Assembly: GCA_964036045.1 (NCBI GenBank)
Contig: OZ038384.1
Location: 62,717,355 to 62,781,354, forward strand
Source of the DNA: Eutreptiella sp. 'Long Island Sound 2002'
Taxonomy: Eukaryota; Euglenozoa; Euglenophyceae; Eutreptiales; Eutreptiaceae
Length of the DNA: 64,000 bases
Reading direction: 5' to 3'
Positions 1-64,000 of the stretch are shown in pieces. The notes beneath the pieces were generated by a model, which saw only the letters and a list, made by a program, of their open reading frames with translations, did not search any database and was not told the origin of the DNA. A program made the translations under genes and the position numbers. How positions within the stretch are numbered: the stretch's first letter is position 1; every line of letters begins with the position of its first letter.

Positions 1-166
1 CAGGGTAAATTGAATGAAATTTTGAGTGGTTGTGGTGCTAGTGAAAGGAAAAGGGAAGTTGGCCGTGTCGGGTATGGAGAGAGACTTGGTAGGTTTGGAA
101 ATATCTTGGGATGTGGGGAGAGTAAGGAAGCGAAACTGGTGGTTGGGGGTGAGGATTGTGGACATG
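1..166 (-). other. 3' region of LINE-1, incomplete at window edge
   Basis: This lies downstream (minus sense) of the reverse-transcriptase stop codon. It is G/T-rich on the plus strand like the rest of LINE-1. No poly(A), simple-repeat tail or target duplication is visible, so the 3' end of the element is probably outside the window. Confidence 0.4.
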
Positions 167-3100
167 TCAGGGAAAGTAACTGTCTGTGGTTTTCTGAGGC
201 GTGGGGTGGTCGACTGTGCCTCGGAACCATTGGGTCGTTTTTGTGGTATGGGTGGCATTTTTCGTAATGGAATATGTTGGTGCGTGGCTGTTGGATTGGT
301 AGTAGAGAAAGGCGACTTCGATTGTTGTGTGTGTAGGGATTTGAGAAGGGAGACATGGGTTGACTGTGGGTATGTTGTGCGTGTGGAAACCTAAAAAGCT
401 AGCAGAGTGGGCAGTCATGCGTTGCATGGTGTTGGGGTTAGTGGCCTTGTAGCGCAAGGTGTACTTGACTCTTTCGTTCGTGTGGGAAGGTCCGTCGTCG
501 TGTGTGTAGCGCAGTATATGGTTGACGGCTTGGATTTGGGTTACGATAGAAATTTTCGTGATGTTTAAACCTAGTGTGTGTGGGGTGGAGTATTTGGTTT
601 TATTCAGGGTACGAAAGGATAGTTTGCCTAACTTGGAGATATGACTCCAAATTGTGGTGTCCAGTTTGTCGAGGTCCTGTTGCGGGAGTGAGTTGTAGAT
701 TAAATGGTAGGTGAGGGTAGGTATCAGTTGTATGTTGGATAGTTTTATGACTTCGTTGTGGGTGAGAGGGAGGGTGGATATGTTGGCGAAAAAGGCGTGA
801 ATGGTGTTAAGTAGAAGTTGGATCATGCTGGGGTTTTGTTGTTTGTTGAAAAAGTAGGTGCCCAGGTATTTATAAAAAGCCCTGGGGTCGCCGTCATCGG
901 TAAAGGTACTGAAATGTTGGGTAGGACTAATACGAATGGTGATGTGGGTGGCGTTCTTGAGGGCGTGGAGTTCGGATTTAGTCGTGTTAAACGAAAGGCC
1001 GTATCGAGGCCCTTGGACAAAGAGGAAGTGAAGCACTTTGTGTAGAGTGGCGTGGGAAGTTGTTTGGAGGGCGATGTTGTCGATGAAGGAGAAAAGGTCG
1101 TTGAATTCGTGTTTAGGTAGGAGAGATTGTATGTGGTTAATGATGGGGTCGACAAAGAGGTTAAAGAGTATGGGGGACATGGGGCATCCTTGTCTAAGTC
1201 CCCTTATGCAGTGGGCTGCAAAGAGGGCGAAGCCGTTGACGACGGGGAAGTCGTGGGGGCAGGCGTAGAGGTTTTGGATGAGGTTGATGATGGAGTGAGG
1301 TATGTTGTAGTTGGAGAGTATTTGCCATAAGGCTCGGTGAGGAACGGAGTTAAATGCTTTATTGAAATCAAGATATAAGTGGTACATGTCTGGGTGCAGT
1401 GATAGGTTGGCAATCATAGTGTATATGTGGTCTGTGGTTCTGTGGTTAGGAAGTCCGCCATACTGTGTGTTGTTGGTGAGGTGGTATGTTGTGGCGTAGT
1501 AAGTGAGGGTGTGTGCACCGTAAGAAGCTATGATTTTGTAGAGTGTGTTAAGTAGTGCTATTGGTCTGTAGTTTGTAGGATTATTGGGGTCGCCTTTTTT
1601 GTAAAGTAGAAAAATTTTTGCTTTAAGCCAGTGAAAAGGTATGTGGTCGGGGATAAGGAGGGAACACAGGCTGTAAATGTAGGTTTGTATATCAGGGGGG
1701 CAGACGGAGAAAAGGTAGAGAGATGCGTCGTCGAAACCAGGTGCGGTGTGTGGTTTAGCGTTCGACAAAAGAAGGTTGAAGAAGTCTCTGGTAAAGTGTG
1801 GTAATGGAGCGTCGTTGGGTATTTTTAGGGAGTTAGTCATGAGTGTGTCGATGAGAGCCGGGTCTGTGTCGAAATCTGGGGGGCCTCCCAGGGAAGAGAA
1901 AGCGTGTCCCATAGATTTGCACATTTCGTAAGGGTCGGTGGTGAGTTGACCAGTTTGGTCAAAGAGAGAGATGGGGGTGGTGTTTCTGGGGTTGAGAATG
2001 TTGTTGATTGTCTTTTTTATGCGGTTGTGAGAAATGAGGGAGTGGTGGAGTTTCTTGTGCGCTTATGCTTGTTTTTTTGAGGTCCAGTCATTGAGTAGTG
2101 TTTGAAGTTTTTTTGTTTTGTGTGCACTGGAGGTAGTAGAAGGTAGATTATTTACAGCGTCAAGGAATTGTTTCTCCACGCTGGTTGGTTTGTGTTCGTG
2201 TGCTTGATGAGTGACTCTTTTGTAGGTGGTGACTAGTTGGGTGAACAGGAAGTCGGTCAGAGGAATAAGTTGTTCAACGGGTTGTTGGAAGAGAGTGTCG
2301 TGATGTTTGGAGAGCCAGTCGTTAAGAGGTTTACTGAGGGACGTAAAGTGTGACTTTTCTTCTTTGCTTAGGGGGCGGTAGTGAATGGAATTGTGTGGGA
2401 TGTTGTATATGTTAATCGGATTGGTAGGGATGGCTATGGAAGTGGATACGGGTCGGTGGTCGGAGATGTCGTTGTGAATATCAATGAAGGTGTTGAAAGG
2501 TTTGAAAATGGTGTTGGAAAGAGGAGAGGAGAGAATCAAGTCGATGCGTGTGTGAGACGGGAGCCTTTTGTTTGCAGGGCGCGTCCACTGTTTTGTCTCT
2601 GGGTGGTCCTTACGATACAGGTCAATGAGGGTTGGTGTGGTAGTAGGATTGGTGGGGTGTACCTTGTCGTGGAGCCAAGGCCAGTATTTATTGTGCTTGA
2701 TATTAGCCGTGTCTAGAGAAGGTTGGAGATATGTGTTGAAGTCGCCGAGCATGATGTGGCACGGTTGGTCTTGTTGGAGGGCGGATATTGTTTTCTCTAA
2801 CCTGTGTCGGAGATGAGCGTGATGTGATTTGTACACGTTAATGATACGGAGTGTGTGGTAGCCTGGTATAGTAAGGTCGATGGCAGTAAGGCATCCATTG
2901 ACCTTGTCTTGTTTGATTTGCGTGACCAAAGGAGATAGGGAGGAGTGAATGATAATCGCTGTGCCGTTGGATTTGTCAGAAGATATGTTTGTGAAAGTGT
3001 GTAGGTTTAGGAGTGAATGTAAGGAGGGGGCGGTAGGTATTTCCTGTAAACAAAGTATGTCGGTTCCTTGTTGTTGGTGTCGTAATATAATGGCGTCTAG

Positions 3101-3268
3101 GTTGTCAATGTTTTTGGCAGTGTTGTGGGTAGTGAGTGTTAAACGTGTTTTAGAGTGGATTAAGTTGTCTGTTGGTGTGGTAGGTTTAGGTGCTTTGTGA
3201 ATGTTGGTATCGTAACTTGGTGGTTGGGGGACTCCCGGTGGGAGGGGGATATCAATTGACGGCGTCAT
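167..3268 (-). pseudogene. LINE-1 ORF2: endonuclease-reverse transcriptase, one in-frame stop
   Basis: Two minus frames, 3268-2063 (401 aa) and 1924-167 (585 aa), are the same frame. Between them are a TAA at 2065-2063 and 46 further sense codons. The first part is an EEP endonuclease: Asn49, Glu76 in CLQEI, Asp176 and Asn178 in LGDFNT, Asp243 in RIDLIL, and Asp270-His271 in SDHRP. The second part is a reverse transcriptase: YKKGDP and NYRPIALLNT blocks (residues 108-126 of that frame), motif A LDFNKAF with Asp186, motif B GLRQGCPMSP, and motif C FIDN at 280-283. The usual DD is therefore DN (GAC to AAC at 1078-1076), which should abolish polymerase activity. No RNase H or zinc knuckle is visible. 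The TAA is best read as decay, though readthrough cannot be excluded. Confidence 0.85.
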
Positions 3269-3800
3269 GATGATGAGAGAGATGGGACCACGTGTCTAAC
3301 ACTGACCACTTCCGAGACATTCCTTGATCTTGGACGTGCGGCCGTTTTGGCAATTGTAACCCGACTGGGTCAGGAAGGAAGCACTTGCAAATAGATAAAC
3401 TCTTCATCCGGTCATGACAGAAATCAGTCAGGCCACTTGCTGGCGACTGATAGGGCAGAGTGACACTAGGCGTGCAAAAGAGTACCCGATCGTGGCTTGT
3501 ATGAATCAAAATCTTGACGCCCCGTAGATGAGTGAGGGAAATCCACACGGCATGCAGGATGCATTGTGAGGAAAGTGTACGTTCCAGTGTGTTCGCATTG
3601 TTATCGATGCGTGGCACAATATCTTGCGAGGTGATGCATCGCGGATGGTTAGATGTTATCGCTTCGAGAATCGGCGGCATGATAAACAGATCATACCGTT
3701 GGTATTGAAAGTGAGGACGGAGGGGATCCGCATCTCTGAGTAATGACTTAGTGAAGACATAGAGAACTGAATGAGAGAAAGAGTGTGGGTGGGTGGGGAG
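3269..3800 (-). other. Spacer between LINE-1 ORF1 and ORF2
   Basis: About 530 bp separates the ORF1-like stop from the endonuclease start. A weak 142-codon minus frame (3680-3252) overlaps the start of the endonuclease ORF; I do not recognise it and its composition is not convincing. It may be inter-ORF leader or remnant coding sequence. Confidence 0.4.
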
Positions 3801-5684
3801 TCATTGGGGCTTGGCCACGATCAATCGCCCATTGATGGAGTGCAATTGTTTCTCGGAGCCAAATTCTTTGGCGGCCAAGAGTGTGGCTTCCCATTTAGAA
3901 GTGTCATGGTCTTTCGCAACTGAATCAATGATGTTTTGTTTTTTCAAGAGGTTGGGCGAACCGGTTGTAAAAGTGATGCCTTGAACTTTTTCTTGGTGTG
4001 CTAGGATACTGGATCCCAAGTTTTGGAAGAGCGCTTCAAAATATGGGGGTGATTTGGCACTTGGGTTGGATTCCAGCGGTTGGATGGAGGTGAAGGTACC
4101 AAAAAGTGAAGTTGCTGTGTTGATGTCTCTAAAACTTATGGAGCGTGGAGCACAAATGACCACCGATTTGGCGTTGGTTGGTGTGTAGGAGGGTTTAGCA
4201 CGATAGCTTAGTGGAGCGTCGGACAAAACTGCATATGTGTTATCGTGATTGAAAAAAGTGAGGCCGGCTTTCTTGCATTGTTCGTTCATCCATTTGAGTT
4301 TTGAAACTCGTGTTTCGGTGTTGCTTGGAATAGAGTGGACATCCAGATGCACCAATACCGAGTATTTGGTGCGTAGAATTGCGAATTGCAGAATCGAATT
4401 CATTTTTCCAAGAGAGGCCACTCGATTTAGAAGCTCCGTGGGTTCAAGCTTGACTCCGTTTTTCGCGGAGCTTTTTGAGGCGGAGATCATGAAAGTATTT
4501 TCATGGGCGGAGAGGTTGTAGGGGAAGGCCATAATGAGTGGATTCCTGTCTAGTGGGTAATGGGATTGAACGGTTTTGGCAATTTGGGAGGAGAGGGCTG
4601 AGTTGGTTTCGATGTCGAAACGAGCGTGGGTGCTGCCAATGGGCGAGCCCCCTTTTTTTATCTCACCGCGGTAGTGTGCGCAATTGGTGGAGGTAATGGA
4701 TGAGGCATCTTGGAGGTCGGGTTTGATTAATTTGTTGAAAAATTGGAAAGCATCTTCCTCGGTGAGGACTTCGAGGTCTCGCGAAACGTCAATTCTGACA
4801 TAATCGGTGATTGGTGGTGTGTGACGGGCTTCTTGTTGTGGAGAGATGAAAGCCTCGGCTTGTGCTAGGTCATGGCCCGGCGAAATAGGAGAGAATTTGG
4901 GCCGTGTGTATTGGAATTCGGAAAGGTTGTCCAAAGTAATCATAATATTTCCCTCGGGGTGTGGGGCGGAGCAAGTGTCAAAAAGTTTTTGATCATTCTT
5001 GAGGACCATATTCAACGGAACAAAGTTTTGGGAGATTTTTTGGTCAACCATAAACCTTCTTGCTTTGGCATAGGCTTGAGAGTAATCCCAAATCCCGGTC
5101 GTGGCTTCACACACTCTCGGGTCTGACACCAAAAGAATTAGCGTACCCCTTACATGTATTTTAGCACGCGCGAGCGACGCTAGAGCATTGAGCAACATGG
5201 ACACGTGTGCGGATGTGTTGTGCGAGGCGTCCTTGTTGAAGTCGTAATTTGTAGTGGGAGTGAAGATGAAAGTTCTTGTTTGGGACTCGTAGAGGTTGGC
5301 CATGATGTTGAGGGTCGTGATATTTTGGGGAGTGACCAATTTTGCATTTTTGATGGCTCGTGCATGATCTTCCGTTGGGTACGGGGCGGAATACTTGTAC
5401 TTCTCGTTGAAATAGTGTTGGTAGTCGGTGCCCCCAAATTGTATTTCATGAGGTTGTTTGTGGAATTGGGCGATGATGTCCTCGGTTGGTAACATGGTAA
5501 TGTAGTCGGAGTATACTCGGTTGTCTTGAGATTGGAATTGATAGACTTCTGGAACTTTTTCATCTTGAAGGTCTTGGTGGAGTTGGGATGGAGAGTTGCC
5601 ATTGGGGTCGTTCACAAAAACGTTGGTGGTTTTTTTTTTTAGGCATGGCGGTCCCCCGCCGAAAAAAACACAATCACTGCTCAC
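3801..5684 (-). CDS. LINE-1 ORF1-like protein, unknown fold
   Basis: A 627-codon minus frame of normal amino-acid composition sits directly upstream of the endonuclease-RT. It is open from a GTG at 5684; the first ATG is at 5495-5493, giving about 564 aa. I recognise no catalytic motif, CCHC knuckle or clear RRM. Position alone suggests an ORF1 nucleic-acid-binding or particle protein, as most LINEs encode upstream of EN-RT. The frame starts where the preceding ORF stops (a GTGA overlap at 5684-5681), so the two may once have been one frame or may be translationally coupled. It is the least damaged frame of LINE-1, with no internal stop over 1.88 kb. Confidence 0.6.
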   Translation of the reverse strand: MSSDCVFFGGGPPCLKKKTTNVFVNDPNGNSPSQLHQDLQDEKVPEVYQFQSQDNRVYSDYITMLPTEDIIAQFHKQPHEIQFGGTDYQHYFNEKYKYSAPYPTEDHARAIKNAKLVTPQNITTLNIMANLYESQTRTFIFTPTTNYDFNKDASHNTSAHVSMLLNALASLARAKIHVRGTLILLVSDPRVCEATTGIWDYSQAYAKARRFMVDQKISQNFVPLNMVLKNDQKLFDTCSAPHPEGNIMITLDNLSEFQYTRPKFSPISPGHDLAQAEAFISPQQEARHTPPITDYVRIDVSRDLEVLTEEDAFQFFNKLIKPDLQDASSITSTNCAHYRGEIKKGGSPIGSTHARFDIETNSALSSQIAKTVQSHYPLDRNPLIMAFPYNLSAHENTFMISASKSSAKNGVKLEPTELLNRVASLGKMNSILQFAILRTKYSVLVHLDVHSIPSNTETRVSKLKWMNEQCKKAGLTFFNHDNTYAVLSDAPLSYRAKPSYTPTNAKSVVICAPRSISFRDINTATSLFGTFTSIQPLESNPSAKSPPYFEALFQNLGSSILAHQEKVQGITFTTGSPNLLKKQNIIDSVAKDHDTSKWEATLLAAKEFGSEKQLHSINGRLIVAKPQ

Positions 5685-6279
5685 ACTGCGAGGTTCCTCG
5701 AAGGACGGCCGCTATGTACATTTCCCAATGTTTCATATAAAACCCTGAGGTGCTGAGCACTAACTGAAAGAAACCAAAGGCTCAGGTTTTTATTGTACAT
5801 TGGTGGTACGTTGGTGGTTTGGTGGGTTTCCAAGTCTTCCATAGGGATGAAAGTGAAACTCTTGTTGCGCTTTTCTGAAAGTTTGGCAAAATCCACTGTT
5901 GGCTTTTCATTGTAATGAAGTTGCGTGTTGATGACGATGTCGTCAATGACAGCCTCTTTCGTTTCACGGTTTGGTTGCGGGGTGGTTTTTTGAATCCATT
6001 TTGTCTTGTGGCGCTTGGACTTGCCGTTTGGGCTTGAACTGGCATTTTGGCTTGGAAATGCGTCTGGAGTGTTTTTCTCGGCGTTTGTTTTCTGATTTGA
6101 TTTGGGAGTTTGGGGTTGTTGATCATTCTCCTTTCCTTTTTATCTGTTCTGCTTTCCCGAAGAGCCGCGTTGCGTCTGTGATCCCTCAGCTGTTGGTCGC
6201 TTTTCTCGAATTGCGCCACGCGATTTGCGACGGACTTGCTCGGATCTGCGGCTTTTGGCACGGTGCGATCGTTGCCCAT
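5681..6279 (-). pseudogene. Lysine-rich N-terminal ORF of LINE-1, frameshifted
   Basis: Two overlapping minus frames (6279-5782 and 5896-5681) look like one coding sequence with a shift near 5960-5980. The first begins with ATG and has a strongly basic stretch (Lys/Arg/Gln/Asn-rich). Beyond the shift the other frame is open upstream of its ATG and continues with ordinary composition to a TGA at 5683-5681. A basic N-terminus before ORF1 would suit a nucleic-acid-binding protein, but this is inference from composition. I recognise no family. Confidence 0.4.
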
Positions 6280-6429
6280 GATCGAAATTGTGATCAGCGT
6301 TTGCGCCAGGAAATTGCGGATCGAGTGATACCTAATATGTGGGCAGAAATCAGTGATATCGGAAAAATTCAGGAAAAGATTTTATTGTAGTCTGTCAACC
6401 TGAAATTAGGAATTTCCCACGGAGGACCC
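6280..6429. other. Junction region upstream of LINE-1
   Basis: Short A/T-moderate stretch between the presumed LINE-1 5' end and the direct repeat at 6430. No convincing gene. The exact 5' end of LINE-1 cannot be placed. Confidence 0.3.
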
Positions 6430-6615
6430 TGACATATACATATTACTTGTCTACATGTTTATATTGTCTACATATACCTTCATCTCTTTGCCTAGGACGC
6501 CAGATTGTGTCATGGCCGAGGCAAGGACCACAGAATTCTTTGGAGAAACCCAAATTCGAGAGGAAGTCTTGGATTTCATGGGATTGGGGTCGTGCATGCC
6601 AAGGGAAGCTTGAGG
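6430..6615. repeat. Direct repeat, left copy
   Basis: From ACATATACATATTACTTG to GGGAAGCTTG this segment recurs at about 7423-7602 with few differences, for example TCTACATATACC against TCTGCATATACC. The copies are about 990 bp apart. They could be short LTRs of a miniature element or a repeat split by an insertion. The left copy runs into a C tract at about 6617. Confidence 0.7.
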
Positions 6616-7422
6616 GTTGCCCCCCCCCCCCCCCCTACTGTCCTGCTGAATCAGTCTTGAAACCAGGGCAGTGCAGGGGTCAGAGCGCCTCCTTGGCCTT
6701 GCCTTCCTTTGGATATAGGCAAGGCTTCTAAGGAGGGGGGTGAAGCGGTATGGGGTGCCTCACCCATACCCGCTGCCCAGCCTGTGGCGCTCTTCGCCAG
6801 GCTGGCTCAGGAATTTTCCTGGGCTGATTACGGCATCTCGATTTCTGTGGGATTTCTGTAAAATACCCCAGAAATCGTCATTTTTCGTCACTTTTGGGCT
6901 GGCCACGACAATCGTCGCCTGCGCGACGCAGCTCCAGATCAAAGATTTATTTCTCGATTTCTGGAGATTTTAATCAATTTTATTATTGATTTATCGTTTT
7001 TAGAAATATAGGAATATAACGTGACCTTTTTTGCGGCGTTCCGCGAAGGTCAATTTTTGCGAAAAGAGTCACGTCCACGAATTTTTCAAAAAAATCCTGA
7101 GGCGATCCCAGGAATCAGCCAGACGCCCATGGTGTGGCCCAACAGTGGGCCTTTTCATATATAGTTTGAATTGGGACAGAAACGCGTCGTGTCGGCTACG
7201 CGACGCGTTGGGGGGAGACACGGGAAATGAGTGATTTTCGCTCAAAAGTCACTATATTTCACTGTTTTGCGCCCAAAAACCACTGTTTGGCCCAGTTTGG
7301 GCAGGATCTCAGTGGAGATCCTGATGGCGACGACTCGTAGCCGTCAGATTTTCTGATGGCGGCGACGCCGCCGACTTCATTTCGTCTTCTTTTCTAAGCT
7401 ATTTTATAGTATAGAAGTGTTA
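6616..7422. other. Non-coding DNA between the direct repeats, hairpin-rich
   Basis: No supported gene. It opens with a long C tract and holds several perfect inverted repeats: GGTATGGG with CCCATACC around 6748-6771, a TGGCG/CGCCA stem near 6782-6802, and AACGCGTCG with CGACGCGTT around 7180-7210. It is rich in CG near 7180-7210 and 7320-7380. It may be a small non-autonomous element, since it is flanked by the direct-repeat pair. Confidence 0.4.
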
Positions 7423-7602
7423 CATATACATATTACTTGTCTACATGTTTATATTGTCTGCATATACCTTCATCTCTTTGCCTAGGACGCCAGATTGTGT
7501 ATTGGCCGAGAGGGATCACAGAATTCTTTGGAGAAACCTAAATTCGAGAGGAAATCTTGGATTTCATGGGACTGGGGTCGTGCATGCCAAGGGAAGCTTG
7601 GA
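7423..7602. repeat. Direct repeat, right copy
   Basis: This is the second copy of the 6430-6615 repeat; homology is lost just after GGGAAGCTTG. The upstream flanks differ (GGACCCTG on the left, AGAAGTGT on the right), and no obvious target duplication brackets the pair. Confidence 0.7.
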
Positions 7603-8265
7603 TGTTGCCCTCCTCCGACCTCTTCAGTATGTCCATGTGCACTTCCTTCCCTCATTTTGGTGTAGTCAAGACGTCCGGAGACTCAATTGTGACTCATGTG
7701 CTCTTTGGGGATGGCCCGACGGTGGTGTCAATTCTTTCAACTCCTCCACCCCCGTTGAGACCATCCATGTCGACGGGTAGAAGTAGTATGAAATTTGGTT
7801 TTTACTTTTGCATGCATGACTCAAGTCCATAGCATGATGCCCATGCCCATGAACTCTTCGTCTCGCATTGCATGTGGTTCGACCGGAAGAGTAGGTTGAG
7901 TCGTACTCACGCTTCTGAATTCTTTTCCTTTTCTCAATGGTGGACCTACCTTGTGCTCGTTTGGACCCTCCTTGAACCCGAGCTTGTCTCGTGTGGACTA
8001 GTGGACATGTCTCCGACCCCTATTGGCTCATTTGTGAACCATTGTTGCACGGTGGCTCATTTGTGGGTTTTTGTGGACCATTGCTGAACTTTGGTTGGAT
8101 CATTGTTGGACCGTATTGGATTCCTGGGTCATTTCTTCATTGGGCTTTCAGTTGGAATTGTTTGTGTCATTGCCGTGCTCTGAGGGACGTGAGTGGGTTG
8201 TGAGCTTGGAAATCTCCGCTGGTTTTTATTGGTTGGAAGTTTGGTTGGTTGGAAATTGGGAAAAA
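7603..8265 (+). other. Leader or LTR-proximal DNA upstream of the gypsy gag
   Basis: About 660 bp without a convincing gene precedes the gag ATG at 8266. It should contain the 5' LTR end and primer-binding site of the Ty3/gypsy element. I could not identify an LTR by comparison with the DNA after 61342, nor a clear tRNA-complementary site. Confidence 0.35.
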
Positions 8266-10434
8266 ATGGAAGATTCACTCGGTTCAAGTCACCTCGAGCG
8301 CGGATTGTTGGTAGCACAGGCTTACCCGGGCGGGGGTTTAGCTTACGGCTCTGACACGGGCAGCGGGATGACTCTCGGAGAGGTTACGGCCATGATCGGG
8401 ATGATCACAGCACGGCCAGAGGAATCGGGTTCCGACTATGCAACAGCGCATGAGTCGACGGTTGGGTCTCCTTTAAACTTGGCAGTTGGGCTTAGGCAGG
8501 GCCAGCGTGCCTATGCAGTTGAGGGAGACATCAACATGCGGTCTGCACCTTGGGGATACCGATCCTTTGAGAGCATTGGGATGGTGAATCAATTCGGTGA
8601 AGCAGGATTTTGATTCATGAGTGGACACCAGAGACTCATGATTTGGCAACCTTGCCGGCGCAGGTTGACAGGCTAACGAGTGGGTTGAACTATCTCCAAA
8701 ACTTCAATTTCGAGGGTGTTTCAGCTATTTCCAAAATTCGCCAGGCGATCCAAGCCCTCTCTCGCGAGCTTGAACTCCATGCGCGGGGAGTACAAGTAGA
8801 TGGGTCAGCTTTGACGGCGCGGGTAGAGGCATTGGGACAGTTGTTGAACGAGGTAAACAACGAGGTGCAGGACCAGAGGTCCCAGTTGGACTCGAAGAGA
8901 GCGGAATTGCAATCAACTTTAGAACAAGCGACTGCAGCCGCTTTGGAATATCGCCAAGTAGCTGAAGCTCTTGAGGCGAACGTGGACGATTCTCGTCAAG
9001 GGTGGGAGCAAGCCACCAATGAGTTGAAACGGCAACTCCAGGGAGTGTTGATTGAGGTAACTGGGTTGAGTTCACACCGGGCACAATTGGACAAATCGAT
9101 TGAGGAATTGAAGAGTTTGGAAGGCAACGTGTTGAACTGTGACCAGGTCACTACCAACATGGCCGGGAAAATCCGGGGGATCGGTCTCAACTTTGAGGAT
9201 GCCAAAAAACGGGTGCATGGTGTGGAAGCAATGGCGGAAAGCCACAAGGCATCCATTTCCCAGCTTATCAATCGAATACACAATTTGGAGCACCTTGCTG
9301 TTTGGTCAACATCTACAGGGGAAGCTGGAGAGGCAAAGGTGCCCGCAACGGAGGTGAGACGCATAGCGGCGAACCTGGAAATCACGAGTGCACAAGTGGC
9401 TACGATCACGGGCCAAATGCAACATTGGGAAACTATGCCCAAGCCGGAATTGGCCAAGGTTGAGGCCCTGGAGTTACAGGTGCGATTGCTCATGACCCGG
9501 TTGGAACAAAGTGAGCATGAAGTACATGCCTTCAGGGAGGAGATCCGGACCCGACCCTATGGCGGTCCACCCGAAGGGATGCAGCCGGATTCTCATGTCA
9601 TTGGTGAATTACAAAGAAAATTGGAGTCTTTGGAGAACAAATATCAATTGTTGAAGTATGCGGGTACCCGGTTGGTGAATCCAATGGGGATCCCGACAAC
9701 AAAGCAGGAACCATGAGTCCGAGTTTTTGGAGTGCCGGCGCGGAAAGAACGGGTCGCGGAAAGCCTACCAGGGTTTGGATTCCCCCCGGCCGAGGATGAC
9801 TGGTCATCCATGCGGTCAGATGAACGGGGATTCCGGGGTAGAGCCCCACGTGGTGGATGGAGTGGGAACCGCACCCACCAGGGACACACCCCGCCTGGCA
9901 TGGGGGGTGACTGGCAGCATTGTGCCGGGTTGGACTGCCGCTACTTCAAGGCGGATGGCGATGGTTAGTTTATGTCACGGATGGTGTTTCGGTTGTTTAA
10001 TTGACAAGAATCTCTCAAGGATGGAATCGGGCTTCAGAAAAAAAAGCCGTCGAGAATTCTATGGGCAATGGCGTTTGATGAAGTTTTCCCTGAACGAGTC
10101 TTGGACGCCGCATTTGACTGGAAGGAGCCACAACTTGAAAGAACAAATCCGCCGTTAATTGCTCCCGGGGTCTATGGGAGGCTTGCAACCCCGGTGATGG
10201 ACCCGCGAACTTTGGGAGACGTTCAAGGAATGACGGTTGCCCGACGGTGGAATGGAAGTGGGACCACTTCCATTAAGTGGTTTTTGGATTTTTGTGCTTG
10301 GGAGCGCGATTGGATGTATGGGTTGACGGATGCCACGAGACGAGCTGTCCTGCTTTCTCTTATTCCCGCCTCCCAGTCCAACTCACTGAAGGAAATGGCG
10401 AATCGGTACCCATTCCGGTACCAAGATTTGTTGA
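8266..10434 (+). pseudogene. gag: Gypsy gag, N-terminal and central part
   Basis: The ATG at 8266 opens a Gly/Ala-rich N-terminus that ends at TGA 8611-8613. The -1 frame opens at once (8610) and runs on, so either a T was lost from the TTTT run or this is a -1 frameshift site. From 8610 to 9716 about 368 codons are rich in heptad-like Leu/Ala/Glu/Gln, a long coiled coil that could drive particle assembly. The frame continues through TGA 9714-9716, TAG 9966-9968 and TGA 10002-10004 into a capsid-like segment (10068-10434) ending near RYQDLL, where the 2-kb insert begins. All three stops are explicable as CGA or TGG changed by one transition. Confidence 0.7.
10425..10434 (+). repeat. Target-site duplication of the gag insert, left copy
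   Basis: GATTTGTTGA, identical to 12454-12463. In frame it encodes part of DLL(T/R). Joining the flanks with a single copy restores uninterrupted gag reading across the junction. Confidence 0.85.
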
Positions 10435-12453
10435 CGTTTGAGGTTTGAGGTTTGATTTTGCGGGTACTAGACGCCTTTCAGCGGGGGCCACCTGGTCGGG
10501 CCAGGTGATATCCTCCCCACCGGGTCCTAGTGGGGGGCCCTCGAAGACGCACCTCCTGCCTGGTGGCGGAGTCCCCCGGGTTCACAGGGCTCGGAGCCCT
10601 GTACCTCCCCGGCTTCCCCGTTTCGCCACTCCCCGGTCAGTGCATCGATTCGCAGCCGTGGCTGCAGGCGCTTACCCACCGCGTCGCCCCCCTAATGTGT
10701 GGTCGCTCGGGGCGCCGGCGCCGCCGGGCCCGTGCTACTGGCTTGTCGCCAGTGGGACCCCCTCAGGCTGGCGCGGAGGCTGCCTAGCCTAGGGGTTGGG
10801 GCGTGGCGCGGTGCGCCACTACTGCCTTGGCGGGTGCAGTGCCCCGTCCATGTGTGCGAGGCGCTCGCGGCCCGTTCGAGGGGCTCGGGCCGGTACCTGG
10901 TGTTGTGTCTCTCCCGTTTCCCCCATCCCGCCCCGCGTGTCCCGCGCTGCGTGTGGCGGGCCGTCCCGTCCGGGTGTCCCTTACCCTTGCTCGCTGGTAC
11001 GCCATTCCACGCGGTCTGTGCGTTACGCGAGCTTGGTTCGGTTCCCCTTCTGGTAGTCCCCGCGTGCCCTTTGCGTGTGTGTGCGCTCGCGCTCCCGCGG
11101 CGTCCGCTCCCCCCCCCCTGGGTGGTGTGGCGTGCGCACCTCGCGCGGTCCGGGCACTCGGCGCTGGTAGGGCTGTTCCACGTGGTCCGTGCCCCTCCGC
11201 CTGTCCTGCCCCGGTCCCTTGCTCCGTCTGGTGTGCTTGGGGGGGGGCGGTCCGGTCCCGGTTCCCCCCTACCTGGCTGTTGTTGCGAGGGGCGTCTAAG
11301 GTCAGGCGCTCCCCCTCCCCCGACTGCCCGCCCACTGGGCGGGCTGTTGGGGTCCGCTACCCACGTGCTGTGGGCGCGGCTGTGTGGGTGTGGGGGCCCA
11401 ACACTGTCCCCTTGGCCTGCACGCCCTGTGGGGGCTGCGTGCCGCGGGGCTGGTGTGGTGGGGGGCCGTTCCCGGGGGGGGGGGTGGCCTGCCACTATTG
11501 TGAGGGGTGTCTGGTGGCAGGCGATGTCCCTCCCCCGACCGCCCGTCCTCTGGGGCGGGCAGCCGGGGTACCGGGACCCGTGTGTTCCGGGTGGGGTCGG
11601 TGCGGGCGTGGGGACCCAGGACCGGTTCCACAGCATGCGCCCTTGCGGGCCAGCGTTGCTCGCTGTGGTGGTGGCGGAAGGGGGTCCCCGGGGCGGGTGC
11701 CTTCCACCGTTGGGAGGGGCGTCTGAGGTCAGGCGCTCCCCCTCCCCCAACTGCCCGCCCACTGGGCAGGCAGTTGGGGTCCGCCACCCACGTGCTGTGG
11801 GCGCGGGTGTGTGGGTGTGGGGGCCCAACACTGTCCCCTTGGCCTGCATGCCCTGAGGGGGCTGCGTGCCGCGGGGGTGGTGGGGGGCCGTCCCCTGGGG
11901 GGGGTGGTCTGCCACCGTTGTGAGGGGCGTCTGGTGTCAGGCGCTGTCCCTCCCCCGGCCGCCCGTCCTCTGGGGCGGGCGGCCGGGGTTCCGTGACGCG
12001 TGTGTCCCGGGTGCGGTCGGTGCGGGCCTGGGGACCCAGCAGCGGTCCCACTGCGTGCGCCCTTGCGGGCCGGCGTTGCTCGCTGTGGGGGTGGCGGAAG
12101 GGCGTCCCCGGGGGGGGTGCCTTCCACCGTTGTGAGGGGCGTCTGAGGTCAGGCGCTCCCCCTCCCCCGAGTGCCCGCCCACTGGGCGGGCCGTTGGGGT
12201 CCGCCAGCCACGTGTTGTGGGCGCGGGTGTGTGGGTGTGGGGGCCCAACACTGTCCCCCTGGCCTGCATGCCATGTGGGTGCTGCGTGCAGTGCGGGTGG
12301 TGGGGGTCGTCCCCGGGGGGGGGGGGGGGGTGGCCTGCGACCGTTGTGAGGGGCGTCTGGTGTCAGGCGCTGTCCCTCCCCCGGCCGCCCGTCCTCTGGG
12401 GCAGGCAGCCGGGGTTCCGCGACCCGTGTGTCCCGAGTGCGGTCGGTGTGGGT
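10435..12453 (-). mobile_element. GC-rich 2.0-kb insert in gag with tandem repeats
   Basis: Bounded by the 10-bp duplication GATTTGTTGA. The left end carries TTTGAGG repeats (10437-10453). Read on the minus strand this would be a 3' tail of CCTCAAA units, fitting a minus-oriented, 5'-truncated non-LTR element or derivative. The interior is extremely GC-rich and includes an array from about 11280 to 12440. Long ORFs here are open in several frames on both strands, as expected of stop-poor GC-rich DNA, and none has a recognisable domain, so I call no gene. Confidence 0.65.
11280..12440. repeat. Tandem array, period about 420 bp with half-units
   Basis: The block containing CAGGCGCTCCCCCTCCCCC recurs at about 11300, 11740 and 12149. 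A related half-unit containing CCGCCCGTCCTCTGGGGC(G/A)GGC recurs near 11540, 11965 and 12385. The array is about 2.7 units of two alternating halves. Confidence 0.75.
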
Positions 12454-13371
12454 GATTTGTTGAGAGAGGTGACAGAGGAAGTCTTTACGGAGGCGAATGA
12501 GGACGTAATTCTGGAGTCCTTCAACACTGTAAAGCTGTCTTCACCAACTCCAACGCCACGTGAGTTTATTCATTGGGTAGAGCAATTTTTAGCCTTGGGC
12601 CGCCACATTCGGGATGGAATCACGCAACGGCAGGCGAAGGAGCGGCTACTGGACGTCATCGCGACCATGAAGGTGGATGAGTTGCTCAAGGAAATCTTCA
12701 AGGAGGAGACCAAAGTTGGGCTGGAATTCAACTACCTCTAGATGATCGTCTACGTGATGCACCCCCTCGTGTCCCGCCAAAAATTGGCGATCAAGAAGGG
12801 GCACATCATGCGGCGGCTTGCGTATGCCATCCCAGAAGCCCCGCAACCCAAGCCCCAAGTGCCTCCTCAACAAACAGGGAACAAGTATAGACCGGGCCGC
12901 GTGAGAGGCATGGCACGAGTCGAGGACATGGACAAAGCCGAGGATCCCGAAGGTCACCAAGATCAAGAACAAGCGGACCCGGAGTTGAGCATTGTGGAGA
13001 CTCAACAGATTTGTGAACCCCAGGTGCTGGCTATGTCAGGACGAGCAGGCGCAGGTGCGAGCTCCATCATAAAGTGCCCGGCATGTGGCAGGGGAAGACG
13101 AAGCCGTGAGGATTGCTGGGTCTTGCATCCTCACAAAGCACCAGAGTGGCTCCAGGACAAACTGAAATCCAAGAAAATTGGGAAGAGCGGCCAAGCGAAG
13201 CCCCCTGTGCAAGGAGGTGGCAAAGGAAAAGGACCACACAAAGGTGGGAAGTTCCCGCCTTGCAAGGGCTGCGGGAGCACGCTGCATCCGCCGGAGGATT
13301 GTGGGACGCTCCATCCGGAGTTGCGGGAGAAAGCCAAGGCCGAGAGGCGGCTGGGTAAGCGACACAACTGA
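12454..13371 (+). pseudogene. gag: Gypsy gag, C-terminal part with two zinc knuckles
   Basis: The frame resumes at the second GATTTGTTGA and reads in frame with the upstream gag (DLL then REVTEEVF). It holds a capsid-like helical region, a TAG at 12739-12741 (CAG if restored), a basic linker, and two knuckles. The second, near 13261, is a classic CX2CX4HX4C. The first, near 13075, has the same spacing with Arg in place of His, so it may bind zinc poorly. The tail is Lys/Arg-rich. Such knuckles bind element RNA in the particle. It ends at TGA 13369-13371, ahead of the protease frame. Confidence 0.8.
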
Positions 13372-13425
13372 GAAAGTCACCTGCAACGCTGGAAATCCAA
13401 GAAGAATGACCAGGCTGGTAGGGAT

Positions 13426-13868
13426 ATGGGCCCCTCACCGGGGACTGTATGCCCCATTATGTGGGTAAACCAAGCCCAGGCATGGGATGACGGATATTGT
13501 ACGCGTCCGGTTCTGCGAATCAGTGGGGTCGAGGAGGAAATTTTGCGGGTGCCTCGACCTCGGCACGCCAAGAAGCTTCCGAAGGGCGTCATCGTTCCGG
13601 GGATATATATCCCTCACAAAGGAACCTCAGAACGAATCGAGGCACTATCGCTTGGGGACACCGGCAATGAGGTGATTGTGGTTGCTGGTTGGGAATTATT
13701 CCCCGAACAACTTCGGGCGGTGGCCACCCAACCATTCCGACTACTGGGAGTCGGTGAGAAGGAGTTTAGAGGTGGAAAATATGTGGTATGGAGCGATATC
13801 ATTGTGCCTGTGCAAAGAGGTTCCCGGGTCGTGATTGCCCGCTGCGCGGATTGCTCGGTTTTTTTGGC
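13426..13868 (+). pseudogene. Gypsy aspartic protease, N-terminal part
   Basis: The frame from ATG 13426 contains the retropepsin active site LGDTGNEV, Asp78-Thr-Gly at 13657-13665, followed by beta-rich sequence with hydrophobic alternation. Retropepsins cut the Gag-Pol polyprotein and act as dimers. The frame is cut at 13868 by LINE-2. The expected C-terminal half, with an AILGLPLF-type ILG motif, is found in frame at 36850 on, immediately after the LINE-2 tail. The duplicated target encodes SVFLA on the left and VYLA on the right, so the two pieces align residue for residue. The longer frame continuing to 14544 is LINE-2 sequence. Confidence 0.75.
13856..13868 (+). repeat. Target-site duplication of LINE-2, left copy
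   Basis: CGGTTTTTTTGGC matches CGGTTTATTTGGC at 36850-36862 in 12 of 13 positions. The right copy directly follows the ACCT-repeat tail. The single mismatch fits an old insertion. Confidence 0.75.
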
Positions 13869-14209
13869 AAGGTATGACAAGTATGTTACAAAAAGAAAAA
13901 AACGAAAGCGCCTTCCACGCCCTCTCTATAGGGGAAACGCAAGGCGAAGAGGTGTGTTATCGAAGACGCAAAGAAAAAGAAAGAAAAAAAAAGGAGGAGA
14001 CACAAAACACAACACGCAAAAACAACAAAAAAAAAAGACCTGCGCACGCTCTTTCTCTACAGGGGAAGAAAACACGGTGGGACAAAAGGAGAGGTACGTA
14101 CTACGCATCACGCATGCCACGCATTTCTGCTACGCATCTACAGGACCTCTTCTTCTGCTTTTTGAACCATGCCGACAACCGACAACGAAAACCTACCAAG
14201 GTATGACAC
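13869..14209 (+). repeat. A-rich 5' segment of LINE-2 bounded by an 11-bp repeat
   Basis: AAGGTATGACA occurs at about 13869-13879 and again at about 14199-14209. The 330 bp between is A-rich with AAAAAG runs. It could be a first promoter monomer of the LINE-2 5' end or a separate small insert with its own duplication. No gene is supported. Confidence 0.5.
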
Positions 14210-14518
14210 ACCCCACCCCACCAACCACACACCGCAAGCACACACACGCACACGCACGGCAGCCACACCGCGCACGACCCCCCCCCCACGCCACCCACAC
14301 CAACACGAAGGGCGACACAGCGCACACACACACACCAAGACCAAGAAGAAGGGCACCCGGAAGACACACCCACCGGACCACCACACCACACCATCAAAAA
14401 CACAGACACCGCAAACACGCAACACACAACACAGCACGGCCACCGCGCACACCCACACACACCACAAACACACACAACAAAGGACACCCACGCCCGCGAG
14501 ACACACCACCACAACCGG

Positions 14519-15530
14519 CGGGCCCCAGCCAGGAGTGGCGGTGAGCCGCACACCACCACCGGCAGCGAAACCCAGCCAGGAGTGGCGGGAAGTAGCACAC
14601 AGGAACCTCCGCCAGGAGTGGCGAGGGACCAACCACACCACACACCAGCCACAAACCCACCACACACGCCACCGCCGCACACTACACGCCACACACCACA
14701 CACCACACACCACACACCACACACCGACGCCGCCAACGGACCCCATCCAGGAGTGGCTGGGAACCGCGCCCGGGACCCTCAGCCAGGAGTGGTGAGGACC
14801 GCCCACCACCACCGGCAGCGAAACCCAGCCAGGAGTGGCGGGGAGTACCACACAGGAACCTCCGCCAGGAGTGGCGAGGGACCAACCACACCACAAACCA
14901 GCCACAACCCCACCAACACACCACCGCCGCACACCACATGCCACACACCACACACCACAAACCACGCACCACCGCCGCCAGCAGGCCCCAGCCAGGAGTG
15001 GCGGGGAACCGCACACCACCACCGGCAGCGAGACCCAGCCAGGAGTGGCGGGGAGTAGCACACAGGAACCTCCGCCAGGAGTGGCGAGGGACCAACCACA
15101 CCACACACCAGCCACAACCCCACCACACACCACCGGCGCCAGCGGACCCCAGCCAGGAGTGGCGGGGAACCGCGCCCGGGGCCCTCAGCCAGGAGTGGGG
15201 AGGACCGCCCACCACCACCGGCAGCGAAACCCAACCAGGAGTGGCGGGGAGTAGCACACAGGAACCTCTGCCAGGAGTGGCGAGGGACCAACCAAACCAC
15301 ACACCAGCCACAACCCCACCAACACACCACCGCCGCACACCACACACCACACACCACACACCACACACCACACACCACTGCCGGCAGCGAAACCCCAGCC
15401 AGGAGTGGCGGGGAACCGCACATCACCACCGGCAGCGAAACCCAGCCAGGAGTGGCGGGGAGTAGCACACAGGAACCTCCGCCAGGAGTGGCGAGGGACC
15501 AACCACACCACACACCAGCCACAACCCCAC
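14519..15530 (+). repeat. Tandem array built on CCAGGAGTGGCG
   Basis: Units mix three modules: CAGCCAGGAGTGGCGGGGA with an ACCACCACCGGCAGCG stretch, a CACACAGGAACCTCCGCCAGG module, and CACACCACACACC runs. The core CCAGGAGTGGC occurs more than a dozen times here and recurs singly near 16746, 17838, 18423 and 19012. Apparent ORFs in all frames simply translate the repeat. It may be the repeat leader of LINE-2. Confidence 0.85.
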
Positions 15531-15769
15531 CAACACACCACCGCCGCACACCACACACCACAAACCACACACCACACACCAACACAGACACCACGCGCGC
15601 ACGCACCGCGCCACAAACACACACACCAACGGCGAACCACAACCAGAGGAGGAGGCGACACGCACACCAGCAACACGGCCTGGAACAGCGAAAAAACCCC
15701 CCCAACCACCACCAGCCCACCCCGGAGAGACGGGAAACCCACCACCGCAAACCACACAGCAAAATGGGG

Positions 15770-16200
15770 GGCGGGACGAAAAGGGCCCACGGGAGACTCA
15801 GGCGATGGACCCAACCTCAGAGGTTTGGGGGCCCACCCGGTGACCGTATCGGCCCCACCTGAGCACACGCAATAAGGTGGGATACGCCCCGGACCGTTGG
15901 TCAGCGTCCCGCGGTGGCACCGGCCTGGGGGGGTGACCAACGGGCCTGACCAAGAGCACTCCCCACGGCACGTACTGCGGTTCGGACCCAGCGAGGGGCT
16001 GCGGGTAGGGCACACCGTCCATCGGGGCAGGCAAGAGACACGCCTATCCCGCAAGGACTCCCCTGCGACCCACAGTGTACCCGACCCCGGTGTGGGGAAC
16101 GGCTGGAGTACCTGGCTACGGAGCAGGTCCATTTGTACCGAGCAGGTACAAATGGACGGCCCGTACAACAGAGTTACGGCCTGACGGGGAGTGCAAGCAT
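15770..16200 (+). promoter_or_regulatory. Non-repetitive block with a strong hairpin in the LINE-2 leader
   Basis: Unlike its C/A-rich surroundings, this block has balanced composition. It includes a perfect 13-bp stem, GTCCATTTGTACC at 16127-16139 and its complement at 16145-16157, with the 5-nt loop GAGCA. It could be a structured 5' RNA or a promoter-like block. Function is not shown by the sequence. Confidence 0.4.
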
Positions 16201-16699
16201 CGGCCCGCCCACGGGGAAACACCAGGGGAAGGGACCCAAGCCGACGACAAGGACCCCCCCCCACCCACCACAGCCGGGAAGGCCCGGGGCCAGCACCAGG
16301 GAAACACCGCCCCAAGCGACACGGAAAAGAGACAGAAGGAGGAGGGCACGCAAAGGGGGAGGCAGGGGGACACACCACCAACAGACCCCAGCCAGGGGGG
16401 GCGGGGAACCACACAGCCGAGACGGGAGAGGAGCCACGACACACAGCCCCAACACCAAACAGAGCCGCCAAACCACGCCCAGAAAGGCGAGGACAGGCAC
16501 CCAAAGGCACCACCAACACACCGCACACACGCCCGCGCATGCACACAACACACACCCCCACAACCGCCACCGACACGAGCCCCACAAACGCACACCACAC
16601 ACCAAAGCGCAAGCGCCGCCCGCACCACAAACGCAACACAAACAAACCCAAACAACAAGAACCCAGCAACCCCCCCCGCAAGAGGAGCTGCAGGGCCGC

Positions 16700-19600
16700 C
16701 AGAAACACCGCTAGGACACAAAGATGGACCCACCATGCCCTCAGCCAGGAGTGGCGAACCGCCACACCCAGCAACACCCGAGCGGCCACGCCCAACCCCA
16801 GGACCAGGCACTACGACACCCACACCAGCACCGCCACCAACACCCAAACCGGACGCCACAACACCCTCACCAGCGGACACGACCGGAACCAATGGAGACA
16901 CCGTCGGCAACACCAGCGACCCCAGCACCCAGCACAACACTACGACATCCTCACCAACAACAAACCAACACAAAAAGCCACCCAACACTGACCAACGACC
17001 GCACCCAGCCGGTCCAGTCCCCCACCGACCCGCACCCAGAACCACCGCCAACAGCATCGACGCCATCGGAAACACCAACACCACCAAAAAACAAGCCAGC
17101 ACAGCACCCTCACCAACTCCATCACCGCCGGCACCATCGCCTACGAAACCTACGCACACCACCACCGGTTCCAGCACCAACATCACCCAAGCCAACGGCA
17201 TCAAACACACCATCGCCGGCATCACCCCACCAGCAGCGTCGCCACCGGCAACCTCCGCCACCGGAGGACACCAAAGCCACCACAACCGGTGAGCCAACAA
17301 ACCACCAAGCCCCGGCCAGAGGAGGCGAGAGCACACACCCAGAACAATCAACAGCAACAACCTCGCCACCAAAGCGACCACAGGGCGCCATCCACCATGC
17401 AATCCCCAGCGACACCCACACCACCGGCGCCACCAACACCACCCTCACCCACGACACCACCCGGGGCATCGCCTGCACCACCTACACCAACAGCATCACC
17501 AGCAGCCGACACCACCTACTGCACACCCTCCCAGACAGAGCCACAGAGACCGGCAACCGCCCGCCCCTGGACACAGGCCGCTGACCACCCACACACAGTC
17601 CCACGCCAACCACCAGCAGCTTCAGCAACGTCAGAGACGCCGTAAACCATAGCAACGCCCACAACGACCTCACCACCGGAATCACCGACACCGCCACCGA
17701 CAGTGCGGCCTCAGCAACAACAACCCAGAGCGTCAACGGCAGCCGCCACGGCGATACCGCCCGGTACAACACCATCGACATCAACAACACCAAGGGGGCC
17801 AACACGCGGGCCAGCGACACCCGTGGGTACCTCCACCAGGAGTGGCGAGGTCCCACCCCCGCCGTCAGATCACCACCATCCACCAAGGCATCACCTACAG
17901 CGCCCTCGCCTTCAACATTGCCCACAGCTCCGCCTGCGGCGCCCTCGCCAACACCGTCACCAACACCGCCGACAGTGGCAACACAGCGCCACCGCCAACC
18001 ACCCACAGCACCAACCTCCCCAACACCAGAAACAACCGGTACCACCCCACCAGGACCACGAACCGACCAACCACCAGCCACGAGTGGCACGCCCGGAACC
18101 GCCGACCACCCAAACGCAGGCGGCGCCCAGCATCAACACCAACAACACCCACGCCAACAGACCACCACGACACACGCCAACCACCAAGTATCACCTATGG
18201 CACCCTCACCATCGGCAACACCAACGCCGCCAACACCCACGGCACTATCCACACCACCACCAACCCGACCAACGACGGGCCAAGTTGCCGTCACCTACAA
18301 CGCCCCCACCCCTACCACCACCACCACGACCCCGGCACCAAGTAACACCTAGGGCACCCCCACCAACAGCGTCACCAAGGACGCCAGCACGGCTGGCGAA
18401 CGAACGCCACCGAGCCCTCAGCCAGGAGTGGCGAGCGCCCACACCCAGCAACAGCCAACCAACCACGCCCAGACCCAGGGCCAGGAACTGCGACACCCAC
18501 ACCTGCACCGCCGCCAACACCCGAACCGAACGCCACAACACCCCCACCAGCGGAAACACCCGGAACCAACGGGGACCCAGTCGGCAACACCAGCAACCCC
18601 GGCACCCAGCACGACGCCTGAGACACCCTCGCCAACAACGGACCAACACAAGAAACCACCCAACGGCCATGTTACACCCAAGGCGTTACAACCGCGCAAC
18701 CCACCGACCCGCACCCAGAACCACCACCAGCAGCAGCAGCAGCCACTGACAACCCACACACAGACCCACACCAACCACCACCAGCATCAACAACATCAGA
18801 GACGCCGTAAACCATAGCAACGCCCGCAACGACCTCACCACCGGCATCACCGACGGCACCACCGACAGTGCGACCGCACCAACAGCAAACTGGAGCGTCA
18901 ACGACAGCCACCACAGCGACACCACCCGGTACGACACCATCGGCAACAAGGACACCGAGGGGGCCAAGGCCAACCCACCAGCCAGCGACGCACATGGGAA
19001 CCTCCGCCAGGAGTGGCGAAGTCCCCCCTCCGCCGTCAGAACACCGCCAGGGCAACACCTATAACACCCTACAACGCCAACACTCACAGCTCCCCCAGCG
19101 GCGCCCCCACCAACACCAACACCGGCACCACGGACAGCAGCAGCACGGCGACACCGCCACCCAGCCGCAGCATTGACACCCTCGACCACCACCAAAGCAA
19201 CACCTGTCACTACAGACCCAAGGACAGCGGAAGGAAATATCCCAACACCAGAGACAACCAACACCACCAGGACCACAAGCCAGCCAAACACCAGCCACGA
19301 GTGGCACGCCCGGAACCACCGAACACCAAAACACAGGCGGCACCCAGCACCAACACCAACAACACCCACGCCATCAGACCACCACGAGACACGCCAGCCA
19401 CCACCGTGACACCCTCACCGTCGGCAGCACCAACGCCGCCAACACCCACAGCAATATCCACACCACCGCAAAACCCCACCAACGACGAGCCGAGGTACCG
19501 TCACCCACAACACCCCTATCACCACCACCACGACCCCGGCACAGAGTAACACCTAGGGCGCCGCCACCGACTGCAACACCAAGGACGCCAGCACGGCTGG

Positions 19601-19990
19601 CGAACAAACGCCACCAGCGCCACCCACCAGGCCCCCAGCCAAGGGTAGAAACAGCAACACCACACACCATCACACCGGGGGCATCGAAATCACCCGGAGC
19701 ATCATCAACATCAACCAGCGGTCCCCACCACCCAAGCAGCACAGAACACCACAGCAACACCACCACACCCTCACCACCAGCAACACCAGCAGCACCCTCC
19801 GCGGGAATGGCGAGGAGAAAACCCAACAACGCGGACCCACGCAACGTCCCCGGCACCCTCACCATCAGACCGCCACCACCGGCGCCGACCCCAAACACAC
19901 CACCGTCACCAACGCCACCGACCCCCGACGCAACAACCACACAGCCCGCACAAACGGCACCAGCCAGAGCATCGCCGACAACACTCCCAG
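16700..19990 (+). repeat. Degenerate tandem repeats of about 1.2 kb in the LINE-2 leader
   Basis: A segment beginning CGTAAACCATAGCAACGCC at about 17640 recurs at about 18806 (1,167 bp apart). A segment around GTAACACCTAGGGC at 18343 recurs at about 19547. The GCCCTCAGCCAGGAGTGGCG block near 16740 is repeated near 18417. The DNA is ACC/CAC-rich, and its many overlapping ORFs have Thr/Pro/His-biased composition in every frame, so I call no gene. Confidence 0.7.
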
Positions 19991-21162
19991 CCAACTCTCA
20001 AGAACACCACCGAAAGCAGCACCGTCGACCGAAAGCCACGACAACCCCAGGGTACGGGTCCCCCTTCCCACCCCCCACCATCTGCACAACCAGCGACACC
20101 ATCACCAGCACCAACCGGCACACCGACAACGACACCCTCACCAACAACCGACACCCCCACTACCGCTGCCACCCACCAGTCACGCCATCCACCGTCGATG
20201 CCACCCACCAGCAACGCACCCCGAACCACACCTACACCCGAAACCTGCACCAGCACACCCGGCCGAGCCGTCAATGGCACCGCCGCCCATGGCACCGCCT
20301 ACACTCACCAGCGCCACCACCACCCCGCGCGAGGCCAGGAACCCCTGGCGTCGCCAACGGCCTCAACGAGCACCAACACCACCACCGCCGGACGGGGACT
20401 ACCCACAATCCAGGAACATCTCCACCACCAACAACCAATACACCATCCGCGGCACCCCACCGTCGCCAACGCCACCGCGGCACTTATCACACCTCCACCA
20501 CCGGAGGCGACGTGGGCCACACCATCCGTCATCTACAGCACCCTCGCCACCACCGCCACGTCCGGCCCACAAAAGGTTACGCCCCAACGACCACAAACAA
20601 CACCCTCACCATCGACACCACCGGCAACACCACATACGCCCATACGTCACCCGCGCCATGCTCACGAACCATCACCTCGTCATCAGAGGCACCAACACCA
20701 CCGGCGACGACCACAGCGACAACAGCTGACCCACCAGCTAACCACCATCAACCATAGCCCAGCACCAACCTCATCTACGCTAACGCCCATACCACCCTCG
20801 CCAACAACACCGCCACCGACACAATCATCCACTCCGGCACCCACACCACCCTCACCACCAACATCACCACCACCCCCTCAGGGTCAGGGCTGGCGGGAAA
20901 CCGAACAGCAGAGCGAGCACGCCACCACCCGCACGCGTCGCCCACCCTATCGTACACCGCTCCGCAACACGCCCCCCCCCCGCTTCCCCTGACAGGGCGT
21001 GCGCTCCAGCCCACTGCTGGGAAGACGACTACGACGTCCTCCCGGCCATCAGACACCTACTGGCAGCTTCGGCCCCGCGCCCACAAGCCCACCAGCAACC
21101 CACAGAACCGCAGGAGCCCGACCACCCCATGCCACCACGCGCCATATCCCCCGCTTCCACCG
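19990..21162 (+). other. C/A-rich leader DNA before the first LINE-2 ORF
   Basis: Low-G, C/A-rich sequence open in several frames without recognisable protein sequence. Composition becomes more balanced near 21.2 kb, where the first convincing ORF begins. Confidence 0.4.
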
Positions 21163-22137
21163 TTGACCAGCACGCGGAACACCAGCGAGAGGAGCCCAAC
21201 CCCGACCGCGCCGCCACGCCCCCACCCCCCCCCCCCCCCAAAGGACATCTACGCCACACTGGCCAGCACCCTAGCCCCCAGGGACGCCGAGCAGTACTAC
21301 CAGTCCATCCAACGAGACCTCCCTGAGGACCACGCGACCCTCCAGGGGTGGAAGCAGGAGAAAAGGAACGACAACGAGTGGGGCACAGAGGAAGACCTTC
21401 TCTGGGAAGACACCTGGAAAGGCACCATGCACGCCTTCCTGGAGGCAGCAGCCGAAACCTACCCCCGCCCGCCCGGGGACACTAGACACGGCCTCCACGT
21501 CCTCCTAGCAATCCACAGCTGGAAACACCGCCACACCGTCACCCTCCACCCCCTCGACCACAATCCACAGCGATGGACACCTGAAGACGACGCCACAGCC
21601 GCCATCACCGTACAGCAAAGCCCCGAGAACCTGGAGGAATACCACATCACCTGGAACGATCCGGCACCCCACCCCCCCGCCTCCTCCACCCTCCCAGATG
21701 TCTTCGCCACCATCAGTGCAGAACTCCAGGAGGCGAAAGCCCCACAGCAACTGGACGAAGAGATGCCCCAGGCACCATCACCACCAACCACACAAGACCA
21801 ACCCCGCACAGAGCCCCTCACCCACCCCATCACCACAATGGAGCTCCCCCCACAACACCGCACCACCCCAGACCGAAACGGGTTTCGAGACCTGCCACGG
21901 GAATGGGCGGTCCACAACGGCACACTCCGATGGGACGAAATCACACCGGGCCTCCAGGCCATCCGCCTCCACTCGATCACCGAGCCGACCACCACCTGGG
22001 CACTACCGACGGACCGCCACCATCTCCTCCTCACCGTCCAAGGCGATGCCACGATCACACCCACGGAGGGAGACCCCGTAACAGCAGCCCCCGTCCACGC
22101 CTTCCACATACCCCCGCAAGCGTGTCGGCACCTATGA
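21163..22137 (+). CDS. LINE-2 ORF A, unknown
   Basis: A 324-codon frame with mixed composition (Trp, Glu, Asp, Tyr spread throughout), unlike the low-complexity frames around it. It is open from a TTG at 21163; the true start is uncertain and may be downstream. A Pro-rich N-terminus is followed by an acidic helical section and a C-terminal part with alternating hydrophobics. I recognise no family. Its TGA at 22135-22137 overlaps an ATG at 22134 (ATGA), an arrangement used for termination-reinitiation in some non-LTR elements. Confidence 0.55.
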   Translation: MTSTRNTSERSPTPTAPPRPHPPPPPKDIYATLASTLAPRDAEQYYQSIQRDLPEDHATLQGWKQEKRNDNEWGTEEDLLWEDTWKGTMHAFLEAAAETYPRPPGDTRHGLHVLLAIHSWKHRHTVTLHPLDHNPQRWTPEDDATAAITVQQSPENLEEYHITWNDPAPHPPASSTLPDVFATISAELQEAKAPQQLDEEMPQAPSPPTTQDQPRTEPLTHPITTMELPPQHRTTPDRNGFRDLPREWAVHNGTLRWDEITPGLQAIRLHSITEPTTTWALPTDRHHLLLTVQGDATITPTEGDPVTAAPVHAFHIPPQACRHL

Positions 22138-23757
22138 CGGTACATCCAGGCCCCACCCCATGGCAAGCCATCGTCATCACCTACCCCGCCCCCAACGACC
22201 ACACACAGACCTGGCAGCAACAGTGGGAGGACATCCGGGGGGACCTCCTCCAAGAACACCTAGGGCTCACACGCACCCACCACACCCTACACCCGATACA
22301 AGGACTAGGCCAAGCACCACACGGCATACACGCCCCGGGAGTATGGGCGTACGCCACACCCATAAACCCACAAGCAGCGGAGGACCCCAAGACCGCCCTA
22401 TCAATCCAGCAAGCCCAGACCCAAACCCCGCACCGCAACACCCAACGAGGCTACACAATTTGGTGGGCATACCAAGACCACGACACCCTCACCCCCCAAC
22501 CGGGGGCCCCCCCTGCTAGACACCAACACAACCGCCCTCCTCCAAGCCGCAACAGCGGCAGCCACACAGGTAGGGGCCCCGGAAACCTGGGGCCAACAAT
22601 ACCTGGTCGAAACCAAAGTGGCGCCCCGAGCAAAGGGCCAAGACAAGCCCCCAACACCGAAGCCGCTCCACCCCCCACTCAAGCTAGACCCGACGGAACA
22701 CACCCCCCAGGACGAATGGGCGACCCACTACATCATCCTCCACACCACCACCCGCAAGAACGACGTCGCCAAGATCACCGTCACCCGCCACCTCCCCCAC
22801 ACCACACAGGTGTATGAGCTGACGGCCCCCAACGTCCTCGTCACCCGTCGCCGACACGACGAGCGATACACCATACAGGCAGAAGGGGCTGCCGCGACCA
22901 CCCTGTACACATGGGCAACACGGGGGGACCTCCCACACCCCACCCTCAACCACGCCTCCTCCTGGCCCACCCCCTTCCACACAGCAGACCGCCCCAACAA
23001 GAAGCCCAAACACACAGGTGTGCACACCCCCGCCCAGGAGGCCCAGCACCGACACGATGCGAGGCGCAAGACCCGCACCCTCCACGACGACCACACCATC
23101 CCCCGCATCAGCGCCCCCCCCGCCAGGGTGTCAGATACCACCCACAACCGCACGATCACAGGCATCACCACGGACTGCCTGAACCCAGCGGCGTCGCGGG
23201 CAGACTCCGTGTGGATCAGCGAAGGGCGCTCCGACACACGGGCGGTGGCGCGCCTCCACAACATCCAACCCCACAAACTCCAGCGCGCCGTTGGACCCTT
23301 CGCCGTACACGTCACCCCGTACGGCATGGACCACGCCCGGTGTGAGCACCATGACCCGCCCTGCTCCACCCCATGCACCTCGCCCCTGCGCCAACCGCTG
23401 CCGGTCCCCACCATCACGGGCAACATGTACCTGGGCACCGTACCGGGAGACCCGGGCATATACATCCTGCCCAACAGGTCCAGGGAACACGCCATCCCCC
23501 TCCACGGTGTAGAATCCCTCGCCCTGGGACCACCCCCACCAAAACACCAACACCAGCACATCCCGGGGGACAAACGGACACAGGCGCCAGATGGGGGAAA
23601 AAAGGCCCACCAACGCGCCCTGGCCCACATCACCTTCCACCCCGCAGCCCACCTACCAAAGGACTTCGGCACGGAGCGCCACATCGTCCTGGAGGGGCAA
23701 GCCCACCACATCATCACCGCCGCCCTGTACACCCTCGCCGCCCACGAACGCCACTAG
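22134..23757 (+). pseudogene. LINE-2 ORF B, unknown, one frameshift
   Basis: From the ATG at 22134 a coding-like frame runs to a G5/C7 run near 22503-22515. There coding character moves to another frame, which continues in good composition through GPPLLDTNTT to TAG 23755-23757. Together this is about 540 codons. The second half has a His/Cys-containing stretch (near 23330-23380) and many beta-type alternations. No catalytic motif is recognised. By position it may be structural or RNA-binding, but that is inference. Confidence 0.5.
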
Positions 23758-23778
23758 GACCCCACAACCATCCCAGCA

Positions 23779-25068
23779 ATGCCCCCACCACCCCAGGGCC
23801 CCAAAGATCCCGTCACCCCCTTCCACATCGATCAACTCCTAAGCCGCAAGGCCCCCCCACACCTCCACCCCTCCAGGATACCACTAGCCATCGCATCGTG
23901 GGACACCCTGGACACGCCCCCCCAACAACCCGCCATCCACATCCTCAAAGCGGACGCCCAATGGTGGGTCCTCCACTGGGCACACGGAGTCCTCATGGCG
24001 GCCCAGGCCTATACCCCGGAGATAGACCCGGAAGACCCCCCACGGGGCCAGCAGCGACTCCTCCAGGCCACCACCCTCACAGGCCGCGAAGGCGCCCCCC
24101 GGGAAGCCCTCCACACAGCACTCTACTGGGCTCAAGGCTCCCCCAACGGCCCAGACACACCGGAACCCACAGAGGCCTGGGTCATGCAGGCCAAGGGCAT
24201 GAGGAACTACCACCTACACCACCCCTTCGACGACAGCCCGGCCGCACTGCCATGGCCAACAGATCCCCTGGAGACCGTGCGCAAGCTCGCCGACATCATA
24301 CGCAGCCACGCGAAAGCGAAAATGCAAACACCGGCAGAACCCCCACTGAGGGATCCGGACCAGCAAGCAACGCACCCCTTCTTCAAACCCCATGCCCCCC
24401 CAGCCCCGCTACCTCCAGTCCCACCCAAGCGAGCGAGACGACAAAGGGGCGCACCCGCCCCCAGCCAAGCCGGAAAAGCAGCGACCTCTCGACCCCCTGC
24501 ATCCCACCCGACCCACCCGGCGAACCCAGACCAAGCATCCTCGTCATCCTCCCTCCCAACATTACCACCGCCCCACCCGGACCAAGCATCATCGTCATCC
24601 TCCCTCCCATCACTACCACCGCCCCACCCGGACCAGGCATCCTCATCATCCTCCCTCCCGCCACCAGCACCGCCCCCGCCCAAAGCGTACCCAGAATTCG
24701 AAAAAGGCGCGAAGGTCCAACAGCCCTTCCGCAACGACCACACAGGCGACTGGATCTGGTGTGAGGGCACGATCCAGTACCGCCTCAAGGAACCGGGGGA
24801 CAACGGGGGGCCACAGATCCGGGTGATCTGGCATCGCCAAAAGGAGCTAGACCAAGGCAGCAGCGCCCCGGACAAGCCAGTAAGCTACACCCTAGAGCTC
24901 GCCAGCGCCCACCCCATCCGGCTCCGCACCGAAGGGAACAAGGCCCACACATGCACCAAATACACTGGAGAGCTCCCCCCGGAGTGGAGCCAAGGGCTCC
25001 CCCCGCCGCGCCTACCCAAACGCCCACAAACCGGCAAAACGTCCCCGAGCCCCAGTCCCCCTCCCTGA
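23779..25068 (+). CDS. LINE-2 ORF C with Ser/Pro repeat and possible SH3-like C-terminus
   Basis: A 429-codon frame from ATG 23779. The N-terminal 200 residues look globular. Next come a basic Pro-rich linker and three 51-bp repeats (from 24529, 24580 and 24631) encoding PDQASSSSSLP units. The C-terminal 90 residues, rich in Trp/Val/Gly, could form a small beta barrel. The TGA at 25066-25068 is in frame with the endonuclease that follows, so this may be a separate ORF or the N-terminus of a Pol reached by readthrough (stop followed by CGG). I recognise no family. Confidence 0.55.
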   Translation: MPPPPQGPKDPVTPFHIDQLLSRKAPPHLHPSRIPLAIASWDTLDTPPQQPAIHILKADAQWWVLHWAHGVLMAAQAYTPEIDPEDPPRGQQRLLQATTLTGREGAPREALHTALYWAQGSPNGPDTPEPTEAWVMQAKGMRNYHLHHPFDDSPAALPWPTDPLETVRKLADIIRSHAKAKMQTPAEPPLRDPDQQATHPFFKPHAPPAPLPPVPPKRARRQRGAPAPSQAGKAATSRPPASHPTHPANPDQASSSSSLPTLPPPHPDQASSSSSLPSLPPPHPDQASSSSSLPPPAPPPPKAYPEFEKGAKVQQPFRNDHTGDWIWCEGTIQYRLKEPGDNGGPQIRVIWHRQKELDQGSSAPDKPVSYTLELASAHPIRLRTEGNKAHTCTKYTGELPPEWSQGLPPPRLPKRPQTGKTSPSPSPPP

Positions 25069-28000
25069 CGGGTCAAGGGCCGAGGGCACAAGCCTTCACA
25101 GCCCCGGCCCGCCCCCAGCGAGGCCACTGTCAACCTCCTCGACTTCAACCAACCGGCCGTCACATACTTCAAGGACGCCACAACCGCCCTCCAAGAGCTC
25201 CCGATGGCACAGGGGCCGGGGTTGGTTCCCCACCTCCTCACCTTCCAGGAACAAGGCCTACGACGCGACGACCCCCCAGAAACCTCCCCCATATATACCC
25301 CGGACCAGAAAGCGTACAAATGCTACTGGCACAAGGGGACCCCCCTATACGCCCAAACCGGCATCCACGTCCACCTTGTCCACCACCTCAGCGTCCCAGG
25401 GAGGCTAGGTGTCTTTGAGGTCGTCGGGGACGGATGGCAACTCAACGTCATCAACACCCACGTCCCCTTCGGCGGAGCCACGGAACCCTTCCTCCAAGCC
25501 CTGGCCGAGGCATACCGCCAGATGGCCATGCTCGCCCCCACAGTCATCATCGGCGACATGAACGCCGCCCCCACCCCAGCGGACCAAGGGGGACAGGCCA
25601 CACCTCAGGACCAAGCAGTCTGCGACACCATCAAAATGCTGGGGCTCGTGGACCTGACAGCCAACCTCGAAGGCCAACCATCCCACTTCCCCCACCAAAC
25701 AGATGCCGCCCCATCCCGCATCGACGTATGCTATGGCGACCCCACCACCATCATCCGGGCGGAGGCCCGATATGGACCCCTCCCGCTGGGACCCACAGGC
25801 CATAGCCCCCTGCACATCCGCCTCACCATCCCCAACCTTCCCCCCAGCCCCCCAGAGGATGCGGACCAAGGCCTACCACCCCCCCTGAAGATGCCCCCAC
25901 TGCATGACAAGCATGCTTGGTCCAAATATCACAGGGCCATAGACCGCGCTCGGCGCATCCAACCAGACCCCACCGACCTACTCACAGCCATGCGCACGGC
26001 CGCCGTCGCCTGCGGCTTCCAGCAACACCCCCACACAGACGACGACCAACCACCAACGGCCCTGGGGGGCATGCTCCATGACCTCTGGTATGCGAAGCAA
26101 CAACTGGCGACCCTCCGCCACACCGACACCCCCCAAACCCGCCGCCAGATACACCACTGCAGGACACGGATAGCCCACATCAGGGCAGATCTGCAGCGGT
26201 GGCACATCCACAGGCAACAGCGCATCGCCCAGGAACACGAACGGTATGCGCAACATGAACTCCCCTACAAGGCCATCCGCCACCTCAACGACGCCATGAC
26301 CGACACCGGCCACCGCACCATCACCACGGTCCGGCAGGAGGACGGCTCCCTCACCAACGACCCAGCCACAGTGCTCCAAGCCACCCAAGACAGCTTCCTC
26401 CGGCAACACACCCCCACCCAAGACACACTGGACCCAGACACGCAGGCCAAAATCAACCTCCTCCCTCGGGTCTTCAACCACGCCCAGAGGAGGCAACTGG
26501 AAAAACGCCCCTTCACCATGCACGAAGTCCGGAAGGCCATCCACAGTCTCCAGCAACACAAAACCCCAGGCTACAACGGCCTCCCTGCAGAGGCATACTA
26601 CCACCTCCCCGCCCACCTCCTCCGCATCCTCGCCCACCGCCTCTGGGACATCGTCACGGGGCGGACCCCCCTGCCACCAGACTGGGCAAACGTCGTCCGC
26701 CCCCTCTACAAAAAAGGGGACTGGGCAAACCCGGACAGCTGGCGCCCCATAGTCTGTGCGGTCACGGAGGTCAAAATCGTCTGGACCATCCTCCTGCGCC
26801 GCATCGGCCCCCACCTGGACCCCCACATACCAGCCAGCCTCTGGGGGGCCATCCCAGGCCGGTCCCCACACGAGGCCATCTTCCTCCAGGACACCATCGC
26901 AGACATGGACCCGGTGGACCTCATCATCACCTCCCTCGACGTCTAAGGAGCCTTCCCGAACACCCCCTGGCTCCTTCTAGAAGCGGCGTGGAAACGCCTA
27001 GGCCTCCCCTTCTATAACTTCACCTCCGGCTACATCCGCACCCGCAAATACACGGTCCGCACTGGAGCAGGCCTCACCCCCTTCTTGGAGCCAGGCAGCG
27101 GGGTCCCCCAAGGGGGAGCAGAGGGCCCCTTCCTGTACCTTCTAGTGACGCTCCCCCTGGCCCTCGCAATCGAGCAGGATTACCCGGCCTACGCACCCTA
27201 CCCCCTCCTCTCCCCCCTGGTGGGCTTCGCGGACGACACCAACCTCACGGTCGCGCACACCCCACACGAACCCCATGCCCCGGACCCCGGGCCAACAGTC
27301 ACCAACAGGCCAATGACTTACTGGACGTGACCATCTCCTACCTCTCCCACAACAACCTCATCGTCCACCCGACAAAGTCAGTGGCCATGATCAAGGGGTC
27401 TGCCACACCTCCCACCCTAGGGCCACAAGGGCCCCCCATGCAAATCGTGACAACCACCACCCACCTGGGGGTAATCCAAGCCGCCAACCCTGAGGACGCC
27501 ACCCTCCCTCCCAAGTTGCAATCACACCTCGCCCATCTCCCCAGATATGCGTCCCCGACCACCAGGGCCCTCTCCCTGTCCCACCAGACCCTGGCGTACT
27601 ACCTCACCGGGGTCTTGAACGCCTCCATAGGCTTCCAAGCACTCCACCTGACACACCCCACCACCGCCCTCCAGCCGGCCACACGCGCCGTGACCAAGGC
27701 ATGGGCAGCACACGGGAGCTGGCCCACCTCCATACCCACCCGCGCCATCCGAGCGGCATGGCCCCACTATGGGGACGCCATAGGGGACGAGGTGAAAGCG
27801 GCCTACACCAGACACACCGCCCTCCTCCTTCACCGCATGACCCACAACCACTCACCGGAGGTCGGCGAGGTCACCGCAATCCGCCTCCAAGCCGCACAAC
27901 GGGCCCGCAACACATGCCCGCGCTGGGTACTCCACCAGACAAGCATGCCCACCAACATGAACACGCGCCTGTGGAACCACCTGCAGCTTCTCCTCCCATC

Positions 28001-30416
28001 CCCACACCACGCCATACTCACCAACCACACGTGCCCAGAGGAAGGGCCACTAGCGGTCCTCTGCGGGGACCTCCACCATTACCCCAAGGGCACCATCCAC
28101 ACCATAGACCTTGTCGGGGGCTCCATCACCGTAGTATACGTCACCCTCCCCCAAATGCGGGTCCTGCACCACAGCGGGGCACACCACACCCCCTTTCTAC
28201 AGCTTCGCGAATGGCCACAATACCGCCTCTTCCACCAGTACCTCACGCAGACGGCACGAGCAGCGGGACACACTCTACCGGGAAGCAAAGACATGCACAC
28301 AGCCTACCGAGAATTCACAAAGCAACACCCCCGACCCATCCCAGCGACAGCGCCCTACGCACCCACCGGATCGAAACACGAGCCCCTCCCCCCGGTGACG
28401 GGGCCAGTCCCACGACTAACCCTACTACTGGCCCCAAATGAAGCCAAACCCACGCAGACCACCGTCATCCACCGGGGGGCAAAATGGCGCATACGGAAAC
28501 ACCACATGACCGCCCGAGACCTACCATGGGTCCCCCATGATTCCCAGAGCATGCCACGCACATGTGGGGCCTGTGACCCCGAGGCACCAACCACACCATG
28601 GCCCGTACTACACCTCATAGCACGCCACCACACCCACCCCACAACCCACCTACCACCACAGGCCTACGCATGGATAGCCCAATGGTTCCACCGCACCGAC
28701 ACTAACCCCACGGTAGCATGGAACCCCGACCACGCGCCCAAATGGCTCTTCACCACTACACCCACATGGCCCCGCCCCGACCCGGCAGGAGTCGCCATCC
28801 GTTACAGCATGTACGAGCCAGGCAGAACGGGCAAGCACGAGCACCCCTACTATCCGCTCCACAACTCCTGCCACACACCGGAGCACCGAACACAAACCCT
28901 CACATGCCACGACCTAAACCCCAACACAGCCTACATCCTCCACTACATCTACTCCTACCTCACACAAGGACAGCCGGAGCAGGGACTCAAAGCCCTGTCC
29001 CCCCAAGCGAAACACATCATCTCCAAAGGAATGGGGGTGTACGCCACCCCCATCCTGCAGCCCACAACCCAAGTAGCCTACCTCGCCACGGGCCTTGCCA
29101 TATACGCCTACCTGCCCATGAACCCATGCCGCCTCCCACAACCATCACCGCCGGACCGGCTCTTCTTTACCGACGCCTCAGGCGAATCCGCCCTCACGCC
29201 CATCACCGGAGGGGCCACCCTGCAGCTAACCCACACCGGGAGACATTACCACATGGACCACCACACGGGCCACACCACCTATGGGGCCTCCTCCCACGGG
29301 GAGCTAGGGGCCATGGCCGACGCCATCACCGAGATCGCGGCCCACCTACCCGCCCACTCCCCGCACATCGTCTGGGTCTGGTTCGTGGTAGACGCCACTG
29401 TCGACACACACCTGCTCCTCCGCATAGCAAGGCAACCACTTCACAAAGCCACCGCGACGAGCCTCGGCAACCAGGCACTGCTGCTCTGGAAAGCCCTTCG
29501 CAGCCTTCCCCCATACGTCCAACTCTACATCGTGAAACAAGAGTCCCACAGACACCAATACGGAAATGGTAAGGTCGACAACCAGGCAGTACACCAGCGC
29601 ACAACACACCTACCAGCCCTCCAGATCCCTGACCTCGGCCGCAACCACACACACCTCCAACACGTGCCCCCTGTACCCGAGCCCCATCAGACCCCGGACT
29701 GGGTACCAGAGGACGCCCCCTATTCCTCCCACGACAGAGCATACCACTACCCCAACCCCATCCAACATCTCGCCCGCCTGCTCGGCAACGCAGACAGCCG
29801 GGCGCACATCCAGGAGCTCCAGGACAGACTGCAAATCCCCCTCTACCACTCAGCGCTGCGCCCAGCAAACGTCCCAGCCCACCTCCAAAAACGACGCATC
29901 CAGCTCCTCAGGGAGCAACTGCCATTCCTCACCAGGGTCGCCAGATGGTTCGCGCGCAAGCGCATCGGGGTCCCCGACGAACACACCTGTTGCCCGTGCG
30001 ACCACACCACCCCGGAGGACTGGGAACACTGCAAGAAATGCCCCCTCCATACAGGCAGGGACACGCTAGTGGGCTGGTCCCCGGCGGAAACCCTGCGACA
30101 ACACGAAGGATGGCCAACCCACAGCCACGCACACCAGACCACCGAACACCTCTTCCGGGACCCCCTGATCAAAGAAGCCACCATGAGAGGGGCGGTGACA
30201 CAGGCCCTGCACCGACACCTCACCAAACACACGGAAAGCCCCATGGAGGCAGCAGCACACCTCCAGCTAGAGGCAGTCTGCAGAGGAGCGGCCCAAATGG
30301 TACACCGCAAACACCTCCTGTCAACACACGCGGAGCAACTCACCGACCCCATCGCCAGGGAACACATGCAGCGTCTCATCCATTACCATGCCGTGCATGA
30401 CCCGGACGTCCACTAA
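25069..30416 (+). pseudogene. LINE-2 endonuclease-reverse transcriptase-RNase H
   Basis: EEP endonuclease: Glu in TFQEQ, INTHVPFG, IGDMNAAP, SRIDVCYGD and TGHSPL. RT: PLYKKGDW, SWRPI, motif A TSLDV then a TAA (26944-26946) then GAFPNTP, motif B GVPQGGAEGPFLY, and intact motif C FADD near 27230. A frameshift near 27290 moves coding into the frame open from 27327. RNase H follows with FFTDAS (Asp at 29172), HGELGAM, FVVDAT (Asp near 29391) and KVDNQAV (Asp near 29577). A Cys/His cluster (near 29985-30040) ends the protein. The gene makes, nicks for and primes element cDNA. The stop inside motif A and the frameshift inactivate this copy; one transition from CAA would explain the stop. Confidence 0.85.
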
Positions 30417-31620
30417 CCCACTCCGCGCCCCGCACGCGCCCCCCATCTCCATCCACAGGTCTCCAAGACACCACCACAGCGCCCCGAGACCCCTCTCACA
30501 CCCAAGAAGCCACCCGGCACCGCCCATTCCGGCCGAGCCCAACCAGGGCCAACCATGCATCGACGTAGACGCGCAAGACCCCAGCAGCCCATCCAGCCCA
30601 CCCCCCCCGGACCCGGGGCACCCCCCCCTCACACCGGCCACCATCCGCGACCCCGACCTCCTCCGAGCAACCCTCCAAGACAGGGCCCCGACCACCCCCC
30701 TGGGCTGGTACCGCCTACAAGAGGACTGGACCAAGCTCACCGTCAAAGCCCTCCGGGACCTGACCACCCCAGGGGGCGGCCTCCACGAGACCATCGTAGA
30801 CCTCGTACTCTGGCGAGCCCGCAAACACACCCAGGGCCAGCACGTCTGTATCCCCCCCATCGAGTGGGGCCAGGCCCTGACGCACGACACCAGCATCAAC
30901 GTCAGGCGTCAAGGGACCGTACGCCTACGACGGGCCCCAGCAGAGACGGACCACCCAGCGGACCCGAACCGCCCGGAGCAGTGGGAACAGGCCACCGCAC
31001 CAAACCGCGACACCGCCCTCCGCGCCGCCGGCCTCCGCACCCCAGACGACGACCTCCCCCCCCCACCTACAGATAGTGACCAGCCCCCGCCGGAGGTCTG
31101 GTTACAGTCCTCGAGCGCGGCCACTACTACGTGATAGCCGCTACGGCTACGTCCCCCGGCCCGCAATGGCTCATCCAAGGGACAGACACCATGTTCGCCC
31201 CAGAGACCGCCCCACCAGGGGCAGTGGGGGACCCCACCACCCAGCACAGGGTCCTCAGGGGCGTCCTCCAGCCAGGGGACAAGCCCCCAGCCCGCGCCCT
31301 GGCCCAAATCACCTCAGTGAAGGCGGGCTACCACCTGGGATTGGCCATGCTCTGCCTAACCCACTGGATCCAGCGCCGCTGGCCACCCACGGGGACCGTG
31401 CCCTGGGTTTGGGCCATCCCCACCGCCCACACACAAGTCGAGGCGGGCTCGGACACACGACCAAACCCCCCCCCCCAGACCGCAGCAGTCCCTCACCTCT
31501 GGGTACCACGCCATCCACAGGGTCCTCAACCGCGCGGGTCTTAGCCCAAAGCTAGCATACCCCCTTCCCACCACTGACCAAGAGGTCCACCAGATACGCA
31601 AGCTCGTCTGCTGAATCCTT
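30388..31620 (+). pseudogene. LINE-2 ORF D downstream of RNase H, frameshifted, unknown
   Basis: The ATG at 30388 overlaps the end of the RNase H frame. A Pro-rich start leads into a globular stretch (about 30640-31130) with normal composition. Coding character then passes to a second frame (GHYYVIAATAT, about 31115-31480) and a third (about 31490-31610). A His followed by hydrophobics is loosely like a Ulp1 or OTU protease core, domains some algal LINEs carry, but no matching Asp-Gln-Cys series is visible, so the function stays unknown. Confidence 0.4.
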
Positions 31621-32972
31621 GCCGCGGCAGCAGAAGACGGCAAGCTTCTCCTCCAAACCGTCCGGCCTACAACTGCCCACGCAAGCGCGCCGCGGCAAGC
31701 GGACACATACACCGACACAGCACACCCTACCGCACAATCCCCGCCCATGCCCCTCCGCTCTCGCTGCTCAACCGGAGACCCACACACGCCCGCCATCGCG
31801 CGCACCCCCGGGCCCCGCGACACGGGCCTCCCCCACCCGCCCGAACACCAGCACAGGCCCGCCACACACCCACCCGCCGGACACCCTTCACCGCCCCCCA
31901 GACTCGACAACCCACACACACCCGCCGAGAGGAGCCCCGCGACCCGCGGCACGCCCACCCCACCCAGTGGCCCGCCCACGCCCCCCGCACACACCCCAGA
32001 GGACCCAGGCCCACCCCCCCCGGCCCCTGAATGCAGCCCACGCGAACTGTCCCCCCGCGCGGGTGCCAACCCACACGACCTCGCACATTGCAGGACCCAG
32101 GCCCAGCCAAGCCCAGAAGGAGAAGGCCACAGCCCCGCGCCTCCCTCCCCCGCCGCTGCCGACCAGATCAGCCCGCCGGGCCGCCAGGTCACGACCGAGC
32201 CCCCCCAGCCGCCCGCCCCCAACCTACAGCCCGAGGACATGCCCTCCATCCTCCCCGCCGTGGCCGCAGCAGAAGCCGCCGCCCACAAGCCCGCCCGCAT
32301 CACAGCACAACCCGCGTCCACCACCTCCTCCTCATCCTCAGCCTCGTCCACCTCCTCCACCTCATCCTCCGACCCCCCCCTCCCCGCCGCCCTCATGCTC
32401 AAGGCCACGGCAAAAGCCAAGGCCGGGGCCGCACACACCGACCCCCCAACCCCCACATAGGCGACTAGGGCACCCCGGCAACCCGACATCGGCGCCCTCA
32501 CACCTCCAGACAGAGGTACTCCTGAACCTGGAACTGCACCCCAACCCCAAACCCGACCCCAAACCCAAGCCGGCGCCCACGCGAGCAGACACAACACCAC
32601 AAACGCAACGACACAAACCCACCTGACACCACCCCCGCCCGGACCCTCGCCCAAGCCAGGACCCCCCACCCACCGCAACCCGCGCCTCCCTCCCGCCGGC
32701 ACCGACCACCACCGCAGAGGCGGCCACCCAGCACGACCCCGTCCAAGCCCTCGTCCGCATCCCCGTCACCAAACGCCCCTTCATCCATCCCCCACAAACC
32801 ACCACCACCGCCAGCCAAGACCCAGAGACGTGGGACCCCTCGATCACCGTCACCGTCAACCCCATCCCCAAACCCGCCCCCCCTGCCCACCACATAGTGC
32901 AGCCCCGGGGACTGCCCACGATGCCCAACCCCCCACCCCCACAAGGGGGACCGGAAAACCCACAAGGGGTCC
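31620..32972 (+). other. Pro/Ser-rich low-complexity stretch of LINE-2
   Basis: The plus strand is C-rich and open in more than one frame, translating to Pro/Thr/Ser-rich sequence, with TCCTCC serine runs around 32320-32370. Possibly the N-terminal or linker part of the RS-rich ORF, but no single frame is convincing. Confidence 0.4.
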
Positions 32973-34487
32973 ATGGGCCATACCCGCAACACCAACCCCA
33001 CCACTACCCACACCACCACCACCAGCGGCCCCACCACCACCACTACCAACACCACCCCCACCACTACCACTGCCCACCACCCTGCCCCACCGGGCCACAA
33101 CCCCCCGTGCAGGAACAGCACGAGCGGATGGGATGGCAGCCACCGAGCGCTCCACCCGCATACCCCTTCTACCGCCAGGGGCCACCCCCCCCGTACCAGC
33201 CACCCCCCCCTGTACCAGGAACCGTATCCGTACCCCCCCGGCCACCACGTCCACGCCGAAGGGGCCCCCCGGGCCCAACCCCGCCAAGGACAGCCACTCG
33301 ACCCATACCACCAGCCGCTGCCGCCACCACACCCCTACGTGGCGGATCCATGGACGACGGGGGACCCTTCCCCCCCCCCCCCCCAGTACCAGGCGGCACC
33401 GCACGAGGCCCCCCAGGGGCTGTCGACGCCTCCGGACTGGCCCGACTCGAGCGATGAGGCCCGGTCCCGCAATCGACGGCGCTCCCGCTCCCCCCCCGCA
33501 CGGCACACTCGCCCACGGCGCCCACACTCCCACCGCGCCTCAACCACCCATTCGCGCCGCTCCCGCTCCTCCAGGTGCCACCACGACCCCCAGGGACCCC
33601 GCTCCCGTCGCTCCCTCTCCCCCAGGCACCACCACGAGCGCCACCGCCGCCCCATGTCCGCCTCCCCCTCCCCACACCGGCCATACAAGACCCCCACCCC
33701 CAGCCCCCGCCACCACCGCTCCCGCTCCCCCCGACACAGCCAGGCACGCCACCGCCGCCCCACGTCCACCCCCCCCTCCCCCCACACGCCCCGCCGGGCT
33801 CCCCGTTCCCCCCGCCGCCCATACCCATCCACCACCCCCAGCCCCCGCCACCACCACTCCCGCTCCCCCGGACGCCACCGAGCGCGCCACCGCCGCCCCT
33901 TGTCCACCTCCCCCTCCCGTTCCCCCCTCCGCCCGTACCCGTCCTCCACCCCCAGCCCCCGCCACCGCCGCTCCCGCTCCCCCAGGCACCGCCACCCCCG
34001 CCAGCACCGCAGGTCCACATCCTCCCCCCGCCGCTCCAGGACCCCGGGCACGGACCCCTCCCCCACCCAGGCCCCCGCCCACCTCGCCTGGTGGTCTCCC
34101 CCCGCTCTGCAGGAGCTCTGCCGCTGGGTGAAGTGGGCCGGGGGAGCGGGAAGGCACGAAGGGGTGGACATGGTGCATACCTTCGAGGAGGTGCGCACCC
34201 GCAGCCCCGCAAACCCCAAGGAGGCCGCCCCGGAGGCCATCATGCCGCAAGCGGCATGGGAGGCCCTCCTCCGCGATGCGGTCCAGGGCCTCCGCCCCCC
34301 CTACAGCCCCCAAGCCCTCCGCCAGTGGCTCCAGGCCACCCACCCCCAGGCCTGGGCCGCCGGCGCCCCCTCCCCACCCCGCCCCTCCCGCCACCACCAC
34401 ACCAGGAAGGGGCAGGACAAGGGCAAGGGAAGGGCAAGGGGCACCAAGGAGCACTCAGGCAAGAGGGCACGGAGGGGCCCCAAGTGA
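32973..34487 (+). CDS. LINE-2 arginine/serine-rich (RS-domain-like) protein
   Basis: A 504-codon frame. The first part is Thr/His/Pro-rich. About residues 165-370 form a dense Arg-Ser/His-Arg region with imperfect repeats of SPRHHRSRSP type (DNA repeats spaced about 114-138 bp from 33700). Next is a globular stretch of about 95 residues with several Trp and an amphipathic pattern (AWWSPPALQELCRWV on), and finally a Lys/Arg/Gly basic tail. RS domains bind RNA or splicing partners in host SR proteins. Here the gene lies on the LINE-2 strand 2.5 kb after RNase H. It could be an element-encoded RNA-binding protein or a captured host domain. Two other frames are long here, but only this one has balanced sequence after the repeat. 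Confidence 0.5.
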   Translation: MGHTRNTNPTTTHTTTTSGPTTTTTNTTPTTTTAHHPAPPGHNPPCRNSTSGWDGSHRALHPHTPSTARGHPPRTSHPPLYQEPYPYPPGHHVHAEGAPRAQPRQGQPLDPYHQPLPPPHPYVADPWTTGDPSPPPPQYQAAPHEAPQGLSTPPDWPDSSDEARSRNRRRSRSPPARHTRPRRPHSHRASTTHSRRSRSSRCHHDPQGPRSRRSLSPRHHHERHRRPMSASPSPHRPYKTPTPSPRHHRSRSPRHSQARHRRPTSTPPSPHTPRRAPRSPRRPYPSTTPSPRHHHSRSPGRHRARHRRPLSTSPSRSPLRPYPSSTPSPRHRRSRSPRHRHPRQHRRSTSSPRRSRTPGTDPSPTQAPAHLAWWSPPALQELCRWVKWAGGAGRHEGVDMVHTFEEVRTRSPANPKEAAPEAIMPQAAWEALLRDAVQGLRPPYSPQALRQWLQATHPQAWAAGAPSPPRPSRHHHTRKGQDKGKGRARGTKEHSGKRARRGPK

Positions 34488-36849
34488 GGGCAGGCACTCG
34501 CAGGGACAGGGCGCCGGAAGAGACACCACATGGGGGCAGGAAACCACCCAAGAACCAGGAAGGGGCGGGAGCGGGGACCAAGACACGGAGGAAAAGGGCA
34601 CCACGGCAGGCGCCACGACCCACACCCAGGAAGGGCATACCAGGACGAGGGGACCAGCGCCGCCCCATCCCCACCAAACACCCCACGACACCCGGGGGCG
34701 CACCCCCCAACACACACCACCGAAGCAAGCATCGGACGCCGTGCGGATCACACCAGCACACACCCACCGGCCACCGGAAACCACACGGAGAATGGAGGGC
34801 ACACCTACACGGGGAGAACGGGCCACACCCACAGAGGAAGCCGCAGGGAACGCCGCCGCACGGCGCACCACCACGCCCTCACCGCCAGGGAACGACCCCC
34901 GCCACCACAAGGGCCACCTCACAGGCACCCGAAGAGGACGAAGGCACGGCCGCGACACCCAGGATTAGGGACCGAAACCCCCAGAGGACACGGGACCAAG
35001 GCACAGGCCCCCAGGGAGGGCAACCCCACGGACAGTCACGCGATCGACCTACCCGACCCACCAGCCCGAGCGGCACGCCCAAGCCCCCACAGCACGGACC
35101 CAGCGAGACACCCACACCTAACCGCACCCCCCAGCCACCAGCCAGCCACACTCCGGCCCGCACTCCGCACCACGACACAGGCCAGGCTGACCTCCACTGA
35201 CCCACCGCGGCACCACGCGAGACCACGGCACACCGCACCACAACGCGCCACAGTGCAACGCGCCACAGCACGACGCGACGCGACGCGGCACAGAGCGGCA
35301 CAACACGACACAACTGACCCTAACCTGAAGGACTAATCGAAGCCAGCCACCGCACACCCTGGAAGGCGCCGCGGGAGCACGCCACACACCAGCACCGCAG
35401 GCCACACACGGGGCCACAGCGCGCCTGGCAACAACGGTGGCGGACCACCCAGAAGATTAAAACCGGCAACGCAGAGCGGAAAGGACACGAACAACCCCAG
35501 CCCCCTAACCCAAAACCACAAGCAGCCGCCTGGCGCAGCCGCCCAGCCGGCAGAGCCAGGACCTAACCCGGCAAGAAGGGGCGCGGAGCCCACCGTGTAC
35601 ATAGCACACCCCACCCATGGGGCCGGAACACGGCCAAACAGAACGCAACTGGAAACAGCAACCCAGAAGACAACACTGAATGCAGGCCAGTGCGTGCACC
35701 AGCCCAGGGAAGGCTGAGGGAGGAACAGGCAAGCACCCCCCCCCCCCCGAAAAAAAAAAGGAGGGGGGAGGGGGAAAAGGCGCGAAAACAGCCCACAGCC
35801 GCCAAACCGCCCGCCCACACCACCAGAGGCGGTCAAACCCCCCCCAGAAGGCACCGAAGACAGGACCCCCAAAGAGGCACAGGGGGACCACCCACCCAAA
35901 ACTGGCAACACCAAGCCAGGAACAGCGGTCCACCGGGAAAAGGGACACCGAAACAAAAAATAAAAAAAAGAGAGCCACCACCCCAGCTCGAAAGAAAGGG
36001 GATCGAGGGACAGGGACCACAAGGCCCGGGACAGGAAAAGAAAAAAAAAAGCAAAAAACACACTCCGACAACCCAGCCAAGAAGGGCTGGGCACAGCCGA
36101 GACCCGGGCCCAGCACACACGCCCACACCGCACGCCGGAACCGGAAACGGCGGGGGGCAAGCAGGGCGCCCACGAAACCACACACGTCCCATAAGCAGGC
36201 CGAAACCGAAGTTCAACCACCAACACCACAAACAGCCGACACTAGAGGGACAACACCACAACCGTGCCCAAACACACCCACCCAAGACCCGAGCCAGGAC
36301 TGGCGGGGTTAACAAAACCCACACCCAACCGCAAACCGGACCCAAACACAAACGCCGCACAACAGTAGGAAACCCAGTGCCCACAGCCCGGGCACTGAGG
36401 CAGCCCGTGCCATGCAGGTGACCCGGCCAAACGAGATCCGGAGACCGGGGGTAAGGCTGCATCCTAAGTCCTGCGCTGCTTTGGGACTCGAGGCGGAGCG
36501 TGCGACACCCAAGCGCCTCGGAACCCTAGTACCAAGAACGTGCATGCATGCCTTGGGAACGGGATACGCCAGGAAGTCCGGTGAACCTCTAGGGTTCCGC
36601 CCAAAGGAGGGGACGTGCGCAAGCACGGGGGCACACCCTCCCGGCGAGACAAGCACGTCACGCTGGCGGCGATCAGCCCTCCCGGTGTTGCCCGGGGCCG
36701 CTTTGTTGGGGGCCAACAGTCAGGTCTAGCGGGATGTAAGCTGCCTCCCCTCTTCACGCGCGGAGCCTCTTCCTGTTCGGCACAGGGGCGACGCCAGGGG
36801 GAACCATGGGGCGCCTCTCCACAACCGAGTGCACCTACCTACCTACCTA
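34488..36849 (+). other. 3' non-coding region and repeat tail of LINE-2
   Basis: C/A- then A-rich DNA with homopolymer runs (35736-35760, 35955-35970, 36040-36050), no convincing gene, and one stray GCCAGGACTGGCGGGG motif near 36296. The last 430 bp are GC-balanced and end in ACCT repeats at 36831-36849, directly against the target duplication. Such short-repeat tails are common at non-LTR 3' ends. Confidence 0.6.
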
Positions 36850-39413
36850 CGGTTTATTTGGCCTCGGTTGGCCAGCGAGCCATTCTTGGTTTGCCTCTTT
36901 TTGCCCGGTATGGACTTGTTGTCCTACCGGATCCGGGATGCTTTGCTTTGGTGGAGGACCTTTTTCAAGGCGGTCCATGGGATGAATTTGATTATAAATG
37001 TCCTCCTCCAGAGGCACGGACATCTTTGAACATGGCGGGCAGCCGCTAGCTTGAGCAGGATGTCAATGGGGTGGAGCATGACATGCAGTTGTGCTACCCA
37101 ATGCAAGGCTCGGCTACAATGTCTTGCGTGGAGGGCAAGAACTTGAACGCCACTGAGGTGCAGCAAGAGGTTGTGACCATTGACATTTCGGATAGTTTGT
37201 TGCAACTACAGGAGTTGCAGCAATCCTCTTCTTTGCATGACGCACTTTTGGGAGTTGCTTGTCATGAATTGGCAAGTTGTGAAGGTGCCGAGATGAATTT
37301 TTTTGAGCAAGGACACAATACTCCTCCCGAGGTTCGCCCAAGCGTTGTGGAGTGTTCAATACCACAAGTTATGGGTTTGATAGGAATAATGTTGGTCGGG
37401 TTACTGACGGCATTGAATAGCACTGTTGTTCTCCCAGTGAAGAACTCACGTGGAGGTGCCTCTTCCCGATGACTTTCTCTTAAGGTCATTGGACATGTGG
37501 ATGGTCCTTTGCTCTCCCCCATTTGCTTATTTGCCATGTCTGGAATGTCAGCCATTGTGTTGCATGCGCGTTTTCATAAGTTGCGCCCTGGTGACTGGCC
37601 TAAATTACCGGAACAGGATACGCCTCCTTTAAAGGTGCCACATAGTTGTAGGGCGACTCAAGGGACGAGCATTGAGTCCCTAATAGACCGGATATTGACG
37701 GTTCCAGAAATATTGCCTCCCGATAAAAGTCCCAAAGATCGTGAGATCCCAGAGACTGTAATAGAGAGATGGGTTCAGCAAGTTGCTGATCCCAACCTGG
37801 ACTGTGCTGAATTGGACTCACAATGTGAGTCGAGCCCCTTATCCGATGAGGGCTCAGTCGGCTCTGACGTGCCAGCCGACGAGTTTATGGGTCGGTATGG
37901 CTTTCTTAGGGATGAGGAAGGTTTGGAGACAGTGGAAACCCTGCAGGTGCTTGCTAAGCAAGTTGAAATATCGTCATCCATTTCGAGTTCTAATTTATTA
38001 GGACAAGGTTTTGATTCCCAGGATTCCGGGAGATGCATGGAGTTGCGCCCAAGGGAGAATCCAAAAAATCGCAAGGAAAGGCGTCAACCTTATTGGCATA
38101 AGGTGACAGCCCTCACGGGAACGTCCAGGCCGCCAACAAAGAGGACGTCCATACACCCACAAGTGTATAAGGAAGGCCTATTCTCTTTGGATCCGCAGTG
38201 GTTTCACCGGATTTTGGATTGGGCTGGAGATGAATTTCAACCCCAGCGCTACCCATTTGCAGATCCGCGCTCGACTACTAAGGTCTAGCGCCCCAGAAAG
38301 CGCGCCAGGGTATGGGTCAACACTCCTAACGGTGGAGCCGCAGTCATGCAAGGTTTGAACAAGCCTTGGCATGATGACACCATATTTGTTATGTGCCCGC
38401 ATAAATTTCTGCAACAAGTTGCACAGAAAGCGATATGGGAAGGAAGCCGAGGGATTATGATTGTTCCCCGCAATAAAAACAAAGAATGGCTTTGGGGGCT
38501 CAGTGAAGTGACGGTTGATTGGTGGAATGTGCAGCATGATGCATTGTGTTTCCGTGATGAGGGAGGTACGCCTCGTTCTCATGGGAAGTTGGGTGCACGA
38601 GATATCATTTTTGATGCCTTGGGGGGTGATCAAGAAGGGCTGGGACAAACTGATTTCAGGAAATCACATGTTGATCCCCCTCCTCAAGATCATCGGAACC
38701 GGCCGGGACGTCGCTCGACAGCTTGATCCAAAATGTTTTGGGAAGCCTCAGCGAAAACCAAATCTCATGCGGCCCCATGTGTCACCTCCCCTCGCAGACC
38801 CGTAGGGATGAGTCGAAAAGCGTGAAAGGTCCAGCGTGTTTCAGCTGCGGCTAGAGGGCTTATACCCTTGCTACCCGATTCCATTCTAAATTCCATTCTC
38901 CCTCACTCAGCAGTCTTGTCTCAAGAACATGATTCCATTCTCCATTCCATTCTCCCTTGCTCAACAGTCATGTCTCAAGAAAATGATTCCATGACCGAGT
39001 TAAGAGCTCAGAAACAAGAGCCATCTGTGGATCGACTGGTTGAAAGGGTATGCATTGAACAAAATTGTGGTAATCCTCTCGCTTCCTCTGATCTTCCTGA
39101 AGTGTGTGAGCCTCAAATTTCAAAGGTCTCGTTTGTGCATCCGAGAATAAAAAAGGTCTCACTTCAAGACAGGATCTCTGATTGGAGTAAAGGCTTACAG
39201 AATGCATGTCCCAGCGAGTTGACTTCAGAGGCGTCTCAAACTCTGTCTCTCAAGGCGAATGATCGCCCTTTGCCTTTTTCAGGTATCTCAGGTGATCCCG
39301 TTACCATTTTCAAGACAAGGGATAGGTTTGTGTGTTCTGTGATTGAGGCGGATGCTGAACATCCACATTGCCAAGATTAGAGGAATTGGAGTTACAACCG
39401 GCTCAAAGATACC
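36850..39413 (+). pseudogene. Gypsy protease C-terminus and pre-RT region
   Basis: From the LINE-2 junction the frame reads VYLASVGQ then AILGLPLFARYG, the C-terminal flap and ILG region of the split retropepsin. The same frame continues through TAG 37047, TGA 37470, TAG 38286, TGA 38724, TGA 38823 and TAG 39378. Features are a hydrophobic stretch at about 37365-37430, an acidic Ser-rich part, PFADPRSTTK before 38286, and a W-rich block (38360-38520, with FVMCPHKF, IMIVPRN and WLWGL). That block resembles a conserved region before RT in some algal LTR elements (from memory, unverified). Every stop can be explained by one C-to-T or G-to-A change. Confidence 0.65.
38877..38992 (+). repeat. Short tandem duplication in the pre-RT region
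   Basis: GATTCCATTCT...TCTCAAGAA is repeated twice with a period of about 60 bp, each copy with an inner ATTCCATTCT doubling. It is in frame with the surrounding polyprotein. Confidence 0.7.
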
Positions 39414-41077
39414 GTGTTCAAGGAAGGAGGTAATCATTGGTCGGAGATTGGAAAAAACATGGACAAACGGGGTCCCAATGCATTTTGTGTCTTGGAGCCA
39501 GTTCCGGATGCTAAGCCAAAGGCTGACAAGCTCATTCGTGCAGTTGGCCTCAGGGAAGAGGCCATGCGGGAAAAAAATAAAAGAGTATCAAGAAAAGGGC
39601 TGGATTGTGCCCAGCAAATCCCATTGGCTCAGCCAGGAGTTTCTTGTGCCCCAGCCTAGCACAAATAAATGGCGACTAGTCATTGATTATCGGTACGTGA
39701 ACACGCAAGTCCGCGGCTGCAAGTTCCCTTTGCCGGTAATCGAGGACTTGTTTGTCAAACAGGCTGGAAACCAGCTCTGGACCCTCCTCGACCTCGAGGA
39801 TGTGTTCCGCCAAATGTCTGTAAGTGAGTGCAGTAGGCAGTACACTGCCTTCTGTACTCCTTTCGGGGTATTTGAGTGGAGGGTCCTACCCATGGGGAGG
39901 ACCCCAAGCATTCCAGAGAATGGTGAGTGATTGTTTTAAGTCGCTACAGCCGCACACACACATTTACATCGATGATTTACTCAGGGAGACACGACCCAAG
40001 CTTTGTGGTCAGGGCAAAATACTTGATTGAAAGGCATACCTCGAATACCACTTTCAAAATGTGGTTCAATTATTTGAGAAGTTAGAGGAATGCCATGGCA
40101 AAGTCCGCTTTGAGAAATGTCATCTTTTTATGGAGAGAATCAAGTATTGTGGGCATGTTTTGCATGGGGGAATGCGTAGTCCCGCCCTTTCCAAGGTGGA
40201 TGCGGTACGCAATTGGCCCAAGCCTAAGACCCCAAAGCAGATGAAGGGATTCTTGGGGGTTGTAAATTGGTATTCAATTTACATTAGAAATTTTTCCAAT
40301 ATTGCAGCCCCGTTGATGACGTCGCTGCAAGGTAAGTATGAGCCTGTCCCCGGGGTAGATGGTCGTAAGGGACATTGTAGGGTACCAAGAAAGCGTAATT
40401 GTATTCAGTGGACGCCTGAGATGATGTCTGCTTTTATTGAGTTGAAGGAAGCACTCACTGCTGAGTGTGAGTTGTACATACCATCACCCGACGGTGAATA
40501 TCGCATCCATGTGGATGCATGCGACCATGGAGTCGATGCTGTCCTGGAACAACAAAACCCTGAAGGGGAGTGGAAGCCTTGCGCTTTTTTTAGCCGCAGG
40601 CTTGAAGGCAAGGATGCAAAGGGACAAAGAGGTTGGAGCACCCGCGAGCAAGAGACTTATGCATTAGTCTCTTGCTTGCTAAAAGTTAAAAGTTGCATCG
40701 GGGGACGAAGAGTCACCTTGTACACCGACAAGGTGACTGTGGACAGTTGATACAAAGAAGAGTTTTGTACCCTCCCGGGGCCTTTGGGAAGGCGTGGCTG
40801 GTGGCATGAATTTTTGAGCCGGTACCACATTGCAGTGGTGTACAAACCCCGCAAGGACAACACCGTCGCCGATGGGTTGTCCCGTTGGGCATATCCGGCC
40901 GGATTGGCAGATGACACCGATTTTCTCGGCAGTGATGCTGATCAAAAGGGGGTCATGAAGCAAGAACGTGAACTCAAGGAAAGGGAAGAAAAATTTCGGA
41001 CCAGCGGGCTAGAGACACACAAGTCCAGTTGGATTCAGGACTTTTCAATGCCATCACTGCCGCTGGGGCTGTCTTAA
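39414..41077 (+). pseudogene. pol: Gypsy reverse transcriptase-RNase H
   Basis: RT starts in the frame of the pre-RT region and shifts near 39573 at an A7 run. Visible motifs are IKEYQEKGWI, the fingers WRLVIDYR, motif A TLLDLEDVF (Asp near 39790), YTAFCTPFGVFEWRVLPMG, then a frameshift near 39895-39905 (QAFQRMVS in the new frame), and catalytic YIDD near 39970. After TGA 40028-40030 come the thumb and connection (FEKCHLF, GFLGVVNWY). RNase H has IHVDACDHGV, TREQETYALV and LYTDK, with TGA 40748-40750 where Trp is expected, then GRRGWWHEF and DNTVADGLSRWAYPAG. The enzyme would convert element RNA to cDNA; this copy has two stops and two shifts. Confidence 0.9.
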
Positions 41078-41242
41078 CTCTCCAATGGCTTGGATATGCC
41101 ATGGTGCAGGCTCTACGTGCTCATCAGGCTTGGGTACAACCTTCCCAGTCCATTCTTCAGTGTTTCCATGACACTTCTGAGGGCATTCAGGACAGACAGG
41201 ACAAGGAGATAAATGACCTTGCTGCATCTATTGCTTCTGTAA
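41029..41242 (+). pseudogene. Linker between RNase H and integrase, interrupted
   Basis: In another frame from the RT-RNase H end, about 70 codons of coding-like sequence continue (LNAITAAGAVLTLQWLGYAM on) up to the inverted-repeat boundary at 41243. This would be the polyprotein spacer before integrase, which resumes at 59691. Confidence 0.5.
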
Positions 41243-41280
41243 CACCTATGATTTTAGCAGCTGTTTTTTCCCAAAATTCA
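41243..41280 (+). repeat. Terminal inverted repeat, left
   Basis: Thirty-eight bases starting CACCTATGATTTTAGCAGC. A second, imperfect block (AGAAAATCGCCAAAAAG, about 41452-41470) matches the right end after a 170-bp interruption, so the ancestral inverted repeat may have been about 70 bp. Confidence 0.85.
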
Positions 41281-41478
41281 ACGTCATGCATTTTCAGATC
41301 GGCGATATCATACTGTACACAGTAGTACTGTTGTTTTTGTGTTTTCTCAAAATTTTAACAAAAATATGCTGTCGCTGGAGCTGGAGCCGCACATCAACTG
41401 TCAACAACTGCCGCGTACGCGAGTTTCAGATTCCCGACCGCCGTGCGCAATAGAAAATCGCCAAAAAGTCCACTTTTT
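41281..41478. other. Subterminal DNA of the 18.4-kb segment
   Basis: No gene. It holds the 170-bp interruption of the left inverted repeat, with a CTGGAGCTGGAG doubling and a CG-rich patch near 41410-41450. Confidence 0.4.
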
Positions 41479-41774
41479 TTCGCAGTTGGAAGCAAAGTAA
41501 AGGCATGAGCGTGTCCCCGAGATCAATATCTTGCTGCTTACCTAAAAAAATCCAGATTGGCAGGCACAGATTTTGAGAAATTCACACTTTTCTAGCCAAA
41601 AACCACTCTGTTTCATGGTTTTAGGGTCTATGGAGGCCATGTAGAGGGCCTTACAGGGATGGAAGAGGTGGTATAGAGGTGCTATATGAACAAATTGTCA
41701 TCACCATTGGTAGAAGCCTACATGACAAGCGATGTTTTGCCTTTATTCTAGGCTATTCATCCCTTTCTCATGCA

Positions 41775-43020
41775 CCATGGGGCCGAATATCCATATGGTT
41801 CATGGGTAGGGTTTTGATCACCTATCACCGTCCACACACATGTTTGGGGCTTGGGTTGGTATTGTATGCATTTGAATGATAACAACTACATAAAATATGA
41901 TACTATGTGCATAAGAATGGGATGAACAATGAACATTTGAGGTGTTTTTGGCCCTATTTTGCACCGTTTGTGGTCCATTTCCATATGGTTCATAGGTAGG
42001 CTTTTGCGTGCCTATCACCGTACACACACATGTTTGGGGCTTAGGTTGTTATTGTAAGCATTTGTATGATAGGTGCTACATATAATATGATAGTATGTGC
42101 ATAAGAATGGGATGAACGATGAACATTTGAGGTGTTTTTGGCCCTATTTTGCACCGTTTGTGGTCCAATATCCATATGGTTCATAGGTAGGGTTTTGATC
42201 ACCTATCACCGTCCACACACATGTTTGGGGCTTGGGTTGGTATTGTATGCATTTGAATGATAATAACTACATAAAATATGATAGTATGTGCATAAGAATG
42301 GGATGAACGATGAACATTTGAGGTGTTTTTGGCCCTATTTTGCACCGTTTTGTAGTCCATTTCCATATGGTTCATAGGTGGGTTTTTGCGTGCCTATCAC
42401 CGTACACACACATGTTTGGGGCTTAGGTTGTTATTGTAAGCATTTGTATGATAGGTGCTACATATAATATGATAGTATGTGCATAAGAATGGGATGAACG
42501 ATGAAGATTTGAGGTGTTTTTGGCCCTATTTTGCACCGTTTGTGGTCCAATATCCATATGGTTCATAGGTAGGGTTTTGATCACCTATCACCGTCCACAC
42601 ACATGTTTGGGGCTTGGGTTGGTATTGTATGCATTTGAATGATAAGAACTACATAAACTATGATACTACGGGCATAAGAATGGGATGAACGATGTAGATT
42701 TGAGGTGTTTTTGGCCCGTTTTTGCACCTTTTGCGCTCCATATCCATATGGTTCATAGGTAGGGTTTTGATCACCTATCACCGTCCACACACATGTTTGG
42801 GGCATAGGATGGTATTGTAAGCATTTGAATGCTGGGTAAGAAATAAAATATGATACTACGGGCACAAGCATGGGATGAACAATGTAGTTTTGAGGTGTTT
42901 TTGGCCCGTTTTTGCACCATTTGTGCTCCATATCCATATGGTTCATAGGTAGGGTTTTGATCACCTATCACCGTCCACACACATGTTTGGGGCATAAGAT
43001 GGTATCATAAGTATTTGAAT
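41775..43020. repeat. Satellite family 1, about 190-bp units (copy 1)
   Basis: TCCATATGGTTCA recurs at about 41789, 41981, 42171, 42362, 42551, 42740 and 42931, steps of 189-192 bp. Each unit also has CACCTATCACCGT, ACACACATGTTTGGGGC and TTTGAGGTGTTTTTGGCCC. Two subtypes partly alternate (TAGGGTTTTGATCACC and TAGGCTTTTGCGTGCC). A lone unit lies at 58960-59125. Translations of this array are not genes. Confidence 0.95.
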
Positions 43021-43059
43021 GCTAGGTAATTATTACAAAAAATGTGTTCATGCACGGGT

Positions 43060-43132
43060 TTTCTCTGGGAAAACCGTGTACGTGCACGGTTTTTTGGCCC
43101 TCCCTCCCTCCCTCCCTCCCTCTCTCTCTCTT

Positions 43133-43194
<62 letters not shown>

Positions 43195-43307
43195 CGGATG
43201 TGCACAATACTTAAGGAATGTACCTCCCAAGTTCTGCCCCAAAAAAATTCCCTTATGTCGAAAACCGTGTACGTACACGGTTTTCTCAGAAAAAACCCGT
43301 GTAAGTA
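43060..43307. repeat. Palindrome cluster and CT microsatellite (copy 1)
   Basis: Perfect or near-perfect palindromes of ACCGTGTACGTACACGGT type occur at about 43072-43092 and 43263-43282, with a degenerate one at 43297-43307. More lie beyond the insertion (about 44516-44538 and 44561). A CCCT/CT tract fills about 43095-43191. Such palindromes can extrude as cruciforms. The apparent Arg/Glu and Ser/Leu ORFs are translations of the CT tract. Confidence 0.9.
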
Positions 43308-43538
43308 CCACCCCCCCCCCCCTAATTGACCCCCCCCCGGAAGGCCCAAACCCCCAGGGGGGTCAATTATGGGGGGGGGTCAATTAGGGGGGGGGTCAAA
43401 TCCTCACCCCGACCGCTGACCCTACATGGGGCCCCAATGGGCGAGCCACGTACAATAGTGCAAAACACTGGTTTGAATCAATTGCGGTACAAATAGTAAG
43501 GTGAAGTCCACAAGCAACATAAGGATTGGATGCAGGTC

Positions 43539-43907
43539 CTAGCAGAAAGGACATTTGCCAGTGGAAGTGCGAGACATGCAACCGGGATGGAGCCACACTT
43601 TGCAATTACTACATTGCTCAGCGGAGCGACGCAACAAGCGGTCACATTTCAAACAAATGAGAGGTCGTGGCTCCGCCTCTGGCTCAGGCTCTGGCTCTTG
43701 ATCGGGTTCCATTTCATCTGGTGTCTCCTCATTCCCTTCCTCTTCATCACCATCTTCACCTTCGTCACCTTCGTTATCATCTTCCCTAACATTCATGTTT
43801 TGAAGCACTTGAAGTGCTGCATTCTCTGCGGCAACAACCTCCACAGCGGGAGGAACAACAGGAGGGGTCATAGGGTCAGGAGCAGCACCTTGTAAATTCG
43901 TTTCCAC
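43539..43907 (-). CDS. Acidic protein with C-terminal C4HC3 zinc finger
   Basis: A 122-codon frame from ATG 43907, overlapping the upstream frame by about 40 nt in -1 register. A Pro/Ala/Val-rich start is followed by a strongly acidic run (Glu/Asp, about residues 40-77). The Cys/His cluster is CX2C, ten residues, CX2C, X4, H, X2, C, eight residues, CX2C. This is the C4HC3 order of PHD or RING-variant fingers with short loops. It is probably the C-terminus of the same transposase after loss of the catalytic core. Confidence 0.55.
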   Translation of the reverse strand: METNLQGAAPDPMTPPVVPPAVEVVAAENAALQVLQNMNVREDDNEGDEGEDGDEEEGNEETPDEMEPDQEPEPEPEAEPRPLICLKCDRLLRRSAEQCSNCKVWLHPGCMSRTSTGKCPFC

Positions 43908-44407
43908 CTTTTGAAGAAAAGGTTACGTTGTTCTGGTCTGACAGTCAAAAAGTCCTTTTGCACTTCTTTTGGCTGTGAACCAACCCACTCTTCCAAAAGA
44001 GAACGGCCAACGGCACCATTTGCTTCTCGGATTGCAATAAAGAAGTCATACATAGCAGATCCCAAGGCGGCATATTTTCGAAAATCCTTCTTGCGCTTCA
44101 TTTTGCCAAAGCCTTGATGAACCATGGCCCGGATGGACTTTTCTTGCCTCTTCATTCTTTTCAAAGTAGACTCTGATACTTCTGGGTACTTGGCCAAGGT
44201 CTCCTTCATGGTGTGCTTGTTGAGGTAGTTCAAAATCTCAGCCCGTTTGTAGTTATCTAAATCTCTACGTCCTTTAGGCCCCACATCCTCCACTAACTCT
44301 TCACCTTTGCTGGGTTGAGGAATAGATCCCGAAATAATGGCAGCACCCACATTGGGATTTTCAGGTAGCACAGCCCGTGGGCCAAAGGCGAGAATGCCCT
44401 GTCTCAT
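43868..44407 (-). CDS. Pogo-like transposase N-terminal DNA-binding protein, 179 aa
   Basis: Begins ATG at 44407. Residues about 52-90 (YKRAEILNYL to STLKRMKR) look like a Psq-type helix-turn-helix. Residues about 105-170 (FRKYAALGSAMYDFFIAI, SLLEEWV, FFKRWKRIYK) resemble the CENP-B-type second helix-turn-helix. In pogo-type transposases these two modules bind the inverted repeats. The frame ends soon after the second module. The -1 frame then continues in coding-like sequence (LQKVETNLQGAAPD), so a -1 shift, by mutation or recoding, may join it to the downstream frame. Confidence 0.55.
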   Translation of the reverse strand: MRQGILAFGPRAVLPENPNVGAAIISGSIPQPSKGEELVEDVGPKGRRDLDNYKRAEILNYLNKHTMKETLAKYPEVSESTLKRMKRQEKSIRAMVHQGFGKMKRKKDFRKYAALGSAMYDFFIAIREANGAVGRSLLEEWVGSQPKEVQKDFLTVRPEQRNLFFKRWKRIYKVLLLTL

Positions 44408-44689
44408 AGCAAAACCCTATGTGACACAGGGGAGTTGGGAAATCCCAAGGGGGTCAATTAGGGGGGGGGGTCAATTAGGGGGGGGGGGGGTGGTACACGG
44501 TTTTTTGGGTCCAGAAAACCGGTGCACGTACACGGTTTTTTTCTATAAAAATTTCCCTCCCTACACGGTTTTAAATGAAATATGATACTATGTGCACAGG
44601 AGTGGGTTGAACAATGTAGATTTGAGGTGTTTTCGGCCCATTTTTGCACCTTTTGTGGTCCATATCCACGGTGGACAAGTATTGCAAAT

Positions 44690-45030
44690 TTCTTGTCATA
44701 CCTGACGTTGTTCCACACCACATATAATCATATACAAAGATTGTCTCACTGCCTTCATGCCATTGTTGCGTGCTTTGTGTGCCAAGAAGAGGTATTTCCT
44801 GTGTATTACGCCTTCCGAGGTAGGGTGAGCGAAGGGTGAAAAGACGGTGATCGAACATGACATTGCTCCACACCACATATTCTAATATACAAAGATTGTC
44901 TCACTGCCTTCATGCCCTTGTTGCGTGCTTTTTGTGCCAAGAGGAGGCTTGTCCTGTGTATTACGCCTTCCTAGGTAGGGTGAGCAAAGGGTGAAAAGAC
45001 AGTGAACTAAGGGTGAACGAATGGTCAAAA
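44690..45030. repeat. Two-copy tandem repeat, period about 170 bp (copy 1)
   Basis: TCCACACCACATAT...TACGCCTTCC occurs at about 44710 and again at about 44869. The duplicate pair is at about 51437-51777 in copy 2. No gene. Confidence 0.8.
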
Positions 45031-46055
45031 GACAGTGAGGGAATAGTGAATGGCGAGCATGCATGGCAACCAAATGTGATTTCCCTTTGGTACAACCCAC
45101 AGGGCTAAGCAATGGCTCCTATGCTGACGTAGATGAGGCAGTTTGAGAACATTGCCTGGCTTTGTGTTTGCGCTGCCATTGCTTCATTGCCCACATCGCA
45201 CTCATATCATGTTTGTGACCTAACGAGGTATGGGGGAAATTTCATCCGGTTTCAAATTGGATGGTTGCCCATGTCATGTGTCTCGTTATGGGCAGATGAA
45301 ATATCACACACACAACACACACCACACGCACTCAGTGGAATGTACCAATGTGCATTGCAACGCGCGTTGCATGGCAACCCAAAGAGCCGGCTTAGGCAAT
45401 GTCCTAGAAACACTTGGTGGCAACAATCTCCCAAACAGCTGTATTTGCACTTTTGAACCCACAATGGTTGATTTCATTGCTGTCGCTGTGCTTTCGTGTG
45501 ATTTGGCATTGATGAAATTTTTCCCTAGAGCTCGGTTAGGCTTGCCAAGCAACAAATTGTGACCCTACATGCCTTTTACTCAAGATAATCTTCCGGAGGG
45601 TGCAAAAAGTGCCCCTGAATAGCCATATTTGCACTTTTGAAGCCACAAATGTGGATTAGAGTGATTTCGTTGTGATTTCGTCGTGATTACCAACCTGAGT
45701 GATTTGTGGAACCCAACAAGATAACTCCATGCATGCACACACATTTGCATTTGCATATTGATGGTATGTTGGGTGAATTGTATGGGAATGCTTAAATTCG
45801 ACCCAGTGGTGGAGGACAGAAGCAACCGTTAGGGAGCTTGTGGGTCCATGCTTGAAATATCATAGTTGAAATATCGCAGAGGAAATATCACAGTTGTGTC
45901 GGTCATTTTTTGCCCGCCTGTCCCATCTCTCCATTCAAGTGGTGGTTTGGCTTGCCGTTGTGGTGGTTGATAATTCTGCTGCGGTTGCAATCCATGATGC
46001 ATGATGCATGATGCTCCACTTCTCTTCTCAAAGCAATGTTGTCTATCCCGCAAAT
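45031..46055. other. Non-coding DNA of the duplicated unit
   Basis: No convincing gene. A TTTGCACTTTTGAA block recurs near 45443 and 45628, about 185 bp apart. Weak ORFs of up to 110 codons lack recognisable features. The same DNA is at 51778-52802. Confidence 0.4.
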
Positions 46056-46058
46056 TGG

Positions 46059-46175
46059 CGGTACTCTTCCAGTGTTGGCAAGGGAGCAACTGTGCATGTG
46101 GCTGCTGTGTTGGAGTTCCTGAGCAATGAGATGTTGGAGCTTGCGGCCAACGCATCAAGAGAAAACAAGAAGTAG
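46059..46175 (+). pseudogene. Histone H2A fragment (copy 1)
   Basis: About 38 codons match the H2A histone-fold core: [10 protein letters not shown], then [20 protein letters not shown], then RENKK, where H2A has RY-x-RVG-x-GA, AAVLEYL-x-x-E, LELAGNA and DNKK. A TAG (46173-46175) follows NKK where H2A continues with TRI-PRH; after it the frame still reads CITPRLL. Upstream and downstream H2A sequence is missing. It looks like a captured exon or retro-fragment carried by the repeat unit, not a working histone gene. Confidence 0.7.
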
Positions 46176-46609
46176 CAATGTATCACGCCTCGGCTCTTGA
46201 TGGTATGCACTGTGTGCCCCGTGCACATCCCATGTTGCACGCACGCACCAACTGTGCACACTGCGCGCACGCATTGTGCACACTGCATGCACGCACGCAT
46301 GCACAATATCAGTGTGTCACAATATTAGTGCCTTCTGTCTGCTGAGAGTTTCAGCGAAAATCTCTGGGTCTGGGTGACAGAACACCTTCGCTGTTTGTCC
46401 GTTCCCGACTCAGATTATGTCTTTTTGACACTGTGGAGCTTTTGCTCGTGCCTTTGGCATTGCGTTTTGCACTGTGCACACTGCACGCACACATTGTGCA
46501 CGCTGCACGCACGCGGCAGAGGTGGGGCATGCATGCGTTGTGCGTGCCCTGTGCATGCTTTGTGCATGTTGGGGGGGCTTCGGGGCACAGGGCGGGTGTG
46601 TATCCAAGC

Positions 46610-46740
46610 ATTCCGAAATGATGCCATGAACGACGCCAGCCAAGTGGCCCTTCACGACCTTGAAATGGAGAGAGATGGGAAAGGGTTTTAGGGATGGGTT
46701 AAGGAAGCCAAAACCTTCCTCGAGTACACGAAGTATGCAC
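46610..46740 (+). pseudogene. Exon-like fragment, unknown gene (copy 1)
   Basis: Between two minisatellite patches a plus frame reads AFRNDAMNDASQVALHDLEM, then after one stop (TAG near 46689) GWVKEAKTFLEYTKY. Composition is normal and AG precedes the start. I do not recognise the family. Duplicated near 53357-53487. Confidence 0.35.
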
Positions 46741-47090
46741 GCACGCACGGTGCACACTGCACGCACGCATTGTGCACACTGCGCGCATCTTATTCTCTTG
46801 GCCATCGCCTCTTAACCCATTTTTTTTTGTGGGGTGGACTCGATGCAAGGCATGCTGGAACGGCGCGTTCCGGACTGCAGATGCAGCAAATTCTGCGATC
46901 GCTTTGCGATAAATAGGGTGCCACGTGGGGGCGAAGACACTCGTTCAAGTCATCCTCCAAAAACTGACCCACTGTGAGCACTCCTGCCCGAATGAGCGCT
47001 GGCGCAAAAGGAAAATTGAAGTCTGTTCATTGCGAAAGGCGGCATTGTGACAGACACGCTGATGAGCTTTGCATCCCCTTCTGTGCATCA

Positions 47091-47219
47091 CACAGGGCCA
47101 GTCGCCGATACATGTTGCCGTCGGTTCATATGCCGCCGTTGAGGCGTTGAGGCCGGATGACGCCTTGGTATTGAGGATGCAAGAGGCCTTGGCGGCATTC
47201 CTCCCCCTCCTGTTCAAGG
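47091..47219 (+). pseudogene. Exon-like fragment, unknown gene (copy 1)
   Basis: A plus open stretch reads GQSPIHVAVGSYAAVEALRP and on to AFLPLLFK. It is preceded by CACACAG and followed by GTGCCG, so it could be an internal exon. Family not recognised. Duplicated at 53838-53966. A minus frame nearby (46981-46790) has an LIRAGVLTVGQFLED-like stretch seen in LINE polyproteins, but it is too short to call. Confidence 0.35.
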
Positions 47220-47324
47220 TGCCGCGTGTCCAAGATACAACATGTGCATGTACCGCATTATTTTGGGACCTGGCTACAAGGGTACTGTTTCATGGGAATC
47301 AGTAACATCAAGAATGTGCTGAAG

Positions 47325-47904
47325 CTGCATTTGACGCTCTCTGGATTGCAATCCTTGGATTCATGACACTGGTGCTGCTGGCAGACACAGAGAGGGAGCC
47401 CCTGCTGGAGCACGTTGAGTGGGGCACCCTCTTGTTCTTTGCAGCACTCTTTGTGCTCATGCACGGTCTCGAAAAGCTTGGGCTCATTGAGTGGATTGGA
47501 AATGTTGTGGTTACGATCATTGAAGCGGTACGTTGTTGCATTGTGCATTGGTTATCAAGGCAGTAGGAATACGTAATGCCACCGCATGCAGGGATTCCAT
47601 TTCATGCGAAAAAGTTGCATGGCCGCAACACGTGACAGAATACAGTGATCAGTCTGTGGGTCTCACTGTTTTTTGAATTTTGTTTTGTGCAAGCAGGAAT
47701 CCAGTTTCTGCCACCCTCGGTACCTACCCCCTGTGATGCGCGGTCGCTGGCATGGCGGTAAGTGAGTCCCTCACTGCCTCTCACAACACATTCCAACTTT
47801 TCATCCCTAGGAAAAGCGATGGCGGCAGTGGTTGCTATCATGGCAACCATTATGACAGCTTTTTTGATATTTGGGCAAATGGTTACGGCAGCGTCGATTG
47901 CAGG
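47325..47904 (+). pseudogene. P-protein/OCA2-like (CitMHS-type) transporter fragment, three exons (copy 1)
   Basis: Exon 1 (47325-47527) encodes WIAILGFMTLVLLAD, then EHVEWGTLLFFAALFVLM and LGLIEWIGN, strongly like the ion-transporter domain of OCA2/P proteins. It ends at GCG before GTACGT. Exon 2 (47697-47757) follows a T-rich tract and GCAAGCAG and ends before GTAAGTGAG. Exon 3 (47811-47904) follows TCATCCCTAG and encodes a membrane segment (GKAMAAVVAIMATIMTAFL). Exons join in frame (phases 0 and 1). Such proteins are polytopic anion or proton-coupled transporters of internal membranes. Only about 120 residues remain of a family usually over 400 long, so this is a captured gene piece with its introns. 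Confidence 0.65.
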
Positions 47905-48340
47905 GTGGCGTTAACGCAACCAAATGGGGGATGGGGGCTTGATGAAAATGTTTGTAGTGTGCACGCACGCACTGTGCACGCTGCACGCCCGCATTGTGCA
48001 AACTGCACGCACGCACTGTGCACGCTGCACGCCCGCATTGTGCAAACTGGACGCACGCACTGTGCACACTGCACGCCGGCACTGTGCACACGGCACGCAC
48101 GCATTGTGCAAACTGCACGCATGCACTGTGCACGCTGCACGCACGCATTGTGCACGCTGCACGCACGCATTGTACACACTGCACGCACTCATCGTCGCCC
48201 GCATTGTGCACACTGCACGCACACACTGTGAACATTTGCACTGTGCGCATGCAAGCATTCCGCACACTTCACACACGCACTGTGAACATGCGCACTGTGC
48301 ACACCGTACGCATGCACTGTGCACACTGCACTGTCTTTGG
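47905..48340. repeat. 22-bp minisatellite (copy 1)
   Basis: Units of GTGCACNCTGCACGCACGCATT type are repeated about 14 times between 47953 and 48340, with shorter patches at about 46245-46300, 46470-46515 and 46735-46790. Cys/His/Ala/Thr-rich ORFs on both strands here are translations of the repeat. CA/TG alternation and inner GTGCAC palindromes could favour Z-DNA or hairpins. Confidence 0.9.
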
Positions 48341-48344
48341 GCAG

Positions 48345-48545
48345 GACCTCTGTATTTACTGATTTTTGTTGGCCATACCTGGGAACATTCTCTATGGGGC
48401 ATCCGTTCTGGCCTACTCCATGGAGGCCTCCTGGATCTGAAAACAAATCCCACTTCTATTGGGGAGCATGGAGACCGTGGTCTTTAATTTAATTCTGGTG
48501 TTTCAGATCATCTTGTTTGGCAAGCCGTCGAGCAAACCTCTGCTA
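48345..48545 (+). pseudogene. PQ-loop transporter fragment (copy 1)
   Basis: After CTTTGGGCAG a frame reads LCIY, TGA, FLLAIPGNILYGASVLAYSM, then WI, TGA (48438-48440), KQIPLLLGSMETVVFNLILV and FQIILFG. The spacing GN-x-x-Y-x-x-S followed by P-x-LLGS-x-x-T-x-x-F matches the second PQ-loop and last helices of lysosomal or vacuolar amino-acid exporters (PQLC2/Ypq-type). Two in-frame TGA codons mark it as a pseudogene piece. The open DNA after it (frame from 48550, 122 codons) continues in unknown coding-like sequence. Confidence 0.6.
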
Positions 48546-48549
48546 GCCA

Positions 48550-48842
48550 GTGCATACAGTCCAATGCAGTATGAGTATTGGCCTTGGGTGCAGGAATGCT
48601 GTGCTCCTTGGAGGAGGGAGGGACCCCATGGGGCAAATGCATTACTCAGTGCAGGCACTGCTCAGTGCACAATTTGGCCCAGAATTTCATGCTCAAGTTG
48701 TTGCTCTTTCCAAATGTCCTCAAATGATCAGTCAACATGTGCGGACCATGGTGCACACAGGGATGGATGCAGGTTCTGTATTTCTCAAGGTGGTCCCCTT
48801 CTCCACAAGGAAGACGTCTTGGGCATCATTTGTTGCGTTTGA
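48550..48842 (+). pseudogene. Unknown ORF fragment after the PQ-loop piece (copy 1)
   Basis: A plus frame of mixed composition (for example QALLSAQFGPEFHAQVVALS and VFLKVVPFSTRKTSWASFVAF) runs from 48550 to a C tract near 48860. No family recognised. It could be another captured fragment. Duplicate at 55297-55589. Confidence 0.35.
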
Positions 48843-48934
48843 AAAAAAGATTATCCAAAGCCCCCCCCCCATATTTCAGGCTGTACCATGGGTCCAAAAT
48901 GTTGCCTTTGCCCCCTGAACAACAGGTCAGGGAC

Positions 48935-49411
48935 CCCCCTCCCCTATTTTGAGGGTGCTGGATGCGAAAAAACAGATTGTAGGGACACACAGATCGTGAC
49001 TCACACAATTTGCAACATCCGTATGCACCAAAATCTGCCGTTTTTCCATGATAAAACGGCCAAAAATGGCCGTTTTTCGGTCAAAAATTGAGTTTGTTGG
49101 CCTCAGACAAGCAGTTGAAGACCCCCCCCTATTTTGAGGGTGCTGGATGTGAAAAAGCAAGTTGTAGTCACACACAGGTCACGCAAACACAATTTACAGC
49201 ATCCGTATGCACCAAAATTTGCCATTTTTCATGAAAAAAACGGCCAACAATGGCCATTTTTTGGTCAAAAGTTGGGATTTTTGGGCTCTCCCCTATTTTG
49301 AGGGCGCTGGATGCGAAAAAGCAGATTGTAGGGACACACAGATCACGCAAACACAATTTACAGCATCCGTACGCACCAAAATATGCCATTTTTCATGAAA
49401 ACCGGCGAAAG
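48935..49411. repeat. Satellite family 2, three units (copy 1)
   Basis: Units start CCCCCTATTTTGAGGGTGCTGGATG at about 48945, 49130 and 49292. Each has ACACACAGATC, CAGCATCCGTATGCACCAAAA and a hairpin of AAACGGCC with GGCCGTTT type. The array is cut at 49411 by the start of duplication copy 2. Confidence 0.9.
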
Positions 49412-49707
49412 TTCGCAGTTGGAAGCAAAGTAAAGGCATGAGCGTGTCCCCGAGATCAATATCTTGCTGCTTACCTAAAAAAATCCAGATTGGCAGGCAC
49501 AGATTTTGAGAAATTCACACTTTTCTAGCCAAAAACCACTCTGTTTCATGGTTTTAGGGTCTATGGAGGCCATGTAGAGGGCCTTACAGGGATGGAAGAG
49601 GTGGTATAGAGGTGCTATATGAACAAATTGTCATCACCATTGGTAGAAGCCTACATGACAAGCGATGTTTTGCCTTTATTCTAGGCTATTCATCCCTTTC
49701 TCATGCA

Positions 49708-50953
49708 CCATGGGGCCGAATATCCATATGGTTCATGGGTAGGGTTTTGATCACCTATCACCGTCCACACACATGTTTGGGGCTTGGGTTGGTATTGTAT
49801 GCATTTGAATGATAACAACTACATAAAATATGATACTATGTGCATAAGAATGGGATGAACAATGAACATTTGAGGTGTTTTTGGCCCTATTTTGCACCGT
49901 TTGTGGTCCATTTCCATATGGTTCATAGGTAGGCTTTTGCGTGCCTATCACCGTACACACACATGTTTGGGGCTTAGGTTGTTATTGTAAGCATTTGTAT
50001 GATAGGTGCTACATATAATATGATAGTATGTGCATAAGAATGGGATGAACGATGAACATTTGAGGTGTTTTTGGCCCTATTTTGCACCGTTTGTGGTCCA
50101 ATATCCATATGGTTCATAGGTAGGGTTTTGATCACCTATCACCGTCCACACACATGTTTGGGGCTTGGGTTGGTATTGTATGCATTTGAATGATAATAAC
50201 TACATAAAATATGATAGTATGTGCATAAGAATGGGATGAACGATGAACATTTGAGGTGTTTTTGGCCCTATTTTGCACCGTTTTGTAGTCCATTTCCATA
50301 TGGTTCATAGGTGGGTTTTTGCGTGCCTATCACCGTACACACACATGTTTGGGGCTTAGGTTGTTATTGTAAGCATTTGTATGATAGGTGCTACATATAA
50401 TATGATAGTATGTGCATAAGAATGGGATGAACGATGAAGATTTGAGGTGTTTTTGGCCCTATTTTGCACCGTTTGTGGTCCAATATCCATATGGTTCATA
50501 GGTAGGGTTTTGATCACCTATCACCGTCCACACACATGTTTGGGGCTTGGGTTGGTATTGTATGCATTTGAATGATAAGAACTACATAAACTATGATACT
50601 ACGGGCATAAGAATGGGATGAACGATGTAGATTTGAGGTGTTTTTGGCCCGTTTTTGCACCTTTTGCGCTCCATATCCATATGGTTCATAGGTAGGGTTT
50701 TGATCACCTATCACCGTCCACACACATGTTTGGGGCATAGGATGGTATTGTAAGCATTTGAATGCTGGGTAAGAAATAAAATATGATACTACGGGCACAA
50801 GCATGGGATGAACAATGTAGTTTTGAGGTGTTTTTGGCCCGTTTTTGCACCATTTGTGCTCCATATCCATATGGTTCATAGGTAGGGTTTTGATCACCTA
50901 TCACCGTCCACACACATGTTTGGGGCATAAGATGGTATCATAAGTATTTGAAT
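49708..50953. repeat. Satellite family 1 (copy 2)
   Basis: The duplicate of 41775-43020, with the same seven units in the same order. Confidence 0.95.
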
Positions 50954-50992
50954 GCTAGGTAATTATTACAAAAAATGTGTTCATGCACGGGT

Positions 50993-51065
50993 TTTCTCTG
51001 GGAAAACCGTGTACGTGCACGGTTTTTTGGCCCTCCCTCCCTCCCTCCCTCCCTCTCTCTCTCTT

Positions 51066-51129
<64 letters not shown>

Positions 51130-51325
51130 CGGATGTGCACAATACTTAAGGAATGTACCTCCCAAGTTCTGCCCCAAAAAAATTCCCTTATGTCGAAAAC
51201 CGTGTACGTACACGGTTTTCTCAGAAAAAACCCGTGTAAGTACACGGTTTTTTGGGTCCAGAAAACCGGTGCACGTACACGGTTTTTTTCTATAAAAATT
51301 TCCCTCCCTACACGGTTTTAAATGA
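50993..51325. repeat. Palindrome cluster and CT microsatellite (copy 2)
   Basis: Same array without interruption; the CT tract is 2 nt longer than in copy 1. The intact sequence around 51235-51245 (GTGTAAGTACACGG) is the empty target of the transposon found in copy 1. Confidence 0.9.
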
Positions 51326-52805
51326 AATATGATACTATGTGCACAGGAGTGGGTTGAACAATGTAGATTTGAGGTGTTTTCGGCCCATTTTTGCACCTTT
51401 TGTGGTCCATATCCACGGTGGACAAGTATTGCAAATTTCTTGTCATACCTGACGTTGTTCCACACCACATATAATCATATACAAAGATTGTCTCACTGCC
51501 TTCATGCCATTGTTGCGTGCTTTGTGTGCCAAGAAGAGGTATTTCCTGTGTATTACGCCTTCCGAGGTAGGGTGAGCGAAGGGTGAAAAGACGGTGATCG
51601 AACATGACATTGCTCCACACCACATATTCTAATATACAAAGATTGTCTCACTGCCTTCATGCCCTTGTTGCGTGCTTTTTGTGCCAAGAGGAGGCTTGTC
51701 CTGTGTATTACGCCTTCCTAGGTAGGGTGAGCAAAGGGTGAAAAGACAGTGAACTAAGGGTGAACGAATGGTCAAAAGACAGTGAGGGAATAGTGAATGG
51801 CGAGCATGCATGGCAACCAAATGTGATTTCCCTTTGGTACAACCCACAGGGCTAAGCAATGGCTCCTATGCTGACGTAGATGAGGCAGTTTGAGAACATT
51901 GCCTGGCTTTGTGTTTGCGCTGCCATTGCTTCATTGCCCACATCGCACTCATATCATGTTTGTGACCTAACGAGGTATGGGGGAAATTTCATCCGGTTTC
52001 AAATTGGATGGTTGCCCATGTCATGTGTCTCGTTATGGGCAGATGAAATATCACACACACAACACACACCACACGCACTCAGTGGAATGTACCAATGTGC
52101 ATTGCAACGCGCGTTGCATGGCAACCCAAAGAGCCGGCTTAGGCAATGTCCTAGAAACACTTGGTGGCAACAATCTCCCAAACAGCTGTATTTGCACTTT
52201 TGAACCCACAATGGTTGATTTCATTGCTGTCGCTGTGCTTTCGTGTGATTTGGCATTGATGAAATTTTTCCCTAGAGCTCGGTTAGGCTTGCCAAGCAAC
52301 AAATTGTGACCCTACATGCCTTTTACTCAAGATAATCTTCCGGAGGGTGCAAAAAGTGCCCCTGAATAGCCATATTTGCACTTTTGAAGCCACAAATGTG
52401 GATTAGAGTGATTTCGTTGTGATTTCGTCGTGATTACCAACCTGAGTGATTTGTGGAACCCAACAAGATAACTCCATGCATGCACACACATTTGCATTTG
52501 CATATTGATGGTATGTTGGGTGAATTGTATGGGAATGCTTAAATTCGACCCAGTGGTGGAGGACAGAAGCAACCGTTAGGGAGCTTGTGGGTCCATGCTT
52601 GAAATATCATAGTTGAAATATCGCAGAGGAAATATCACAGTTGTGTCGGTCATTTTTTGCCCGCCTGTCCCATCTCTCCATTCAAGTGGTGGTTTGGCTT
52701 GCCGTTGTGGTGGTTGATAATTCTGCTGCGGTTGCAATCCATGATGCATGATGCATGATGCTCCACTTCTCTTCTCAAAGCAATGTTGTCTATCCCGCAA
52801 ATTGG

Positions 52806-52922
52806 CGGTACTCTTCCAGTGTTGGCAAGGGAGCAACTGTGCATGTGGCTGCTGTGTTGGAGTTCCTGAGCAATGAGATGTTGGAGCTTGCGGCCAACGC
52901 ATCAAGAGAAAACAAGAAGTAG
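52806..52922 (+). pseudogene. Histone H2A fragment (copy 2)
   Basis: Identical position and sequence in the second copy of the duplication; same terminal stop. Confidence 0.7.
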
Positions 52923-54071
52923 CAATGTATCACGCCTCGGCTCTTGATGGTATGCACTGTGTGCCCCGTGCACATCCCATGTTGCACGCACGCACCAACT
53001 GTGCACACTGCGCGCACGCATTGTGCACACTGCATGCACGCACGCATGCACAATATCAGTGTGTCACAATATTAGTGCCTTCTGTCTGCTAAGAGTTTCA
53101 GCGAAAATCTCTGGGTCTGGGTGACAGAACACCTTCGCTGTTTGTCCGTTCCCGACTCAGATTATGTCTTTTTGACACTGTGGAGCTTTTGCTCGTGCCT
53201 TTGGCATTGCGTTTTGCACTGTGCACACTGCACGCACACATTGTGCACGCTGCACGCACGCGGCAGAGGTGGGGCATGCATGCGTTGTGCGTGCCCTGTG
53301 CATGCTTTGTGCATGTTGGGGGGGCTTCGGGGCACAGGGCGGGTGTGTATCCAAGCATTCCGAAATGATGCCATGAACGACGCCAGCCAAGTGGCCCTTC
53401 ACGACCTTGAAATGGAGAGAGATGGGAAAGGGTTTTAGGGATGGGTTAAGGAAGCCAAAACCTTCCTCGAGTACACGAAGTATGCACGCACGCACGGTGC
53501 ACACTGCACGCACGCATTGTGCACACTGCGCGCATCTTATTCTCTTGGCCATCGCCTCTTAACCCATTTTTTTTTGTGGGGTGGACTCGATGCAAGGCAT
53601 GCTGGAACGGCGCGTTCCGGACTGCAGATGCAGCAAATTCTGCGATCGCTTTGCGATAAATAGGGTGCCACGTGGGGGCGAAGACACTCGTTCAAGTCAT
53701 CCTCCAAAAACTGACCCACTGTGAGCACTCCTGCCCGAATGAGCGCTGGCGCAAAAGGAAAATTGAAGTCTGTTCATTGCGAAAGGCGGCATTGTGACAG
53801 ACACGCTGATGAGCTTTGCATCCCCTTCTGTGCATCACACAGGGCCAGTCGCCGATACATGTTGCCGTCGGTTCATATGCCGCCGTTGAGGCGTTGAGGC
53901 CGGATGACGCCTTGGTATTGAGGATGCAAGAGGCCTTGGCGGCGTTCCTCCCCCTCCTGTTCAAGGTGCCGCGTGTCCAAGATACAACATGTGCATGTAC
54001 CGCATTATTTTGGGACCTGGCTACAAGGGTACTGCTTCATGGGAATCAGTAACATCAAGAATGTGCTGAAG

Positions 54072-54651
54072 CTGCATTTGACGCTCTCTGGATTGCAATC
54101 CTTGGATTCATGACACTGGTGCTGCTGGCAGACACAGAGAGGGAGCCCCTGCTGGAGCACGTTGAGTGGGGCACCCTCTTGTTCTTTGCAGCACTCTTTG
54201 TGCTCATGCACGGTCTCGAAAAGCTTGGGCTCATTGAGTGGATTGGAAATGTTGTGGTTACGATCATTGAAGCGGTACGTTGTTGCATTGTGCATTGGTT
54301 ATCAAGGCAGTAGGAATACGTAATGCCACCGCATGCAGGGATTCCATTTCATGCGAAAAAGTTGCATGGCCGCAACACATGACAGAATACAGTGATCAGT
54401 CTGTGGGTCTCACTGTTTTTTGAATTTTGTTTTGTGCAAGCAGGAATCCAGTTTCTGCCACCCTCGGTACCTACCCCCTGTGATGCGCGGTCGCTGGCAT
54501 GGCGGTAAGTGAGTCCCTCACCGCCTCTCACAACACATTCCAATTTTTCATCCCTAGGAAAAGCGATGGCGGCAGTGGTTGCTATCATGGCAACCATTAT
54601 GACAGCTTTTTTGATATTTGGGCAAATGGTTACGGCAGCGTCGATTGCAGG
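54072..54651 (+). pseudogene. P-protein/OCA2-like transporter fragment (copy 2)
   Basis: Same three exons in the second duplication copy. Differences seen lie upstream (TACTGCTTCATGG) or in introns (CACATGAC, TCACCGCC, CAATTTTTC); the coding parts look identical by eye. Confidence 0.65.
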
Positions 54652-55087
54652 GTGGCGTTAACGCAACCAAATGGGGGATGGGGGCTTGATGAAAATGTTT
54701 GTAGTGTGCACGCACGCACTGTGCACGCTGCACGCCCGCATTGTGCAAACTGCACGCACGCACTGTGCACGCTGCACGCCCGCATTGTGCAAACTGGACG
54801 CACGCACTGTGCACACTGCACGCCGGCACTGTGCACACGGCACGCACGCATTGTGCAAACTGCACGCATGCACTGTGCACGCTGCACGCACGCATTGTGC
54901 ACGCTGCACGCACGCATTGTACACACTGCACGCACTCATCGTCGCCCGCATTGTGCACACTGCACGCACACACTGTGAACATTTGCACTGTGCGCATGCA
55001 AGCATTCCGCACACTTCACACACGCACTGTGAACATGCGCACTGTGCACACCGTACGCATGCACTGTGCACACTGCACTGTCTTTGG
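54652..55087. repeat. 22-bp minisatellite (copy 2)
   Basis: Second copy of the 47905-48340 array with the same unit order. Confidence 0.9.
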
Positions 55088-55091
55088 GCAG

Positions 55092-55292
55092 GACCTCTGT
55101 ATTTACTGATTTTTGTTGGCCATACCTGGGAACATTCTCTATGGGGCATCCGTTCTGGCCTACTCCATGGAGGCCTCCTGGATCTGAAAACAAATCCCAC
55201 TTCTATTGGGGAGCATGGAGACCGTGGTCTTTAATTTAATTCTGGTGTTTCAGATCATCTTGTTTGGCAAGCCGTCGAGCAAACCTCTGCTA
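55092..55292 (+). pseudogene. PQ-loop transporter fragment (copy 2)
   Basis: Duplicate of 48345-48545 with the same two stops. Confidence 0.6.
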
Positions 55293-55679
55293 GCCAGTGC
55301 ATACAGTCCAATGCAGTATGAGTATTGGCCTTGGGTGCAGGAATGCTGTGCTCCTTGGAGGAGGGAGGGACCCCATGGGGCAAATGCATTACTCAGTGCA
55401 GGCACTGCTCAGTGCACAATTTGGCCCAGAATTTCATGCTCAAGTTGTTGCTCTTTCCAAATGTCCTCAAATGATCAGTCAACATGTGCGGACCATGGTG
55501 CACACAGGGATGGATGCAGGTTCTGTATTTCTCAAGGTGGTCCCCTTCTCCACAAGGAAGACGTCTTGGGCATCATTTGTTGCGTTTGAAAAAAAGATTA
55601 TCCAAAGCCCCCCCCCCCCATATTTCAGGCTGTACCATGGGTCCAAAATGTTGCCTTTGCCCCCTGAACAACAGGTCAG

Positions 55680-58600
55680 GGACCCCCCTCCCCTATTTTG
55701 AGGGTGCTGGATGCGAAAAAACAGATTGTAGGGACACACAGATCGTGACTCACACAATTTGCAACATCCGTTTGCACCAAAATCTGCCGTTTTTCCATGA
55801 AAAAACGGCCAAAAATGGCCGTTTTTCGGTCAAAAATTGAGTTTGTTGGCCTCAGACAAGCAGTTGAAGACCCCCCCCCTATTTTGAGGGTGCTGGATGT
55901 GAAAAAGCAAGTTGTAGTCACACACAGGTCACGCAAACACAATTTACAGCATCCGTATGCACCAAAATTTGCCATTTTTCATGAAAAAAACGGCCAACAA
56001 TGGCCATTTTTTGGTCAAAAGTTGGGATTTTTGGGCTCTCCCCTATTTTGAGGGCGCTGGATGCGAAAAAGCAGATTGTAGGGACACACAGATCACGCAA
56101 ACACAATTTACAGCATCCGTACGCACCAAAATATGCCATTTTTCATGAAAACCGGCGAAAAATGGCCTTTTTTTTGTCAAATATTGATTTTTTGGCTTTG
56201 TACAAGCAGTTGAAGGACCCCCCCCCCCCTATTTTGAGGGTGCTGGATGCAAAAAAGCAAGTTGTGGTCACAGAAAGATCACGACAACACATTTTGTAGC
56301 ATCCGTATGCACCACAATTTGCCGTTTCTCATGGAAAAAACGGCTAAAAATGGCCATTTCTTGGTCAAAAAATGATTTTTTTTGGCCTCAGACAAGCGGT
56401 TGAAGACTGCCCCCCTATTTTGAGGGTGCTGGATGCGAAAAAGCAGATTGTAGGGACACACAGAACACGCAAACACAATTTACAGCATCCGTATGCACCA
56501 AAATTTGCCATTTTTCATGAAAAAACGGCCAACAATGGCCATTTTTTGGTCAAAAGTTGGGATTTTTGGGATCTCCCCTATTTTGAGGGCGCTGGATGCG
56601 AAAAAGCAGATTGTAGGGACACACAGATCACGCAAACACAATTTACAGCATCCGTACGCACCAAAATATGCCATTTTTCATGAAAACCGGCGAAAAATGG
56701 CCTTTGTTTTGTCAAATATTGATTTTTTGGTCTTGTACAAGCAGTTGAAGGACCCCCCCCCCCCCTATTTTGAGGGTGCTGGATGCAAAAAAGCAAGTTG
56801 TGGTCACACAAAGATCACGAAAACACATTTTGTAGCATCCGTATGCACCACAATTTGCCGTTTCTCATGGAAAAAACGGCTAAAAATGGCCATTTCTTGG
56901 TCAAAAAATGATTTTTTTTTTGGCCTCAGACAAGCGGTTGAAGACTGCCCCCCTATTTTGAGGGTGCTGGATGCGAAAAAGCAGATTGTAGGGACACACA
57001 GATCACGCAAACACAATTAACAGCATCCGTATGCACCAAAATATGCCATTTTTCATGAAAACCGGCCAACAATGGCCATTTTTTGGTCAAAAGTTGGGAT
57101 TTTTGGGCTCTCCCCTATTTTGAGGGCGCTGGATGCGAAAAAGCAGATTGTAGGGACACACAGATCACGCAAACACAATTTACAGCTTCCGTACGCACCA
57201 AAATATGCCATTTTTCATGAAAACCGGCCAAAAATGGCTCCTTTTTTGTCAAATATTGATTTTTTGGCTTTGTACAAGCAGTTGAAGGACCCCCCCCCCC
57301 TATTTTGAGGGTGCTGGATGCGAAAAAGCAGATTGTAGGGACACACAGAACACGCAAACACAATTTACAGCATCCGTATGCACCAAAATTTGCCATTTTT
57401 CATGAAAAAACGGCCAACAATGGCCATTTTTTGGTCAAAAGTTGGGATTTTTGGGCTCTCCCCTATTTTGAGGGCGCTGGATGCGAAAAAGCAGATTGTA
57501 GGGACACACAGATCACGCAAACACAATTTACAGCATCCGTACGCACCAAAATATGCCATTTTTCATGAAAACCGGCGAAAAATGGCCTTTTTTGTCAAAT
57601 ATTGATTTTTTGGCTTTGTACAAGCAGTTGAAGGACCCCCCCCCCCCCTATTTTGAGGGTGCTGGATGCAAAAAAGCAAGTTGTGGTCACACAAAGATCA
57701 CGAAAACACATTTTGTAGCATCCGTATGCACCACAATTTGCCGTTTCTCATGGAAAAAACGGCTAAAAATGGCCATTTCTTGGTCAAAAAATGATTTTTT
57801 TTTGGCCTCAGACAAGCGGTTGAAGACTGCCCCCCTATTTTGAGGGTGCTGGATGCGAAAAAGCAGATTGTAGGGACACACAGATCACGCAAACACAATT
57901 TACAGCATCCGTATGCACCAAAATTTGCCATTTTTCATGAAAAAAACGGCCAACAATGGCCATTTTTTGGTCAAAAGTTGGGATTTTTGGGCTCTCCCCT
58001 ATTTTGAGGGCGCTGGATGCGAAAAAGCAGATTGTAGGGACACACAGATCACGCAAACACAATTGACAGCATCCTTACGCACCAAAATATGCCATTTTTC
58101 ATGAAAAGCGGCCAAAAATGGCCGTTTTTTGGCCAAATATTGATTTTTTGGCTTTGCACAAGCAGTTGAAGGACCCCCCCCCCCTAATTTGAGGGTGCTG
58201 AATGGAAAAAAGCAAGTTCTGGTCACACAAAGTTCACGACAACACATTTTGTAGCATCCACAATTTGCCATTTCTCATGGAAAAAACGGCTAAAAATGGC
58301 CATTTTTTGGTCAAAAAATTGTTCTTTTTGGCCTCATACAAGCGGTTGAAGACTGCCCCCATATTTTGAGGGTGCTGGATACGAAAAAGCGGATTGTGGG
58401 GGCACACAGATCACGCAAACACAATTTACAGCATCCGTACGCACCAAAATTTGCCAAAAAAAACGGCCACAAATGGCCCTTTTCTGGTCACATATTGATT
58501 TTTTTTGGCTTCGTACAAGCAGTTGAAGGATTCCCCCCCCTATTTTGAGGGTGCTAGATGCAAAAAAGCAAGTTGTATGCACACACGGACTACGAAAGCA

Positions 58601-58940
58601 CAATCTACAGCATCTGTATGCACCAAAATTTGCTATTTTTCATGGAAAAACTGCCAAAAATGGCCGTGTCTTGGTCAAAAATTGAGTATTTTGGCCTCAG
58701 ACAGGCAGTTGCAAAGCCCCCCCCCCATTTTCAGGGTGCTGGATGCAAAAAAGCATGCTGTGTGGGCACACCGATTGCCCAAACACAATTTACAGCATTC
58801 TTATGCCCCAAAATCTGCCATTTTTCAACAAAATCGGCGAAAAATAGCCATTTTTTTATCAAAAATTGTTTGTTTTTTTTAGCCTGAAACAAGCAGCTGA
58901 ACCACCCCCCCTCCCGGTTGGAGGGTGCTCGTTGCAAAAA
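55680..58940. repeat. Satellite family 2 main array, about 18 units, higher-order pattern
   Basis: TATTTTGAGGG(T/C)GCTGG starts recur at about 55692, 55879, 56043, 56230, 56415, 56577, 56766, 56955, 57115, 57300, 57468, 57649, 57836, 58006, 58188, 58364, 58540, then degenerate. Steps cycle roughly short (160-170), long (181-189), long (185-189). Short units carry GGGCTCTCCCC before the next unit. This suggests a three-unit higher-order repeat of about 535 bp. Array edges (58190 on) are more diverged than the middle. No genes. Confidence 0.9.
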
Positions 58941-59140
58941 AGCGAAATACGCCAAAGAACTACATAAAATATGATACTATGTGCATAAGAATGGGATGAG
59001 CGATGAACATTTGAGGTGTTTTTGGCCCTATTTTGCACCGTTGGTGGTCCATTTCCATATGGTTCATAGGTAGGCTTTTGCGTGCCTATCACCGTACACA
59101 CACATGTTTGAGGCTTAGGTTGTTATTTTTGGGGTACAAT
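58941..59140. repeat. Isolated satellite family 1 unit
   Basis: ACATAAAATATGATACTATG...CACACACATGTTTG matches family 1 units of the TAGGCTTTTGCG subtype, showing that family 1 flanks family 2 on both sides. Confidence 0.85.
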
Positions 59141-59650
59141 GGGGTAGGAGGAACCCCCCCCCCTGCTATTTGGGGGGTGTATAATTAAAACAAAAGGTTA
59201 CTTTTGGTCTTTTGGGGCACAAAACCTATTTTCATGGTTTTTTCGTGCCTATACTATACTATACAGGTACACTGGTGTGCAGCACTGTTCTGCTGCACCA
59301 CCCCAGAGCAGACAAAAATACTCCAAAATAGGCCGAATTCCAGGGTTTTTGATGGTTTGGGAGAAAGCTCGGGTGGGAGGAACCCCCCCATCCCTATTTT
59401 GGGGCCAGAGAATCCAAAGAAAATTGGAATTTCTGTCGAAAATCCTCTATAGGCAGGTACACTGGTGTGCAGCACTGTTTTGCGGGACCAGCCCAGAGCA
59501 GGCAAAAATACCCCAAAATAGGCCAAATTTCAGGGTTTTTGATATTTTTGGACAAAATTTGGGTAGGAGGACCCCCCCCCCCTATTTTGGGGGCCGTAGA
59601 AACCAAAAAAAATAGGTCATTTCTCGCGAAAAACCCCTTTTTGGTGATTT
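59141..59650. repeat. Satellite family 3, about 188-bp units
   Basis: CAGGTACACTGGTGTGCAGCACTG occurs at 59266 and 59454 (188 bp apart), each followed by an AAAATA-CCAAAATAGG block and a C-rich TAGGAGGA(C/A)CCCCCC stretch with TATTTTGGGG. The last feature is shared with family 2, so the two may be related. Confidence 0.8.
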
Positions 59651-59652
59651 TC

Positions 59653-59690
59653 TGAATTTTGGGAAAAAACAGCTGCTAAAATCATAGGTG
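59653..59690 (-). repeat. Terminal inverted repeat, right
   Basis: Exact reverse complement of 41243-41280. The inner continuation (about 59622-59652) matches the left end imperfectly beyond the 170-bp interruption there. Confidence 0.85.
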
Positions 59691-61342
59691 AAGGGATGTG
59701 CAGCTAATTGGTACACTGAGACTATTTCCGGATATGCAGCCCATCTTCAAGCTCGGATGAGTCATTTGTCATATTGGCCTGAGTCGGAAGGACTCATCAG
59801 TGCCGTGTCCAAGGTGGACATACCACCTCAGTCCAAAGACCTCTATGAAGATTTGACCGAGCATTATCGGGATGAGTTTCCTGACTGGGACTTCGAGTCT
59901 CATCCAGTCATTTCCGACCCGAATTTTTGGGATTGCGGTATGAGGTGGGACGATGACGAAAAAAAGATTCGGTTCAAGGGAAATATTGTGTGCCCTACAG
60001 CTCTTTTTGAAGACGTGGTGGTGGCAATACATTCTTATGGCCACCCTCGGGTGGAGAAGACTGTGGAGTTGTTTGATAGTAAATTTTGGTGCCTTGCCTA
60101 CGACTTGCCAAGAGGTAGGCGTAATCTGTCACCGGACATTGCTAAAATTCTTGGGCGATGTCATGAGTGTCAAACTACGAAGGCAAGGCGTGGCAAGCAA
60201 CCCGACACATGTGAATTTCCTCCTTCTCCGCAGTATCCTTTCACATCCCTTGCAATTGACTTTTGTAAATTGCCCGAGTGTTTGCAGAAGAACACTGGAA
60301 AAAAGGTGGACTATCTCATGGTCATCGTCTGTCGTCCAACCGGGTATGTATTATCAATGCCTTGTCAAGAAAAGGGATTGGACGGTAAGAATGCTGCTTC
60401 TCTGTTTTTGGATGGATGCGTCCATATGTTTGGGTTACCAAAAGAGTTCATTTGTGACAATGTGTCCATTATCAACTGTGAATGTTTGAGGGATTCGTTT
60501 GCCATGAGTGGAGTTGAACAACACAGCTCGGTGGCTAACGACCACAGAGCAACGGACGTGCTGAACGAGCTGTCCAAAGTATTGTAAACTCATTTAGGCA
60601 GTATCTTGAGCAGCGTGGGGGGTCCAGCAAGCACTTCTGGGTGGAAAGCTTGCCATTGGCCCTTTGGGCTTTGAACGATTTGCCGGGGACAGTCAGTGGG
60701 TATTCCCCACATCGACTTGCTTTTGGGAGAGATCATGTAGGCTGGAGGGATTGTTTCCCCGTATCCCTACAGGATGGCGCTGAAGATGCACGACAATGTT
60801 TTGGTCGCATGATGGACGAACGTCCTGAAGTGCGGGAGCGCCTTGAAGACCTCCGGGCCAAGGAGTTTGCCACATTTTTGGCCTAATATCTGGAGCAATC
60901 GTTCAAGCCGGGGGACCGTGTATGGGTACGTAATCGTATTGTAGAACGTCCTGTTCATTGCAAGCTTGAAAGGGTTTGGCAAGGCCCTTGTGAAGTATTT
61001 AGACGCATTTCACCCGGCACCTACCGTGTGAATATCCAAGGTAGGGAAGAGATCTTCACCTCTCAGCGATTGAAGCCCTATGTCCCTGACAAGGATGACA
61101 ACAAAGTGCCTTTCCACTATTATACAGATAGGGAAGGGTTGAATGAGACCAACAACTACGTGGTCGAGCGTTCTTTGGAGGATCGTGTTGTCAGGGGCAA
61201 GCGACAGTGGCGAGTCAAATTTGGGGGGTTCCCCGAACCAGAGTGGCATTATGCAGGCTCTTTCATGCATAATATCAACGATACATGGGCTCGGTACAAC
61301 CGTCAGAAAAGGATCGATTTGTCTTTGTCAGATTTTCGCTGA
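59691..61342 (+). pseudogene. pol: Gypsy integrase and C-terminal domain
   Basis: Coding resumes at the right inverted-repeat edge. A zinc-binding HHCC region has HSYGHPRVEKT and CHECQTTKAR. The core has Asp in LAIDFCKLP (near 60257), Asp in FICDNVS (near 60456) and Glu in VLNELSKVL (near 60568). The D-E spacing is 36 residues, one more than the usual 35. A frameshift near 60585 moves to the frame with LALWALNDLPGTVSG, then TAA 60884-60886, then GDRVWVRN and VWQGPCEVFRRI, and a C-terminal segment (VVERSLEDRVVRGKRQWRVK, GFPEPEWH) resembling a chromodomain. Integrase inserts cDNA; a chromodomain would guide it to modified chromatin. Confidence 0.85.
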
Positions 61343-61651
61343 ATTATTATTGATTTTCTATTTTTTCACCAGCTTTTGGCAGGTTGGCCCTCCCGAAAGA
61401 ATTTTTTCATCACACTTTCCCCGTTGGAGTGGAATGCTATCTCTTCACACTTTATTTAGGCAATTTTGCATTGATGTTTTGACCCTTTGCCATATGATCC
61501 CTTTGCCCTTATCCGTTGCCATTGATTGAGGGTGGTTGTCTCTCTTATGTTATAGCTTCCAACAGCAGCAGCGCAGCGAGCGCATGAGTCGCAGTCGCAA
61601 TCGCACTGCAGGCTGTGAATACTTAAGAAGCATCAAATGCCAGTTGTGTGA
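61343..61651 (+). other. DNA between the two LTR elements
   Basis: After the polyprotein stop there is T-rich DNA, then a GCAGCAGCGCAGCGAGCGC patch near 61562. The 3' LTR of the first gypsy and the 5' LTR of the second element should lie here, but I cannot define LTR borders. No gene. Confidence 0.35.
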
Positions 61652-63318
61652 ATGAAGTGCTGTATGATACTTCAATCTCTGGACAGGGCTTTTGTCCTCG
61701 AATTTGTGAAGTGTCTATGTATTTGTGCCCCGTCTAAAGATCCTGCGAGGTTTGTCGATTTGGGATTTTGGATTTTCAAGAAACAAGAGGAACAGGAGTA
61801 CAAGAGAGATCCCAAGGAACAACCACAACAAGTGGTAGCCAGCTAGGTGGCGGGGAAATCAATATCCGAGATCAATCGTCGACGCCGTCCACTTGATTTG
61901 GATTTCGATTTTATAATGGAGCGGCCCTTCGACGCCGCAGCTATGCTGCACTCTATCAGAGACAGTCTGTTTCGAACCGATTCACCCTTGCATCACGAGT
62001 TTTTGATTTCGTTAGAAACGTTCATCGCAGAGCGCATCGCAAGTCGAGAAAGTGGGTGGTTTCCATGCATTTCTCGTGATCTTCACAGCTTGTCGCAGAA
62101 GCATGCAGATACTCAAGCCAAGGTCATCGAATTGGAACAGAGCATGGATGCGTTGCAGACAACAGCAGCAAGTGCTACTGCGGCAACTGATCACCAAGTG
62201 GACACTTTGCAGTCCTCGACAAAGAATGCAACTCAAGCTGCTGTAAGCGAACTTCGACGCGTAGAGCATGAATGGTCGCAATGTTATGACTTTCTCAACG
62301 AATTTGCACGAGTGTCGAGCCAACAACCTTCGAATCACTTCCAGTTTCCACAACAGCAACCACAGCTACAACCACAACCACAACCACAGCCGTCTCCTTC
62401 GAGCCATCCGCTGTATTCACCACCGAGCAGTTCACCTCACCCTCCTTAACAACCACGTCCACAACCACCTGTCTTCGACCCAAACCCAGCGCACCAATTC
62501 GCAATTCAGCGTGCTCCAACACTCGAGATTCTAGGACGTCGTGTGGAGCGCTTGAATAAGCTGGTTAAAAGATTCTCTTGGAGACCTGGTTTTGGAGAGT
62601 TTCGCACATGGAAGGAGGACTTGTTACAAGCTTTCACCCTGTCGGATATCACTTCACCCGTCGATCAGGCGACCACCATATCCTTCCTCCTTGAAGGTGA
62701 TGCTGCCGAGTATTATCATAGTTTGACCAAAGCTGTACAGGATGACTGGTTCGAGCTCATGCGTGTGTTGGGCCAACGTTTCGATTGCATATCCCGTGAG
62801 CCAGTGTACCTGTCGAGAATAATAGGCTTGAAAGAAAGTGAGTTTCCTCGACATGCGGACTACGTCAGGGAGTTCCGCACTTGCGTTATCAAGTCGAAGT
62901 TTAACACCAGTGACCTCCAGATGGGTTACCTCATCAATTCTCCATTTGTTGAAGGTTTGTCAAATGACGCTGTTCGTTGGCAGTACATCGTTGAGGTCCG
63001 TTCGAGATGGCGTTCTGGTAGACCATTTGGTTTCCATAACTTGGTAGAGACCATCGCAGAAGCCTACATCGCGGCCGGATATCAGCTCGAAGAGGTACAG
63101 AACGCATCGAGTACGACATCTGATACAATGGGTCCTGTGGTCTCAAGGCCCCTGCCTATGATGGTACCACCAACTTGAACTTCAACGTTTCCTTCAAGCC
63201 CCATGCCAACACCACACGTCAACCCCATGCCGACTCCAGCTGCAGCCCCCACGGCTTCCACTGTGCCAGAGCCGATGAACCTGGATGCAATTGCCAAGCT
63301 CCGAGAAGAACTTCAGTA
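61652..63318 (+). pseudogene. gag: Gag of a second LTR retrotransposon
   Basis: One frame runs from ATG 61652 through TAG 61844-61846, TAA 62447-62449 and TGA 63176-63178 to 63318. If the first stop marks the leader, the start may be ATG 61917. Order: basic N-terminus, helical region with a coiled-coil stretch (about 62090-62290), Gln/Pro-rich linker (62340-62480), then a typical retrotransposon Gag capsid domain with FRTWKEDLLQAF, FLLEGDAAEYY, LMRVLGQRF and YVREFRTCV. The TAA falls inside a Pro/Gln run, where CAA is the obvious ancestor. It is cut at about 63318 by a new sequence, before any zinc knuckle. Confidence 0.75.
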
Positions 63319-64000
63319 AGTAAGTGAGTAAGTAAGGGCGGCCGCGTCCGCAGCCTCATCTGACATTTCAATGTTTGTTTCACATGGTGGCCGCCTCTGG
63401 CGGGAAGGAGAGCTCTCCACCATCAGTTCCCCTGGCGACCCCTGTCTCACCTCACTGCCGAGAACTTCAACCAGGTTCCCTTGGGGCATGACCGGCGGTA
63501 GGCTCCCTTCAGTCGCTGCCCTCACGGTTTCAGCTCCTTCCGGTCACCGTTTGAAGAATCCCCTGGCCTTCCCCCCCTAGTACAGCCTATTGGGCGCCTG
63601 CAGGCGGGTTTCCTGTAGATAGCCCTCGCCGACAGCAGAGCATTTCGCTCTGTCAACCACATTCCACCACTCCCCATCCCTCACGGGTTGGAGTACCCAC
63701 TCGGCTCCCCGATGCACTTGGGTGTCGTCCATCCATGGCTGGAAGCCAGGGGGCGACCCTTTCCACGTTCCCCCTGGTCCCGCTCACGCGTGAGCCTACG
63801 TGTACTCAGGCCATTGACCCGGGGATCTCAAGGTCAACCCTCACCCCTGCGGACACCTCACGGCCGTCCCGAAGTTCAGGGCATTGTCCCGACTTCCCGT
63901 GGTCAGGTTCCCCATGGTTGGCCCATGGTTCACCACTCCATGGCGACTGGTTTCCCAATCCCACGGGGCTGTTGCTTGGCGCTTTCCGTCTCCCTGCCCA
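63319..64000 (-). mobile_element. Probable non-LTR element end, minus orientation, runs off window
   Basis: The gag frame stops at AAGTAAGTGAGTAAGTAAGG, a 4-bp repeat like a LINE tail (CTTA units on the minus strand), after which GC-rich unrelated DNA begins. A minus frame of 70 codons (63525-63313) ends in the tail. No RT is visible in the 680 bp available. The other end and target duplication are outside the window, so this is an inference. Confidence 0.4.

Follow-up and report, generated by a model that had tools for sequence, protein, structure and literature searches.

An 18,448-bp segment of the 64,000-nucleotide stretch of Eutreptiella sp. 'Long Island Sound 2002' DNA analysed here (contig OZ038384.1; hereafter the window) is very probably a non-autonomous copy of a high-copy DNA transposon family with terminal inverted repeats (TIRs), served by a RAG1/CMCT-type transposase with a one-base stagger. 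Insertion usually duplicates only one target base, which is very unusual. What sets the family apart is this single-base duplication, together with a RAG1-like transposase that is unclassified.

The perfect 38-bp inverted repeats of the original prediction were found at both ends of the element, as was the insertion within a gypsy pol gene (Table 1). A reverse transcriptase (39343-39930; RVT_1, 7.2e-8) and an RNase H (40031-40750; RT_RNaseH_2, 1.6e-22) were detected upstream with Pfam, and the integrase lies downstream in a stop-to-stop frame that begins 3 bases inside the element. The site was joined in six gypsy copies free of the 18.4-kb element. Elsewhere in the window, a LINE on the minus strand (167-3268) possessed reverse transcriptase and endonuclease frames, with 95% relatives among 'ena' proteins.

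Table 1. Features of the element and of its insertion site (positions within the window).
Feature	Position	Strand	Details
Complete non-autonomous element, 18,448 bp	41243..59690	+	TIRs; 11 other complete elements with the same ends; six empty sites
Left TIR, CACCTATG...	41243..41280	+	38 nt, 100% complementary to right arm
Right TIR, ...CATAGGTG	59653..59690	-	38 nt, perfect complement of left arm
Target base A before element	41242		One copy of the 1-bp duplication
Target base A after element	59691		Second copy
Host site: Ty3/gypsy RT and RNase H	39343..40750	+	Upstream of insertion
Host site: gypsy integrase zinc domain	59688..60587	+	Downstream; Integrase_H2C2, 3.8e-6
Left end region with 191-bp satellite	41243..43027	+	Common with coding type at 92%
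Right end region, 419 bp	59272..59690	+	Common with coding type at 91.7%
Satellite 1, about 191 bp x 6.5	41787..43028		Second copy 49720-50961
Satellite 2, 22/44-bp unit	47960..48230		Second copy 54707-54977
Satellite 3, about 163/186-bp unit, short copy	48937..49288
Satellite 3, long array	55685..58943
Tandem duplication, copy A	41479..49410	+	99.8-99.9% to copy B
Tandem duplication, copy B	49412..56160	+
Nested 1.18-kb element	43309..44492		C-rich inverted ends, 4-bp duplication GTAC; copy A only
Transporter-gene fragment (CitMHS / Na-sulphate symporter superfamily), 86-aa frame	47306..47566	+	Pfam E 8.9e-12
Transporter fragment, second copy	54053..54313	+	Via tandem duplication

Further copies were searched for in the organism's own assembly (2.28 Gb in 2205 contigs), where the exact 37-base end occurred 820 times (409 + 411) and the reversed control did not occur. 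Among the first 100 places listed, all on C1, 22 facing pairs less than 20 kb apart were found (898 to 12,687 bp) and no pair in another orientation; two wider facing pairs on C1 spanned 24.9 and 37.7 kb. As random placement of the ends gave a mean of 0.26 facing pairs and at most 3, chance is excluded by the counts of both exact ends and pairs. The idea, raised with the original prediction, that the 38-bp end might be paired nowhere else was thus decisively contradicted. With the left 158 bp and the right 131 bp as queries, 40 of 838 and 40 of 919 candidates were scored, respectively. Repeated copies lay between the same TIRs, as in a TIR (class II) DNA transposon, and 15 of them were fetched whole. 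Twelve complete copies, including that of the window, measured from 1.06 to 18.4 kb and were alike at the start and at the end. Ten of these had no frame of 200 aa, and two had frames of 205 and 227 aa, which occupied the place of the window copy's 22-bp satellite. The first 540 bp were 100% identical at four loci (the window, C9, C7 and C5), indicating that this subfamily moved recently. As the three sister copies measured only 10.7, 10.7 and 8.1 kb, the size of the window copy, which had been considered unusual, is mainly its own enlargement, largely through a tandem duplication.

Alignment of filled and empty sites defined a target duplication of 1 bp for four insertions. The filled site in the window reads TGTAA-element-AAGGG and has one A more than the empty site, TGTAAAGGG, of all six gypsy copies. 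Three further insertions had one extra base relative to empty sites that turned up by chance in other fetched loci (C5_21.63, A; C5_142.28, G, with the empty site in three copies; C1_175.2, C). Comparisons of C6_3.75 and C5_21.63, each with L035 and L006, were too diverged, and that of C9_69.68 with L040 was noisy.

The flanks of 35 complete copies were also compared (the 15 fetched whole, together with 20 C1 pairs out of the remaining 21, leaving out the 12.7-kb, 24.9-kb and 37.7-kb pairs). The base before the element equalled the base after it in 31 copies, compared with a mean of 10.2 and a maximum of 20 in 5000 shuffles of the right flanks. Twenty-two matched only at 1 bp, eight also at 2 bp because of runs of one base, and one also at 3 bp, while the other four matched only at 2 bp (three copies) or 3 bp (one copy). 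These four are C1:72201963-72210863, C1:188798981-188800730, C6_3.75 (L037) and C8_36.93 (L047). Matches at 2 bp, comprising the eight one-base runs and the three copies matching at 2 bp only, reached 11/35 (shuffle mean = 2.75). Longer duplications were rejected, as matches at 3 bp or more did not go beyond the shuffles (3 bp: 2/35), and no copy matched at 5 bp. In the coding copies described below, the 1-bp match was present in eight of nine. The 31 sites were pyrimidine-rich to the left of the duplicated base and G/purine-rich to its right, forming a weak palindrome centred there. A literature search with limited coverage of subscription journals returned no transposon paper on a 1-bp target duplication.

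Inside the element, all three predicted satellite families (about 191 bp, 22/44 bp and about 163/186 bp) and the large tandem duplication, a recent event, were recovered. Apart from the 1.18-kb insertion in copy A, the two duplication copies correspond over their length, with no shared bases at their joint. The 1.18-kb insertion is a second, different CACC-ended family, with minus-strand frames at 43868-44416 and 43539-43922, the latter giving a sub-threshold C1-domain match (E = 0.002). Satellites were likewise present in the coding copy (a 190-bp array of 7.1 units and a 196-bp array of 7 units), and are therefore not peculiar to the window type. In the C8 copy (L047), a further duplication took in the 22-bp satellite as well as part of the transporter fragment, and a similar partial repeat was observed in C2, C10 and C14; internal duplication thus recurs in the family.

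Among the host-gene pieces that the original prediction had placed in the element, an OCA2-type transporter with introns was borne out as a transporter piece, its introns not being confirmed. The best PDB match of the fragment was chloroplast dicarboxylate transporter 1 (E = 5.7e-7), and the piece was likely captured from a host gene. Of 580 candidate places for the 86-aa frame, 150 were scored and listed, with identities of 94-100% and a stop codon in 4 of the 150 (hand count). Since the listed places are such near-identical copies, the fragment spread with the element. The proposed search for parent genes discerned none for this fragment among the 150 listed of 580 places, all of them element-like copies. 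A Pfam search with 22 ORFs of the element (20 at E ≤ 1 and 2 at E ≤ 0.1) revealed neither a histone H2A nor a PQ-loop fragment. The claim of a non-autonomous element that captured host fragments and hosts expanding satellites therefore held for the TIR element, one gene piece and the satellites, but not for H2A and PQ-loop.

A relative sharing the ends and carrying a transposase, which the original prediction had suggested looking for, was also present. A 160-base probe was drawn from the centre of every one of the 22 C1 pairs except the two shortest, and of these 20 probes, 11 matched window-type copies and nine a second, coding type. Five of the 11 fell in sequence common to both types, four being nearer the window type and probe L050 fitting the coding copy slightly better (99.4 vs 98.8%). 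Probes in the 24.9- and 37.7-kb pairs matched the coding type in 5 of 18 cases. The coding copy fetched whole (C1:36887166-36897493, 10,328 bp), itself the source of one of the nine probes, lies in reverse orientation, its last 1.9 kb and first 0.42 kb being about 92% identical to the window's left and right ends, respectively. Between these ends were frames of 328, 291, 179, 99 and 632 aa, all on one strand, and the 291-179-99 series is one frame interrupted by two TGA codons in this copy. A stop-free relative of 437 aa (P0122, in a cluster of 121) was compared with the own genome, where 96 of 1442 candidates were scored; 74 of the 96 had no stop in the matched stretch (hand count), and for 59 of these the frame measured exactly 571 codons. 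Seven of the nine C1 coding copies were located 2.5-3.3 kb inward of an exact end and were oriented as expected (0.6% for a random place), while the other two had no exact end within 12 kb. Diverged relatives of the transposase (P0127, P0129-P0132) were about 45-55% identical. The 632-aa frame (L086, 1207-3102), with a glutamine-rich tail, and the 328-aa frame (L086, 7204-8187), with an acidic middle, had no Pfam match above the cut-off; both are possible accessory proteins.

The transposase-like protein had no match reaching the cut-off in Pfam, NCBIfam or PDB, and a profile search of PDB sequences returned none. Its pattern and spacing outline a putative active-site motif, D-77-D, with C at +19 and +22 from the second D, H-x4-H, and E 20 residues on. 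Among the 38 proteins scanned, many of them near-identical copies, the two cysteines were at +19 and +22 in 15/15 proteins where the pattern was found, the two D were 77 apart in 11/11, and the E was at +20 from the second H in 9/9. From the second D onward, this is the spacing of RAG1, whose residues are given as D708/C727/C730/H937/H942/E962 in the cited part of PMC4914335. Structure models were poor (pLDDT 42.2, then 44.9), and Foldseek alone returned no match at E ≤ 0.001. In VIA-align, ranks 1-18 were all RAG1, with about 197-364 of the model placed on about 791-949 of RAG1; the sole well-modelled part of the protein thus aligned with the RAG1 insertion domain. A wider word-based protein search yielded 37 matches among 7998 candidates scored, all of them 'ena' entries on contigs of 0.15-6 Mb and probably from a single assembly of this or a sister genome; distant relatives elsewhere may have escaped it.

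RAG and Transib ends begin with CAC, as do those of the Eutreptiella family, and the candidate protein has the D2-C-C and H-H-E spacing of mouse RAG1 and an insertion domain that aligns to it. Unlike RAG-like and Transib elements, which make 5-bp duplications according to the cited part of PMC7204232, no copy matched at 5 bp; the D1-D2 distance was 77 instead of 108, and none of the frames of the coding element searched with Pfam gave a kelch (RAG2-like) match. The CMCT clade, as described in the cited passages of Kojima (2025; PMC12730594), includes EnSpm/CACTA, Mirage, Chapaev, Transib, Plavaka, ESTA and Lanisha, and is marked by C(2)C and H(3-4)H between the second D and the E, mostly CA..TG termini, and target duplications of 2 to 5 bp. 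The family resembles this clade in its putative D, D and E residues with C(2)C and H(4)H, as judged from pattern and spacing, and in the CAC...GTG termini of the 35 copies examined, but differs in its 1-bp duplication; its protein gave no Pfam match reaching the cut-off. As motif and termini fit and the duplication does not, it appears to work like a CMCT/RAG1-type transposon and is placed in no named superfamily. It may well stand for a new euglenozoan lineage, at the rank of a superfamily, of RAG1-like DDE transposons whose strand transfer has a stagger of only one base pair.

Plant EnSpm/CACTA elements are large, with CAC ends, internal tandem repeats and gene fragments, all of which were also observed here; their terminus is CACTA, compared with CACCT in this family. 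It is very improbable, though, that such an element, either Pack-CACTA or ordinary EnSpm/CACTA, accounts for the segment through decay of its duplication, given as 3 bp in the cited part of PMC12730594. The CAC...GTG ends, the satellite-rich interior, the gene piece and the CMCT-type residues of the coding relatives would suit such an element, but the flanks matched at 1 bp in 31/35 copies and at 3 bp in only two, inside the shuffle range, the empty sites differed by one base only, several copies are very young, and the transposase matched no Pfam model. Pack-type elements such as Pack-MULE and Pack-CACTA are likewise non-autonomous TIR elements with a host-like coding piece. A gene-capture element and satellite carrier of this type, whose main biology is the acquisition of host fragments, is a doubtful reading, even if it accords with the non-coding interior and with the many places of the transporter frame: a single fragment was confirmed, its parent gene was not located, H2A and PQ-loop pieces were absent from the 22 ORFs searched, and satellites, being present in the coding copy too, are not tied to capture.

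That the ends are moved by another recombinase (a tyrosine or serine recombinase, or HUH), with the coding protein as a passenger, is improbable. DDE transposases do not typically duplicate a single base, and the coding element has other unidentified frames (328 and 632 aa); however, the perfect TIRs, the weakly palindromic target and the RAG1-like spacing fit a DDE enzyme, and no recombinase was matched among the coding-element frames given to Pfam. A misassembly or one-off inverted repair event is hardly credible. Assembly is difficult across large tandem duplications and satellites, but hundreds of ends, many of them paired, and clean empty sites were found, and misassembly could affect only the duplication unit itself. 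A Helitron was ruled out by the 38-bp TIRs and the 1-bp duplication. Merlin duplications are 8-9 bp, and Merlin also differs from the family in its transposase. This DNA transposon superfamily has been reported in E. gracilis and, like the window copy, contains internal tandem repeats in some families, according to the cited part of PMC8101967. A 24-mer of the Euglena spliced leader was present 3,283 times (1601 + 1682) in the own assembly and its reversed control 0 times, a single marker that would point to Euglena gracilis or a close relative as host. A third of the Euglena repeat content is unclassified in the cited part of Chen 2024 (PMC11252322), and the terms CACTA, CMC, Transib, RAG1 and EnSpm are absent from the main text of that study.

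For the preferred reading, a TIR transposon family with a RAG1/CMCT-type enzyme, the following course may be proposed. The protein encoded by the coding copies would be a DDE transposase of this type that recognises the common ends, excises the element and inserts it, staggered by one nucleotide, at weakly palindromic target sites of the form pyrimidines-N-purines. The window copy would have lost the transposase gene, while carrying a transporter-gene piece and satellites, and was presumably moved in trans into the gypsy element by an enzyme of the coding type. Satellite expansion and tandem duplication may have followed the loss of the coding sequence, the copy being enlarged by the internal tandem duplication and, later, by the nested insertion.

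The length of a target duplication reports the distance between the cuts made by a transposase on the two target strands, and a mostly-one-base relative of RAG1, Transib and CACTA would offer a natural way to test how the stagger depends on active-site spacing. If the reading is true, it would bring a RAG1-type transposase, complete with zinc-binding insertion domain, to a deep-branching protist, with a stagger smaller than any stated for the RAG1/CMCT group in the portions of the literature examined. Its hundreds of copies and numerous transposase genes free of stops would then make the family a directly testable system.
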